A DNA stretch of 48,860 bases from a virus. Made by a program: the position numbers and the translations under genes. Within the stretch, counting starts at the first letter, position 1. Every line of letters begins with the position of its first letter. Below are positions 1-48,860 of this stretch, one piece after another. The notes below the pieces were generated by a model. It searched no databases, was not told the origin of the DNA, and saw only the letters and a list, made by a program, of their open reading frames with translations. The stretch covers positions 1 through 48,860 of IMG/VR virus record IMGVR_UViG_3300025889_000183, one strand, 5' to 3'.

Positions 1-485
1 CTATTCTAGGATTTGAGGAGATAAACGGTATAATATATGTAAAAGACGAAATAGAAAGGGAAAGGCCAACGCCATCAGAGATGCTAGATACACTACTATT
101 ACTATCAAAGAAATACGGTAACTGCCTAATGCTAGTAGATTCTGCACATACAGGATTAATTAGGGATCTTCAGAATAGGGGGGTTAATACTCAATCAGTA
201 GTATTCGGCTCAATGAGTGAGGATAACAAACAATCACTAATATCAAAGATGACATTTGAGGCCAGTCAAGCGGTAAGGGAGAAAAGAGTTAGAATCCACA
301 AATCAATGAGAACCTTAACAGGCCAATTAAAGGCAGTATCATTTAACTCTAAAGGACACCCAGATAAGACAAAACTTAATTTCGATGCAGGCGATTGCTT
401 TCTTATGGGCGTGAATCATCTAAAGAGTAACAGGGTAAGAATCATTTCACTATCTTTAAATAATACAGATGAAGAGGATGATTGA
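1..485 (+). CDS. terL: Terminase large subunit, C-terminal part (copy A, cut by window start)
   Basis: The reading frame is open from the first base (first full codon at 3) to a TGA at 483-485. It matches the last third of the complete terminase at 37707-39107 almost residue for residue. What remains is the end of the RNase H-like nuclease domain that cuts concatemeric DNA during head filling: the VDSAH aspartate and the DAGD pair near the C-terminus are both present. The ATPase half lies outside the window. Nearly all differences from copy B are synonymous. The stop codon overlaps the start of the structured RNA that follows. Confidence 0.9.
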   Translation, partial: ILGFEEINGIIYVKDEIERERPTPSEMLDTLLLLSKKYGNCLMLVDSAHTGLIRDLQNRGVNTQSVVFGSMSEDNKQSLISKMTFEASQAVREKRVRIHKSMRTLTGQLKAVSFNSKGHPDKTKLNFDAGDCFLMGVNHLKSNRVRIISLSLNNTDEEDD

Positions 486-598
486 CCGTCAGCCATAACC
501 GAGAATCTTTCTAGATAAGAGGAAAAGTTGGGCTCTTAGGTCTTAGCCTAAAAGCGTGTATGAGACATCATTAGGCTAACTTTTATTAACAAGTATGA
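480..598 (+). ncRNA. Structured RNA downstream of terminase, copy A
   Basis: This non-coding stretch is conserved at the same place in copy B (39320-39453). A perfect 9-bp stem (543-551 with 571-579) closes a loop. In copy B the stem sequence is different but still pairs, which is compensatory change. Both copies keep GATTGACCG and CTAGATA on the 5' side, AAGCGTGTA and TGAGACATCA inside the stem, and AACAAGTATGAT after it. A weaker 5' stem, TAAGAG with CTCTTA, is seen only here. A short T-rich tract follows. The role is unknown; a packaging RNA, cis-regulator or processed viral RNA are all possible. Confidence 0.65.
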
Positions 599-661
599 TA
601 ATTAATAATGGGTTAAGCAGAACTGGTTATCAGGGCTGAGAGAAATCAATGAAGCCTAAAT

Positions 662-669
662 CTTTATTA
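662..669 (+). promoter_or_regulatory. TATA-like box for the gene at 693
   Basis: TTTATTAT is centred 27 bases before the ATG at 693, the spacing expected for a leaderless archaeal transcript. Confidence 0.4.
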
Positions 670-692
670 TCAAGTATCTATAATTCAAATCA

Positions 693-803
693 ATGATACC
701 ACACTGTCCATCATGTAGTTTCCATTTGCAAAAAATAACATCATCTGGCGATTCATGTCAAATCTATATCTGTATGTGTGGCAAGAGGTATTTTGAGAAA
801 TGA
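693..803 (+). CDS. 36-aa zinc-ribbon miniprotein
   Basis: A short ORF of 36 residues with a CPSC knuckle near the N-terminus and a CMC motif before the end, which looks like a small zinc ribbon. A TATA-like box sits 27 bases upstream, and its stop overlaps the next start (ATGA). Copy B has other small genes at this place. The function is unknown. Confidence 0.5.
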   Translation: MIPHCPSCSFHLQKITSSGDSCQIYICMCGKRYFEK

Positions 804-967
804 GTAGAGGAACTGGAACTATGAAAGGTCGCAGAGGTAACAGAAAGCCAACCAAGAAAGAAGTGCTTGAAGAACAGTCAATGATAATATTCCAGCAAAA
901 CATGATAATACAAGAACAGAAAAGGGTTATAGAGAATCTAACTAATACTTCTAATATTAACAAATAA
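800..967 (+). CDS. Small basic/coiled-coil protein, copy A
   Basis: This 55-residue protein starts in an ATGA overlap with the zinc ribbon before it. It opens with MSRGTG, then a basic stretch, then a Gln/Glu-rich helix likely to form a coiled coil. The 53-residue protein at 39827-39988 in copy B has the same N-terminus and helical tail, so the gene is conserved although its neighbours differ. The position before the head genes fits a small virion or regulatory protein, but no function is recognised. Confidence 0.6.
   Translation: MSRGTGTMKGRRGNRKPTKKEVLEEQSMIIFQQNMIIQEQKRVIENLTNTSNINK
949..959 (+). promoter_or_regulatory. Late-type promoter box before the 981 operon
   Basis: TTCTAATATTA is centred about 25 bases before the ATG at 981. 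Copy B has TAGTTCTCATAA at the same place, so the TTCT element is kept while the rest varies. Confidence 0.45.
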
Positions 968-980
968 TCAAATTTCCTCA

Positions 981-1289
981 ATGGGAGTCATTTTTAATTC
1001 AGGTAGAAAAGATACAGGCAGGACAGACAAATATTCAGACGAAACGCCTCTAAAAGACTACCAGGATTACAGAAAAGACTATCCATTAAAAGACGAAAAC
1101 GCTAGGGAAATAGCACGTGAAATCACACTAAAGAAAAGACCGGTTCAATTCATAGGCAAAAAGAGTTTAGAAGTACGCAAACAGGAATTAGTTTCTCATA
1201 TTCAATCTTATCAAGAAACTTTCTCACATCAGGATAAAAAGAAATGGATTAACAAACTTAAGGAATTGAACGAGGCACTAGGATTTTGA
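981..1289 (+). CDS. Conserved 102-aa basic protein upstream of portal, copy A
   Basis: A lysine- and arginine-rich protein of 102 residues, nearly identical to 40605-40913 in copy B. It has a charged N-terminal half with repeated DY/KDYPLKDE motifs and a helical C-terminus. No family is recognised. Its place between terminase and portal, its late-type promoter and its strong conservation suggest a role in packaging or head assembly. The last codons overlap the next gene through TTGA. Confidence 0.75.
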   Translation: MGVIFNSGRKDTGRTDKYSDETPLKDYQDYRKDYPLKDENAREIAREITLKKRPVQFIGKKSLEVRKQELVSHIQSYQETFSHQDKKKWINKLKELNEALGF

Positions 1290-1447
1290 ATCAGGTTTTA
1301 GATACTTTTAACCATTGTGTAGATGATCTTATTGCAGAGATTAGGCGTATTAATACTGAGAATCCTGATCCGTTAATGGCAGAGAACAAGACCAAAAGAG
1401 TAATTCAAAAATGGTTCAAGTATGGCGGAAGACTACCTAGAGGTTAA
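1286..1447 (+). CDS. 53-aa conserved protein, copy A
   Basis: It starts at a TTG that overlaps the TGA of the previous gene and ends two bases before the next TTG start. The 53-residue product is predicted mostly helical and ends in a basic KWFKYGGRLPRG-type tail. The copy-B counterpart at 40910-41071 differs at very few positions, which supports real coding. No function is recognised. Confidence 0.65.
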   Translation: MNQVLDTFNHCVDDLIAEIRRINTENPDPLMAENKTKRVIQKWFKYGGRLPRG

Positions 1448-1449
1448 AA

Positions 1450-1791
1450 TTGACCTTAGGAATTTATTTAACTTTAGATCAATCCATAATTAATTATGGG
1501 GATTATTCCAGCGGTAACAAGATAACAGGAACCATTTATAGTGACATTTACAAATCAGTAGCCTTTAACCTAACCGATTATACCGTTACACTTAGATTAT
1601 ATAGAGAGAATGGAACTGTAGATTATCTTAACGGTACTTGTGCCATTGTAACTGCAGCCAGTGGAACTTTCTCATTAACCGTAACGGATGGCCTATTACC
1701 TCAAAGAGGATTATATTTAGCCGAAGTGGAAGTATCCAAATCAGGAATACTACTCTCTAGCATAAACAGGGTGGAGTTGTTAATACAATGA
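1450..1791 (+). CDS. BppU-like beta-sandwich virion protein, copy A
   Basis: A 113-residue beta-rich protein with a TTG start. The pattern (NLTDYTVTLRLYRENGT, then a G-F-L-T-V strand, then QRGLYLAEVE) resembles the N-terminal domain of phage baseplate upper proteins (BppU/DUF2479). In phages that domain anchors receptor-binding proteins; here it stands alone just before portal. Copy B has a nearly identical gene at 41074-41415. The family match is by eye and moderate; the position could also fit a head decoration role. Confidence 0.55.
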   Translation: MTLGIYLTLDQSIINYGDYSSGNKITGTIYSDIYKSVAFNLTDYTVTLRLYRENGTVDYLNGTCAIVTAASGTFSLTVTDGLLPQRGLYLAEVEVSKSGILLSSINRVELLIQ

Positions 1792-3458
1792 CAATCAAAT
1801 CATTCCTTAAAAAAATATGGGTAGAGGAAGCAGTACCAAAACCAATATCACAAATCATAAAGTCTTACGGTTATCAGGGCGATTCTCCAGAGGTATCATT
1901 TGAAAGGAAAATATACTATCACTCAATATCCCCACAAATTCAGGTAGGGGTCACAGGTTATGCCAGACTATTAGATCCAGCCAATATTATAGTAAATACA
2001 GATGATGAACAATCAAAAAAGATTATAGAAGATTGGATTGAAGATACCGATTTTAAAACCAAATTCGAGGCCATGTGTAATACATTTTTGATATGTGGAA
2101 ATAGTATCTTAGAAAAACTAGACGATAAACTAATTCAAGACGTAGCCGAAGTGGATATGAAAACCATAGTAGGCAAGAAAAGAGATGATGCAGGTAACAC
2201 TCTATACTATATCCAACAAGCAGGTCCAGAACAAAGAAAACTAGGAGAAACAAAACTGGATAAATTCATCGAGTTTAACTTATCAACTATTTCAAGGGGT
2301 ATGTGGAGTCCTTGTATCTTTGAATCAGCCTGTATCCCCAGAATGGTAGGAAATAGAAACACCTTACCTCTAGTTGAATTGGTAGTTGGCCTAGAAGATG
2401 CCATGAGTACAATAGTATTAAACAACGCATATCCAGAAGTATATTATACATTCGAGGGTGCAAATGAGGAAGAATTAAAACGAGAGGCAGAGAAGTTAAG
2501 GAAAAAGAAACCAGGAGATAGATCCATAGTAACAAAGCAACCAAAGATAGACCTGTTTGAGGCCAAAGGACAATCGGCTTATGTAGACTATATCAAATAT
2601 TTGTATAACTCATTAAGTGCTTCTGTCAAGTTCCCAATAGATATTATCAATGGTGATTTTACTTCAAGGGCAAGTAGTGAAACATCTGCAGATTTACCCC
2701 AAATGGTTGCAAGTTCAATTAAGAGATATTTGGGTAATAAACTAAAGCAAGAACTATTTGATCTTATTTTACAACAGAATGGTAAGGATCCTAAAAAGGC
2801 AAACTTGCAAATTACATTCGGTTCTAACGAAGTAACCCCGCTTACCCCAGCAGATGTAGTATCAAGATTTGAAAAGAAATTATGGACAGTTGAGGAAGCA
2901 AGGGAATGGGATAAGGATAATACCAATTCCGACCTATTTGATGACGATGTAATTAATAATGAAGCACAGGCTGAAAAAGAACAACAGGTAAAAGACGATA
3001 TGATACCAGTTGATGATAAGAAAGGCGGTTTTGTAATGAAACCTAGAATAGTAACCAATATCAAAAAGGAAAAAATCAAAGAGGGATTTGGTGCCACAGT
3101 TATTTATAAATTAGATTATGGCCATGATAAAACTGATGTTTGTGATGATTACGCTGATAATGTATATGAGATAGATTCCCCAGATATTCCTAAATTACCA
3201 GATGAAACCCATCCTAACTGTAAGTGTTATTTTGAGGATGAGGAATCAGGTGAATATCTAGGCCAAGATCCAATAAGTGCTATTAATGGTACAACAATAG
3301 AACCAGAGTCATTTAGAAATATAAAGAAAGAATTTGCTAAAAGAGATGAACAAATCAAACTGCTCCAAGAGAAACTAGCCGAAAGGGAATTACAGGAATC
3401 ATCCGAGAAAGCAAAGACTACCAAAGAGATACTAGGGTTACTGAGGGATCTTAAATGA
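1788..3458 (+). CDS. Portal protein with fused MuF-like C-terminal domain, copy A
   Basis: A 556-residue portal protein, the dodecameric ring through which DNA enters the head. It overlaps the gene before it by ATGA and follows the terminase block as in most tailed viruses. Residues 1 to about 400 match copy B (41412-42809) almost completely, including the central RASSETSADLP segment. Copy A then carries about 100 extra residues with the signature VCDDYADN, then DIPKLPDETHPNCKCYF, typical of the C-terminal domain of Mu gpF/SPP1 gp7 minor head proteins. A shared coiled coil (EQIKLLQEKLAEREL) ends both versions. Portal-MuF fusions are known in some viruses; here one copy has it and the other does not. 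Confidence 0.85.
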   Translation: MTIKSFLKKIWVEEAVPKPISQIIKSYGYQGDSPEVSFERKIYYHSISPQIQVGVTGYARLLDPANIIVNTDDEQSKKIIEDWIEDTDFKTKFEAMCNTFLICGNSILEKLDDKLIQDVAEVDMKTIVGKKRDDAGNTLYYIQQAGPEQRKLGETKLDKFIEFNLSTISRGMWSPCIFESACIPRMVGNRNTLPLVELVVGLEDAMSTIVLNNAYPEVYYTFEGANEEELKREAEKLRKKKPGDRSIVTKQPKIDLFEAKGQSAYVDYIKYLYNSLSASVKFPIDIINGDFTSRASSETSADLPQMVASSIKRYLGNKLKQELFDLILQQNGKDPKKANLQITFGSNEVTPLTPADVVSRFEKKLWTVEEAREWDKDNTNSDLFDDDVINNEAQAEKEQQVKDDMIPVDDKKGGFVMKPRIVTNIKKEKIKEGFGATVIYKLDYGHDKTDVCDDYADNVYEIDSPDIPKLPDETHPNCKCYFEDEESGEYLGQDPISAINGTTIEPESFRNIKKEFAKRDEQIKLLQEKLAERELQESSEKAKTTKEILGLLRDLK

Positions 3459-3757
3459 CATTAAAACTATTCGAGGACAAAGAGGGAACCAAACTGTTCA
3501 ATATGTGTAATTTCATAGAGGTAGAAGTAGGCTCATCTAAATCCAAAGAGGTTTATCTTAAGAACATTGATGAGAAATGGAATATAGTAAACATCAAAGA
3601 GACAGTAACAGACGGTGATATTTCAGTAGTTAACATACCCTTACAATTAGCACCAATGGAATCAAAGGCAGTAACAATCATATTCAAACCGTCATTAAAC
3701 AGGGATTCAGGACTTCATAGCGACTTATTCTTTACGGGGAAGCTTGTCAAGGTATAG
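3455..3757 (+). CDS. 100-aa beta-sandwich virion protein, copy A
   Basis: It starts inside the portal stop (ATGA). The 100 residues are identical to the copy-B product (42806-43108) although the DNA differs at many third positions, so it is under strong purifying selection. The strand pattern and a PMESKAVTIIFKP motif suggest an immunoglobulin-like fold. Its TAG stop is the first part of the late promoter box for the next gene. Likely a head or decoration protein; no family assigned. Confidence 0.7.
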   Translation: MTLKLFEDKEGTKLFNMCNFIEVEVGSSKSKEVYLKNIDEKWNIVNIKETVTDGDISVVNIPLQLAPMESKAVTIIFKPSLNRDSGLHSDLFFTGKLVKV

Positions 3758-3767
3758 TTCTATTTTA
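3755..3767 (+). promoter_or_regulatory. Late promoter box TAGTTCTATTTTA
   Basis: The box begins with the TAG stop of the previous gene. TATTTTA is centred 27 bases before the ATG at 3791, which predicts a leaderless mRNA. Copy B has the same box at 43106. Confidence 0.65.
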
Positions 3768-3790
3768 CTAAATTTATGGGGTAATAACTA

Positions 3791-4345
3791 ATGGTTGCAA
3801 CTTTTGACGTTGTTTGGGATTTTGGTGGAACAGCAAACACACCAGGTACAGTAGCCCAGACACTTACTAATTTACGATTTAACAACGAGGATACAAATGA
3901 TCAGGATACAGCATCACCAATTACAATTACAGCCGCAACTACAATTTACTCTTTTTGGAAACACGTTTATCTAAAATGTACTTCTGGTCCATCAGTTCAA
4001 ATTAACAATGTCAAAGTCTATACAGACGGCACATTGGGTTGGACAGGATGCACAGTCAAGGTAGGCGATGACGTATGTACTAGAAATTCTACACCATCTT
4101 ATGCAGGTTATGATCCAGGTGTTGCTACCGTACTTACAAACCACGATACCATAGCAACTACAACAAGTCTTTTCACTTATACATCAGGCGCTGCTCGAAC
4201 CGTTACGATCAGCGAAACAGATTCCGTAATTAACGCAACAAACGAGACTACCGATTATGTAGTACTTCAACTTGAGGTTACAGATACCGCAAGTCCTGGA
4301 ACTACTGCAACCGAAACAATAACGTTCTCATACGATGAAATTTAA
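3791..4345 (+). CDS. Beta-rich virion protein (184 aa), copy A
   Basis: A Thr/Ser-rich 184-residue protein without lysine-rich stretches, made of predicted strands and ending in an ATETITFSYDEI tail. It leads its own transcription unit from a strong late box, so it is probably made in quantity. Copy B (43142-43696) is closely similar but has several substitutions in the surface-like middle part. A decoration or head-fibre protein is the best guess; no named family recognised. Confidence 0.65.
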   Translation: MVATFDVVWDFGGTANTPGTVAQTLTNLRFNNEDTNDQDTASPITITAATTIYSFWKHVYLKCTSGPSVQINNVKVYTDGTLGWTGCTVKVGDDVCTRNSTPSYAGYDPGVATVLTNHDTIATTTSLFTYTSGAARTVTISETDSVINATNETTDYVVLQLEVTDTASPGTTATETITFSYDEI

Positions 4346-4691
4346 TCCAGCAGATTGCAAATGGAGAGCAATCCACACAGATAAGATTATAGAATATCCA
4401 AACTATATCGATATAGACCGTTCCACTCTACAGGAATTTCAATTATTAGACGGCGAGCAAGTAGTCTATTCATTAAAAAGACCAAAGAACAAGCCATTCA
4501 AACTATTCGCTAGATTAAGAACTTATGATATGAAAGTAGATAATCAGGGAACTAAGGTATGGATAATAGGCAATAATATTCCGCCTGTAAAGTTTGATGT
4601 CATAGACGGGGAAACAGTAGAATCCTGTAATGAGTATCGAACCAATCACGCAAAGTATGACAGGGTTATATTCAGAGAGGATGAATTATGA
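4335..4691 (+). CDS. Conserved 118-aa protein, copy A
   Basis: It overlaps the end of the previous gene by 11 bases. The 118-residue protein mixes strands and charged turns (for example YSLKRPKNKPFKLFARLRTYD) and is conserved in copy B (43686-44042), where most changes are near the C-terminus. After this gene the two copies diverge completely for one gene. The function is unknown; the setting is virion structure. Confidence 0.65.
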   Translation: MKFNPADCKWRAIHTDKIIEYPNYIDIDRSTLQEFQLLDGEQVVYSLKRPKNKPFKLFARLRTYDMKVDNQGTKVWIIGNNIPPVKFDVIDGETVESCNEYRTNHAKYDRVIFREDEL

Positions 4692-4693
4692 AC

Positions 4694-4703
4694 TTCTATA
4701 ATA
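4694..4703 (+). promoter_or_regulatory. Promoter box before the 4725 gene
   Basis: TTCTATAATA lies between the genes with TATAATA centred 25 bases before the ATG at 4725. It fits the late consensus apart from the missing TAG. Confidence 0.5.
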
Positions 4704-4724
4704 GTGAGGATTTAATGGAATAAT

Positions 4725-5198
4725 ATGGCAGAATACACAATGAACGTACAGGCAACATCTAATTCTTCTGCAAACACATCTGACGCATTTTTAGAATTAA
4801 AGGCTCCAGCTTCTACAACTGTATTGTTAAAACGTATTAGAGTTGCTTCTCATGCCACAACCCCAGCTGATAATGTGATCTATATAAGATTAAACAGATC
4901 AAGTGCTGCGGGTGCTACAGGATCAGGCTTTACTCCACTTAAAAGGAGACAGACTGCACCAGTCTCAGTAATCACATCTTCAGCGGCATTTGTCAAAAAC
5001 GGAACTACTGCTTTTTCAATCGGAGCAGTAACAGATACTCCTATCAAAAGTGCAGTTAATCAAAGAGGTGTTTGGGAATGGATAGCAAGAGATAAGGATG
5101 ATTATATCGAATGTGGTTCAGCAGCTTATCTTAATTTGGAAATTCAAGTAGGTGCTGCCTCACAGCTTATCAGTGCCGAATGGGATTGGGAAGAATAG
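4725..5198 (+). CDS. 157-aa structural protein found only in copy A
   Basis: An Ala/Thr/Ser-rich 157-residue protein, predicted beta-rich, with its own promoter box. Its composition and length look like phage head-fibre or decoration proteins. Copy B has no homologue: the same slot there holds a Cys-rich protein (44039-44350). The gene is therefore a strain-variable accessory part of the virion block. Confidence 0.6.
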   Translation: MAEYTMNVQATSNSSANTSDAFLELKAPASTTVLLKRIRVASHATTPADNVIYIRLNRSSAAGATGSGFTPLKRRQTAPVSVITSSAAFVKNGTTAFSIGAVTDTPIKSAVNQRGVWEWIARDKDDYIECGSAAYLNLEIQVGAASQLISAEWDWEE

Positions 5199-5202
5199 AT
5201 GT

Positions 5203-5610
5203 ATGATCACATGGACCGCAGATTCATGTACTGGTAATACTAATACTGGATGCAAAATAGTAATAGACACAACAAATCCAAATAATCCAACTTTTGTATC
5301 GTTTGAAAGAAGATGTATTAATCATAGTACAATTTCAGGGGATACCTTATTACAGACAATGTTATCAGAATCCAGAAGAAAAGAATATACTAGACAAAAA
5401 CTATTAGAGATAGCGTCGTCTATTTTGGGTACTACAAACACAGATGGTGTACTGGTTTGGAAAAACGGTGTATCAATGAACTGGTCTTACGACTCTAACA
5501 GAATCCTAACCATATCAGTATCAGGTGTCACACTAACCACACAGCAAAAGGCAACAGCCCAGTCATGGTGTGACACTCAATTCGGTAGCGGAAAAGTGAT
5601 AGTGGTATGA
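5203..5610 (+). CDS. Conserved 135-aa virion-associated protein, copy A
   Basis: The start is placed at the ATG at 5203, just after the previous stop; an in-frame ATG at 5152 would overlap the previous gene by 47 bases and adds residues with no counterpart in copy B. The C-terminal half (SVSGVTLTTQQKATAQSWCD then FGSGKV) is conserved in 44344-44751. The N-terminal half has scattered cysteines in both copies but is otherwise diverged, as if it binds a variable partner. Located directly before the fibre genes; the role is unknown. Confidence 0.6.
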   Translation: MITWTADSCTGNTNTGCKIVIDTTNPNNPTFVSFERRCINHSTISGDTLLQTMLSESRRKEYTRQKLLEIASSILGTTNTDGVLVWKNGVSMNWSYDSNRILTISVSGVTLTTQQKATAQSWCDTQFGSGKVIVV

Positions 5611-5611
5611 C

Positions 5612-6889
5612 TTGGCAGACACTATACTAGTTGCGTCAGAGTCAGAGGGTAGTGGTGCATTAGGTTCAAATGTAATACGATATATCCCCATAGGGTCTGG
5701 ATTTGGAGCACCGAATACCACAGAATCAAATATTGAAAGGACTTGGCGTAATGCTGGAACATTAAAAAAATTACTGGTATTAGTAACATCAAACTCAATT
5801 TTAGTCTTAGATACAGTTTATACTACCAGAAAAAATCAGGCAAATACATCGCAGACGGTTTCAGTTCCAGCAGGCTCTACGGGAACTTTTGAGGATACCA
5901 CAAACAACGTAACAGTAGCTGCTACGGATGAACTGGATTATTTGGCAGACACGCCAGTAACGGCATCAGGTACAATCACAGCAACATCAATTTCAAACAT
6001 ATATACAGCAGATTCCAACACATACACAAACTTTCAAACTTCACATTACACATCTGATACATCAGTATCATATACTGACAACACTACACGATATGCCCTA
6101 ATTGGGGGGTTTATTACAAATGAATCAACTGAATCAAATGTAAATACCACTTTCAAATCTGCAGGTACTTTAAAGAATGGATTTGTCTATATCACACAAA
6201 ACAACATATCAAGTGCCAGCACCATCAGAACCAGAAAAAACAACACTACAAACGGAAACATATCAATCTCAGTAACAGGAAATACAACAGGAATATTTGA
6301 GGACTCAAGCAATACGGATACCGTAGCAAGTGATGACGAATGGAACTGGCAGATAGTATGTCCATCGGTTACACAAACAAAAACAATAGAAATAAGACAC
6401 CTGCAAATCGGGTTCGAGACTACAAATTCACAATTTCCATTATTTTCAGGTACTTCGGCACCAAAAACACAAGCGTTTAATGCCACATATTATTACGCAT
6501 TAGGTTCTGCAAATGAATCTAATACTGAGTCACACAGGGCTGTAAAATCCAGAGTATCCTTTACAGCTAAAAACATGGTAGCTGCGGTAACGGCAAACAC
6601 AATAGCAACATCAGAAACCACATTCAATTTCAGAAAAACAAATAATTCGGTAATCACAATATCAGTAAGTGCTGGTGCAACTGGAATCTTTGAAAACACG
6701 TCAGACACCTCATCAGTAGATACAACAGATACAATCAACTTTTCAGTTATTACACCAAACACATCAGGTAGTATTTCATTCAGACAGATTTCAGTAATGG
6801 CTGATGCATCATGGATGTATCTTCCAAGTACGCCAAAACGTAACAAGTTCAACTTCCAAGACATAGACGAGGGGGAAGAAATTGGTTAG
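5612..6889 (+). CDS. Beta-rich fibre/adhesin protein (425 aa), copy A
   Basis: It starts at TTG one base after the previous stop. The protein consists of three or four similar blocks of about 130 residues, each with an R-N-A/S-G-TLK turn, an N-T-TGIFEDT/S motif and a T-D-E-W/L strand, so it is built from repeated beta domains. In copy B the equivalent region is the N-terminal half of one 804-residue protein (44748-47162), which links this gene functionally to the repeat protein that follows. Probably a virion fibre or spike. Confidence 0.6.
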   Translation: MADTILVASESEGSGALGSNVIRYIPIGSGFGAPNTTESNIERTWRNAGTLKKLLVLVTSNSILVLDTVYTTRKNQANTSQTVSVPAGSTGTFEDTTNNVTVAATDELDYLADTPVTASGTITATSISNIYTADSNTYTNFQTSHYTSDTSVSYTDNTTRYALIGGFITNESTESNVNTTFKSAGTLKNGFVYITQNNISSASTIRTRKNNTTNGNISISVTGNTTGIFEDSSNTDTVASDDEWNWQIVCPSVTQTKTIEIRHLQIGFETTNSQFPLFSGTSAPKTQAFNATYYYALGSANESNTESHRAVKSRVSFTAKNMVAAVTANTIATSETTFNFRKTNNSVITISVSAGATGIFENTSDTSSVDTTDTINFSVITPNTSGSISFRQISVMADASWMYLPSTPKRNKFNFQDIDEGEEIG

Positions 6890-8144
6890 ATATGTTTATC
6901 CTCGTTCAAAAACACCGCCACGAGTAGCATCAGTTACATACACCAAGACATTTACAATAGACGCTACTCTCAAAAAGAATCTTACAAAGACCTTTACAAT
7001 TGATACCGTACTAAAGAAAAACTATACAAAGACGTTCACCGCAGATGTAACATTAAAGAAAAACTTTACCAAAACATTTACTATTGACGCAACATTACTA
7101 AAGAATTATCCAAAAACATTCACAATAGACACCGTACTAAAGAAACTCAGTATTCCAAAAACCTTTACAATCGATACTGTTCTAACAAAACTAAACAACC
7201 TCAAGACCTTTACTATTGACGCAGTATTAGCAAACACCTACACAAAGACATTCACAATAGACGCGGTACTCAAAAAGAATCTAACAAAGACCTTTACTGT
7301 AGATACCGTACTTCAAAAACTAGATAATCTAAAGACATTCACCGTTGACGCTACCCTCAAGAAAAACTTTACAAAGACATTTACAGTTGACACCGTCTTA
7401 CTCAAGAACTTTACAAAAACCTTTACAGTAGACGCTACTTTACTCAAGAATTTCACCAAAACGTTCACCATTGATGCCGTACTTAAGAAATCATATACAA
7501 AGGCACTAACAATAGATACAGTATTACAGAAAAATCTAACAAAAACATTCACTATCGATTCTACTCTGCTTAAGAGTTTTACAAAACAATTCACAATAGA
7601 TTCGGTATTAAAGAAAGCCTATACCAAGACTTTTACCGTAGATTCTACCCTCAAAAAGGCATTTACCAAGACATTCACCATAGATACTTACCTAGAATCT
7701 GCTGGAAGCACCACAAAATCATTCACAATTGACGCAGTTCTGCAGAGATTATCAACCAGACGGGCTGGAAGTGCCATAAAGAGGGTAAGAAGAAAATTAC
7801 CACCAAGATATCCTGAATTTATCACAATAGAGTTACATTTACCCCTAGAATCAGCCGTTACAGTTCCATTAAGGGAAAAAATACCGTTAAGATCCTTTGT
7901 CTATCAGAATCTAAGGACAATAATCAGCCTAGAATCAAGCGTATTTAGGAAGATTATAGAGAATTTACCCCTTAGATCAGCCATTTCACAGGAAACAAAC
8001 ACGCATACGGCACTGGAAAGTTATATATCAAATGGAAATGTGTTTTATAGTATTCCTCTAGATGGTAATATTAACAGGGATAAAATGGACAAAATCAGGG
8101 AAAAACTAATCGATTTGATAGGAGAAGAATATGAAACTTCCTAG
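6882..8144 (+). CDS. Fibre protein with 19 tandem 14-aa repeats, copy A
   Basis: The TTG start overlaps the end of the previous gene by 8 bases in another frame. Residues of about 20-290 are 19 tandem units of 14-16 residues with consensus TKTFTIDxVLKKxx. A basic hinge (RRAGSAIKRVRRKLPP) leads to a 110-residue C-terminal domain rich in LPLRSxxxLES motifs, which is strongly conserved in copy B. Similar FT-D-A-L repeats occur in phage structural proteins. The likely role is an elongated spike or fibre whose length is set by the repeats. In copy B it is fused to the preceding gene. Confidence 0.65.
   Translation: MVRYVYPRSKTPPRVASVTYTKTFTIDATLKKNLTKTFTIDTVLKKNYTKTFTADVTLKKNFTKTFTIDATLLKNYPKTFTIDTVLKKLSIPKTFTIDTVLTKLNNLKTFTIDAVLANTYTKTFTIDAVLKKNLTKTFTVDTVLQKLDNLKTFTVDATLKKNFTKTFTVDTVLLKNFTKTFTVDATLLKNFTKTFTIDAVLKKSYTKALTIDTVLQKNLTKTFTIDSTLLKSFTKQFTIDSVLKKAYTKTFTVDSTLKKAFTKTFTIDTYLESAGSTTKSFTIDAVLQRLSTRRAGSAIKRVRRKLPPRYPEFITIELHLPLESAVTVPLREKIPLRSFVYQNLRTIISLESSVFRKIIENLPLRSAISQETNTHTALESYISNGNVFYSIPLDGNINRDKMDKIREKLIDLIGEEYETS
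6945..7745 (+). repeat. Tandem 42-bp coding repeats in the fibre gene, copy A
   Basis: Nineteen units of roughly 42 bases encode KTFTID-type motifs. Units differ at many third positions, so this is an old array and not a recent expansion. The same number of units, mostly in the same order, is present in copy B. Confidence 0.75.
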
Positions 8145-8412
8145 TTTTTGTTATCAAAAGGCTTTCTGGGTACTAGTTCCAATAATTATTGTTTCCATGT
8201 CTTCAGGCGTTGCTGCAGTAATGGGCCAGATAAGTTCTATGGATATAAGATTAAACCATGTTGAAAGCGAGGTTGACATGAATAACGTTCCAGAGTTGAA
8301 ATTAACAATTAATAACAGATTTGACAAGATTGATGAAAACTTGTATATCATTCAAAAGCAGAATTTAGAAAATTATAAACAAATTTGCAGATTATCAGAG
8401 GGAGACTGTTGA
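8131..8412 (+). CDS. Small membrane protein with coiled coil, copy A
   Basis: A 93-residue protein with one membrane segment at about residues 10-30 (WVLVPIIIVSMSSGVAAVM), then a Glu/Asn-rich coiled coil ending in a short Cys-containing tail. The architecture resembles small XhlA-type phage membrane proteins, but no homology is claimed. Copy B (47149-47430) keeps the membrane segment and heptads. It overlaps the fibre gene by 14 bases and the next gene by TTGA. Holin accessory or virion-membrane anchor are possible roles. Confidence 0.6.
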   Translation: MKLPSFCYQKAFWVLVPIIIVSMSSGVAAVMGQISSMDIRLNHVESEVDMNNVPELKLTINNRFDKIDENLYIIQKQNLENYKQICRLSEGDC

Positions 8413-8531
8413 GGCTTAGATTTTCAAACAAAAAGATATTATGTTGTACTCACTGCTCATCCATGAGACTTGATTTGGTTGGCGATGTGTTGATATGTGT
8501 GGACTGTAAGGCAGTTAGGGCGTTGAGTTAG
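8409..8531 (+). CDS. 40-aa zinc-ribbon miniprotein, copy A
   Basis: TTG start overlapping the TGA of the membrane protein gene. The product has CCTHC and CVDC knuckles 14 residues apart, a compact zinc ribbon. Copy B (47427-47549) keeps all these cysteines and adds two more near the end. Its TAG stop forms the start of the protease promoter box. The function is unknown. Confidence 0.65.
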   Translation: MRLRFSNKKILCCTHCSSMRLDLVGDVLICVDCKAVRALS

Positions 8532-8541
8532 TTCTATTTTA
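8529..8541 (+). promoter_or_regulatory. Late promoter box before the prohead protease
   Basis: TAGTTCTATTTTA overlaps the stop codon before it; TATTTTA is centred 25 bases before the GTG at 8563. The same box stands in copy B at 47547. Confidence 0.65.
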
Positions 8542-8562
8542 GTATATTTTAATTAAAAATTC

Positions 8563-9162
8563 GTGCATAAAGTAGTTATAGAATCAGTAGGAAGCGTAAA
8601 AGGCAGAATTATAGAGGGTATAGCCTTGACGCCAGCGGTATCACTTAACAGAAATATTTACTCCATAGAGGCCATAGATTCGGCTAGAAACCTAGACAAG
8701 CAACTTAAAGCCGATTGGGAGCATACTGACGAAGTAGTTGGTCATGTAACTTATTTCAAAGGACCTAATCATAGTATAAATTATAGAGCCGAAATAACCA
8801 CAGAAAGGGCTGCAGAGATCAAAGAGGGTGTTCACAAGGTATCAATAGAGGCTTCAGTTGATGATGTTGTATCTTCTTGTAATAAAAAAGGCTGTTATAA
8901 TCTGGTAGATGGAATTACATTTGAGGGTATAGGAATTACTACAAATCCAGGTGTCCAAACCACAACTCTAAACATAGTAGAATCTTATCAGGATTGGAAG
9001 CCAATAACAGAATCACATTGTCTAACCTGTAACGAGAATATTATAAAAATAAACGAGGAAGAACAGAGTGAAATCAAGATAGAATTAGAGAATCTAAAGA
9101 AACAGGTTGAGATACTATCCAGACCAAAATGTGAAAAGTGTCACAAACCAGCTAAAGTATAG
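8563..9162 (+). CDS. Prohead protease with scaffold-like C-terminus, copy A
   Basis: A 199-residue protein with GTG start, fixed by the promoter 25 bases upstream. It lies directly before the major capsid gene, the usual place of the head maturation protease. Candidate catalytic residues are His54 in DWEHT and Ser94 or Ser98 in the KVSIEAS strand, matching the His-Ser layout of the HK97-type (U35/S78) proteases. After about residue 140 it turns into a Glu/Lys coiled coil typical of scaffold, ending with a CEKC motif paired with an earlier CLTC, a possible zinc knuckle. Copy B is nearly identical (47581-48180). Confidence 0.7.
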   Translation: MHKVVIESVGSVKGRIIEGIALTPAVSLNRNIYSIEAIDSARNLDKQLKADWEHTDEVVGHVTYFKGPNHSINYRAEITTERAAEIKEGVHKVSIEASVDDVVSSCNKKGCYNLVDGITFEGIGITTNPGVQTTTLNIVESYQDWKPITESHCLTCNENIIKINEEEQSEIKIELENLKKQVEILSRPKCEKCHKPAKV

Positions 9163-9172
9163 TTCTATTTAA
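9160..9172 (+). promoter_or_regulatory. Late promoter box before the major capsid gene
   Basis: TAGTTCTATTTAA overlaps the protease stop codon; TATTTAA is centred 27 bases before the ATG at 9196. The capsid gene thus has its own promoter, as fits the most abundant virion protein. Confidence 0.65.
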
Positions 9173-9195
9173 TATACAAACTAGCTAACCAATTA

Positions 9196-10506
9196 ATGAC
9201 AGATATAGACGAATGCGCTTGTCCTAAAGAATCTGAACATTGTGCCGAAGAAGATAAAATCGACGGTAAATGCCCAGAAGTTCCTAAAGTCGAGAGCATT
9301 CCAGAATGGGCAAAAGCTCTTCAAACCTCTTACGAATCAATCTCAGGCAAATTAGAAAAACTAACCACGCTTGAAGTTGCCGCTGGAGTCAGAGAAGTGC
9401 CAAAGCCAGAAGCAACAGTATCTAACACAACAGCAGATACAGTCACAATGGAAAACATCGCTGAAAAGTTGTCAAAAGCCTTTGATGAGGGTAGAGACTT
9501 AAAACTCACTATTCCATATGAGGGTGTAAGATCACTTGCAGTTTCAACCCAACAAGTAGGTAGAAATGGCATTAGTGAATCATACAAAGCATCTAACTTC
9601 AGAAAACACCAAATTCAAGAGGTTGGATTTACCTTTACAGGTACACACACAGCCATTGACCAAATTCCTGGAGTCCAAACAGTTCCAGGTGGTGTTGATT
9701 TCGCACCATTGAGACAGTACACTAACTACAAATCTATCCCAAAAGGAAAAGATTCCGCAACTTTCTACAAAAAGACACTGCCAGACACACTAGTCCAAGT
9801 ACCAGGTACAACTGTCACAGAATCATCAATGACATTTACAGCAGTAAATATTCAGCCTAGCACTATTGCAGGTTCATACTTTAAGATTGACTCTGATGAC
9901 GAGGAAGACGTACCATATTCAATATCCGCAGAAGTTGTTGACGCAATCGGTCAAACCGTAGTTGACTATGAAGATAACGCAATTATCAACACAGCAGCCG
10001 CAGCAGCAACTCCAGGATTATGGGTAAACGGTAACACTGGTGCAACAATTACACATGACGATATTTCAGGCATGACGCTTGATCCATCAGCCATTGGTAA
10101 GGCAGTAGCATATCTTAGCTCACAAGGCTATTTGAAAGGCGGAGTAGCACCAGTTCTAGTAGCACATCAAAACGCAATCGACCAGTTAGTTAGAGATAGC
10201 GACCTAGTTGATTTCGTACAAAACTCTAATGATGGAATTACAAGAAGCGGTGACTTCCCAATGCTATACGGTTGTAAATTAGTGAAATCTAACAGCGTAA
10301 CCACAATGGATAACACCACAAACGATACCTATAGAAACTATATGTTCGTTCCAGGTATTACATTTGGTTCAGCATCAAAACGTGACTTAAACGTACAATT
10401 CCACTCCATACCAGAAAACAATCAGATAGGGGTAACAGCCAACTGGAGATTTAAATCTGGAGTAATTGACGCAAGTTCATTAGTTAGAATTTCCTCAAGC
10501 CAATAA
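9196..10506 (+). CDS. Major capsid protein, HK97 fold, copy A
   Basis: A 436-residue major head protein. The N-terminal 110 residues are acidic and helical, like the HK97 delta domain that serves as internal scaffold; they start with a cysteine cluster (ECACP, then HC, then KCPEVPK) also kept in copy B. The main part shows the expected order of N-arm, a long E-loop region (KDSATFYKK to PGTTVTESS) and the C-terminal P/A domains with the late QIGVTANWRFKSGV strand. It follows protease and precedes connectors. A T-rich terminator follows. The last 99 bases of the window repeat 9739-9837 in this gene exactly. Confidence 0.85.
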   Translation: MTDIDECACPKESEHCAEEDKIDGKCPEVPKVESIPEWAKALQTSYESISGKLEKLTTLEVAAGVREVPKPEATVSNTTADTVTMENIAEKLSKAFDEGRDLKLTIPYEGVRSLAVSTQQVGRNGISESYKASNFRKHQIQEVGFTFTGTHTAIDQIPGVQTVPGGVDFAPLRQYTNYKSIPKGKDSATFYKKTLPDTLVQVPGTTVTESSMTFTAVNIQPSTIAGSYFKIDSDDEEDVPYSISAEVVDAIGQTVVDYEDNAIINTAAAAATPGLWVNGNTGATITHDDISGMTLDPSAIGKAVAYLSSQGYLKGGVAPVLVAHQNAIDQLVRDSDLVDFVQNSNDGITRSGDFPMLYGCKLVKSNSVTTMDNTTNDTYRNYMFVPGITFGSASKRDLNVQFHSIPENNQIGVTANWRFKSGVIDASSLVRISSSQ

Positions 10507-10513
10507 TAGATAC

Positions 10514-10537
10514 AATTTTCTTTTTTTTCTTTTTTTA
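10514..10537 (+). terminator. T-rich terminator after the major capsid gene
   Basis: Runs of 4, 8 and 7 T broken by single C residues follow the capsid stop without a hairpin, the usual archaeal intrinsic terminator type. Confidence 0.6.
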
Positions 10538-10541
10538 TAAC

Positions 10542-10549
10542 TTTAAATA
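10542..10549 (+). promoter_or_regulatory. Promoter of the sugar cassette
   Basis: TTTAAATA is centred 25 bases before the ATG at 10571. It is the early-type box and not the TAGTTCTATTTTA type of the flanking structural genes. Confidence 0.55.
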
Positions 10550-10570
10550 CTAGCTTTATAAATAAAATTA

Positions 10571-11056
10571 ATGACAAATAAAATTATAAATAATAGTATA
10601 GATTCGGATATTTTTCAAGGTGATAACTCATTAATATGTGCTGGTGCTGTGATTCAAAATGATGTAATAATTGGAAGTAATACAATCATAGGACCTCAAT
10701 GTGTGATAGAATCAGGAACAAAAATAGGTGATAATGTGACACTTCAACCATTTTGTGTAATTGCCAGAGACACTATAATTCAGGACAATGTATTTATTGG
10801 GCCTCATTTCTCATGTGCAAACGACAAATATATACAGGATGGTGAACATGGAAATTCACCAAACAAGAAACCTTTTGAGGCTCATAATATAATTATTAAA
10901 AAAGGTGCTAGGATAGGAACCAGATGTAGTGTTGCACCAGGTGTTATAATAGGAGAGAATTGTTTTATCAAGATGTGCTGTTTTATAAAAAAAGACGTTC
11001 CAGATGGGATGGTTATTCTTTCAAACTCAGTATATCCAGACGATTATGAACTTTGA
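10571..11056 (+). CDS. Left-handed beta-helix (hexapeptide) acyltransferase
   Basis: A 161-residue protein with the hexapeptide pattern [LIV]-G-x4 across most of its length (for example VIIGSNTIIGPQCVI and IIGENCFI), the fold of LpxA/WbbJ-type sugar N- or O-acyltransferases. The segment with AHNIIIKKGARIGTR is the usual acetyl-CoA side of such enzymes. First gene of a six-gene cassette with glycosyltransferases, so it probably acetylates a nucleotide sugar or glycan. The enzyme class is clear; the substrate is not. Confidence 0.8.
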   Translation: MTNKIINNSIDSDIFQGDNSLICAGAVIQNDVIIGSNTIIGPQCVIESGTKIGDNVTLQPFCVIARDTIIQDNVFIGPHFSCANDKYIQDGEHGNSPNKKPFEAHNIIIKKGARIGTRCSVAPGVIIGENCFIKMCCFIKKDVPDGMVILSNSVYPDDYEL

Positions 11057-11699
11057 TGAATTATCTATTGGAATTTGCTGGTACAATGATCCAAGTATAT
11101 TCCGCCTACTGGATAGCCTACCTAAATCAGTTGAAAAAATTGTTGTTGATGGGAAATTCAAACTGAACCCAAACCCACAGGAATTATCAGATGAATCATT
11201 AAGATTAAGATTGCTAGATTATGACAATATACATTTGATAGACGCACCAAATTTAACCGAGCCTGAAAAAAGAAACCAATATCTTATGGATAATGATCAT
11301 AAATATCAGTTAAATATAGATTCTGACGAATATGTGATTGCTGCAGATTGGGGTAAATTCTATAATTTTATTCTTACTCTGGATAGTGGTATTCATCATG
11401 TGTTTTTTGAGGTAGATGAGAACGGGGGAACTTCTACTTATCCAAGACTATGGGTAAATCCCAGCGAATGGGAATATGTGATATGTCATAACATTTTTAG
11501 AAATAGAAAACTAGGAAAAATATTAAAGAGTGGATTTTCAGAGGGGGAAACCTGTCCAGGCGTACTATGTGGAATGAATGATAATCTGCGAAATGAAAGA
11601 TACCTTAAAGAAATTATAGATTATCAAACTCAGATGATTGCATTTGAAAAACCATTTAGACATAAGTTCCAACAGGGAGATTTGAAAGACTTTGAATGA
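11046..11699 (+). CDS. Glycosyltransferase-like protein (GT-A type)
   Basis: The start is the ATG at 11046 that overlaps the end of the acyltransferase gene. The 217-residue protein begins with a strand and SIGICWYNDPSIFRLLDSLP, and has NIDSDEYV at about residue 93, a plausible D-x-D metal and sugar-nucleotide site. It lacks a full GT2 signature, so it may be a distant family member. It overlaps the radical SAM gene by 8 bases, which indicates co-translation. The acceptor is unknown; virion or host surface glycan is inferred. Confidence 0.55.
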   Translation: MNFDELSIGICWYNDPSIFRLLDSLPKSVEKIVVDGKFKLNPNPQELSDESLRLRLLDYDNIHLIDAPNLTEPEKRNQYLMDNDHKYQLNIDSDEYVIAADWGKFYNFILTLDSGIHHVFFEVDENGGTSTYPRLWVNPSEWEYVICHNIFRNRKLGKILKSGFSEGETCPGVLCGMNDNLRNERYLKEIIDYQTQMIAFEKPFRHKFQQGDLKDFE

Positions 11700-12804
11700 A
11701 TATTCTACTTCCAAAGCAGTTTATCACGCCGATAAGATTAAGGATCTGCAGAACTTTAAGAGTATTACACCTACAGAATTACAGGTTGATCTAGAGGCTT
11801 GGTGTAATCATAACTGTAATTTTTGTAGTTATAGAAAAGATAACGGGTATAACAATGATATGCTTAAACTACTTGGTGCTAATCCTGGTGAGAAATATGA
11901 TGACAATAAGCCAATAGGAAAACCATCAGATAATTCAAGACTTCCTCTAGAGTTTGCAAGAACATTACCCAAGCAGATGTTTGACTGTGATATTCCAGCG
12001 ATTGAACTAACTGGTGGTGGAGAGCCTACACTATGGCCAGCGTTTGATGAATTAATAGAGAATCTGGCAAAATATCACAGGGAAATCGGTCTAGTTACAA
12101 ACGGTTCTTCATTATCTGACAAAAGAATAGAGTTATTACGAAACCACTGTTTATGGATTAGATTTTCAATGGATTCTTCAAATCAGGAAGTGCATAAGAG
12201 AGTACATAGGACACAGGGTGATGAATTTGAAAGGATAGTCGGTAATATTAAAAAGATTTGTAATGGCAAAAGAAAAGACCTGATAGTTGGAATATCGTTT
12301 ATCATAAACCCAGATAACGTGGATGATATTGAGGATTCGATTATATTTTACAAGGATTTAGGTGTTGATAATATCCGATTTAGTTGGATGTATGACGCTG
12401 GTGGAAAGTCAGGATTAAATGATGCTGAAATAAGTTATATTAAATGTAGGCTAGATTTCTACAAGCAAAAACACGAAACAGATGGCTATAAGATACATTA
12501 TGATAAGACTAGAATAGATTCATATTCAGAGCCGAATGATTTTGACAAGTGTTACTTTCAGAGGTTTGTATGGTCCATAGGTGCCGATGCCAAACTATAC
12601 CCATGCTGTATTGAAAAGTATGATGCAAAATATGTAATTGCCGACTTGAGGGAAAAGACAATAGGAGAGGTAATTTATGATATTTCAACAAATATAAAAA
12701 TGGACAATCTTGATCCCAGAGGATGTCTTCCTTGCTGGCTAAGGGGCAAGAATCAATCCATTAAAGACGCAGTAGAGAAACCTATACATGAGAATTTCGT
12801 ATGA
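11692..12804 (+). CDS. Radical SAM enzyme with C-terminal cysteine cluster
   Basis: A 370-residue radical SAM protein with TTG start. The [4Fe-4S]/SAM motif is CNHNCNFC at about residue 38, followed by the ELTGGGEPTLWP strand typical of the SAM-binding glycine motif. The C-terminal region has CYFQ, LYPCC and CLPC cysteines like a SPASM or twitch auxiliary cluster. It sits between glycosyltransferase-like genes, which suggests radical chemistry on a sugar or on a glycosylated peptide; known relatives include sugar-modifying and RiPP-maturing enzymes. No precursor peptide was recognised nearby. Confidence 0.8.
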   Translation: MNEYSTSKAVYHADKIKDLQNFKSITPTELQVDLEAWCNHNCNFCSYRKDNGYNNDMLKLLGANPGEKYDDNKPIGKPSDNSRLPLEFARTLPKQMFDCDIPAIELTGGGEPTLWPAFDELIENLAKYHREIGLVTNGSSLSDKRIELLRNHCLWIRFSMDSSNQEVHKRVHRTQGDEFERIVGNIKKICNGKRKDLIVGISFIINPDNVDDIEDSIIFYKDLGVDNIRFSWMYDAGGKSGLNDAEISYIKCRLDFYKQKHETDGYKIHYDKTRIDSYSEPNDFDKCYFQRFVWSIGADAKLYPCCIEKYDAKYVIADLREKTIGEVIYDISTNIKMDNLDPRGCLPCWLRGKNQSIKDAVEKPIHENFV

Positions 12805-13427
12805 AAATACTACTTGCTAGGCCAACCCCCAGAGGGAATATTGAAAAGGTGGAAAGACATAATATGCAACTACAATGTGATAAACTCCACGTAATGTATC
12901 ATAAAGAGCCAGAAGCATATGAGATTATACAGGATTATTTTCTAACACATGATTATGATTATCTCATAATAGCACCTGATGATCTCATGGTTACAAACGA
13001 GCATTTGAACATACTCAAAGAAGATTTGAAATTAAACTATGATATTATAGGTGGTATTGCCAACGTAGATGAGGGGGATGATAATATTTCATCATGTCTT
13101 ACAGTCCATGATATATTAAATGGTCCTATATGGATTAAGAGAGACAAACTACCAAAGGATGATATATTCAAGGTTGCTTTTAACGGATTTGCTTTAATGG
13201 CCATTCATAAGAGGGTATTTGAAAAAGTGAAATTCAAAAGCACTCAAGACGACATATATGATGGTAAAAGTTATACAGGTTCGGTAGATACATTATTTTG
13301 CATTGATTGTCATAAAAACAATATAAACATTCACACTGATAAGAGAATAGATATGATACATTTTAGAAAGCAGGGTATATTCAGAGTAGGAACTAGGGAA
13401 CCAATGGTCATATTTGAGGCGTATTAG
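12801..13427 (+). CDS. Glycosyltransferase-like protein, paralogue 1
   Basis: A 208-residue protein overlapping the radical SAM gene by ATGA. It begins KILLARPTPRGNIEKVERHN and has a YDYLIIAPDDLMV segment where GT-A enzymes carry their D-x-D. The protein at 14216-14932 has the same layout (RGSPRSNIHEVERWN, YDYLVIATDDIVV), so the two are paralogues. The family is not recognised by name; a nucleotide-sugar transferase is inferred from the motif and the cassette. Confidence 0.55.
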   Translation: MKILLARPTPRGNIEKVERHNMQLQCDKLHVMYHKEPEAYEIIQDYFLTHDYDYLIIAPDDLMVTNEHLNILKEDLKLNYDIIGGIANVDEGDDNISSCLTVHDILNGPIWIKRDKLPKDDIFKVAFNGFALMAIHKRVFEKVKFKSTQDDIYDGKSYTGSVDTLFCIDCHKNNINIHTDKRIDMIHFRKQGIFRVGTREPMVIFEAY

Positions 13428-13428
13428 A

Positions 13429-14223
13429 ATGGGTGTAATGTTTTCGGTTAATGATGGTCTTACGGATAATCAGAAAAAGGCAGCAGAATTAATGGGTATC
13501 ACAAATGATGATATGTATAACAGGTTAAAGAGGATAAACGATAAGGATTTTTATGATGTTTCGATAGTCATTCCAGTCTATAATGGTGAGAAATATATCT
13601 TGGAATCTATAAATTCTGCAAAAAATCAAACTTGGAAAAGCACAGAAGTCATAGTGATTAATGATGGTTCTACTGACGGTACACATGAGATATGTAAACA
13701 GATAGATGGAATATCATATTATATGAAACCGAATGGGGGCACAGCATCAGCACTAAATACAGGGATAAAATTCGCACATGGCCTATGGATCAAATGGTTA
13801 TCTGCTGACGATGTATTATACCCAGATACGGTCGAAAAGATGATGACGTACCCCCCACTAAACAAGGAAGTTATCTATTACACACATTATGACTACATCG
13901 ATGAGAATGGAAAAATAAAGGGAAGTTTTGTAGAACCAGATAGAAGTGACAAATCAATAAAAGAATTAAAAGAAGAGATGTTGGGTAATTTCTTTGGCAA
14001 TGGATCAACAAGTTTAATACATAGGGATATTTTCAAAAAGATAGGTATGTTTGACCGATTGCCACATAGTGAGGATTATGATTTTTGGTTAAAGGCCTTA
14101 TCAAACGGTATAAAGATGGAGTTAATGGATATGTATAGTTGTAAGTACAGGCTTCATTCAGAACAACTAACAAACAAGATAGGCGGTCAGTTAAACGATT
14201 ATATAAGGAGTAGATATGGTTAA
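13429..14223 (+). CDS. Family 2 glycosyltransferase
   Basis: A GT2 enzyme of about 264 residues (a TTG 15 bases upstream is an alternative start). It shows the classic order: VSIVIPVYNGEKYILESINS, then VIVINDGSTDGT, a GGTASALNTGI turn, and WLSADD as the D-x-D-type metal site. Family members transfer sugar from UDP/GDP-sugar to glycans or lipids. It overlaps the next gene by 8 bases. It probably elongates the glycan whose sugar the other cassette enzymes make or modify. Confidence 0.88.
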   Translation: MGVMFSVNDGLTDNQKKAAELMGITNDDMYNRLKRINDKDFYDVSIVIPVYNGEKYILESINSAKNQTWKSTEVIVINDGSTDGTHEICKQIDGISYYMKPNGGTASALNTGIKFAHGLWIKWLSADDVLYPDTVEKMMTYPPLNKEVIYYTHYDYIDENGKIKGSFVEPDRSDKSIKELKEEMLGNFFGNGSTSLIHRDIFKKIGMFDRLPHSEDYDFWLKALSNGIKMELMDMYSCKYRLHSEQLTNKIGGQLNDYIRSRYG

Positions 14224-14932
14224 GTTATTATTATTCAGGGGATCGCCTAGATCCAACATCCATGAGGTAGAGAGATGGAATAAACACCTAGAGGATTACT
14301 GTGACGTATTATGTGTAAGATATGCTATGGAGTTTGAGGCTTATGAATATGCCAGAGGTTACTTTCTAAACCATCCAGAATATGATTATCTAGTGATTGC
14401 AACAGATGATATAGTGGTTACTGTTAAAGATATAAAACAGTTAAAAGATGATCTTGAAGCTGTTGATTACCCCGTCTTATCTGGTTTAATGAACGTTGAT
14501 GAGAAAGACCATGATGATATGTGGGGTAATCTTAACATCACTTATGAACTTGCAGCCAAAGACAGGAGATTACGATTCTATAACTTTGTAAAATTCAATG
14601 AATTACCAGTAGAGGATATATTCCAGGTAATGTTTGCGGGGTTTGGATTGACTGCAATAAGGCGTGATATTATAGAAGAGCCAGGATTTAACTTTGCTTC
14701 AGATGGTATCTTCAGGGGTACAGGGATAGTAAATGGTGCCTCACTTGATCTCGTATTTTGTTGGTGGTGTATGGAGCATAAGGATGAAAAAGGTAATCCT
14801 AATCCAATACCTATATTTTGTGATCAAAGAATACACATGCACCATCTAAGGGATCATGGTAGAAGCCAAGTAGGAGAAAGGGAGAAAGTAGTAGAGATTA
14901 ACGGTAAGGAGTACCCATTCGGATATGTATAA
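14216..14932 (+). CDS. Glycosyltransferase-like protein, paralogue 2
   Basis: A 238-residue paralogue of 12801-13427 with the same N-terminal motif, the ATDD acidic pair and a conserved HxHHLRDHGR-type end (IHFRKQG in the other copy). Last gene of the sugar cassette. Its TAA stop forms part of the next late promoter box, so the cassette sits neatly between two structural transcription units. Confidence 0.55.
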   Translation: MVKLLLFRGSPRSNIHEVERWNKHLEDYCDVLCVRYAMEFEAYEYARGYFLNHPEYDYLVIATDDIVVTVKDIKQLKDDLEAVDYPVLSGLMNVDEKDHDDMWGNLNITYELAAKDRRLRFYNFVKFNELPVEDIFQVMFAGFGLTAIRRDIIEEPGFNFASDGIFRGTGIVNGASLDLVFCWWCMEHKDEKGNPNPIPIFCDQRIHMHHLRDHGRSQVGEREKVVEINGKEYPFGYV

Positions 14933-14942
14933 GTTCTCTTTT
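14930..14942 (+). promoter_or_regulatory. Late-type promoter variant before the connector genes
   Basis: TAAGTTCTCTTTT overlaps the previous stop; its centre is 26 bases before the ATG at 14965. TTCTCTTTT is shared with the box upstream of the metalloprotease gene at 35144. Confidence 0.5.
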
Positions 14943-14964
14943 GGGTTTGGAATAGATTGATATT

Positions 14965-15336
14965 ATGACCAGTTATAGTTCTAACGCTAACGTACAAAAC
15001 CTAGTTTATGGCACTACTAACTCGGATTTAGATACAGTTTGCTCTAATGCTCGTGATGTTGCTACAAGTGTAATCAATGCCACTTTGGGATATAAATCAG
15101 ATTTGGCAACGGTTCCAGATGTTATTACAAGATGCTGTACGCTTTTGGCAGCAGGTATTATTTCAACTTCACCAGAGGATAAGGTAGATTCTAACACCTA
15201 TTGGAAACAGGGTATGTTATTACTTGCTTCACTTGGTGAGGAAACAGAATCAGGCAACAAGTTTAATACTATAACCGTAGAGGGATTCGGAAGAAACCCA
15301 GATTATTATGACGGTCAGGAATATAACAGGGCTTAG
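14965..15336 (+). CDS. Head-tail connector/adaptor protein
   Basis: A 123-residue mostly helical protein. Its length, helix pattern (a DVATSVINATLGY helix, then VITRCCTLLAAGI) and place after the major capsid gene match gp6/gp15-type adaptors that dock under the portal. Only one copy is in the window. A single connector layer per portal is expected. Confidence 0.6.
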   Translation: MTSYSSNANVQNLVYGTTNSDLDTVCSNARDVATSVINATLGYKSDLATVPDVITRCCTLLAAGIISTSPEDKVDSNTYWKQGMLLLASLGEETESGNKFNTITVEGFGRNPDYYDGQEYNRA

Positions 15337-15338
15337 AC

Positions 15339-15860
15339 ATGGTTAATAAACTATTAAATGCTCGATTAGGGACTGCGATGCCAACCGATCCCAGTGTGGC
15401 ATTATGGACTTATGTCAAATCAATATGGGGTAATTCAACAGGTTATACGGTTCCAGCAAATACGGCAATAAAATTTGACACTAAATTCGGTGATTTTAAG
15501 GGATTCTTTAATTATTTTATCGTGGAAAATATGCCAAAGATTACTAAACCACAGGTATTAGGTGCTGGAAGATTTCATACTGATGAAGTAAAAAGGATTC
15601 AGATAATGTGTGTTGGTACAAGTGCAAAGAATACAAAATGGAATATGGAGCAGCATATACAATCTTTAATTAATGGAAATGTAATAGGTATGCAAACCAC
15701 TTATGGTATTGATGAAATGATTTTATCTGACTTCCAGGAGATTCCAACAGAAGAAAGCGACACATTCAAAACAAATCTGCAGCCAAACACAGGATTCCAA
15801 AAAGCCAGAAGCTTTGCAACTGTTACTCTAAAGTACGACCAATATCAAACCGCAGTATAG
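15339..15860 (+). CDS. Neck/tail-completion protein (tentative)
   Basis: A 173-residue protein two bases after the connector. The mixed fold and length resemble minor tail or tail-terminator proteins usually found here, but no signature motif is visible. Its TAG stop is the first part of the next late promoter box. Assignment rests on position. Confidence 0.5.
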   Translation: MVNKLLNARLGTAMPTDPSVALWTYVKSIWGNSTGYTVPANTAIKFDTKFGDFKGFFNYFIVENMPKITKPQVLGAGRFHTDEVKRIQIMCVGTSAKNTKWNMEQHIQSLINGNVIGMQTTYGIDEMILSDFQEIPTEESDTFKTNLQPNTGFQKARSFATVTLKYDQYQTAV

Positions 15861-15870
15861 TTCTATTATT
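15858..15870 (+). promoter_or_regulatory. Late promoter box before the tail tube operon
   Basis: TAGTTCTATTATT overlaps the previous stop and is centred 26 bases before the GTG at 15893, which supports that small gene and its start. Confidence 0.6.
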
Positions 15871-15892
15871 GTTATAATTTTAAACTCTATTC

Positions 15893-16054
15893 GTGACTGA
15901 GGAAGCCATAACAATATCAAAGAAAATCCCTGAAGGATATGTTTTAGAAACTATCTTTAGAGAAAATGGAAAATCTTTCGAGTTATGGCATAATCCAAAA
16001 TCAACAGATCAAAAGACAACTTATATTAAACATGAGGTAGGCTCCAAATGGTAG
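15893..16054 (+). CDS. 53-aa small protein before the tail tube gene
   Basis: GTG start fixed by the late promoter box 26 bases upstream; its stop overlaps the tail tube ATG by 7 bases. The product has a beta-hairpin-like pattern (GYVLETIFRENGKSFELWHN). It may only be a leader that couples translation to the tail tube gene; the function is unknown. Confidence 0.6.
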   Translation: MTEEAITISKKIPEGYVLETIFRENGKSFELWHNPKSTDQKTTYIKHEVGSKW

Positions 16055-16938
16055 TATCTACATCTGCTCAATTATTTGTAAAGCCTTTGGGTTATACACC
16101 TGAAACCACAGAGGGAACTACACCAACATCATCACCTTATTTCTCTCCAGTGGGGGCAGTAACAGCATTAAACTATAAGAAAGATAACTCTTTAATCGAG
16201 ATTGGTCAGATTGGTTCTGAAGATGTTATTGATTACGTAACTGGACTTACCGTAAGGGAAGCAAGTGTTACATTCGGATTAACAGGTTCATCATTTTTAA
16301 AACGTGCAGTAAATGCCGCAAATTATGGCACACCAACAGGCACTATATCACAAACCTTTTCTCTAGTATATTCCATTTATCTTAACGCAGTTGAAAACTT
16401 TGTATTCCTAAAGGGATGCAGACCTAAATCATGCTCTATTAACATGGAGATAGGAAAAGTTACAGAATGTTCTATGGATATGGTTTGTACTTCAATTACA
16501 AAACCAGCAACTTCAAGCGGTCTAACTACACCAACATTCGCAAGTCTAGCATCTGGTGACGTTTGGGATTGGCTTGATGGTGGAGCAGATCCAGTATCAG
16601 TTAATAGTGTTGCTCAAAGTTGCATTAAATTCTCATGTACTATTGAAAGAAATACATCAATGGATTATACTTTAGGCAATACCGCAGGTTTCGGTTCACA
16701 GCCACACGCAAGAAGAATCAGAGGCGAATTTACAACTCTATGGACAGCCGACACAGAAGAAACCCTATTTGATGCAAGTACAGAACACACAATAGCAGTA
16801 GTCTTAAAATCAGCAACTTCTACACTAACATTAACAGGATGTGAAATATCCATGATAAGCAGGGATCATTCAGCCGATGAGGGTGGAGCAACTGTAACAA
16901 CTTACGCATATACAGCAGAGGCAGCATCATTAACATGA
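16048..16938 (+). CDS. Major tail tube protein
   Basis: A 296-residue beta-rich protein immediately before the two-frame tail chaperone genes, the standard place for the tail tube subunit. It has long Thr/Ser-rich strands, a central SCSINMEIGKVTECSMDM hairpin and a C-terminal Ig-like half ending VTTYAYTAEAASLT. Many copies stack to form the tail tube of a long-tailed virus. No sheath gene was seen next to it, so the tail is probably non-contractile. Confidence 0.68.
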   Translation: MVVSTSAQLFVKPLGYTPETTEGTTPTSSPYFSPVGAVTALNYKKDNSLIEIGQIGSEDVIDYVTGLTVREASVTFGLTGSSFLKRAVNAANYGTPTGTISQTFSLVYSIYLNAVENFVFLKGCRPKSCSINMEIGKVTECSMDMVCTSITKPATSSGLTTPTFASLASGDVWDWLDGGADPVSVNSVAQSCIKFSCTIERNTSMDYTLGNTAGFGSQPHARRIRGEFTTLWTADTEETLFDASTEHTIAVVLKSATSTLTLTGCEISMISRDHSADEGGATVTTYAYTAEAASLT

Positions 16939-17300
16939 TCGGTGAAACATTTGAAGTTAATGGAAAACATTTTACTATTAAAAACGAGTTTACACTTGGG
17001 GATAAGAGAAGAATAAACAGGTTACAGTCTAACTTTAACGATTTAATCGGTAAGGATATAGACACTGAAACACTAATTTCCGAGCAAACAAGACTGTCAA
17101 ACGAACAGGATGAACTTATGGCTAATCTATTATCCAGAATATTGGGATTAACAGAAGATCAGTTAGATAAACTAACATATCCTGAAGAAGTCAGTCAAGT
17201 ATTTCAAACAATGATTCAGGTAGCAACTACACCTAAAAAAAAAGAATCGAAGCAATCCGACTCGCCTACCTCACAGGAAATACAAGCCTACCTCAAGTAG
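16935..17300 (+). CDS. Tail assembly chaperone, short form (gpG-like)
   Basis: A 121-residue protein overlapping the tail tube stop by ATGA. It is acidic and helical, as usual for chaperones that bind the tape measure before tail assembly. Near its end is a run of nine A at 17235-17243, in phase as A AAA AAA G, where a -1 slip gives the longer product described separately. Its own frame stops at 17300. Confidence 0.7.
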   Translation: MIGETFEVNGKHFTIKNEFTLGDKRRINRLQSNFNDLIGKDIDTETLISEQTRLSNEQDELMANLLSRILGLTEDQLDKLTYPEEVSQVFQTMIQVATTPKKKESKQSDSPTSQEIQAYLK

Positions 17301-17485
17301 TTTCAGAACCAGAAGCTCTAGAAATCATATCAAAATATTCTCTACTTAACAGAATGGGTACTGGCTACACTTGGGAGACATTGGACAATATTCCCTATAT
17401 CGATTATCTCTATATCACAAAATGTATGGAGTATGAAAGCAAGGCTATGGAAATAAACAGTAAAGGGGGCTCCAATATTGTCTAA
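16935..17485 (+). CDS. Tail assembly chaperone, -1 frameshift product (gpGT-like)
   Basis: From the A9 run at 17235-17243 the -1 frame stays open to the TAA at 17483-17485 and encodes about 80 residues (RIEAIRLAYLTGNTSL, then ALEIISKYSLLNRMG, then YIDYLYITKCMEYESKAMEIN), which look like a normal T domain. In the zero frame this stretch has no start of its own. Long-tailed phages commonly make G and GT proteins this way in a set ratio; the T domain binds the tail tube. The long form ends inside the next gene's start. Confidence 0.75.
17235..17243 (+). promoter_or_regulatory. -1 ribosomal frameshift slippery site
   Basis: Nine consecutive A, read as AAA AAA AAA before GAA in the zero frame. 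Slipping back one base leads to AGA ATC and the conserved T frame. No strong pseudoknot was evident by eye downstream. Confidence 0.7.
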
Positions 17486-17927
17486 GGTTGAGGTTACAGG
17501 ATTAAGGGAATCACAGAGAATATTAGATAATATAATCAGAAGCATGGATGAAGCACATCATAGAATATTGATAGAAGCTGGAAATAAAATAGTAGATGAA
17601 GCCCGTTCTAACTTGCAGAATAATACAAACATAGATTCAGGTGATTTGTTATCATCTATCAAGATACTCTTTGAAGATGAGGATTCGATTTATGTAGGAT
17701 CTGATATGCCTTATGCAGGACATATAGAGTTTGGCAGAGGTCCAGTATTTCCAGTAAATAAGGAGTGGCTTCATTGGATTGATAAGGAAACTGGCAAGGA
17801 TATTTTCGCTAAAAAGGCAGGTCCAACAGAACCAAGCCCATTCCTAGCACCAGCAGTTGAAAAGATAAAGGATGAAATGCCAAACATCTACGCTTACGAG
17901 TTTGAAACAAAGGTGAGGTTATCATGA
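17478..17927 (+). CDS. HK97 gp10-like tail protein
   Basis: A 149-residue protein with TTG start. It matches the HK97-gp10 pattern: an N-terminal LRESQRILDNI helix, GNKIVDEARSNL, an SGDLLSSI turn, YAGHIEFGRGP as the family's hallmark Y-x-x-x-x-E-F-G motif, and a PFLAPAVE helix. This family completes the head-tail joint or tail end. It usually lies before the tail tube; here it follows the chaperones. Confidence 0.7.
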   Translation: MSKVEVTGLRESQRILDNIIRSMDEAHHRILIEAGNKIVDEARSNLQNNTNIDSGDLLSSIKILFEDEDSIYVGSDMPYAGHIEFGRGPVFPVNKEWLHWIDKETGKDIFAKKAGPTEPSPFLAPAVEKIKDEMPNIYAYEFETKVRLS

Positions 17928-19594
17928 CAGATATTCCAATCTCTTGGCGTATCACTATGAGTGGTGCAAAGGAAGCTAAAGCCGAACTTGCGGCATTACA
18001 AGCAGAATTTGGTAAGACAGAGGGTTTAAAGAGATTTAGACAAAACACACAGGGTTTAACTGGTGATACTGCAGCATTATGGCAAAGACAGGCTGCATTA
18101 AATAGACAATGGAAATTACAACATCAATCATTAACAGAAGCCAGTAGAGCCATGAATGTATTTGGCAGAGCCATGAGGGCAGGTATGAGTATTATGAACA
18201 CACTTAATCTTCTCACGGTAGCACAGTCTTCGGCACTTGGAAATCTGACAAAGGATAAGGCAAACATTCTAGCCGATTTGGAATCAATAGATTTAGAATT
18301 GGAAGATATGAGAAAAAGAGGTGAGAGCCCTCTAAAGATAGCATTAAAGGAGAATGAAAAGACCAAACTATTAAACGAATTAAAAGAGATTGAAAAACAG
18401 TTTGAGGAAACATCAAAGAACGAGGCATGGACAAAGTGGATTACCGCAGGGTTTGGAATTGCTGAGGGTGTTCAGACAGCGTTACAAATTTTGAATAATA
18501 AGGAAATAATGAAAGCACTAACATCAATGAGTGGTAAAATGTGGCAGATTGGAATGGCTCATGGTACTATATTTGGAAACGCTTTCAAAGTAGGTGCTGC
18601 CGTAAGTTTGGCATTATTAGCAGATTTAATTGTCGATATTATAGGTGGTAAAAGTGTTACAGAATCATTAACAGGTAAAAGACCCACTGAGATGATAAAA
18701 GACGCAACTGGTGTAGCAATCCCAAACGCACCACAAAACGATATTGCATTTTGGATTACACCTCTATTTGCACCTTTAACAAGCATAATCACAGGTTTAG
18801 AAAAATTATTATCACCACAAAAAGCATATGGTGAGGTAATGGCTCCACAGTTTCAAGGACCAATACAAGATTCTGGATTAAGACCAACAATTAGCGGAAT
18901 AGCATCGCAAAGCATAGGATCAATATCAAAGGTAGAGATAACAAACGCACAGGAATTGGCACAGGTGGATTACAAGGGATTGGTAACTTTCAGGGATCTT
19001 ACCACATTGACAGAAGAGAATAGTGAGATAACCACAGAGTCAAACGAGATAGTAAAGGAAAATACAGAGATAATAAAGACAGAAATATCCGCAAGGGAAG
19101 CAGCTAAACAAAGAGAAATAGAATTAAGGAATGAGGTACTGGCAAATAAACTAGCATTAATCGAACTTACAGCAGCAATAAACAAATCTATGATGGAAGC
19201 AGCACAAGCTACAGGCACAGCAATACCAACATCAGGTGGTGGTAGAGGTCCATATTCATCCCCAAGCGGATTCATAGGTGCCAACGGTAAGATGTATTCA
19301 AGTGCTTCCGAAGCTATAAGGAATAATACACAGCCAATAGTAAACAGTTCAAGACAGATAGTAGGCTATAAGGCAGCTAATGGGTTTGACGGTATGGTAA
19401 ATAGCCCAACAATGTTTCTAGCTGGTGAGGCTGGTGCAGAACAGGTAAGCATAACTCCAGCAAGAAGATCCGCAGGCGGTGGCGGTGCAATAGTGGTTAA
19501 TAATTATGTTTCAGGCTCGGTAATATCAGAAAGGGAACTTGAGAAATTAACAATGGATACGGTCAAGAATATATTAAAGAGGGCTGGATTTTGA
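17924..19594 (+). CDS. Tape measure protein
   Basis: A 556-residue helical protein directly after the chaperone and gp10-like genes. It has long Ala/Gln/Lys helices, hydrophobic segments around residues 215-240 and 270-290, and a Gly-rich C-terminus with NGFDGMVNSPTMFLAGEAGAEQV, a motif common at the end of tape measures. Its length fixes tail length at roughly 1.5 angstrom per residue, predicting a short siphovirus tail of about 80 nm. Confidence 0.75.
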   Translation: MTDIPISWRITMSGAKEAKAELAALQAEFGKTEGLKRFRQNTQGLTGDTAALWQRQAALNRQWKLQHQSLTEASRAMNVFGRAMRAGMSIMNTLNLLTVAQSSALGNLTKDKANILADLESIDLELEDMRKRGESPLKIALKENEKTKLLNELKEIEKQFEETSKNEAWTKWITAGFGIAEGVQTALQILNNKEIMKALTSMSGKMWQIGMAHGTIFGNAFKVGAAVSLALLADLIVDIIGGKSVTESLTGKRPTEMIKDATGVAIPNAPQNDIAFWITPLFAPLTSIITGLEKLLSPQKAYGEVMAPQFQGPIQDSGLRPTISGIASQSIGSISKVEITNAQELAQVDYKGLVTFRDLTTLTEENSEITTESNEIVKENTEIIKTEISAREAAKQREIELRNEVLANKLALIELTAAINKSMMEAAQATGTAIPTSGGGRGPYSSPSGFIGANGKMYSSASEAIRNNTQPIVNSSRQIVGYKAANGFDGMVNSPTMFLAGEAGAEQVSITPARRSAGGGGAIVVNNYVSGSVISERELEKLTMDTVKNILKRAGF

Positions 19595-21330
19595 GTGTCT
19601 CAATTACCAAAAAGCCTTTACTTCCAAACGTAAAGATTGAAAAGAATGATGCCTCATTTTACACCTTTAACCATTTTGCTGGAACTTATAATTTCAGGTT
19701 AAGAGGTTTGACATGTACACCGCCAAAGGACAATCAGAAAGGACATTTTTCAATTAGATTAACTTCAGCCAATGCCTCAAATACTGATGCCAATACGATA
19801 TTATCCAATATAAAAAGAGGTAACGAGGTACAGATATGGATAGGTAAGACTGATCCTGGAACTTCTGATTCCTCAACCCGATTGTTTTTAGGAAGAATAG
19901 AAACCTTAGAGATTTACGAGCATACAGCCAGTTTCATGGATATAGAAATCAGTGGTCCTGATTGGGGAAGTGACATATTAAAATCAAGGATAGTAAACAG
20001 GAATTGGACACAGATTAAAACAGGTGACGGAATAACATTAGATACAACTGATGAAACCACATTAATACAACAGATAGTTTTGGATTTATTGACAGAAGCC
20101 AACTCTTACGCTGCAGGTGAGGTGCCAGTAGGTGACGCAACAGGAAGTGGCTCAACTCAAGGTATAGTAGTAACTGCTGCAAATATACAAACCCCAGATA
20201 TAAAACTACCTGCTTTTGTTGCAAACTATGAAAGATTAGATGATAAATTATCTGAATTAGATTCGATCGGTGGAACCATACACTGGGTTGGTCCAGATAA
20301 GGTGTTTCATATGGAACTTCCAGTAGAATCAACTTCATCAAGACCAGCCGAAATACTCATCACAGATGATTATACAAACGCCACAGCGATAGCATGGCCA
20401 CCAGGCCAAACAAAAGTCGGTTTGATTGGAACAGATTGTGATTATAAGATAACCGTTGAAAATAAGAAATCACGTTATTTTGGAATAGGTGGTGGTGTTG
20501 AGGAAGTTGATCAATCCAAAGAAACAAACGCATCAAGTACAACATTAAACGGACAATATATCGGAATGAAATTTACCCCTACAAAGATATTCTTAGAGGG
20601 CGTTGCGTTATATCTCGGAAAGACAGGCGATCCACCTACTTCATCTGTAACATGTATGATTTATGAGAATAAGAGTAATGAGCCAGTAGATTTGTTATGC
20701 AGTGCCAGAATAGATGAGAAATATGTTACAGCGTCAGGTGGATGGGTAACATTTAAAATGCAAACGGAACTTAATACAGCAAACTCTTATTGGATAATTC
20801 TTCAAAAGAATCCAGGTGATGATGTTTCAAACTGTTATAAATGGTACAGGGATTCTGCGTCTACTGGTGTCAGTGGAACCTCATCAGATGGTGATACTTG
20901 GACTATTGACGCAACAGGTTTTAATTATATGTATAGAACTTATACCACTTATCCCCTAGTTACAATAGTTTCGGATCCTAACAATGGCGTACTGACATCA
21001 AAACATTTCCACGAAGAAGTCATATTTAAAAATGATATTACAATCCATACCGTCTTAAACAAACTGCTTACAGGTGAATCAAATACTGGTTTTAAGGAAA
21101 AAGAGATGCTAAAATGTAGAATTTATGCACCTGATACAATACTGAGTGCAGGACAGAAGATAAGGGTAATCAAAACAGCAAGTGGTAAATCAATTTCAAC
21201 TGCTGGAACCCCTAGTAATGACGATTTCATTCTATCAGATGTTACATATACATTTGAATCAACAAACGAGGGCGGAACTGGAACCTTTTGGTATGATGCT
21301 GAACTAATCAGATTTGTTTCTTATACATGA
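19591..21330 (+). CDS. Tail hub/distal tail protein
   Basis: A 579-residue protein following the tape measure, with TTG start overlapping its stop. The N-terminal 170 residues have the strand order and RLFLGRIETLEIYEHTASFMDIEISG pattern of hub/tail-tip proteins (gp27-like). A central block (residues of about 310-400) has a jelly-roll-like look with W-F/Y-I strands, and the C-terminal part returns to a hub-type beta domain. It probably caps the tube and carries the fibre proteins encoded next. Confidence 0.6.
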   Translation: MSVSITKKPLLPNVKIEKNDASFYTFNHFAGTYNFRLRGLTCTPPKDNQKGHFSIRLTSANASNTDANTILSNIKRGNEVQIWIGKTDPGTSDSSTRLFLGRIETLEIYEHTASFMDIEISGPDWGSDILKSRIVNRNWTQIKTGDGITLDTTDETTLIQQIVLDLLTEANSYAAGEVPVGDATGSGSTQGIVVTAANIQTPDIKLPAFVANYERLDDKLSELDSIGGTIHWVGPDKVFHMELPVESTSSRPAEILITDDYTNATAIAWPPGQTKVGLIGTDCDYKITVENKKSRYFGIGGGVEEVDQSKETNASSTTLNGQYIGMKFTPTKIFLEGVALYLGKTGDPPTSSVTCMIYENKSNEPVDLLCSARIDEKYVTASGGWVTFKMQTELNTANSYWIILQKNPGDDVSNCYKWYRDSASTGVSGTSSDGDTWTIDATGFNYMYRTYTTYPLVTIVSDPNNGVLTSKHFHEEVIFKNDITIHTVLNKLLTGESNTGFKEKEMLKCRIYAPDTILSAGQKIRVIKTASGKSISTAGTPSNDDFILSDVTYTFESTNEGGTGTFWYDAELIRFVSYT

Positions 21331-21348
21331 TAATATGAGGATTATGGT

Positions 21349-21843
21349 ATGAAATTAAAATCAAAAACAGGTATGAGGGGAATGGTAAATATCTATTCAC
21401 TTCCGCCAGATTTTACATATGAGGATTTTAAGAAATGTGATAAGGAAAAATATCTGGTTGATAGGGGGGAAAATCTAGTTGTGGATATGGGGTTAAGGGC
21501 AATATTAAATTTAATGACAGGACAATCAACAAGTTATTTTAATTATTGTGGTGTGGGTAGCGGAACCACAGCAGCAGCAGCCGATGATACTGATATTGAA
21601 ACCGCCATAGGATCAAGGGTGGCAGTAAACGATTCTTGGAGAGGTGGTTTATCAGGCTATTGGTACACTTTCTTTGATAAAAATACTTGTAATGGAACTT
21701 GGACAGAATCAGTAATTGCCAACGCCTCATCAGGGGGGGATATTTTATGCAGACGTAAATTCATCTCTTCATTCGTAAAATCAACTTCAAACGCTGGCGT
21801 GGTAGAATGGGTAATTACCGCAACAGGAACGGCTGACAGTTGA
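21349..21843 (+). CDS. Tail tip-associated protein (164 aa)
   Basis: ATG at 21349 with a weak TTATAC box 26 bases upstream. The protein has an N-terminal segment with YSLPPDFTYEDFKKCDKEKY, a GLRAILNLMTGQS helix and a YCGVGSGTTAAAADDT stretch that recurs in many phage tail-tip proteins carrying fibre adaptors. It overlaps the LamG-type gene by TTGA and likely helps attach it. No name assigned. Confidence 0.55.
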   Translation: MKLKSKTGMRGMVNIYSLPPDFTYEDFKKCDKEKYLVDRGENLVVDMGLRAILNLMTGQSTSYFNYCGVGSGTTAAAADDTDIETAIGSRVAVNDSWRGGLSGYWYTFFDKNTCNGTWTESVIANASSGGDILCRRKFISSFVKSTSNAGVVEWVITATGTADS

Positions 21844-22775
21844 GCTCTACCAACCAAACCAGAGATACAAATGCGGGGGATTACCTTAATGATGTTAGGT
21901 TATATCTTGCACAATTAAAGGCAAAAAGCATTAGAACTGTTGACGCAACACTTACAATATTAAGACAATTATTAAGTCAAGTAGGTTTTGCAAGTGCCAC
22001 ACCAACCGCAACCGCTTACACATTGGCAGATTATGATGTAGTGGATAACACAGGTAAATGTATAGTCTATCTTCCCTTTGACCTTGACACCTTAGACGCA
22101 AGTAATAGTAATGATGGAACCGTATCTGGAACTGAAACCTATGTAGATGGTCCTGAAATATCTTCAACCCATCCCATGAGAAAGGCGTTTAGTTTTAACG
22201 CTTCTACATATATCACTCTGGCAAATGAATCAAATTTTGACCTTGACAGGACTAATACAATGAGTTTTTCGTTTTGGTATCAATCATCAGATACAGGACA
22301 GAAAGGAATTTTTACAAAGGCTAGAACCGCCAGTGACTATGCTGGAATTTATGTGGAAGAATTAAACGGCATATATGGTGTCGGATTTAAACTTGGTTTT
22401 ACAGATGGAACAAACACCATATCAAGACACACTAATGCCCGATATAATGACGGGTTATGGTATCATATTGTATGGACTTATGATGGATCAAACACAGTAG
22501 CAGGAATTAAATTTTATATGAATGGTGTACTGACTTCAACCACAATACATGATAATGGAGCACCTATAAACACAATTTTACATAACCAGCTTCCAGTTGT
22601 AGGCGGTTCTGATGTTGACGGTGCTTATGGTGGAACTTTCAAACTAAAGGATTTCTCAATGTGGAATGTAGAACTATCCCAAGATGATGTAACTAGATTA
22701 TCTGGTGGCCGACAGATTAGTAAGGACACTACTGCAACAAACCCAGCTTACCTAAGTTTTTCCGATGTGACATGA
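21840..22775 (+). CDS. LamG/concanavalin-like tail adhesin
   Basis: A 311-residue protein with TTG start. After a 90-residue anchor it has a laminin G-like jelly roll: FSFNASTYITLANESNFDL, MSFSFWYQSSDT, KGIFTKA, YHIVWTYDGSN, IKFYMNGVLTS and FSMWNVELSQDDV, the usual LamG landmarks. Such domains bind sugars, so this is a good candidate for host-glycan recognition. The position at the tail tip supports it. Confidence 0.75.
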   Translation: MSSTNQTRDTNAGDYLNDVRLYLAQLKAKSIRTVDATLTILRQLLSQVGFASATPTATAYTLADYDVVDNTGKCIVYLPFDLDTLDASNSNDGTVSGTETYVDGPEISSTHPMRKAFSFNASTYITLANESNFDLDRTNTMSFSFWYQSSDTGQKGIFTKARTASDYAGIYVEELNGIYGVGFKLGFTDGTNTISRHTNARYNDGLWYHIVWTYDGSNTVAGIKFYMNGVLTSTTIHDNGAPINTILHNQLPVVGGSDVDGAYGGTFKLKDFSMWNVELSQDDVTRLSGGRQISKDTTATNPAYLSFSDVT

Positions 22776-22776
22776 T

Positions 22777-22789
22777 TAGTTCTATTTTA
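22777..22789 (+). promoter_or_regulatory. Late promoter box before the paired fibre genes
   Basis: TAGTTCTATTTTA just after the LamG gene stop; TATTTTA is centred 25 bases before the ATG at 22811. Confidence 0.65.
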
Positions 22790-22810
22790 TTATTTTTTAG
22801 GTGTTAATTC

Positions 22811-23539
22811 ATGGGAAGTGCTGGATTAGAATTTGATGCAAACGATTCTCCAGAAAAGGCTCGATTAAACCAAAAGACTACATTTGTAGGAACTGGAGCA
22901 CAGATAAGCGGTTTATCAACTACTTACCCTGGTCAATTTGCTTTCTGTACCTCAACAGGTTCGGGATATACAGCCGACGTGTTATATGTCAGAAATGCAG
23001 CAAACTCAGCTTGGGTATCACAGGTATTAACAGATACAATATCAGAGACAACAGAAACTACGACAACCCCAATAACAGATGATACAAACCATGATGCTGT
23101 GGCTGGCACTCGTTATTATCAATTTATTACTTTACCTACAACAGATCCATTATATATCATTACTAATATTTCTTGGAAGAATGGCACTAATCAGGCAGGT
23201 ACAATAATATCAGGTGTGGATTTAATAGATGCAGATCCGCCCACAGTGGCAAGTACACCACTACTGGCATTGGGTTTGGAAGTGACACAGTCGGGGGCAG
23301 ATCAGAATCAGTCATGTGGTTATGTTTCAAGTAACATGATACGAGGTGGAAGTGTTATCGGTGTATGGGTTGCATGTTCATCAGCTTCTGCAGATTTGAG
23401 AAAGGTTACAGGAACATCACAGAATCAGAGAAAGGCTGTAGCAGCTTATACATCATCCCCATCAGCAAGTGATAGTACTGCTTGGACAGCAACCACTGAC
23501 AAATATAATATCACTTGCACATATAGGAGTTATTATTAA
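22811..23539 (+). CDS. Tail fibre-type protein, paralogue 1 (242 aa)
   Basis: It starts MGSAGLEFDANDSPEKARLNQKT, while the next gene starts MSGLEWATNDLFDPTRLNKKT; both then have TxFVGTG. The pair are paralogues with conserved N-termini and diverged C-terminal domains, as expected for virion-attached adhesins. The rest is Thr/Ser-rich beta structure. The late promoter upstream indicates virion use; no family named. Confidence 0.55.
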   Translation: MGSAGLEFDANDSPEKARLNQKTTFVGTGAQISGLSTTYPGQFAFCTSTGSGYTADVLYVRNAANSAWVSQVLTDTISETTETTTTPITDDTNHDAVAGTRYYQFITLPTTDPLYIITNISWKNGTNQAGTIISGVDLIDADPPTVASTPLLALGLEVTQSGADQNQSCGYVSSNMIRGGSVIGVWVACSSASADLRKVTGTSQNQRKAVAAYTSSPSASDSTAWTATTDKYNITCTYRSYY

Positions 23540-24249
23540 TGAGTGGTTTAGAGTGGGCAACCAATGATCTTTTCGATCCCACTAGACTAAATAAGAAGAC
23601 ACGATTTGTAGGTACAGGCGAACAGGCTAATACATTCATAACATCCCCACAGGTAGGACAGCAGGTATGGCCACTTGAGGATTATTCTACAACATTTAAA
23701 CATGATAAAATACATATACGAAACGTTGCAAATGACACTTGGTTAAATGCTACGGTTGACGAACAGGCAGAGGGAAGTATTGGAACTTCAAGTGGGGCAC
23801 AACAAAGATCATTATCTGGTGATAGAAAATATTGTAGAGACACATCGTATGTTTTACCAACTACTGAAAAATTTTATATAATAAGTGCTATTGAGGCAAA
23901 GTGGGGACAGCCTGGAAGTGAAGTTATGATGGCAGGTGTTGACATTGGCACTTTCTCAACAAACACTATGAGAACCCTACTAGTGGCACTTACACCAGCA
24001 AAGGCATATTCGACAGGTGTAACTAAAATGAAATGTATGAGTAGGGTTTTAAGAGGTGGCACTACACTTTATCCTTGGGCTTCTGGCACTGGATCTTCCA
24101 ATATAAATGCAGAGGCAAACGCAGGTAGTACATATCATGAGAGTACAGGAGCCCACACAGAAACACCTGATTATGCCCACACTGATTTAGCTATGGCAAA
24201 TACAGGTAATGTTGGTGTATTAAAAATATACTATTATGGATACTCTTAA
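23539..24249 (+). CDS. Tail fibre-type protein, paralogue 2 (236 aa)
   Basis: Its ATG shares an A with the stop of paralogue 1 (TAATG). The N-terminal 35 residues resemble those of the first paralogue and probably bind the same virion site. The remaining beta-rich region differs. Last gene of the structural block before the early region. Confidence 0.55.
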   Translation: MSGLEWATNDLFDPTRLNKKTRFVGTGEQANTFITSPQVGQQVWPLEDYSTTFKHDKIHIRNVANDTWLNATVDEQAEGSIGTSSGAQQRSLSGDRKYCRDTSYVLPTTEKFYIISAIEAKWGQPGSEVMMAGVDIGTFSTNTMRTLLVALTPAKAYSTGVTKMKCMSRVLRGGTTLYPWASGTGSSNINAEANAGSTYHESTGAHTETPDYAHTDLAMANTGNVGVLKIYYYGYS

Positions 24250-24256
24250 ATTAAAC
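24246..24256 (+). promoter_or_regulatory. Early-type promoter for the 24277 operon
   Basis: TAAATTAAACC is centred about 26 bases before the TTG at 24277. Confidence 0.4.
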
Positions 24257-24276
24257 CAATTCAATTTACTCTTTAC

Positions 24277-24435
24277 TTGAAATGTATAGTAGAAGACTGT
24301 AAACAATATTTTAATACTGATGAAAGGGGTAAGGGAAGACAGAAATACTGCCATATCCATAAAGAGATAATAAGGACACAAAAAAGAAAGGAGTATGACA
24401 GGAAATACTATGAGCGAATTTCTAATACAGTATAA
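24277..24435 (+). CDS. 52-aa zinc-finger-like protein
   Basis: TTG start supported by an upstream AT-rich box. Residues C3 and C8, then CHIH at about 25, form a possible C-C-C-H zinc site; the C-terminal half is a basic helix. This looks like a small nucleic acid-binding protein. It overlaps the next gene in another frame. Confidence 0.5.
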   Translation: MKCIVEDCKQYFNTDERGKGRQKYCHIHKEIIRTQKRKEYDRKYYERISNTV

Positions 24436-24550
24436 AAAGAATATATCCAACCTCTGTTACAGGGGATCTCATTGCTACGGAATGGGTAAAAGAAGGTGTA
24501 ATAATTTAAACCATAAATGCGAATGTGACTGTCATAAAACTATAAATTAA
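24410..24550 (+). CDS. 46-aa Cys-rich protein
   Basis: It overlaps the previous gene by 26 bases. Cysteines at 16, 22, 30, 37, 39 and 41 end in a KCECDCH cluster. The same CxCxCH ending occurs in the small protein at 40269-40445, so this is a recurring family within the virus. Metal binding is likely; the function is unknown. Confidence 0.5.
   Translation: MSEFLIQYKKNISNLCYRGSHCYGMGKRRCNNLNHKCECDCHKTIN
24541..24550 (+). promoter_or_regulatory. TATA box for the gene at 24570
   Basis: TATAAATTAA is centred 25 bases before the ATG and overlaps the previous stop codon. Confidence 0.5.
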
Positions 24551-24569
24551 ACTAGGATAATTATCAATT

Positions 24570-24929
24570 ATGGGAAATTGTAAAAACTGTGGAAAAGAGA
24601 TCACATGGAAAACCCCCTATACAAAAGGAGACGGACCATTAAACCTTGATCTCACTCCACACAGATGCAAGAAAGAACCCCAATTATCACAAAATCAATC
24701 ATTATTTGACAATGTGAAATGGGAAAAGATACCAGAAGATGAAAAGACCGAAGATATGAAAGAGCTCGTATTGGGATTAAAACTGATGCGAAAACTTGCT
24801 TATGAAGATGCCAAAGATATGCACCCAGATATGCCAGAGAATAGCAACACGTTCGGACAGATAGTAAACGCTGGGGTATCACATCTGATCAATCTTGCAA
24901 AGGTAAAAGCATTAAAGGTGAAAAAATGA
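24570..24929 (+). CDS. 119-aa protein with N-terminal zinc motif
   Basis: The N-terminus has CKNCGKEITW, then a HRC about 28 residues later. A GPLNLD/GLKLDI stretch and PHxC/HRC ending make it similar to the start of the protein at 27271-27531. The C-terminal half is an acidic then basic helix. Operon leader with its own TATA box; probably early. The role is unknown. Confidence 0.6.
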   Translation: MGNCKNCGKEITWKTPYTKGDGPLNLDLTPHRCKKEPQLSQNQSLFDNVKWEKIPEDEKTEDMKELVLGLKLMRKLAYEDAKDMHPDMPENSNTFGQIVNAGVSHLINLAKVKALKVKK

Positions 24930-25141
24930 CAAACCCACCTATTTTTTCTATAATCAAATATAAGAGATATGAATACAACGGACTGGTAACTGATATTATG
25001 AAAAACCTAGAAACAGCCATAGGAGATCCTGATGATAAGATAGAAATAGCACGAATGATGGCTAGGGAATATATCACAAATCAGGCTTACGAACACTTGG
25101 AGGAACTTGACTGGATTAAATTCAATGAGGGATATGAGTAA
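24926..25141 (+). CDS. 71-aa unknown protein
   Basis: It overlaps the previous gene by ATGA. A charged, mostly helical protein without cysteines (KMLETAIGDPDDKIEIARMM-like pattern). No family is recognised. The tight overlap on both sides supports real coding. Confidence 0.5.
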   Translation: MTNPPIFSIIKYKRYEYNGLVTDIMKNLETAIGDPDDKIEIARMMAREYITNQAYEHLEELDWIKFNEGYE

Positions 25142-25250
25142 GTTTGACTGTATCATGCTGGGTATAGCGTCTTTCTTTAGTTCTGCCATAATTTTCTATT
25201 CTATTAATGAGTGTCCTATAACCATTGAAAGTGTGATTGGTGTTTGTTAA
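25134..25250 (+). CDS. 38-aa single-span membrane peptide
   Basis: Overlapping start within the previous gene. A hydrophobic segment, MLGIASFFSSAIIFYSI, spans residues of about 8-24, flanked by cysteines. It may be a membrane-targeted virus peptide; the function is unknown. Confidence 0.45.
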   Translation: MSKFDCIMLGIASFFSSAIIFYSINECPITIESVIGVC

Positions 25251-25579
25251 AGTCACAGGAAATAATGAAATCCCTATCCAAACTATATGATGAAAGATGT
25301 TTCGTTACACATCAACCGTTCAAGATAAAGGGTTTTGTCTTGCATCATTTATGGTACATAGAGGGGGATGTAATCAGAAAGAACTATCCAAAAGGAGTGA
25401 AAGGTAGGGAACAATATATTATTGATTTAGAGCCATTAGTCAGAGAACAGCCATTCAGATTTATCCTAATTACAAACGGAATACATACCAAATTGGACCA
25501 TGTAAGGAATGGAGTCAGTAGGTTAAAAAGAGCTAACCAATACAGATTTATTGTGGCGTTACTATTGACAAGGAAATGA
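25244..25579 (+). CDS. HNH-like protein (tentative)
   Basis: A 111-residue protein starting at TTG 25244 or ATG 25265. The RCFVTHQPF, FVLHHLWY and later H-x-x-L-D-H stretches resemble the beta-hairpin and His-His part of HNH nucleases, but the canonical asparagine is not evident and there is no CxxC knuckle. It could be a small DNA nuclease or an unrelated early protein. Confidence 0.4.
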   Translation: MLKSQEIMKSLSKLYDERCFVTHQPFKIKGFVLHHLWYIEGDVIRKNYPKGVKGREQYIIDLEPLVREQPFRFILITNGIHTKLDHVRNGVSRLKRANQYRFIVALLLTRK

Positions 25580-25890
25580 ATATTAGATTAAAGCGACAGA
25601 TGGAAGATATTGAAAAACAAGGTATAGAATCTGTCAAATATAAAAAAATTTATCATGGAAAATATGACGCAGAAAGTTCCACAGATATATATCAATACGG
25701 TTCTTGTTATGGTAAAATATTATTTTATTGTAAAAAACATGATTTTGTTACTGATAATCGATATGGATGTAAACCACAATGTAAAAAAATAAAAATTCGT
25801 GTTTTAGAAGATGAGTTGGAGAAGATAACTAATAGTGGTGATTCAATACCAATAAGTTTAATAAAGAAAATATTAACGAGGGAAATATGA
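25576..25890 (+). CDS. 104-aa Cys-containing protein
   Basis: ATGA overlap with the previous gene. The middle has YGSCYGKILFYCKKHDFVTD and GCKPQCKK, giving a C-C-H-C-C set that may bind zinc, followed by a helical tail. This resembles stretches in phage proteins that mark the start of HNH or recombination endonuclease VII-like domains, but the nuclease part is absent. Confidence 0.5.
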   Translation: MNIRLKRQMEDIEKQGIESVKYKKIYHGKYDAESSTDIYQYGSCYGKILFYCKKHDFVTDNRYGCKPQCKKIKIRVLEDELEKITNSGDSIPISLIKKILTREI

Positions 25891-26033
25891 GTTTCAGAGG
25901 TAAACCAAATTATAGTAAACCTAAATGTTTTGCTTGTGGTAATCCTCAATGTATGAAAGTTGAATTATCGGAAACAGAGCATCATTGGCTTTGTGATTAT
26001 CATTTAACAATACACCTTAGGAGTAATAAATGA
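25887..26033 (+). CDS. 48-aa zinc-finger miniprotein
   Basis: CFACGNPQC at about residue 14 and HHWLCDYH at about 32 make a plausible zinc site. ATGA overlaps at both ends. The function is unknown. Confidence 0.55.
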   Translation: MSFRGKPNYSKPKCFACGNPQCMKVELSETEHHWLCDYHLTIHLRSNK

Positions 26034-26167
26034 GCCTTATAGAGTTTTTTCCGAAACCATTATTAACCATAATCTATTCATGCTCGACTTGCGGAAAAAG
26101 AATTAATAAGGACTCATTATACTGTCAATCATGTCAAATACAACACGTACAACCACAAGAACTATAA
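26030..26167 (+). CDS. 45-aa zinc-ribbon miniprotein
   Basis: Two knuckles, CSTCG and CQSC, 14 residues apart. It overlaps the next gene by 37 bases in a different frame, so one of the two starts may be wrong. Confidence 0.45.
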   Translation: MSLIEFFPKPLLTIIYSCSTCGKRINKDSLYCQSCQIQHVQPQEL

Positions 26168-26385
26168 ACTGCAAGACTTGTGGAATTGAAACAATCAACA
26201 AGGTTTTCTGTTCCCAGAGATGTAATACTGTAAGACCTCATAATTTTGAAACAGAATCATATTGTCCTCATTGTGCCAAATGGAAGCCAAAATCCCTAAG
26301 ATGTAATGAATGTAATAAGAGATTAAGAAACAAGGCCAGATATACCAAAAACAAGAATCCTGATAGGTGGAGTAAGGCATATTGA
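26131..26385 (+). CDS. 84-aa double zinc-ribbon protein
   Basis: Four Cys pairs are visible: CKTC, CSQRC, CPHC and CNEC, enough for two zinc sites. The C-terminus is basic and aromatic. This looks like a small RNA- or DNA-binding protein. The next gene overlaps by TTGA. Confidence 0.6.
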   Translation: MSNTTRTTTRTINCKTCGIETINKVFCSQRCNTVRPHNFETESYCPHCAKWKPKSLRCNECNKRLRNKARYTKNKNPDRWSKAY

Positions 26386-26576
26386 GTTGTAAAAATAAAT
26401 GCTTGGGAATAACAGGCGGTAAGGGGTTGCATTATGAGGAATACGGCTACTGTAAGACCTGTATGAGATGGTTTGAAAAGCCTACTCCCCTTAGATGTTC
26501 CTGTTGTGGCTACCTAATAAGACAGAATACACGCTTTTCCAGGTCAACTCATAAAAAGATAGTCAAAAGAATTTAA
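26382..26576 (+). CDS. 64-aa zinc-ribbon protein
   Basis: TTG start overlapping the previous stop. Knuckles CKNKC, CKTC and CSCC, followed by a basic tail (RSTHKKIVKRI). Last gene before the AT-rich non-coding region. Confidence 0.55.
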   Translation: MSCKNKCLGITGGKGLHYEEYGYCKTCMRWFEKPTPLRCSCCGYLIRQNTRFSRSTHKKIVKRI

Positions 26577-26708
26577 AAAACCATGAGAGAGAGTGTAAAA
26601 TAAAAAAAATAAAATAAAAAAATTTTTTTAAAAAGTTATTTATTTATTATTTATTTTATTATTATTTTTAGAAAAACATTTTTATATTACTCTCTCTCTC
26701 ACTCTCTC
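26577..26708. other. AT-rich intergenic region with inverted repeat; candidate origin
   Basis: A stretch of about 130 bases with no gene. Its core (about 26598-26690) is almost pure A and T with A-tracts followed by T-tracts. It is flanked by CATGAGAGAGAGTG at 26582-26595 and its near inverse CACTCTCTCATG at 26700-26711, inside a longer CT run. Such easily melted DNA between inverted repeats is typical of replication origins. It also holds the promoter for the gene at 26709. No initiator gene was recognised. Confidence 0.4.
26681..26689 (+). promoter_or_regulatory. TATA box for the gene at 26709
   Basis: TTTATATTA is centred 24 bases before the ATG; a CT-only tract fills the space to the start. 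Confidence 0.5.
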
Positions 26709-26918
26709 ATGAACATAAATAATGAACCTACAACAAAAGCCAGAGGACAAATTTTTTGTAATCTAGTAGTGACCTCTGGCTCGATTAAGAGGGGTGTATT
26801 GATAAACAGAATGAATGTATCTGAACACACCTTTGCATCAGAGTATAAGACTTGGTTAGACATATATCCAAACATCAAATATAATATGAAAACAAGGGAG
26901 TTTATAAATTCACCATGA
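26709..26918 (+). CDS. 69-aa possible helix-turn-helix protein
   Basis: The segment ITSGSIKRGVLINRMNVSEHT-like (residues of about 22-45) followed by a wing-like strand resembles a small HTH domain, with R-G-V-L-I-N as helix 2 and S-E-H-T as the recognition turn. It lies directly next to the candidate origin, so an initiator or regulator acting on that region is conceivable. Evidence is by eye only. Confidence 0.5.
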   Translation: MNINNEPTTKARGQIFCNLVVTSGSIKRGVLINRMNVSEHTFASEYKTWLDIYPNIKYNMKTREFINSP

Positions 26919-27271
26919 CCGAAGATGAGTATATAGGATCTGCTGGAAGTTATGATATAGAGATAACCAGTACTGATATTAACAAATCATACTGTGGTAA
27001 TTGTAAGAAGAATCAGCATTGTATTCATGGTACAAAAAAAGAGAAAGATTCTGATGAGATACCGCCTGTAATAATGTTAAAAGATAAATGTAATAATGAT
27101 ATTTGTGAGTGTAAATGCAGGCGTTTCTATTCAGCCAAAAACGGAAAACTAAGAAGATTGGGAACAATAGATGATACTGATCCTTTAGAGGGTTTTAATA
27201 TGAATCAAAAACGTGAAAAGATAGATGATATAATAGATATATTAAATAATACAATAAGGAAAAAGGATTAA
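26915..27271 (+). CDS. 118-aa zinc-ribbon protein
   Basis: It overlaps the previous gene by ATGA. Cysteine sets CGNCKKNQHC and CNNDICECKC form a likely zinc site around a CIHG/H turn, then an acidic linker and a helical C-terminus. Overlaps the next start (TAATG). The function is unknown. Confidence 0.6.
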   Translation: MTEDEYIGSAGSYDIEITSTDINKSYCGNCKKNQHCIHGTKKEKDSDEIPPVIMLKDKCNNDICECKCRRFYSAKNGKLRRLGTIDDTDPLEGFNMNQKREKIDDIIDILNNTIRKKD

Positions 27272-27531
27272 TGCCAACCTGTAAATTCTGCAACCAGGAT
27301 AATCTTGAATGGTATCAGGACCAGCAGGATAAATGGCATCTAGGGTTAAAACTGGATATTAACAATTATCGACCTCATAAATGCAGTCCACCACAAACCA
27401 AAGAAGTTGACAATAATAAACGGAATTGGGTGGACTTTGAGTGTGAAAAATGTGGATGTATTGTCAAGCAAAACCTCAAATTAGTCAAATCTAAAGAGTT
27501 AAATTTATGTTGTGATTGTCAGAGAATATGA
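27271..27531 (+). CDS. 86-aa double zinc-knuckle protein
   Basis: CKFCNQDNLEW at the start, a HKC at about residue 35, then CEKCGC and CCDC near the end. The N-terminal half resembles 24570-24929. Probably two zinc sites; a small nucleic acid-binding protein is inferred. Confidence 0.6.
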   Translation: MPTCKFCNQDNLEWYQDQQDKWHLGLKLDINNYRPHKCSPPQTKEVDNNKRNWVDFECEKCGCIVKQNLKLVKSKELNLCCDCQRI

Positions 27532-28943
27532 TAAAATCATTATCTAAAGAACAGCAGGAAAGACTGGACAAACATTGTATTGAGTTTAGGGAAAAAATAC
27601 TAAACAATAACAAACAGATTACTTTTGATGAGGCAAAAGAAGCTATTGATTATCTTTATAAATTTACAGGACAAACTAACAAACCATTTATTATAATAAT
27701 GAATTCGTTTTTGGAATCACAGTTGGCAGCAAATCATTGTGCGTTAATCAACTTGTCTTTAGGTGGGAGTCAAGTGGAGAGTCAAGTGAGGAGTCAAGTG
27801 GAGAATCAAGTGGAGAATCAAGTGGGGAGTCAAGTGAGGAGTCAAGTGGAGAATCAAGTGTGGAAGCAAGTGTGGAAGCAAGTGTGGAGTCAAGTGGGGA
27901 GTCAAGTGAGGAGTCAAGTGGGGAATCAAGTGTGGGATCAAGTGTGGAAGCAAGTGTGGAGTCAAGTGGGGAGTCAAGTGAGGAGTCAAGTGAGGAGTCA
28001 AGTGTGGGATCAAGTGAGGAGTCAAGTGGAGAATCAAGTGGGGAGTCAAGTGAGGAGTCAAGTGAGGAGTCAAGTGAGGAGTCAAGTGAGGAGTCAAGTG
28101 GGGAATCAAGTGGAGAATCAAGTGGAGAATCAAGTGGAGAATCAAGTGGAGAGTCAAGTGTGGAGTCAAGTGGGGAATCAAGTGTGGGATCAAGTGAGGA
28201 GTCAAGTGGAGAATCAAGTGGAGAATCAAGTGGAGAATCAAGTGGAGAATCAAGTGGAGAATCAAGTGGAGAGTCAAGTGTGGAGTCAAGAAAAAGTATT
28301 TTTCGGGCAGTATTACTTTGGGTTATTTTATGAATCATTTTGGCTTACATTTTATAATTTCTGGAATGATGAAAAAATAATAAATAATGACTTCATTACA
28401 AAATGGACAGAACATCTAATGAAAGGAATATTTAATATTATAATTCTGGAAAACTTTGTAATAATAACAAGACTTCCCAAACATATTAAAAGAGACGATT
28501 CAGGCAGATTACACTCTTTAGAAACAACTGCAATTTATGAGCAGAATTATATTCATGGTGTATATTTTGAGCCTGAATTATGGTTGAAAGTTTCAAAAAG
28601 ACAACTAGCCCCTAAAGAAGTCATGCAGATGAAAAATATAGAGCAAAGACGTATAGCAATAAATCATTATGGGTGGGATGAAATATTTGATTATTTTGAC
28701 AAAAAATTGATAAATAAAAGCAATAGAAATTCAAAAGCAGAGTTGTATCGGGTTAAAGGTCTTGCAGATGGAATAGAGATAAACATTGTAAAATATGTGG
28801 ATCCAAGTACAGGAAGAATGTATGTCTCACAGGTTCCAGATGTTGATGACTATAATAAGGAAATTTTATCCGCAGATCACGCTATGGCGTGGAAAAGTTA
28901 TATGAGTTTATCGGAATATCAAAGTTTAAATGTAGAGGCATAA
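27528..28943 (+). CDS. DUF6745-like protein with 43 tetrapeptide repeats
   Basis: The ATG at 27528 overlaps the previous stop. The N-terminal 80 residues are helical; residues of about 81-252 are 43 tandem tetrapeptides of the form xQVx (SQVE, NQVE, SQVR, NQVW, KQVW). The C-terminal domain has FFGQYYFGLFYESFWLTFYNFW, then RLPKHIKRDDSGRLHS and later GWDEIFDYF, the order seen in bacterial DUF6745 proteins, which often carry the same xQVx repeats. That family has no known function. The repeats are made by a 12-bp array, so length should vary between strains. Confidence 0.65.
   Translation: MIKSLSKEQQERLDKHCIEFREKILNNNKQITFDEAKEAIDYLYKFTGQTNKPFIIIMNSFLESQLAANHCALINLSLGGSQVESQVRSQVENQVENQVGSQVRSQVENQVWKQVWKQVWSQVGSQVRSQVGNQVWDQVWKQVWSQVGSQVRSQVRSQVWDQVRSQVENQVGSQVRSQVRSQVRSQVRSQVGNQVENQVENQVENQVESQVWSQVGNQVWDQVRSQVENQVENQVENQVENQVENQVESQVWSQEKVFFGQYYFGLFYESFWLTFYNFWNDEKIINNDFITKWTEHLMKGIFNIIILENFVIITRLPKHIKRDDSGRLHSLETTAIYEQNYIHGVYFEPELWLKVSKRQLAPKEVMQMKNIEQRRIAINHYGWDEIFDYFDKKLINKSNRNSKAELYRVKGLADGIEINIVKYVDPSTGRMYVSQVPDVDDYNKEILSADHAMAWKSYMSLSEYQSLNVEA
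27768..28283 (+). repeat. 12-bp tandem repeat array (43 units) inside a gene
   Basis: Core TCAAGTGxxGA repeats in phase with the reading frame. Changes fall at the first and last codon of each unit while CAA GTG (Gln-Val) stays fixed. The array has no stop codon in several other frames, which creates long spurious ORFs on both strands. Confidence 0.9.
28925..28931 (+). promoter_or_regulatory. Early-type promoter for the 28954 operon
   Basis: TTTAAAT is centred 26 bases before the ATG, inside the end of the repeat protein gene. Confidence 0.45.
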
Positions 28944-28953
28944 TTATACAAAC

Positions 28954-29307
28954 ATGGAAAAATTCATTAGACACGGCGACAGAAATCTAAGACGAATAGA
29001 CACAATAGGAATCAACGACATTCCATCTGACCTAAAACCATCAAATCATAAAATAGTAGGAATTGGAGAATCCACACATAGACATAAAATAAGCGGTCAA
29101 TGTGTAGTATATGATATGGAAAAGCCTAGAGAATATAAGGTAGATGGTAGATCGATTCTTGTAGATCAGTTCGTTGAAATCCTAGAGCCTGCAACAATCC
29201 AACATGAGGAGCATAAGGAAATTCCAATAGAGGTAGGAAAATATGCAATCATTCCAGAGAGGGAAATCGATATATTAGAACAAAAAATAAAGACGGTGTT
29301 AGATTGA
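28954..29307 (+). CDS. 117-aa unknown protein
   Basis: A soluble protein with a beta-rich middle (CVVYDMEKPREYKVDGRSILVDQFVEI-like) and acidic end, no cysteine motif. Leads an operon with a promoter box 26 bases upstream. The family is not recognised. Confidence 0.55.
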   Translation: MEKFIRHGDRNLRRIDTIGINDIPSDLKPSNHKIVGIGESTHRHKISGQCVVYDMEKPREYKVDGRSILVDQFVEILEPATIQHEEHKEIPIEVGKYAIIPEREIDILEQKIKTVLD

Positions 29308-29465
29308 CTCTGGATAACTCTTTCTCTTCAAACGACTGGCGAACCTCAGATAAGCAGAGGGAAATGATTAATGATAAGTTGGATAAGATGAGCAAGAAAG
29401 AAGCTGGATTATTAATAAGACTTATACAGGCTATTTTTGACGATAGACCGAGTAATAGGAATTGA
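29304..29465 (+). CDS. 53-aa helical miniprotein
   Basis: TTG start in the previous TGA. A charged helix (KQREMINDKLDKMSKKEAGLL) and a RLIQAIFDDRPSN tail. Overlaps the next gene (TTGA). The function is unknown. Confidence 0.5.
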   Translation: MTLDNSFSSNDWRTSDKQREMINDKLDKMSKKEAGLLIRLIQAIFDDRPSNRN

Positions 29466-29878
29466 AATTCTACAACAGGGAAGAGACACAGCATCATCTT
29501 AAAGTATGTCTGGCAATAGAAAAACATCTTATCTCAAAAGGATTAATGCCTAGACGGGAGTGGTATCTTGTACTTGATCAGGAAGATAGGATAGTAGGAC
29601 TTCCCAGATTCGAAATTACAGAAGCACAAAAACTAAGGCGTGAAAAATACCGTTGTCCTGATCTCATGTGGTGGAATAATGGATTATGGATATTAGAAGT
29701 CGATGGCTATGTGCATTATATCAAATCTGAAAAAACAAACGACAGAAACGAAATCTATCATAACAACAACTGTAAATTTATCGTGATTGAAACATTTGAA
29801 TTATTAGAGGGAAAGACCAAAGTAAGCAACAGATCAATCGAAAGCATTTTAAGGGAAGTGGATGAGAAAATATCATGA
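29462..29878 (+). CDS. PD-(D/E)XK nuclease, DUF559/Vsr-like
   Basis: A 138-residue protein with TTG start. The middle has YRCPDLMWWNNGLWILEVDGYVH, which fits the P-D ... E-x-D-G core of DUF559/very-short-patch-repair-like endonucleases, followed by NDRNEIYHNNNCKFIVI, the usual strand after it. These enzymes nick or cut DNA. In the early region it could process replication intermediates or host DNA. Assignment is by motif. Confidence 0.6.
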   Translation: MKFYNREETQHHLKVCLAIEKHLISKGLMPRREWYLVLDQEDRIVGLPRFEITEAQKLRREKYRCPDLMWWNNGLWILEVDGYVHYIKSEKTNDRNEIYHNNNCKFIVIETFELLEGKTKVSNRSIESILREVDEKIS

Positions 29879-30117
29879 ACTTTTGTAAGGGAGAGTGCGA
29901 GGGCAAAATGGTAAGGCAGATAAAAACAAAGGATTCATCAATGTATGCTCTAGGATATAAGAACTGCAAACAGTGTGGCGGGTTTCTTAAAACCAGTGTT
30001 ATTTTTTGTGAGTGCTGCGGTACAAAGTTAAGAGTAAAGCCAAAGACAAAAAGGGAAAAAGAGGTTTATGAAAGATGTATGAAAAACTTATCTAGTAGTA
30101 AAATAGAGGGTATATAG
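29875..30117 (+). CDS. 80-aa double zinc-knuckle protein
   Basis: CKGEC and C-x-x-C pairs CKQCGG and CECCGTKL with a basic C-terminal helix. ATGA and TAGTGA overlaps on both sides. Likely a small nucleic acid-binding protein. Confidence 0.6.
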   Translation: MNFCKGECEGKMVRQIKTKDSSMYALGYKNCKQCGGFLKTSVIFCECCGTKLRVKPKTKREKEVYERCMKNLSSSKIEGI

Positions 30118-30938
30118 TGAAGTCATCCAAATCGGCATATATCGTAAGCGACATCCATGACGGATCTATAATGGCAGTATGTTCACCTAATCCAATCAAT
30201 TCAGATTTAAAGACAGAATACAAACCAAATTCTCTACAAAAGGAATTATACCGAATATGGCTAGAATCAATAGACGCATTAGAGCAAAAGCCAAATATCT
30301 GTGTAATCAATGGAGAGCCGATAGACGGGGGAAACCCAAAACAGCAGGGAAATCAATCATGGAGTACGAATCTATCTGATCAGGCCAATGATTCTATCAA
30401 ACTATTAAAAAAGATACCAGCAAAGGAATTTCTATTTGTAAAGGGTTCAGGTTATCATATTCAGATTCAGGGTACAAGCATAGAGCAATTTATAGCCGAA
30501 AGAATGAACGCAGTAAAGTATGGAATTTTTGAGGGTATGCAGGAAAGTAACGCAGATTATTGGGCTAACGTAGAGATTAACGGTAAGATATTTTCATTCA
30601 CTCATCATATTCCCTATGCCAAGTTTTTCGCATATAGGGCAACACCGCTAGGTAAGGAGATGGCGTTAATGGCTTTAGATAAGGGAAGAAGTTTAAAGTA
30701 TGATGTTATAGTCAGAAGCCATGTACATTATTTTATGCAGATTAGATCAGCCCATACCCACGCTTTTACTACAGGAGCATGGAAATATCCTGATGGTCAC
30801 CTGACAAGGGGTGGAATGGGTGGCATATTCCCAGATATTGGGGGTGTTGAGGTAATTGTAGAATCAAACGGGGAAATATTAATCAAACCACACATCACAG
30901 AGTTAAAGGTAAAGCCAAAGGTGTATAATGTAAAATGA
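30117..30938 (+). CDS. Metallophosphoesterase (calcineurin-like)
   Basis: A 273-residue enzyme with GTG start. The metal-site blocks appear in order: VSDIHDGS (D-x-H), INGEPIDGG (usually N-G-D-x-x-D; here the first Asp is Glu), FVKGSGYH (in place of GNH), FTHHIPY, and RSHVHYF (G-H-x-H-like). The altered third block is unusual and might change the substrate. Relatives include phage phosphatases and nucleases of the SbcD/Mre11 type. A role in nucleic acid turnover is inferred from the early position. Confidence 0.75.
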   Translation: MKSSKSAYIVSDIHDGSIMAVCSPNPINSDLKTEYKPNSLQKELYRIWLESIDALEQKPNICVINGEPIDGGNPKQQGNQSWSTNLSDQANDSIKLLKKIPAKEFLFVKGSGYHIQIQGTSIEQFIAERMNAVKYGIFEGMQESNADYWANVEINGKIFSFTHHIPYAKFFAYRATPLGKEMALMALDKGRSLKYDVIVRSHVHYFMQIRSAHTHAFTTGAWKYPDGHLTRGGMGGIFPDIGGVEVIVESNGEILIKPHITELKVKPKVYNVK

Positions 30939-31177
30939 GAAAATCAGTACAAGTATCAATACCTAGACATATTCAACCTCAAAGAAAAATTTCATTAGAA
31001 GACCGTATAATGGTTATTGCAAAAACACCAATGACTGCAGATGAGATAGTGAAAAAGATAAATTCCAAATCATCAAATATACGAGGATTATTATCAAATA
31101 TGTGTAGGGATGGAAGATTAGAAATATCCAGATGTGAACACTGTAAAATAGGTACAATGTATAAGGTGAAAAAATGA
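30935..31177 (+). CDS. 80-aa winged-helix regulator-like protein
   Basis: It overlaps the phosphoesterase gene by ATGA. Residues of about 30-65 (MTADEIVKKINSKSSNIRGL, then MCRDGRLEIS) match a winged helix: helix 2, recognition helix and wing. CEHC near the end may bind metal. Probably a viral transcription regulator. Confidence 0.6.
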   Translation: MRKSVQVSIPRHIQPQRKISLEDRIMVIAKTPMTADEIVKKINSKSSNIRGLLSNMCRDGRLEISRCEHCKIGTMYKVKK

Positions 31178-31422
31178 TTAACTACGAACCAATAGAACTA
31201 AAGTTTGTCATAGACGACCATGACGAGGATGAAAAATATTCATGTGTTCATGGTGAATATACGGACCATGATGGAAGCATAGTTATCAACCTATTCCAGA
31301 TGAACCCACAGCAAACAATAGATGTAATAATTCACGAGGTACTACATAAGGTTATAAACGAAACAGGCGTAAAGACAACAGAGGAAGCAGATCACTTTAT
31401 AATCCCTCACCTAATGAGTTAA
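31174..31422 (+). CDS. 82-aa protein with HExxH zinc-protease motif
   Basis: It overlaps the previous gene by ATGA. IIHEVLHKVINE at about residue 53 is an HExxH metallopeptidase-type motif on a helix, with a later H in FIIPH as possible third ligand. The domain is very small for a protease; phage proteins of this size with HExxH are known but uncharacterised. Confidence 0.55.
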   Translation: MINYEPIELKFVIDDHDEDEKYSCVHGEYTDHDGSIVINLFQMNPQQTIDVIIHEVLHKVINETGVKTTEEADHFIIPHLMS

Positions 31423-31464
31423 AAAACTATAACATTATAGTCAAAAACTATACATTTCAAACAC

Positions 31465-31474
31465 TTAAATTAAA
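31465..31474 (+). promoter_or_regulatory. Early-type promoter for the 31494 operon
   Basis: TTAAATTAAA is centred 25 bases before the ATG in a 70-base gap between operons. Confidence 0.55.
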
Positions 31475-31493
31475 CCATAACAATCCTATAATC

Positions 31494-31832
31494 ATGAATT
31501 TACAAGAAATTCCAATTTGGACAGAAGAAAAATTAAGACAGTTAAAACCAAATACTAAATTCCAAACTCAATATCAAGATATTGTCACAGTTAGAAAAAT
31601 AATTAATGATTCGTGGGGTTGGAAAGGATCACATAATAATGATTTTCAACAATCTTTAGAATATAATTTTGGTGAGATTAACATCATTATCAAAACACAA
31701 TTAATTAGAGATAATCAAATTCATAACTTTGATTGTGAGTTTGCAACAGGCAGACATTGTAATTGTTGGTGTGGAGAAAAATATCATGGTATGATGGGGG
31801 TAGGTGCTAAAGTTAAGGAGATTAAATCATGA
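31494..31832 (+). CDS. 112-aa unknown protein with HxxCxxWCG motif
   Basis: It ends with a GRHCNCWCGEKYHG cluster that could bind metal. The N-terminal part has aromatic and Asn/Gln-rich strands. It leads an operon from a clear TATA box. No family recognised. Confidence 0.55.
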   Translation: MNLQEIPIWTEEKLRQLKPNTKFQTQYQDIVTVRKIINDSWGWKGSHNNDFQQSLEYNFGEINIIIKTQLIRDNQIHNFDCEFATGRHCNCWCGEKYHGMMGVGAKVKEIKS

Positions 31833-31915
31833 AATGTATAAAATGTTCAAGACAATACAAGACAGGAGAAGAACTAGAAGCACATGAAATATCTTGTTAT
31901 GAGGTGGAAATATGA
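31829..31915 (+). CDS. 28-aa C2HC zinc-finger peptide
   Basis: CIKC, then H about 12 residues on and a C five residues later (AHEISC) make a single C2HC finger. ATGA overlaps on both sides support translation. Confidence 0.5.
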   Translation: MKCIKCSRQYKTGEELEAHEISCYEVEI

Positions 31916-32103
31916 AAGCCAATCTTAACATCTGCAATTCCACTTTCTCGATAGATGAAAACAAACAGATTCCATTAGACACCCATCATTACTCTATAAT
32001 TATTAATGAGTTTAAGGACAAAAGAGAAGCCGATATTATCCTATTAAAGGTAAAAGAGATGATAAGAACATTTGACTCCAAAGTAAAGGTGTATGGCCAA
32101 TGA
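31912..32103 (+). CDS. 63-aa unknown protein
   Basis: A small alpha/beta protein (HHYSIIINEF strand, then a KREADIILLKVKEMI helix, then a strand), so possibly a ferredoxin-like fold. ATGA overlaps both ways. The function is unknown. Confidence 0.5.
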   Translation: MKANLNICNSTFSIDENKQIPLDTHHYSIIINEFKDKREADIILLKVKEMIRTFDSKVKVYGQ

Positions 32104-32183
32104 ACATAGACGAAGCAACTATCCTACTAATAGAAAGAATTAATAATGATATAGACAGACTATGGAGTGAGTTTAATGAATGA
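32100..32183 (+). CDS. 27-aa helical peptide
   Basis: A short acidic amphipathic helix (EATILLIERINNDIDRLW) between two overlapping genes. It may only serve translational coupling. Confidence 0.35.
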   Translation: MNIDEATILLIERINNDIDRLWSEFNE

Positions 32184-32418
32184 GAACTTTGACAAAGGCA
32201 GAAGAGTAAGGGTGAATGTTTCAATTACTGCAAAGGGATTAGTGCAGCCAGAGGTTACGGTAGAACTATTAAACACCGAGAAAGTAATAACGGTAAATGA
32301 TCCCAATGATGTAGCCAATATTACAGAGTCAGACCAGGTAGATGCAATATTCAACACTTTAAAAAAGATACAAGAGAGGGCAAACAAAGACGGATTGAGG
32401 ATGGTATGGGAAGTCTAG
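32176..32418 (+). CDS. 80-aa unknown protein
   Basis: ATG at 32176 overlaps the previous stop (a GTG three codons upstream is possible). Beta-rich N-terminal half with VRVNVSITAKG, then a helical C-terminus. Overlaps the next gene by 13 bases. Not recognised. Confidence 0.5.
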   Translation: MNENFDKGRRVRVNVSITAKGLVQPEVTVELLNTEKVITVNDPNDVANITESDQVDAIFNTLKKIQERANKDGLRMVWEV

Positions 32419-32690
32419 ACAGATTATTGGAACTTGAATGTATGCGAATAGGTGAAGCATTATTTCCACATCTGAACGAATTAACAAGAGATGAAGAACA
32501 AGAATATAATTCCCTAAAATCCGAGATTGAAAAGAATCAGGAGATTGTGGACAGGTTGAAAGAAATTAATATTGATAAAATTCTTCAATGTTTATGTTTT
32601 ACTGATATATACCAAGAGCCAATCAAGATAGTTAGAGATGCAAAATTATTGATAGAACTTCAAAAGATTCTTGATGGGGGAGAGAAATGA
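32406..32690 (+). CDS. 94-aa helical protein
   Basis: Glu/Leu-rich helices (DRLLELECMRIGEAL, RDEEQEYNSLKSEIEK) suggest a coiled coil. ATGA overlap with the next gene. The function is unknown. Confidence 0.5.
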   Translation: MGSLDRLLELECMRIGEALFPHLNELTRDEEQEYNSLKSEIEKNQEIVDRLKEINIDKILQCLCFTDIYQEPIKIVRDAKLLIELQKILDGGEK

Positions 32691-32884
32691 GTGAATGTAA
32701 TAAATGTGAATTTGTATATAGAGATGCTAGTGATTACATGGATATATATGAAATAGAAATGCACTCTAAACATCATGGGTGTATTTGTCTTTGGGAATGG
32801 AAAAGACAGGATTCACAAGACAGATATGGGTATAATCATAGAGTTGAAAGAGCAAATTGTCCTTATCATCAGGTGATGTTTTAA
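32687..32884 (+). CDS. 65-aa Cys/His protein
   Basis: CNKC at the start, HSKHHGCIC in the middle and CPYH near the end give a candidate zinc site with histidines. Small nucleic acid-binding or modulator protein; the role is unknown. Confidence 0.55.
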   Translation: MSECNKCEFVYRDASDYMDIYEIEMHSKHHGCICLWEWKRQDSQDRYGYNHRVERANCPYHQVMF

Positions 32885-32885
32885 A

Positions 32886-33299
32886 ATGAACCTTGAAGAA
32901 GATATAAAATTGGAAAAAATAGATGTAAACCCATCTAATCATCCAATCTCAATTTATAGACTTATTATCGGTTTAAATAAAATATGGAGTAAAGAAGAAG
33001 CCATAGAAAAGAAACAACAAATCATCTCATGGCAAAAGGATTCTGAGAAACTAAAAAGGGCAGAACAAATTATTTCATTAATTAGAAAAGATAAGAGTGA
33101 ATATATTATAGCAATTACAGATATGACAAAGGAACTCTCCGAAACCAAGGCAAAATATGACAGGCTGGTAAGAAAGATTGAAGATAAGATAAAAAATATA
33201 CATGAACAAATCAAGGTTGCAGAACGTGAAGATTACGCAGATATTGATGATTATTGTATGAAACTTAGAATCAAAGAACTCTCAAGCCTGATGGATTAA
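32886..33299 (+). CDS. 137-aa coiled-coil protein
   Basis: Residues of about 40-125 form a long Lys/Glu heptad region. No conserved motif. Its stop overlaps the end of a convergent minus-strand zinc-ribbon gene. Confidence 0.55.
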   Translation: MNLEEDIKLEKIDVNPSNHPISIYRLIIGLNKIWSKEEAIEKKQQIISWQKDSEKLKRAEQIISLIRKDKSEYIIAITDMTKELSETKAKYDRLVRKIEDKIKNIHEQIKVAEREDYADIDDYCMKLRIKELSSLMD

Positions 33300-33418
33300 A
33301 AATTATCTTCAGTGTTTCCGCAGTTAATACATCTATACTGATTAATTCCTACTTCCACCTTGATCTCATTACAAAATTCACACTTTTCTATATTATGTTC
33401 TGTGAATATTTGAGACAT
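33296..33418 (-). CDS. 40-aa zinc-ribbon miniprotein on the minus strand
   Basis: The only supported minus-strand gene in the window. ATG at 33418 (minus) opens a 40-residue protein with CEFC and CINC knuckles 17 residues apart. On the minus strand a TATA-rich stretch lies upstream (33430-33450). The 3' end overlaps the plus-strand coiled-coil gene by 4 bases. Being divergent from the HNH gene, it may be a regulator. Confidence 0.55.
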   Translation of the reverse strand: MSQIFTEHNIEKCEFCNEIKVEVGINQYRCINCGNTEDNF

Positions 33419-33518
33419 TTTTCTTACCTTATATAAATACTATACTTATATTTAAATATTATTATAATTGTTATTTTTAGGTAAACTTTATTAACTAGCT
33501 TTATTAACCCTTTATATA
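33419..33518. promoter_or_regulatory. Divergent AT-rich promoter region
   Basis: A 100-base gap between the minus-strand zinc ribbon and the HNH gene with several TATA-like words on both strands. TTTATTAA at 33488-33495 is about 27 bases before the ATG at 33519; TATAAG/TATAGT on the minus strand is about 26 before the ATG at 33418. Confidence 0.5.
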
Positions 33519-33926
33519 ATGCCTACAATAGAAGATTTTGAGTCTAAAATAATTAAAACTGGTAACTGTTGGGAATGGACCGGATATATAAAATCTAATG
33601 GATATGGGCAACTCACTCAAAATGGTAAAACCGTTTTATCTCATAGAGTTATTTATGAGTTATATAAAGGTGAAATTCCTCATGGATTAGATTTAGACCA
33701 TCTTTGTAGAAACAGAAAATGTGTTAATCCTAATCATTTGGAACCTGTAACTAGAAAAGAGAATTTGATGAGAGGTGTGGGATTAACCTCACAAAATCTT
33801 AAAAAAACCCATTGTCCTAAAGGTCATGAATATAATGGGGTGAATTTATATCGTGATACTAAAAATTTCAGAAGATGTAGAGAATGTAATAGAATAACAC
33901 AATATAATTGGAGAATGAATAAATGA
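33519..33926 (+). CDS. HNH endonuclease
   Basis: A 135-residue HNH nuclease. It starts with a DNA-binding CWEWTGYIKSNGYGQLT segment, then LSHRVIYELYKG, followed by the catalytic LDLDHLCRNRKCVNPNHLEPVT with HNH-type H-N-H and metal-binding cysteines, then a CPKGHEY and CRECNR zinc ribbon. The layout is the common phage HNH_3 type. Free-standing homing or a packaging-linked nicking role are both known for this family. Operon leader with its own promoter. Confidence 0.9.
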   Translation: MPTIEDFESKIIKTGNCWEWTGYIKSNGYGQLTQNGKTVLSHRVIYELYKGEIPHGLDLDHLCRNRKCVNPNHLEPVTRKENLMRGVGLTSQNLKKTHCPKGHEYNGVNLYRDTKNFRRCRECNRITQYNWRMNK

Positions 33927-34771
33927 ATTATACTGCAGAGGAATATGACATTCTTCAATCAGAACAACAGAAAATAGAACAAGAATTAGAAGAATTAGAA
34001 AATCAAGGATGGGATAAAAAATCAGATAGGATTAAAAAATATGTTTATAATGCACGAATTTTATTAGAAGCTGGAAAATTACCAGTATCTAATAAAAGTG
34101 AATTTTGTTCTTATTTATATCATAAACTAACTCAACGTAACATCACAGGTCTTAACAATGGTAGGTTTTATTCATTGTTTAGTAGTGATGAGAAAAAACT
34201 TGAGATGAGTAGAATTGACGACAATGTGTCGGCAAATATTAGTTCTGGTCGAACAACCGATGAGATATTCAGGGATAAGGTATTATCAAAGCCAAAGAAA
34301 GAAACTGCATATACAAAATATTTAGAAAAGGAAATGAAAACTCTGGATGATGCCAAATCGTTAAACAATGCTTTATTGGAAAAATATAATGAAGATGATG
34401 AATATGAAAGAATAATGGATGATAATTTTAATGAAGATATGGTTTTAGAGTTAATAGAAGCCCATTCTGTAATCAATTTGGCAAGAAAGCAAATAGATGA
34501 TCGTAACAAACTTTCAAATTATCAAAAACTAAACCTGCAATTATTAGTAAATCTAGGACAGACAAAGGCGAAAGCTGCACAAGATGTAGGATATTGTAGT
34601 AAGTATTTAAGTATAGGAATTGAACGCAATGATGAATTAACCAAATTATGGGATTGGGTAGGGGAATGCCATGTTTGTCATTCTGACATTAAGGCAGTAA
34701 GAGATAAAGCGATACAAGATTATGAATCAGGTAATGAGATTGACTTTGATGTGCCTATAAAGGGATATTAA
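33923..34771 (+). CDS. 282-aa unknown protein
   Basis: It overlaps the HNH gene by ATGA. Long helical N-terminus (LQSEQQKIEQELEELENQG), a middle with acidic stretches and a C-terminal domain with LVNLGQTKAKAAQDVGYCSKYLSIGIERN, which resembles a helix-turn-helix, then CHVC. It is the largest unassigned early protein and a possible DNA-binding or replication protein, but no family is recognised. Confidence 0.5.
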   Translation: MNYTAEEYDILQSEQQKIEQELEELENQGWDKKSDRIKKYVYNARILLEAGKLPVSNKSEFCSYLYHKLTQRNITGLNNGRFYSLFSSDEKKLEMSRIDDNVSANISSGRTTDEIFRDKVLSKPKKETAYTKYLEKEMKTLDDAKSLNNALLEKYNEDDEYERIMDDNFNEDMVLELIEAHSVINLARKQIDDRNKLSNYQKLNLQLLVNLGQTKAKAAQDVGYCSKYLSIGIERNDELTKLWDWVGECHVCHSDIKAVRDKAIQDYESGNEIDFDVPIKGY

Positions 34772-34772
34772 G

Positions 34773-34782
34773 TTTAAATATA
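34773..34782 (+). promoter_or_regulatory. Promoter for the 34802 membrane protein
   Basis: TTTAAATATA is centred about 25 bases before the ATG. Confidence 0.5.
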
Positions 34783-34801
34783 CCAAAAATAAGGAATCTT
34801 A

Positions 34802-35107
34802 ATGAACGAATATCTGACCATTCTGGCCTTTGTTTTAGCAGGGCTTGTGTGGAACAACTTTGGGTACTTTTCAGCATGGAGAAAATACAAGGATTCTTCA
34901 GACTGGGTAGGATTCGATAAGCGAAAACTCAGAGACGATCTTATTCTAGGTCTAGTCTTGGGTGTAGGTGCATACCTTTACGGTGTGTATCAGGGAGAAT
35001 TAGGAGATATTTCAACGCTACAGGCTTTCATTGGTGCAGTTATTGGTGGATTCGGGATAGTTGCAGCAGTTGATAAGCTTATTGTTGGTGGAATACTCTC
35101 TAAATAG
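34802..35107 (+). CDS. Three-span membrane protein, holin candidate
   Basis: A 101-residue protein with hydrophobic segments at about residues 5-24, 46-65 and 75-97, and a charged loop (WRKYKDSSDWVGFDKRKLRDD) between the first two. Size, number of spans and the protease gene next door fit a holin that opens the membrane for a leaderless lysis enzyme. No sequence family is claimed. Confidence 0.5.
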   Translation: MNEYLTILAFVLAGLVWNNFGYFSAWRKYKDSSDWVGFDKRKLRDDLILGLVLGVGAYLYGVYQGELGDISTLQAFIGAVIGGFGIVAAVDKLIVGGILSK

Positions 35108-35108
35108 C

Positions 35109-35133
35109 TACTTCTCTTTTTCTTTCTTTTTTC
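35109..35133 (+). promoter_or_regulatory. T-rich terminator and promoter-like box before the metalloprotease
   Basis: A C/T tract follows the membrane protein stop and could end transcription. Within it TTCTCTTTT (35112-35120), shared with the late box at 14934, is centred 26 bases before the ATG at 35144. Confidence 0.4.
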
Positions 35134-35143
35134 TATACCAATT

Positions 35144-35764
35144 ATGCTATGTGCTTTAAACCAAAACGGATCTTTTGAGACCCAAGAGGAAATTAACGCA
35201 AAATGGACCAAATCAACACTAACATATTCAATCAAATCGGGAACAGGTGACTTTGACAAACTAAGAACAGCATTAAACCTAGCCATGACTAGCTGGGATA
35301 TAGAGATTCCAATCAAACTAAAATACGTCAAAGAGAACAGTGATATAACATTAGAATTTTCAACAACTGACAAATATTTTCTAGATTCACCTGGAGTCTT
35401 GGCATACGCATATTTTCCAAATTCAGGCAGCCTATCAGGTAAGATAGTATTCAATGATAATTATCTCTGGTCAATAGACGGTAAGGCCATAACAGGCGAG
35501 GAATATATGAAAAGAACAGGCAAACAGGTATCAGATCCCACTAACTTTTTTGCAACCTATAACATCCTACATACCTTAACTCATGAGATAGGACATTCTC
35601 TAGGGCTGGTTCATTCAGGATTCAAAGATGATGTAATGTACCCATTTTATAACAAAGTGGTAATTCTAACAGATAATGATATTGCCCGAATACAAAACAA
35701 GTACGGCAAGGCATCAAACAACAAGAGGTTAAAGGAGTGGCTCAAAAGGAGATTATCCAGATGA
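35144..35764 (+). CDS. Matrixin-type (metzincin) metalloprotease, possible endolysin
   Basis: A 206-residue protein that starts directly with the catalytic domain: WTKSTLTYSI at the N-terminus as in matrixins, then HTLTHEIGHSLGLVHS giving HExxHxxGxxH around residue 146, followed by the Met-turn VMYPFY. No signal peptide or propeptide is visible. A leaderless, active-ready protease beside a holin candidate and under a late-type box suggests host lysis by cutting the protein S-layer or cell surface proteins, since many archaea lack murein. A role on host proteins inside the cell is the alternative. Confidence 0.75.
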   Translation: MLCALNQNGSFETQEEINAKWTKSTLTYSIKSGTGDFDKLRTALNLAMTSWDIEIPIKLKYVKENSDITLEFSTTDKYFLDSPGVLAYAYFPNSGSLSGKIVFNDNYLWSIDGKAITGEEYMKRTGKQVSDPTNFFATYNILHTLTHEIGHSLGLVHSGFKDDVMYPFYNKVVILTDNDIARIQNKYGKASNNKRLKEWLKRRLSR

Positions 35765-35847
35765 GATTAGCAATCAGTCTAGCCATGCTATTTATGGGTA
35801 TATCAATGTTTATCTATCTTGCTTTAAAGGTATTTGGTATTGTCTGA
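35761..35847 (+). CDS. 28-aa single-span membrane peptide
   Basis: Starts in the protease stop (ATGA). Almost all hydrophobic (LAISLAMLFMGISMFIYLAL). It could assist the membrane protein upstream, as antiholin- or spanin-like peptides do; inference only. Confidence 0.45.
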   Translation: MRLAISLAMLFMGISMFIYLALKVFGIV

Positions 35848-36037
35848 AGTAAACCTCTGGAAGATAACAGAAGCAATAGAGAGAATGAGTGACAATCTAG
35901 AGGATATTAACGATTATCTAGACCAGGTACATGATACAAACATGGCATTTAACCAATGGATTCAGGCTGCAACTGAATCGCTGACGGAAATGAGAAGAGA
36001 TATTAACTACCTAAAGAATAAAAAAGACTGTATATGA
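35834..36037 (+). CDS. 67-aa coiled-coil protein
   Basis: TTG start at 35834 (or 35840) within the end of the previous gene. Residues of about 8-60 form an acidic heptad helix. Follows the lysis candidates in the same operon. The function is unknown. Confidence 0.45.
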   Translation: MVLSEVNLWKITEAIERMSDNLEDINDYLDQVHDTNMAFNQWIQAATESLTEMRRDINYLKNKKDCI

Positions 36038-36189
36038 CTATAATAGAAATGCTAGAATGTAGTAAATGTCATGGGCATGATTTTTTAGTTATGTGTTCTG
36101 GTGGTGGTGGCTGTGATTCTTGCGGATATGGTGGCGGGAGTGTTACAATAATTTGTAATAAATGTAATGTAGAGGTGTATTCAGAATGA
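36034..36189 (+). CDS. 51-aa DnaJ-like zinc-ribbon protein
   Basis: CSKC, then CSGGGGCDSCGYGGG and CNKC: the CxxCxGxG spacing resembles DnaJ zinc repeats. First of six overlapping Cys-rich or tiny genes in 660 bases. Confidence 0.55.
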   Translation: MTIIEMLECSKCHGHDFLVMCSGGGGCDSCGYGGGSVTIICNKCNVEVYSE

Positions 36190-36296
36190 TTAGATGTATA
36201 AAATGTAAAAATGAGGTTATGAATATATATAATCTAGTCCACACAATTCAATTATCCTGTAATAAGTGTAAGGAAATGGAGAGTATAAAGATATGA
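36186..36296 (+). CDS. 36-aa zinc-ribbon miniprotein
   Basis: CIKC and CNKC knuckles separated by 17 residues. ATGA overlaps at both ends. Confidence 0.55.
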   Translation: MIRCIKCKNEVMNIYNLVHTIQLSCNKCKEMESIKI

Positions 36297-36457
36297 AATC
36301 ACATCTGGAAGAATGGAAAGAGGTTAAAGAAAAATACGAGTATATGATTAATGCAGGGTTCGGGGTAAAAGATCATCTAAAATACAGAATAGAGAGAATA
36401 GAACATTTAATATCATCAGAAGAAAAGAATCAGGATGAGTTCAACCATTTCAAGTAA
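36293..36457 (+). CDS. 54-aa charged helical protein
   Basis: No cysteines; Glu/Lys helices with a central GFGVKDH turn. It overlaps the next gene by 23 bases in another frame. Confidence 0.5.
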   Translation: MKSHLEEWKEVKEKYEYMINAGFGVKDHLKYRIERIEHLISSEEKNQDEFNHFK

Positions 36458-36548
36458 GGGATTATGCCACATCTGCTTCACTTCAGGAATAGAAATATTA
36501 ATAACAGAAGATATGCCTATATGTAAAAAATGCAGTCAAAATGCGTAA
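36435..36548 (+). CDS. 37-aa zinc-ribbon miniprotein
   Basis: CHIC and CKKC knuckles with a hydrophobic hairpin between them. Overlaps both neighbours. Confidence 0.5.
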   Translation: MSSTISSKGLCHICFTSGIEILITEDMPICKKCSQNA

Positions 36549-36640
36549 TCTGCCACCAATGGTTCGAGACTACAAAAGATCCTATAAAGATTCTATGTAA
36601 AGTATGCCTGAATGATAAAAGAGCCGTTAGAGAATCCTGA
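36530..36640 (+). CDS. 36-aa zinc-ribbon miniprotein
   Basis: CVIC and CKVC knuckles 18 residues apart. It overlaps the end of the previous gene by 19 bases. Confidence 0.45.
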   Translation: MQSKCVICHQWFETTKDPIKILCKVCLNDKRAVRES

Positions 36641-36692
36641 ACCCACACAATGCCGTTATTGTCGTAGGGATTTCAAAGACTGTACTTGTTAA
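36612..36692 (+). CDS. 26-aa Cys-rich peptide
   Basis: CRYC and CTC within 13 residues. Starts inside the previous gene in another frame. Coding is plausible from the pattern of its neighbours but weak. Confidence 0.4.
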   Translation: MIKEPLENPEPTQCRYCRRDFKDCTC

Positions 36693-36695
36693 AAG

Positions 36696-36704
36696 TTTAA
36701 ATTA
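36696..36704 (+). promoter_or_regulatory. Promoter of the methylase gene
   Basis: TTTAAATTA is centred 25 bases before the ATG at 36725. Confidence 0.5.
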
Positions 36705-36724
36705 CCCATTACAATACTCAAAAT

Positions 36725-37319
36725 ATGAAAAAACCAAGAGATATAGGTAAATCAATCTATAAACCTGGTACTCTTGGCTCGAATGGTTATCCAGGACTTC
36801 ATAATACGGCTAGATTAATTGCTGAATATATACCAAAATGTAATATTTTTGTTGAAGTATTTGCAGGTATGGGTAGAATGGTTCCTCATGTAAAAAGCGA
36901 TATATATATTAAATGATATGTCAGATTACTCTATTAATAAATTAAAATCTAAATATCCTCTACATCAGGTAATTAAAGGAGATTTCATGGATTGCATTAA
37001 AAGATATGATTCAGAAAATACATTTTTATTTATGGACCCGCCTTGGTCAAAAGCAATATATGAAGAAAATAATAAAACATTTTGTGATAGGGCTGCTTAT
37101 GAATATTATGAACAAATATTGAATATTATCCCTACTTTAAAATCTGATTGGTTTTTATGCTCGGATATAAAAGAAAAAGAAATTAAAAAGATTATGAGTA
37201 AATCAGGTTATTATATTAAAGATATTATGAGTAAAAAGAAATTAATGGGTGGATATATAGGCACCAAAGTTTTATCTAACAAACCATTCATACGTTATAA
37301 CCAATCAACGTTAATTTAG
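36725..37319 (+). pseudogene. DNA adenine methylase (D12/Dam-like) split by a frameshift
   Basis: Two ORFs (36725-36916 and 36918-37319) together make one protein of about 195 residues. The first has the SAM-binding FVEVFAGMG motif; the second has the catalytic FLFMDPPWS (DPPW instead of the usual DPPY). The break falls at an alternating AT run, 36900-36909. Adding one AT pair would restore D-I-Y-I-L-N-D-M-S-D, and an N-D pair follows motif I in this family. So the gene is off here because of a missing dinucleotide: phase variation, recent loss or a sequencing error. It probably protects viral DNA from host restriction when on. Confidence 0.75.
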
Positions 37320-37329
37320 TTCTATTTTG
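37317..37329 (+). promoter_or_regulatory. Late promoter box before the terminase genes
   Basis: TAGTTCTATTTTG overlaps the methylase stop codon; centred 26 bases before the ATG at 37352. Confidence 0.6.
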
Positions 37330-37351
37330 TATATATATTCAGTATTCACTC

Positions 37352-37747
37352 ATGAAAGATGAAATCAAGAACGAATGTTATATGATGTATCTTGACGGAT
37401 ATGAGCAAAAAGATATAGGAAAGAAACTAAACATATCACAGGCCACCGTAAGCAGGGCAATAACAAGCATAGAAAGGGGTAATGACTATCAGTTAGCAAT
37501 CAAATCATGTGGGGTATTATCATCATTATACGTAAGGTATCAGGACTGGTTAAAGAAGAAGTTAAGGGAATTAAATGAGATAAAGCCAGATGGTAATTCA
37601 GATAGAATATCAGTAATCAAACTAGAGAATGACCTGTATAAGGATATGTTAACCGTTGCAGCGAGTGGTGATTTTATAGAGAATGTAAGAAGAATGAGGG
37701 ATAAACTTGGCGAACTTGAAGCAGGATCTGACACTAAGCAAGGCTAA
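37352..37747 (+). CDS. terS: Terminase small subunit (helix-turn-helix)
   Basis: A 131-residue protein before terL. Residues 12-42 (DGYEQKDIGKKLNISQATVS then RAITSIERG) form an HTH that would bind the packaging site; the C-terminal half is helical and should form the oligomeric ring. It overlaps terL by 41 bases in another frame. Only one copy lies in the window because copy A is cut at its start. Confidence 0.7.
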   Translation: MKDEIKNECYMMYLDGYEQKDIGKKLNISQATVSRAITSIERGNDYQLAIKSCGVLSSLYVRYQDWLKKKLRELNEIKPDGNSDRISVIKLENDLYKDMLTVAASGDFIENVRRMRDKLGELEAGSDTKQG

Positions 37748-39107
37748 AGAGGCATTTGAATCCATAAAGGGTGACGATTCCGATTATTGGCTGCAATTCA
37801 AAGGGCTATCATGGAAAGAATTTAACGAAAAGATAGGTATGCCACTCAATACAAAGACCAAACTTCATACCAAGATATACCAGTATGAGGATGATTTAAT
37901 CGAAGATATTCTAAAACATAGAATGGTATGGGTAAAAAAGGCCACTGGATTAGGAATCACAGAGATAATTAACCGATTCATAGCGTGGATGTGTACCAAA
38001 GACGATACATTTAGGGATAACCAGATAGACGTATCGGTAGTAATATTCACAGGTACTAGAACACGATTGGCCGTACAGATAATAGACAGGATTAAGGGAT
38101 TATTCATAGGCCATGTATTTGAGGAAAGGGAAACAATAGGATATATCAACGGGGCTAAGATAGAATCATTCCCATCTTCATCAACTGAAACAGCAAGGGG
38201 ATTATCACCATTTATTGTATTCGTAGATGAGGGTGATTTCTTTGAGAAAAACGAGCAGGAAGAAGCAAGGACCACAGCCGAGAGATATATCATCAAGACA
38301 AACCCATACATCATATTTGTATCTACGCCTAATCTTCCAGGTGGATTATTTGAGAGAATGGAGAAAGAAGATCCTAGCCAATACCACAAGATATTCCTAC
38401 CATATACGATAGGCCTAAGAGATGGAATGTACACAGAAGAAGAGATAGAAGAGGGTAAAAAGAGCCCAAGTTTTGAAAGGGAGTATAACCTGCAGTACGG
38501 TGTTGGTGTAGGTGATATTTTCAATTCCGAACTGGTTGATATGATTACAGAAGATTATGACTTATCCCTTAATGGTGGAGCAAAACTAATCACAGTAGAC
38601 CCAGCATATGGTTCATCAAACTTTGCAATTCTAGGATTTGAGGAAATAAACGGTACAATCTATATAAAAGATGAAATAGAAAGGGAAAGACCTACACCAT
38701 CAGAGATGCTAGATACTCTATTATTATTGTCAAAGAAATACGGTAACTGTCTAATGTTGGTAGATTCTGCACATACTGGATTAATCAGGGATCTTCAGAA
38801 CAGGGGAGTTAATACACAATCAGTAGTATTCGGCTCAATGAGCGAGGATAACAAACAATCATTAATCAGTAAGATGACATTCGAGGCCAGTCAGGCAGTT
38901 AGAGAAAAGAGGGTAAGAATACACAAGTCAATGAAAACATTAACAGGCCAGTTAAAGGCAGTATCATTTAACTCTAAAGGACACCCAGATAAGACCAAAC
39001 TAAACTTTGATGCTGGTGATTGCTTTCTTATGGGCGTTAATCATCTAAAGAGTAATAGGGTAAGAATCATTTCATTATCTTTAAATAATACGGATGAAGA
39101 TGAATAA
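37707..39107 (+). CDS. terL: Terminase large subunit, copy B
   Basis: A complete 466-residue packaging motor with TTG start inside terS. The ATPase domain has a deviant Walker A, KATGLGIT at residues 78-85, and Walker B with catalytic glutamate, VFVDEGD at 171-177, then the coupling segment FVSTPNL. The nuclease domain shows the three acidic positions: D298 in ITVDPAYG, D353 in LVDSAHTG and D435/D438 in FDAGD. It pumps DNA into the head and cuts the concatemer. The last 160 residues match copy A. Confidence 0.92.
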   Translation: MANLKQDLTLSKAKEAFESIKGDDSDYWLQFKGLSWKEFNEKIGMPLNTKTKLHTKIYQYEDDLIEDILKHRMVWVKKATGLGITEIINRFIAWMCTKDDTFRDNQIDVSVVIFTGTRTRLAVQIIDRIKGLFIGHVFEERETIGYINGAKIESFPSSSTETARGLSPFIVFVDEGDFFEKNEQEEARTTAERYIIKTNPYIIFVSTPNLPGGLFERMEKEDPSQYHKIFLPYTIGLRDGMYTEEEIEEGKKSPSFEREYNLQYGVGVGDIFNSELVDMITEDYDLSLNGGAKLITVDPAYGSSNFAILGFEEINGTIYIKDEIERERPTPSEMLDTLLLLSKKYGNCLMLVDSAHTGLIRDLQNRGVNTQSVVFGSMSEDNKQSLISKMTFEASQAVREKRVRIHKSMKTLTGQLKAVSFNSKGHPDKTKLNFDAGDCFLMGVNHLKSNRVRIISLSLNNTDEDE

Positions 39108-39108
39108 C

Positions 39109-39117
39109 TTTAAATTA
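39109..39117 (+). promoter_or_regulatory. Early-type promoter for the RHH gene
   Basis: TTTAAATTA is centred 27 bases before the ATG at 39140, just after the terminase stop. Confidence 0.5.
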
Positions 39118-39139
39118 TTGTAACATATTAAGTTATATA

Positions 39140-39268
39140 ATGCAAAAATATAAAACAATGACTTTGAAATATGAAACATATTCCACATTGGAGAAACTTG
39201 CAAGAACTGAAAATAGAACAGTTCCAAATTATCTAGAAACATATTTCTGCAAACATGATATAGATTAA
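39140..39268 (+). CDS. Ribbon-helix-helix-like protein (42 aa), copy B only
   Basis: A short strand (KTMTLKY) is followed by two helices (YSTLEKLARTENR and VPNYLETYF), the layout of an Arc/MetJ-type repressor. It has its own early-type promoter. Copy A has nothing here. As it lies between terminase and the structured RNA, it may regulate that RNA or the late genes. Confidence 0.6.
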   Translation: MQKYKTMTLKYETYSTLEKLARTENRTVPNYLETYFCKHDID

Positions 39269-39319
39269 TCTAACGATTAGTTTATATTCAACTCTTTTTA
39301 TTTATATTTGTCTTTCAGG

Positions 39320-39453
39320 GATTGACCGAGTTTAGATTCTAGATATATGAAAGGTAGCCCTCTTAAGACGCTAGGATGTAAGCGTGTACCAGAGAACTGG
39401 GCGGGATAAAATCCGTGAGACATCAACATCCTAACCTTTTTTAACAAGTATGA
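39320..39453 (+). ncRNA. Structured RNA downstream of terminase, copy B
   Basis: The same element as 480-598. The main stem is 39372-39379 with 39426-39433, with a sequence different from copy A but again fully paired. Inside it are the conserved AAGCGTGTA and TGAGACATCA strands, between which copy B adds two small hairpins: CCAG-AGAA-CTGG (39389-39400) and GGAT-AAA-ATCC (39404-39414). A CCTTTTTT tract follows. A TATA-like TTTATATTT at 39301-39309 could drive it. The role is unknown. Confidence 0.65.
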
Positions 39454-39456
39454 TTA

Positions 39457-39645
39457 TTGACTAATATGGGAAAATATGACACCTGGATGAAAGCAGATTT
39501 ATTATTGTCAATAGCCAATGAGTTAGCAGAAGCCAATAGATTAAAAAGAGTTGAATTGTTAATGTCTAAAGATATGTGGGAAGATGAAAAAGGTAATGAA
39601 TCACATACATTTGTGTCTATAAATGATCTAGAGGATAATGCGTGA
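39457..39645 (+). CDS. 62-aa unknown protein, copy B only
   Basis: Starts at TTG 39457 or ATG 39466 right after the RNA. Helical and charged (LSIANELAEANRLKRVELLMS). In copy A the matching place reads ATG GGT TAA, so the gene is absent or was lost there. Overlaps the next by GTGA. Confidence 0.5.
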   Translation: MTNMGKYDTWMKADLLLSIANELAEANRLKRVELLMSKDMWEDEKGNESHTFVSINDLEDNA

Positions 39646-39830
39646 GTGAATTGACAGAAGATGATATAATTTGCAAGTTATGTATGAGAAATAAAACCGA
39701 TACCTCATGTTTGATACTTATGCACTGGAAACACCGTTTTAGATATGATTTCTATACTTGTATTGATTGTTGGGATATGATGCAAAACGCAATTACTAAT
39801 ACAAATGGAGTAATAGATTCGTTAAAATGA
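39642..39830 (+). CDS. 62-aa zinc-binding protein, copy B only
   Basis: GTG start overlapping the previous stop. CKLCMRNKTDTSC and later CIDCW supply a four-cysteine zinc site around H-W-K-H. ATGA overlap with the next gene. The function is unknown. Confidence 0.55.
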   Translation: MSELTEDDIICKLCMRNKTDTSCLILMHWKHRFRYDFYTCIDCWDMMQNAITNTNGVIDSLK

Positions 39831-39988
39831 GTAAAGGAACTGGATCCATGCGTGGCCAAAGAAAGCCTAGAAACATTGATATAATCAAGCAGCAGAACAA
39901 GGTAATAGTAGATATGCAGAATCTAATTAATATTCAGGGCGGGATAATAAAGGACCAGATGAAAAAGATTGAGGAGTTGAAGAAATGA
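39827..39988 (+). CDS. Small basic/coiled-coil protein, copy B
   Basis: The 53-residue homologue of 800-967: MSKGTGSMRGQR then a Gln/Lys helix. Overlapping starts on both sides. Confidence 0.6.
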   Translation: MSKGTGSMRGQRKPRNIDIIKQQNKVIVDMQNLINIQGGIIKDQMKKIEELKK

Positions 39989-40170
39989 AAATTAATAACT
40001 CTATTTTATCAGATGATGGTTGGTTTGATATGAATAGTTTGTTAAATATTAAATGGGTTGAAATAAAAGGATTAAATTTCTTTGTTCGTGGGAAATCGAT
40101 TTCTATACCAAAAGAAGACATACCCAAACTAAAGAAATGGCTTATAGAGTATGAGATGAATAATGGATAA
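39985..40170 (+). CDS. 61-aa protein with PKLKKWLIEYE motif, copy B only
   Basis: Alpha/beta mini protein with a C-terminal IPKLKKWLIEYEMN helix. The same helix ends the protein at 40423-40590, so the two are paralogues. The function is unknown. Confidence 0.55.
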   Translation: MKINNSILSDDGWFDMNSLLNIKWVEIKGLNFFVRGKSISIPKEDIPKLKKWLIEYEMNNG

Positions 40171-40182
40171 GGAGTATGCGAT

Positions 40183-40272
40183 TTGAGTCTTGACAAATAC
40201 AAAGCCCAACATGATAAAATAAAATGGGCTATCCAATGTAAGTTATACCGAGTTAAAGGAATGATAAAATGA
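40183..40272 (+). CDS. 29-aa peptide, copy B only
   Basis: TTG start; short basic helical peptide (YKAQHDKIKWAIQCKLYR). ATGA-type overlap with the next gene is the main support. Confidence 0.35.
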   Translation: MSLDKYKAQHDKIKWAIQCKLYRVKGMIK

Positions 40273-40445
40273 ATCAACAAATTAGTATAGTTAAAAAAGG
40301 AAGATTTGTAACACATGTTGATAAAACAGGCTACCTAAGAGAGTGTTACAATTCACATCATAACAGGTGTGTGAACAAGAAAAATATTTGCACTTGTAAG
40401 TGTCATCTTGAAAAAAAATCAGATGGAGAAAAAAAGCCTGGATGA
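40269..40445 (+). CDS. 58-aa Cys-rich protein, copy B only
   Basis: It has C28, C34 and a terminal CTCKCH cluster, like the CECDCH of 24410-24550. Likely metal-binding. Overlaps the next gene in another frame. Confidence 0.5.
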   Translation: MNQQISIVKKGRFVTHVDKTGYLRECYNSHHNRCVNKKNICTCKCHLEKKSDGEKKPG

Positions 40446-40590
40446 ACTAATCAGACACAGATCAAGAGGAAAATATAATGTAAGTAAAAAGACAAATTCT
40501 CATGGAGTATGTATAATGGAAGATGAATTTCCCAAACTAAAGAAATGGCTGATAGAATACGAGTTAAATAGTTCTCATAACGTAAAATAA
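40423..40590 (+). CDS. 55-aa PKLKKWLIEYE paralogue, copy B only
   Basis: ATG at 40423 (TTG at 40408 possible). Ends with FPKLKKWLIEYELN as in 39985-40170; the N-terminus differs. Followed by a late-type promoter box. Confidence 0.5.
   Translation: MEKKSLDELIRHRSRGKYNVSKKTNSHGVCIMEDEFPKLKKWLIEYELNSSHNVK
40569..40580 (+). promoter_or_regulatory. Late-type promoter box before the 40605 operon
   Basis: TAGTTCTCATAA keeps the TAGTTCT part of the consensus and is centred about 27 bases before the ATG at 40605. Confidence 0.5.
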
Positions 40591-40604
40591 TCAAAAATCC
40601 ATTA

Positions 40605-40913
40605 ATGGGTATTCATTTTAATTCAGGTAGAAAAGATACAGGTAGAACAGACAAATATAGCGATGAGACACCTCTAAAGGACTACCAGGATTACAGAAAA
40701 GATTACCCGTTAAAAGACGAAAACGCTAGGGAAATAGCAAGGGAGATAACACTAAAGAAAAGACCAGTTCAATTCATAGGCAAAAAGAGTTTGGAAGTAC
40801 GCAAACAGGAATTAGTTTCTCATATTCAATCTTATCAGGAAACTTTCTCACATCAGGCTAAAAAGGCTTGGATTAACAAACTAAAGGAATTGAACGAGGC
40901 ACTAGGGTTTTGA
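40605..40913 (+). CDS. Conserved 102-aa basic protein upstream of portal, copy B
   Basis: Nearly identical to 981-1289 (differences are conservative, for example near HQAKKAWINKL). Same TTGA overlap to the next gene. The function is unknown; the location implies head assembly or packaging. Confidence 0.75.
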   Translation: MGIHFNSGRKDTGRTDKYSDETPLKDYQDYRKDYPLKDENAREIAREITLKKRPVQFIGKKSLEVRKQELVSHIQSYQETFSHQAKKAWINKLKELNEALGF

Positions 40914-41071
40914 ATCAGGTTTTAGATACTTTTAACCATTGTGTAGATGATCTTATTGCAGAGATTAGACGTATTAATATTGAGAATCCTGATCCGTTAA
41001 TGGCCGAGAACAAGACCAAAAGAGTCATTCAAAAATGGTTCAAGCATGGCGGAAGACTACCTAGAGGTTAA
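40910..41071 (+). CDS. 53-aa conserved protein, copy B
   Basis: TTG start in the previous stop, as in copy A (1286-1447), with two or three residue changes (NIENP for NTENP, KHGG for KYGG). Confidence 0.65.
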   Translation: MNQVLDTFNHCVDDLIAEIRRINIENPDPLMAENKTKRVIQKWFKHGGRLPRG

Positions 41072-41073
41072 AA

Positions 41074-41415
41074 TTGACCTTAGGAATTTATTTAACTTTA
41101 GATCAATCGATAATTAATTACGGGGATTATTCAAGCGGTAACAAGATAACAGGAACTATTTATAGTGACATTTACAAATCAGTATCCTTTAACCTAACCG
41201 ATTATACCGTTACACTTAGACTATATAGGGAGAATGGAACTGTTGATTATCTAGACGGAACTTGTGCCATTGTAACTGCAGCCAGTGGTACTTTCTCACT
41301 AACCGTAACCGATGGCCTATTGCCTCAAAGGGGATTATATTTGGCAGAAGTAGAGATAACCAAATCAGGAATACTACTCTCTAGCATAAACAGGGTGGAG
41401 TTGCTAATACAATGA
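41074..41415 (+). CDS. BppU-like beta-sandwich virion protein, copy B
   Basis: The 113-residue counterpart of 1450-1791, differing at about four residues. Same start codon TTG and same ATGA overlap with portal. Confidence 0.55.
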   Translation: MTLGIYLTLDQSIINYGDYSSGNKITGTIYSDIYKSVSFNLTDYTVTLRLYRENGTVDYLDGTCAIVTAASGTFSLTVTDGLLPQRGLYLAEVEITKSGILLSSINRVELLIQ

Positions 41416-42809
41416 CAATCAAATCATTCCTACGAAAAATATGGGTAGAGGAAGCAGTACCAAAACCAATATCACAGATTATAAAGTCTTACGGTTATCA
41501 AGGGGATTCTCCAGAGGTATCATTTGAAAGGAAAATATATTATCATTCAATATCCCCCCAGATTCAGGTAGGTGTTACAGGGTATGCCAGATTATTAGAT
41601 CCAGCCAATATTATAGTAAATACAGATGATGAAGATTCAAAGAAGATTATAGAAGATTGGATGGAAGTTACCGATTTTAAGACCAAATTCGAGGCCATGT
41701 GCAATACATTTTTAATTTGTGGTAACTCTATTCTGGAAAAACTAGATGATAAACTAATCCAAGACGTAGCCGAAGTGGATATGAAAACCATTACAGGCAA
41801 GAAAAGAGATGATGCAGGAAATACACTATACTATATTCAACAAGCAGGACCAGAACAGAGAAAACTGGGAGAAACAAAACTGGATAAATTCATAGAGTTT
41901 AATCTTTCTACTATCTCTAGGGGTATGTGGAGTCCTTGTATCTTTGAATCTGCATGTATTCCAAGAATGGTAGGAAATAGAAACACGTTACCTCTAGTTG
42001 AATTGGTAGTTGGCCTAGAAGATGCCATGAGTACAATAGTATTAAACAACGCTTATCCAGAAGTGTATTATACATTCGAGGGGGCAAATGAGGAAGAATT
42101 AAAGCGTGAAGCTGAGAAACTAAGGAAAAAGAAACCAGGAGATAGATCAATAGTAACCAAGCAGCCAAAGATAGATTTGTTCGAGGCAAAAGGTCAATCC
42201 GCTTATGTCGATTATATCAAATACCTTTACAATTCCTTATCCGCATCCGTCAAGTTCCCAATAGATATTATCAACGGTGACTTTACAAGCAGGGCAAGTA
42301 GTGAAACCTCTGCAGATTTACCCCAGATGGTAGCAAGTAGTATAAAGAGATACTTGGGTAACAAGTTAAAACAGGAACTATTTGATTTAATCCTACAACA
42401 GAATGGCAAGGATCCTAGAAAAGCCAATCTACAAATCACATTCGGTTCTAACGAACTGACTCCATTAACCCCCGCAGATGTAGTATCCAGATTTGAAAAG
42501 AAATTATGGACAGTTGAGGAAGCTAGGGAATGGGATAAGGATAACACTAACTCGGATCTGTTTGATGATGATGTAATTAACAATGAGGTACAGGCACAAA
42601 AGGAAGAGGAACAGAAACAACAATTCGCAGATAAGACTAGTGTGGCAGGATTAAAACAAGATATGAATGATGTTAAGAAAGAAATGAATCAAAGAGATGA
42701 ACAGATTAAACTACTCCAAGAGAAACTAGCCGAAAGGGAATTACAGGAATCAAGTGAAAAGGCAAAGACTACAAAAGAGATACTAGGGTTATTGAGGGAT
42801 CTTAAATGA
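41412..42809 (+). CDS. Portal protein without MuF domain, copy B
   Basis: A 465-residue portal. The core matches copy A closely, but after residue 400 it goes through a short Glu/Lys/Gln linker (SVAGLKQDMNDVKKEMNQ) straight to the shared C-terminal coiled coil. The Cys-rich MuF-like block of copy A is missing. This is the normal portal length for such viruses. Confidence 0.88.
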   Translation: MTIKSFLRKIWVEEAVPKPISQIIKSYGYQGDSPEVSFERKIYYHSISPQIQVGVTGYARLLDPANIIVNTDDEDSKKIIEDWMEVTDFKTKFEAMCNTFLICGNSILEKLDDKLIQDVAEVDMKTITGKKRDDAGNTLYYIQQAGPEQRKLGETKLDKFIEFNLSTISRGMWSPCIFESACIPRMVGNRNTLPLVELVVGLEDAMSTIVLNNAYPEVYYTFEGANEEELKREAEKLRKKKPGDRSIVTKQPKIDLFEAKGQSAYVDYIKYLYNSLSASVKFPIDIINGDFTSRASSETSADLPQMVASSIKRYLGNKLKQELFDLILQQNGKDPRKANLQITFGSNELTPLTPADVVSRFEKKLWTVEEAREWDKDNTNSDLFDDDVINNEVQAQKEEEQKQQFADKTSVAGLKQDMNDVKKEMNQRDEQIKLLQEKLAERELQESSEKAKTTKEILGLLRDLK

Positions 42810-43108
42810 CATTAAAACTATTCGAGGATAAAGAGGGAACCAAACTCTTCAATATGTGCAATTTCATAGAGGTAGAAGTAGGCTCATCTAAATCAAAAGA
42901 GGTCTATCTTAAGAACATTGATGAGAAATGGAATATAGTAAACATAAAGGAAACCGTAACAGATGGCGATATTTCAGTGGTAAACATACCCTTACAATTA
43001 GCACCAATGGAATCAAAGGCAGTAACAATCATATTCAAACCATCACTTAACAGGGATTCAGGACTTCATAGTGATCTATTCTTTACGGGGAAGCTTGTCA
43101 AGGTATAG
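42806..43108 (+). CDS. 100-aa beta-sandwich virion protein, copy B
   Basis: Protein identical to 3455-3757 despite synonymous DNA changes. Stop codon shared with the late promoter box. Confidence 0.7.
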   Translation: MTLKLFEDKEGTKLFNMCNFIEVEVGSSKSKEVYLKNIDEKWNIVNIKETVTDGDISVVNIPLQLAPMESKAVTIIFKPSLNRDSGLHSDLFFTGKLVKV

Positions 43109-43118
43109 TTCTATTTTA
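43106..43118 (+). promoter_or_regulatory. Late promoter box, copy B
   Basis: TAGTTCTATTTTA, centred 27 bases before the ATG at 43142, as in copy A at 3755. The whole spacer up to the ATG is also identical to copy A, unlike the coding DNA around it. Confidence 0.65.
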
Positions 43119-43141
43119 CTAAATTTATGGGGTAATAACTA

Positions 43142-43696
43142 ATGGTTGCAACTTTTGACGTAGTTTGGGATTTCGGGGGAACAGCAAACACACCAGGTAC
43201 AGTAGCACAGACACTTACTAATTTACGATTTAATAATGAGGATACAAATGATCAGGATACAGCATCACCAATTACAATTACTCCATCTACTACAATCTAT
43301 TCTTTCTGGAAGCATGTTTATCTAAAATGTACTGCTGGTCCATCAGTTCAAATTAACAATGTCAAAGTCTATACAGACGGCACACTAGGTTGGACAGGTT
43401 GCACAGTAAAGGTGGGCGATGATGTCTGTGCCAGAAATAGTACACCGTCTTACGCAGGTTATGATCCAGGCTTAGCATCTGTATTAACAACACATGATAC
43501 AATAGCAACTACAACAAGTCTTTTCACTTATACATCAGGTTCGGCTAGAAGCGTTACTATATCCGAATCGGGTTCCATAATTAACGCAACAAATGAGACT
43601 ACAGATTATGTAGTATTACAGCTTGAGGTTACAGATACCGCAAGTCCTGGAACTGCAGCGACCGAAACAATAACGTTCTCATACGATGAAATTTAA
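43142..43696 (+). CDS. Beta-rich virion protein (184 aa), copy B
   Basis: Same length as 3791-4345 with changes grouped in surface-like stretches (PSTTIYSFW, ARSVTISESGS). Own late promoter. Possibly a decoration or head-fibre protein. Confidence 0.65.
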   Translation: MVATFDVVWDFGGTANTPGTVAQTLTNLRFNNEDTNDQDTASPITITPSTTIYSFWKHVYLKCTAGPSVQINNVKVYTDGTLGWTGCTVKVGDDVCARNSTPSYAGYDPGLASVLTTHDTIATTTSLFTYTSGSARSVTISESGSIINATNETTDYVVLQLEVTDTASPGTAATETITFSYDEI

Positions 43697-44042
43697 CCCA
43701 GCAGACTGCAAGTGGAGAGCAATTCACACAGATAAGATTATAGATTATCCAAACTATATCGATATAGACAGATCCACATTACAGGAATTTCAATTATTAA
43801 ACGGTGATGAAATAGTATATTCCCTAAAGAGGCCAAAGAACAAGCCATTCAAACTATTCGCAAGACTAAGAACCTATGATATGAAAGTAGACAATCAGGG
43901 AACTAAGGTATGGATAGTTGGTAATAATATTCCCCCAGTAAGATTTGATATTATAGACGGTGAAACAATAGAGGAATGTAAAGAGTATAAGGGTAATCAC
44001 GCAAAATATGATCGAGTAATATTTAGAGAGGAAGAACAATGA
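43686..44042 (+). CDS. Conserved 118-aa protein, copy B
   Basis: Counterpart of 4335-4691, overlapping the previous gene by 11 bases. Its stop overlaps the start of the Cys-rich gene that replaces the copy-A structural gene. Confidence 0.65.
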   Translation: MKFNPADCKWRAIHTDKIIDYPNYIDIDRSTLQEFQLLNGDEIVYSLKRPKNKPFKLFARLRTYDMKVDNQGTKVWIVGNNIPPVRFDIIDGETIEECKEYKGNHAKYDRVIFREEEQ

Positions 44043-44350
44043 TATGTAAGTGTGAGGATGACAGACATGGTCCAGACGGTTGTCTAATCCCTAATGACGG
44101 TGAATATAACGAAATCTGTCAGGCCTGTTATACCAGATGTTATAAATGGCATATTCGAGAGAATATTCCGCACAGGGTAGGCAAGGCAAAGATAAAAGAG
44201 TGTGAGCATGAGAAACACAAAACCAATCCGCATCAAAAGAAAAAGATTAGGGAATTTGAATCAGATGATATTCATAGAGGAGAGAAAGTAATAAAACGAT
44301 ACTGTACCCATTGTGTAGTTTGGTTTGAAGAGGAGAGAAAGAAATGGTAA
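44039..44350 (+). CDS. 103-aa Cys/His-rich protein found only in copy B
   Basis: CKCEDDRHGPDGC, CQACYTRCYKWH and a C-terminal CTHC with several histidines suggest two zinc sites. It occupies the slot of 4725-5198 of copy A, with which it shares no similarity. Virion or packaging role unknown. Confidence 0.6.
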   Translation: MICKCEDDRHGPDGCLIPNDGEYNEICQACYTRCYKWHIRENIPHRVGKAKIKECEHEKHKTNPHQKKKIREFESDDIHRGEKVIKRYCTHCVVWFEEERKKW

Positions 44351-44751
44351 GATGGCACCACAACGAATGGTCACCTGATACTTGTGAGTGTTGTATTCAG
44401 TTTGTATTTGATGATGATCTGCCTGCAGAGCAAAGGGTTCATCTGTTTTTTGCCAAATTAAAGCCTTGTAGCAAACACCCCATACTTACAGGTACAACAC
44501 TATATGATACTGCTGTAAGCGAATCTTCAAGAGTACAGAAATTGATAGCACAAGTAAAAACATTAAGCGGGTTTTCTACATTAGATGATCCAACTTCCAA
44601 TATAAAATCTATAAGAAATTGGACTGGAACAGATACTAACAGGGTGTTAAATTTTTCAGTCAGTGGCACGACTCTTACCAGTAACCAAAAAACCACCATT
44701 CAATCTTGGTGTGATACTAACTTTGGTACAGGTAAGGTTGTTATTAATTGA
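44344..44751 (+). CDS. Conserved 135-aa virion-associated protein, copy B
   Basis: The C-terminal half (SVSGTTLTSNQKTTIQSWCD, FGTGKV) matches 5203-5610. The N-terminal half carries CECC and differs from copy A. ATG start overlaps the previous gene by 7 bases; it overlaps the fibre gene by TTGA. Confidence 0.6.
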   Translation: MVRWHHNEWSPDTCECCIQFVFDDDLPAEQRVHLFFAKLKPCSKHPILTGTTLYDTAVSESSRVQKLIAQVKTLSGFSTLDDPTSNIKSIRNWTGTDTNRVLNFSVSGTTLTSNQKTTIQSWCDTNFGTGKVVIN

Positions 44752-47162
44752 CTGATAGTAGATGGATTGCATCAGGCACTCAGGCAGTATCAGATAACAC
44801 AATAGAATATGTCTGTATTGTAGGCAATAATGCCGTTTCGACTACCACTGAGGGCGGAAACAGGACAGAGAACATTCTTCAACAGGCTGGAACTCTCAAA
44901 AATGGAGCTGTAATAATTTCAGCAAATGATGTATCATCTGCAACACCTATCAGACTAAGAAAAAAGACAACAACGGATGCAAACCCAAACATATCTGTAA
45001 CAGGAAACACCACAGGATTATTTGAAGATACTACAAACACACAGACTGTTTCCGCAGCAGATGAATATTATTGGAAAATTGCACCACCATCCGTTTCAGG
45101 AAATCATTCTGTCACAGTAGAGGTACTTGTATTAACATTTACCCCTACAACAACAACTGACACAGTTACCTACTGGTGTAACGGATTCAACTCGACAGGT
45201 GACACAAACAACAACGTAACAAGGTGGATATATATGATAGGATATGTATATTCACCAGATTCAACCGAAACAATATCTGAGGCTGTAATAAGAAGCCAGA
45301 CAACTTGGAAAAATTTATCATGCCTAACAATCACATATTCAAAGGGTGGTGCAAGTACCATCAAATCAAACATAAACCAGACTTTAGGTACTCAGACAAT
45401 TTCGGTTTCCGCAGCAGGCAGAACTTCAGACACAACACATAGCGATTCATTATCTACAGGAGATAAGATTGAATATGAGACAACATATTTTGCAGACGCA
45501 AACAACTGGATAAAATCAAATCTTACATCTGAGGGAATAAACACAAGTAATATTTTCATAAATACCCATCATCCTGTAACGAACGATTTTGGCGCAGGAC
45601 AGACAAAATATCATCCGTTATACGGTTTTATAGACGGTCTTTCCACTGAAAATAACGCAAAGGCAGCACCGAAAGTAACCGCAAACTGGAAAGAATTAAC
45701 AGGTAATGTGTGGTCAAACACACATACTACCGCATCCACTTTTAGATCCAGAATAGATACAAGTTCGGGCACTACATTAGGCAGTTCATCAAACGGTAAC
45801 CAAGTATTATCATATGCTGCCAGTACCGCAGGCGTAATTACCGATTCAACCAATACAGATGCGGTAACTGCGGATTATAAACTAACTTGGTCTTTGGTTT
45901 CAGGCACAGGTGGTGTTTTTTGGAATAGAACTACAACATCATTAATTGCCCAATCAACGAATTACACAAAAACCTTTACCATTGATGCCACATTAAAGAA
46001 AAACCTAACCAAAACCTTTACCGCAGACGTTACCCTCAAAAAGGCATTTACAAAGACATTTACGATTGACACCGTTTTAAAGAAAAACTATACCAAAACC
46101 TTTACCGCAGATGTAACATTAAAGAAAAACTTTACCAAGACTTTTACCATCGATACTGTCCTAAAGAAGCTGGATATTCCAAAAACCTTTACAATCGATA
46201 CGGTTTTACAGAAACTAAACAATCTCAAAACCTTTACAATAGATTCAGTATTAGCAACAACAGGTTCTAAGACCTTTACCATAGATACCGTACTAAAAAA
46301 GAATCTAACAAAGACGTTCACAATTGATACAGTACTTCAGAAACTCAATAATCTAAAGACTTTTACCGTTGATACAACACTACTCAAGGCATTTACTAAA
46401 ACTTTCACAGTCGATACCGTCTTACTCAAGAATCTTACAAAAACATTTACAATAGACGCCACTTTACTCAAGAATGTCACCAAAACATTCACCATTGACG
46501 CCGTACTCAAGAAATCATATACAAAGGCATTAACTATCGATACAGTATTACAGAAAAATCTAACAAAGACATTCACTATCGATTCTACTCTGCTTAAGAG
46601 TTTTACAAAACAATTCACAATAGATTCGGTATTAAAGAAAGCCTATACCAAGCAGTTCACAATAGATTCTACCCTCAAAAAGGCATTTACTAAAACTTTT
46701 ACCATCGATACTTACCTAGAATCTGCTGGAAGTACCACAAAATCATTCACGATTGACGCAGTTTTACGCTCATCAAGACGTGCAGGAAGTGCAATAAAGA
46801 GGATAAGAAGAAAATTACCACCAAAATACCCCGAATTTATACCAATAGAGTTACATTTACCCCTAGAATCAGCCGTTACAGTTCCACTAAGGGAGAGAAT
46901 ATCGGTAAGATCATTTATCTACAAGAATCTAAGGACAATAATCAGCCTAGAATCAAGTGTATTTAGGAAGATTATAGAGAATTTACCTCTCAGATCAGCC
47001 ATTTCACAGGAAACAAACACGCATACTGCACTGGAAAGTTATATATCAAATGGAAATGTGTTTTATAGTATTCCTCTAGATGGTAATATTAACAGGGATA
47101 AAATGGACAAAATAAGGGAAAAACTAATCGATTTGATAGGAGAAGACTATGAAACTTCCTAG
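44748..47162 (+). CDS. Fused fibre protein with 19 tandem repeats (804 aa), copy B
   Basis: One long ORF with TTG start. Residues 1 to about 400 are beta-domain blocks with NTTGLFEDT and TADYKLTW motifs, as in 5612-6889 of copy A; residues of about 405-675 are 19 units of KTFTID-type repeats; the end is the same LPLRS domain as 6882-8144. In copy A these parts are two genes in different frames. The long protein is probably a virion fibre; splitting or fusing may change how it is displayed. Confidence 0.7.
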   Translation: MTDSRWIASGTQAVSDNTIEYVCIVGNNAVSTTTEGGNRTENILQQAGTLKNGAVIISANDVSSATPIRLRKKTTTDANPNISVTGNTTGLFEDTTNTQTVSAADEYYWKIAPPSVSGNHSVTVEVLVLTFTPTTTTDTVTYWCNGFNSTGDTNNNVTRWIYMIGYVYSPDSTETISEAVIRSQTTWKNLSCLTITYSKGGASTIKSNINQTLGTQTISVSAAGRTSDTTHSDSLSTGDKIEYETTYFADANNWIKSNLTSEGINTSNIFINTHHPVTNDFGAGQTKYHPLYGFIDGLSTENNAKAAPKVTANWKELTGNVWSNTHTTASTFRSRIDTSSGTTLGSSSNGNQVLSYAASTAGVITDSTNTDAVTADYKLTWSLVSGTGGVFWNRTTTSLIAQSTNYTKTFTIDATLKKNLTKTFTADVTLKKAFTKTFTIDTVLKKNYTKTFTADVTLKKNFTKTFTIDTVLKKLDIPKTFTIDTVLQKLNNLKTFTIDSVLATTGSKTFTIDTVLKKNLTKTFTIDTVLQKLNNLKTFTVDTTLLKAFTKTFTVDTVLLKNLTKTFTIDATLLKNVTKTFTIDAVLKKSYTKALTIDTVLQKNLTKTFTIDSTLLKSFTKQFTIDSVLKKAYTKQFTIDSTLKKAFTKTFTIDTYLESAGSTTKSFTIDAVLRSSRRAGSAIKRIRRKLPPKYPEFIPIELHLPLESAVTVPLRERISVRSFIYKNLRTIISLESSVFRKIIENLPLRSAISQETNTHTALESYISNGNVFYSIPLDGNINRDKMDKIREKLIDLIGEDYETS
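45967..46767 (+). repeat. Tandem 42-bp coding repeats in the fibre gene, copy B
   Basis: Nineteen KTFTID-type units, the same number as copy A and largely the same order of variants. Confidence 0.75.
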
Positions 47163-47430
47163 TTTTTGTTATCAAAAGGCGTTCTGGTTATTGGTTCCTA
47201 TTATTATTATATTTACTTCATCTGGAATTGCTGCAGTAATGGGACAAATTGGCTCACTAGACACAAGATTAAATGATATAGAGCATCAGGTAGATTCTAA
47301 CAACGTTCCAGAACTAAAAGAAACCATAAGTAAAAGATTTGACCGAATAGATGAGAATTTATTTATTATTCAAAAGCAGAATTTAGAAAATTATAAGGAG
47401 ATTTGCAAACTAGCAGAGGGAGACTGTTGA
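47149..47430 (+). CDS. Small membrane protein with coiled coil, copy B
   Basis: Counterpart of 8131-8412: one membrane span (FWLLVPIIIIFTSSGIAAVM) then heptads (RLNDIEHQVDSNNVPELKET) and a Cys tail. The N-terminal MKLPSFCYQKAFW is identical. Confidence 0.6.
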   Translation: MKLPSFCYQKAFWLLVPIIIIFTSSGIAAVMGQIGSLDTRLNDIEHQVDSNNVPELKETISKRFDRIDENLFIIQKQNLENYKEICKLAEGDC

Positions 47431-47549
47431 GGCTTAGATTTTCTAATAAAAAGATATTATGTTGTACTCATTGCTCATCCATGAGATTAGATATGGTTGG
47501 GGATGTTTTGGTTTGTATGGACTGTAAGGCCTGTAGGGCACTTTGTTAG
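47427..47549 (+). CDS. 40-aa zinc-ribbon miniprotein, copy B
   Basis: Same as 8409-8531 but with two additional cysteines (DCKACRALC) at the end. TTG start in the previous TGA; stop overlaps the protease promoter. Confidence 0.65.
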   Translation: MRLRFSNKKILCCTHCSSMRLDMVGDVLVCMDCKACRALC

Positions 47550-47559
47550 TTCTATTTTA
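47547..47559 (+). promoter_or_regulatory. Late promoter box before the prohead protease, copy B
   Basis: TAGTTCTATTTTA with TATTTTA centred 25 bases before the GTG at 47581. Confidence 0.65.
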
Positions 47560-47580
47560 GTATAATTTAATTAAAATTTT

Positions 47581-48180
47581 GTGCATAAAGTAGTTATAGA
47601 ATCTATCGGAACGGTAAAAGGTAGAATCATAGAGGGAATAGCATTAACCCCCGCAGTATCACTTAACAGAAATATTTATTCCATAGAGGCCATAGACTCG
47701 GCTAGAAATCTCGATAAACAACTAAAAGCAGATTGGGAACATACAGAAGAAGTAGTCGGACATGTAACTTATTTCAAAGGACCTAACCATTCTATCAATT
47801 ATCGAGCAGAAATAACCACAGAAAGGGCTGCAGAAATTAAAGAGGGCGTTCACAAGGTATCAATAGAGGCTTCAGTTGACGATGTCGTATCTTCTTGTAA
47901 TAAAAAAGGATGTTATAATCTCGTTGACGGTATCACATTTGAGGGTATAGGAATTACAACCAATCCAGGTGTCCAAACTACAACTCTAAACATTGTCGAA
48001 TCTTATCAAGACTGGAAGCCAATAACAGAATCACATTGTATAACATGTAACGAGAATATCATAAAAATAAACGAGGAAGAACAGAATGAAATTAAGGTCG
48101 AATTGGAGAATCTAAAGAAACAAGTAGAGAATCTATCCAGACCTAAATGTGAAAAGTGTCATGGTTATAAGAAAAACTAG
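47581..48180 (+). CDS. Prohead protease with scaffold-like C-terminus, copy B
   Basis: The 199-residue counterpart of 8563-9162 with GTG start; the His54 and Ser94/Ser98 candidates and the CITC and CEKC pairs are conserved. It ends in YKKN instead of KPAKV. Confidence 0.7.
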   Translation: MHKVVIESIGTVKGRIIEGIALTPAVSLNRNIYSIEAIDSARNLDKQLKADWEHTEEVVGHVTYFKGPNHSINYRAEITTERAAEIKEGVHKVSIEASVDDVVSSCNKKGCYNLVDGITFEGIGITTNPGVQTTTLNIVESYQDWKPITESHCITCNENIIKINEEEQNEIKVELENLKKQVENLSRPKCEKCHGYKKN

Positions 48181-48190
48181 TTCTATTTAA
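48178..48190 (+). promoter_or_regulatory. Late promoter box before the major capsid gene, copy B
   Basis: TAGTTCTATTTAA overlaps the protease stop and is centred 26 bases before the ATG at 48213. Confidence 0.65.
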
Positions 48191-48212
48191 TATATAAACT
48201 AAAAAATCATCA

Positions 48213-48860
48213 ATGACAGATATAGAAGAATGCTCATGTACTAAGGAAATGAATCATGACGAATGTCCAGAAGCCGATAAGGTAGACGGAAAATGTCCCG
48301 AAGTTCCTAAAGTCGAGAGTATTCCAGAATGGGCAAAAGCTCTTCAAACCTCTTATGAATCAATCTCTGGCAAATTAGAAAAACTAACTGCCTTAGAAAC
48401 TTCAATAGGAGTCAGAGAAGTGCCAAAGCCAGAAGCAACAGTATCTAACACAAGTGCAGATACAGTCACAATGGAAAACATCGCTGAAAAGATGGCAAAA
48501 GCCTTTGATGATGGTAGGGATTTAAAACTCACTATTCCATACGAGGGTGTAAGATCACTTGCAGTTTCATCTACACAAGTAGGCAGAAACGGTATCAGTG
48601 AATCATATAAAACATCTAACTTCAGAAAACACCAAATTCAAGAGGTTGGGTTTACCTTTACTGGTACACATACAGCCATTGACCAAATTCCTGGAGTCCA
48701 AACAGTTCCAGGTGGTGTAGACTTTGCACCATTGAGACAGTACACTAATTACAAATCTATTCCAAAAGGAAAAGATTCCGCAACTTTCTACAAAAAGACA
48801 CTGCCAGACACACTAGTCCAAGTACCAGGTACAACTGTCACAGAATCATCAATGACATTT
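48213..48860 (+). CDS. Major capsid protein, N-terminal half (copy B, cut by window end)
   Basis: 216 codons of the HK97-type capsid protein before the window ends. The N-terminal cysteine cluster is kept but rearranged (ECSCT, DECPE, KCPEVPK). Identity to copy A rises towards the end, and the last 99 bases are identical to 9739-9837, so reading on from 9838 would complete the gene. Confidence 0.85.
   Translation, partial: MTDIEECSCTKEMNHDECPEADKVDGKCPEVPKVESIPEWAKALQTSYESISGKLEKLTALETSIGVREVPKPEATVSNTSADTVTMENIAEKMAKAFDDGRDLKLTIPYEGVRSLAVSSTQVGRNGISESYKTSNFRKHQIQEVGFTFTGTHTAIDQIPGVQTVPGGVDFAPLRQYTNYKSIPKGKDSATFYKKTLPDTLVQVPGTTVTESSMTF

Follow-up and report, generated by a model that had tools for sequence, protein, structure and literature searches.

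A structured RNA family in probable viruses of ammonia-oxidising archaea, with related hairpins in Nitrosopumilus chromosomes

The stretch of DNA analysed here, called the window, is a single IMG/VR virus record (IMGVR_UViG_3300025889_000183) of 48,860 bases. Its terminase matches PHROG terminases and, when compared with a phage collection, has the Nitrososphaera provirus Pro-Nvie1 as its sole match (45%); the host is therefore probably an ammonia-oxidising archaeon. The region from terminase through portal to capsid is present twice in the record, about 39 kb apart (3-9837 and 38628-48860), with 86-90% DNA identity over the longer aligned pieces, and each module carries one RNA element, copy A (480-599) or copy B (39318-39454). 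The duplication may reflect tandem related proviruses, a recombinant or a chimeric assembly; a Pfam scan of ten proteins between the two modules detected no integrase. The features of the two modules are the following.

3..485, plus strand: end of the terminase large subunit gene of module A, 97% identical in amino acids to module B over the shared part
455..462, plus strand: TATA-like box of copy A, TTTAAATA, 36 nt before P0 and inside the terminase gene end
484..587, plus strand: RNA copy A, approximate predicted transcript, its start estimated from the TATA spacing and its end from the T-run
492..499, plus strand: copy A P0 5' strand GCCATAAC, delineated by hand
527..533, plus strand: copy A P0 3' strand GTTGGGC, delineated by hand
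534..540, plus strand: copy A linker TCTTAGG (CTTA[AG] in the family), conserved
543..579, plus strand: copy A hairpin, with P2 (543-551/571-579), internal loop AAGC/CA, P3 (556-559/565-568) and loop ATGAG
580..587, plus strand: copy A T-run CTTTTATT, probable transcript end
1788..3458, plus strand: probable portal gene of module A, assigned by synteny with Pro-Nvie1, a profile match being absent
37707..39107, plus strand: terminase large subunit gene of module B, 45% to Pro-Nvie1
39281..39288, plus strand: TATA-like box of copy B, TTTATATT, 37 nt before P0
39310..39442, plus strand: RNA copy B, approximate predicted transcript
39318..39327, plus strand: copy B P0 5' strand GGGATTGACC, delineated by hand
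39353..39360, plus strand: copy B P0 3' strand GGTAGCCC, delineated by hand
39361..39367, plus strand: copy B linker TCTTAAG
39372..39433, plus strand: copy B hairpin, with P2 (39372-39379/39426-39433) and P3 (39384-39387/39420-39423)
39389..39415, plus strand: 27-nt insert in the P3 (apical) loop of copy B, which can form two hairpins (39389-39400 and 39402-39415)
39435..39442, plus strand: copy B T-run CCTTTTTT, predicted transcript end
41412..42809, plus strand: probable portal gene of module B, 94% identical to that of module A

Elsewhere in the window, both modules encode proteins of 14-residue repeats (42-nt units; 6942-7746 and 45924-46770), and a long array of 12-nt repeats lies within a 475-aa frame (27683-28400). 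A radical SAM protein and a family 2 glycosyltransferase encoded near one another, and a matrixin-type metalloprotease, are further features of this archaeal virus (11692-14223 and 35144-35764).

An earlier sequence-only reading had proposed a conserved structured RNA at this place, with stems whose two sides had changed together between the copies. The stems exist exactly as it described them: P2 pairs TTAGCCTAA (543-551) with TTAGGCTAA (571-579) in copy A, and TAGGATGT (39372-39379) with ACATCCTA (39426-39433) in copy B. The window contains the core AGCGTGTA..TGAGACATC exactly two times, where 0.00 occurrences would be expected by chance. In an alignment of 79 columns, the copy B insert being set aside, both copies form all 18 pairs; five of these differ in both bases between A and B, and no pair differs in one base only. 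All five double changes are compensated and none is broken, an outcome with a probability of about 0.007 for five random double changes, and pairing is lost when the partner strand is slid along the alignment (31-53% of cells). The free folds of A and B have no unusual stability (z -1.1 and -0.7), and z-scores from plain MFE folding are weak, between -0.75 and -2.6. By itself, the comparison of A and B is suggestive of RNA structure; a structured-RNA family is established because homologues beyond these two copies keep the pairing. An outer stem seen first in A and B, 'P1' (AAAAGTT/AACTTTT), was left out of the family structure, because it shares a strand with P0 and was not recognised in other members. 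Stem P0, the TATA box at a fixed distance and the apical insert of copy B had gone unremarked in the earlier reading.

A covariance model of the two copies (R1), a check that had been suggested at the outset, was searched against 400 Nitrososphaerales genomes and led to homologues in archaeal genomes. It returned one notable match, in G206, where the apical core is identical bar one base and is enclosed by an eight-pair stem of different sequence. A search seeded with G206 found copies in which P3 reads GCGT/ACGT instead of GTGT/ACAT, a compensated change. The second model (R2) was built from five members; in its hairpin set 9 of 12 pairs have compensated changes, and none of 500 shuffles reaches the observed covariation. 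Searched against the same 400 genomes, R2 gave 15 matches (E <= 3.2e-5) in 13 of them, all Nitrosopumilus, the genus set being one that includes the named Nitrosopumilus genome G001. When the core was sought in the 400 genomes as a pattern with two mismatches allowed, the matches read were rejected except G206, their flanking stem never exceeding four pairs; many of them lie in one conserved protein (ERVYETL), and G402 (an R2 match at E 0.0014), one of these matches, was likewise rejected.

IMG/VR was covered with exact degenerate patterns and protein-guided retrieval. Sixteen matches to the exact core were read and rejected as chance. L118, which came from another exact search for the core, has a 13-pair stem flanking the core and had not been preselected by any structure search. 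Scans for two core variants followed by a stem filter gave nine contigs (L174, L167, L180, L178, L175, L164, L168, L173 and L190) with stem runs of 6-8 pairs; in L176, the tenth contig from the core scans, the element runs off the contig end, and L204-L207 were added by portal-guided retrieval. Ammonia-oxidising archaea drive nitrification in sea and soil, and some of their viruses carry amoC. Among the marine virus contigs that bear the RNA, L174 and L167 encode AmoC (PF04896, above cut-off), and amoC is known to mark viruses of marine Thaumarchaeota (PMC8115048).

The viral members consist of the P0 stem, then CTTA[AG], then the hairpin, and copies A and B can be read likewise. P0 pairs completely in 13 of 13 viral members delineated (cut by hand; A, B and 11 others); marine examples are GGGATTACC..GGTAGCCC, GCAGGACACC..GGTGCCTGC and TCGGGACACC..GGTGCCCGA. 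P0 was scored only beside the hairpin, because a generic P0-CTTA scan alone fails to discriminate (64 of 80 loci versus 60 on the other strand). In the hairpin, P2 varies freely but stays paired; it is followed by an internal loop of 4x2 bases (AAGN/CA), P3 with four pairs, and a small loop that usually reads N(1-2)GAG. The arrangement AAGN-P3-loop-P3'-CA inside a varying paired P2 is found in A, B, the viral homologues and the 15 host copies. In a set of 15 distinct, non-redundant viral and host hairpins, of which the inner six P2 pairs were counted, P2 is paired at 88 of 90 positions, versus a mean of 54.7 with strands swapped among members (0 of 20,000 shuffles reach 88), at 59 of 60 versus 34.9 in the viral members alone, and P3 at 60 of 60. 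The apical stem covaries too. These counts come from hand delineation, with some members chosen partly by structure and the related sequences non-independent. G.U pairs outnumber A.C by 18 to 1 in the same set, and the selected molecule is therefore RNA of this strand.

These comparisons of sequence confirm that copies A and B belong to a real structured-RNA family, and the covariation in many homologues bears out the earlier call of a conserved functional RNA. Neither kind of contrary observation named with that call, homologues with an unpaired stem or a conserved reading frame, was encountered: the stem is paired in the homologues, and open frames across the region are 17-39 codons long and unconserved. 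The account of nearly unchanged parts stands for the enclosed unpaired bases, which are fixed, but not for CTAGATA, which lies in the variable P0 loop, or for AACAAGTATGAT, which lies after the T-run; neither was seen in the other family members read.

The family has no counterpart in the resources searched. Rfam 15 (4227 families) gave no gathering match in the window; at E<=5 copy A had none and copy B three chance-level matches, and the homologues tested had no match of the element, two unrelated weak matches lying elsewhere in L174. ARAGORN found no tRNA or tmRNA fold, and inspection of host and viral loci showed neither C/D boxes nor a pseudouridylation pocket plus ACA with a K-turn. The first judgement that the element is not a tRNA, a C/D box RNA or a hammerhead is thus upheld. 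No match or description of this RNA was found in the phage collection and the literature. We know of no earlier description of a structured ncRNA common to ammonia-oxidising archaea and their tailed viruses, and a literature search found none. Archaeal H/ACA and C/D guide RNAs are likewise small archaeal RNAs having a hairpin with an internal loop, but the element shows no C/D boxes and no Rfam match. The latter also separates it from GOLLD and ROOL, the ornate RNAs known from phages and bacteria (PMC12286853), which are structured non-coding RNAs of unexplained function as well but much larger. Tan1, of 229 nt and from marine group II Euryarchaeota, is another unexplained ncRNA of marine archaea; set against the element by description alone, it belongs to another phylum and is twice the size (PMC5069720).

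The viral element has the marks of a gene of its own. A TATA-like octamer starts 36-38 nt before P0 in 13 of 13 viral copies checked, and offset -36 has the top mean TATA score among offsets -10 to -100 (5.54 versus a mean of 3.21, sd 0.60). In 8 of 12 copies measured, four or more T in a row come within 12 nt after P2. Several portal genes have their own TATA-like sequence, placed by visual reading about 30 nt ahead of the start codon, and thus the RNA need not be a leader. We consider that the viral RNA is probably an independently transcribed, discrete molecule of about 100-130 nt.

The host copies are short and solitary, consisting of the hairpin only, and the P0 domain and linker were not seen in them. 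Eleven have a block in common that begins about 40-60 nt before the hairpin and reaches about 50 nt beyond it; 10 of 14 other copies match the G127 copy over a block including about -59 to +52 (G315 from -39). The block contains a TATA-like box resembling TTAAATAC, the surrounding genes mostly differ between sites, and what is conserved is promoter and hairpin only. The idea that the chromosomal copies are integration sites was rejected, the flanks being mostly unshared. Several host RNA copies have, within about 1 kb, a gene for the same 52-aa zinc-ribbon-like protein (MIPKGDIPG.C.DCG...), which occurs twice in L121 (about 8197-8355 and 9261-9419) and also near the RNA in L127, L129, L130 and L132.

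Considering this paired, covarying, strand-specific RNA, with its fixed TATA-like spacing in viruses and its hairpin in hosts, we tentatively favour the following function, at somewhat less than even confidence. The viral RNA may be a small ncRNA with its own promoter that acts in trans, mimicking a host RNA to engage a host RNA-binding protein; its transcription, its protein partner and its action in trans are what we infer. An archaeal promoter would yield a discrete two-domain RNA of about 100-130 nt. Domain 1 would be the covarying P0 with the fixed CTTA[AG] linker, and domain 2 the hairpin. Protein-binding sites typically look like fixed unpaired bases on a changeable helix, and the unpaired AAG/CA would be such a putative site. 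Since AAG/CA is kept in viruses and in otherwise unlike host copies, it is best read as the site of a cellular protein. The hairpin stands alone in Nitrosopumilus chromosomes, where the marine portal was not found (95 Nitrosopumilus-genus genomes, in a search without a positive control), and the partner would therefore be a host RNA-binding protein. With host copies in just 13 of 400 genomes, this partner need not be a widespread host protein. During infection the viral RNA would recruit or titrate it, and the P0-CTTA domain would add a virus-specific task. Alternatively, the host copies could have a viral origin, or could work against viruses. The host-mimic reading leaves the commonest viral position, adjoining the portal gene, unexplained.

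That position raises an unlikely but serious alternative, which the earlier reading had offered as speculation: the RNA would be a packaging RNA that belongs to the portal-terminase machine or serves as its scaffold, in the manner of phi29 prohead RNA. The first reading had the element follow the terminase; this holds in the window, where the RNA lies between terminase and probable portal, but elsewhere the better-kept neighbour is the downstream portal gene. The hairpin ends about 70-115 nt before a same-strand portal gene in ten marine contigs (L180, L173, L175, L164, L168, L190 and L204-L207), portal identity coming from PHROG for L180 and L174 and, for the others, from alignment or retrieval with the L180-type portal. 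A second structured RNA also lies in this area in many viruses of this portal family. The size is like that of phi29 pRNA (120-174 nt; PMC11476376), which is also viral and separately made, as we suppose for the element; the association with portal and terminase is a matter of biochemistry there and of gene position here. Unlike pRNA, the element has no Rfam match, lies beside the portal gene instead of at the genome end, and has its hairpin also in host chromosomes, solitary and where the portal was not found. According to a review, only phi29-like phages have pRNA (PMC11476376). The RNA lies on the strand opposite the portal, 1 kb away, in L174, and opposite the neighbouring portal-like gene in L118. 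Viruses nearer to that of the window by terminase or portal (Pro-Nvie1, L021-L023 and L281-L284) lack the RNA at this place; terminase-guided searches gave relatives L021-L024 and terminase matches in 42 of the 400 genomes (some weak), and the element was found in none of those loci.

The second structured RNA is itself uncatalogued. It has the form CTAGCTGG..CCAG-YCCTCC-(variable)-TATGCANACTCACACCACTAG, lies upstream of the portal gene in more than 30 marine virus loci (L213 at about 3690-3765, L215, L217-L219, L222, L224, L228, L262, L276, L208 at 3265-3365 and others), and has a closing stem that changes between GTGTAG/CTACAC and CCTAG/CTAGG. Loci tested gave no Rfam match for it, and L208 carries both structured RNAs.

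An improbable alternative reverses the roles: the viral RNA would be the original, and the host hairpins decoys competing for its partner, an RNA-based defence. The host copies are indeed sporadic, lack the P0 domain and are sometimes multiple, and in G342 (L152 = G342:C61, 564-8464) two hairpin copies flank a type IIG restriction enzyme, an OLD/GajA-like nuclease and an AbiV-like gene. The other host copies examined, however, lie among ordinary-looking genes, and the few nearby proteins tested gave no defence match.

We give the same low weight to a cis-acting leader, a riboswitch or attenuator of the downstream gene. The position ahead of the portal gene in those ten marine contigs would suit this reading, as would the ability of the P0 3' strand in A and B to pair alternatively with the 3' flank (AAAAGTT/AACTTTT and AAAGGT/ACCTTT) in an either-or manner. 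The portal genes' own TATA-like sequences argue against a leader; moreover, a T-run often intervenes, L174 and L118 have the RNA on the opposite strand, and host copies have no consistent downstream gene.

A combined scenario, in which tailed viruses of ammonia-oxidising archaea use the RNA in the portal/terminase machine and host decoy hairpins jam that machine, would be a long shot. A self-cleaving ribozyme, which small size and fixed unpaired bases on variable helices might suggest, is very improbable, the element matching no Rfam ribozyme family and showing no known catalytic core in that comparison. Least probable of all is a DNA element (a packaging site, origin or recombination site) with the hairpin formed by single-stranded DNA: the element sits in the packaging region and hairpins serve in DNA too, but the excess of G.U over A.C indicates that one strand is selected as RNA, and the fixed TATA spacing and a conserved host block of promoter and hairpin only argue in the same direction.

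The covariance model from this family is applicable to any archaeal virome. Should the RNA act at the portal, this would be the first packaging RNA beyond the phi29-like phages; if the portal/terminase RNA and the decoys are both true, it would be a second, independent packaging RNA outside that group. An RNA that several nitrifier viruses keep, with an echo in host chromosomes, points to a testable virus-host interaction.
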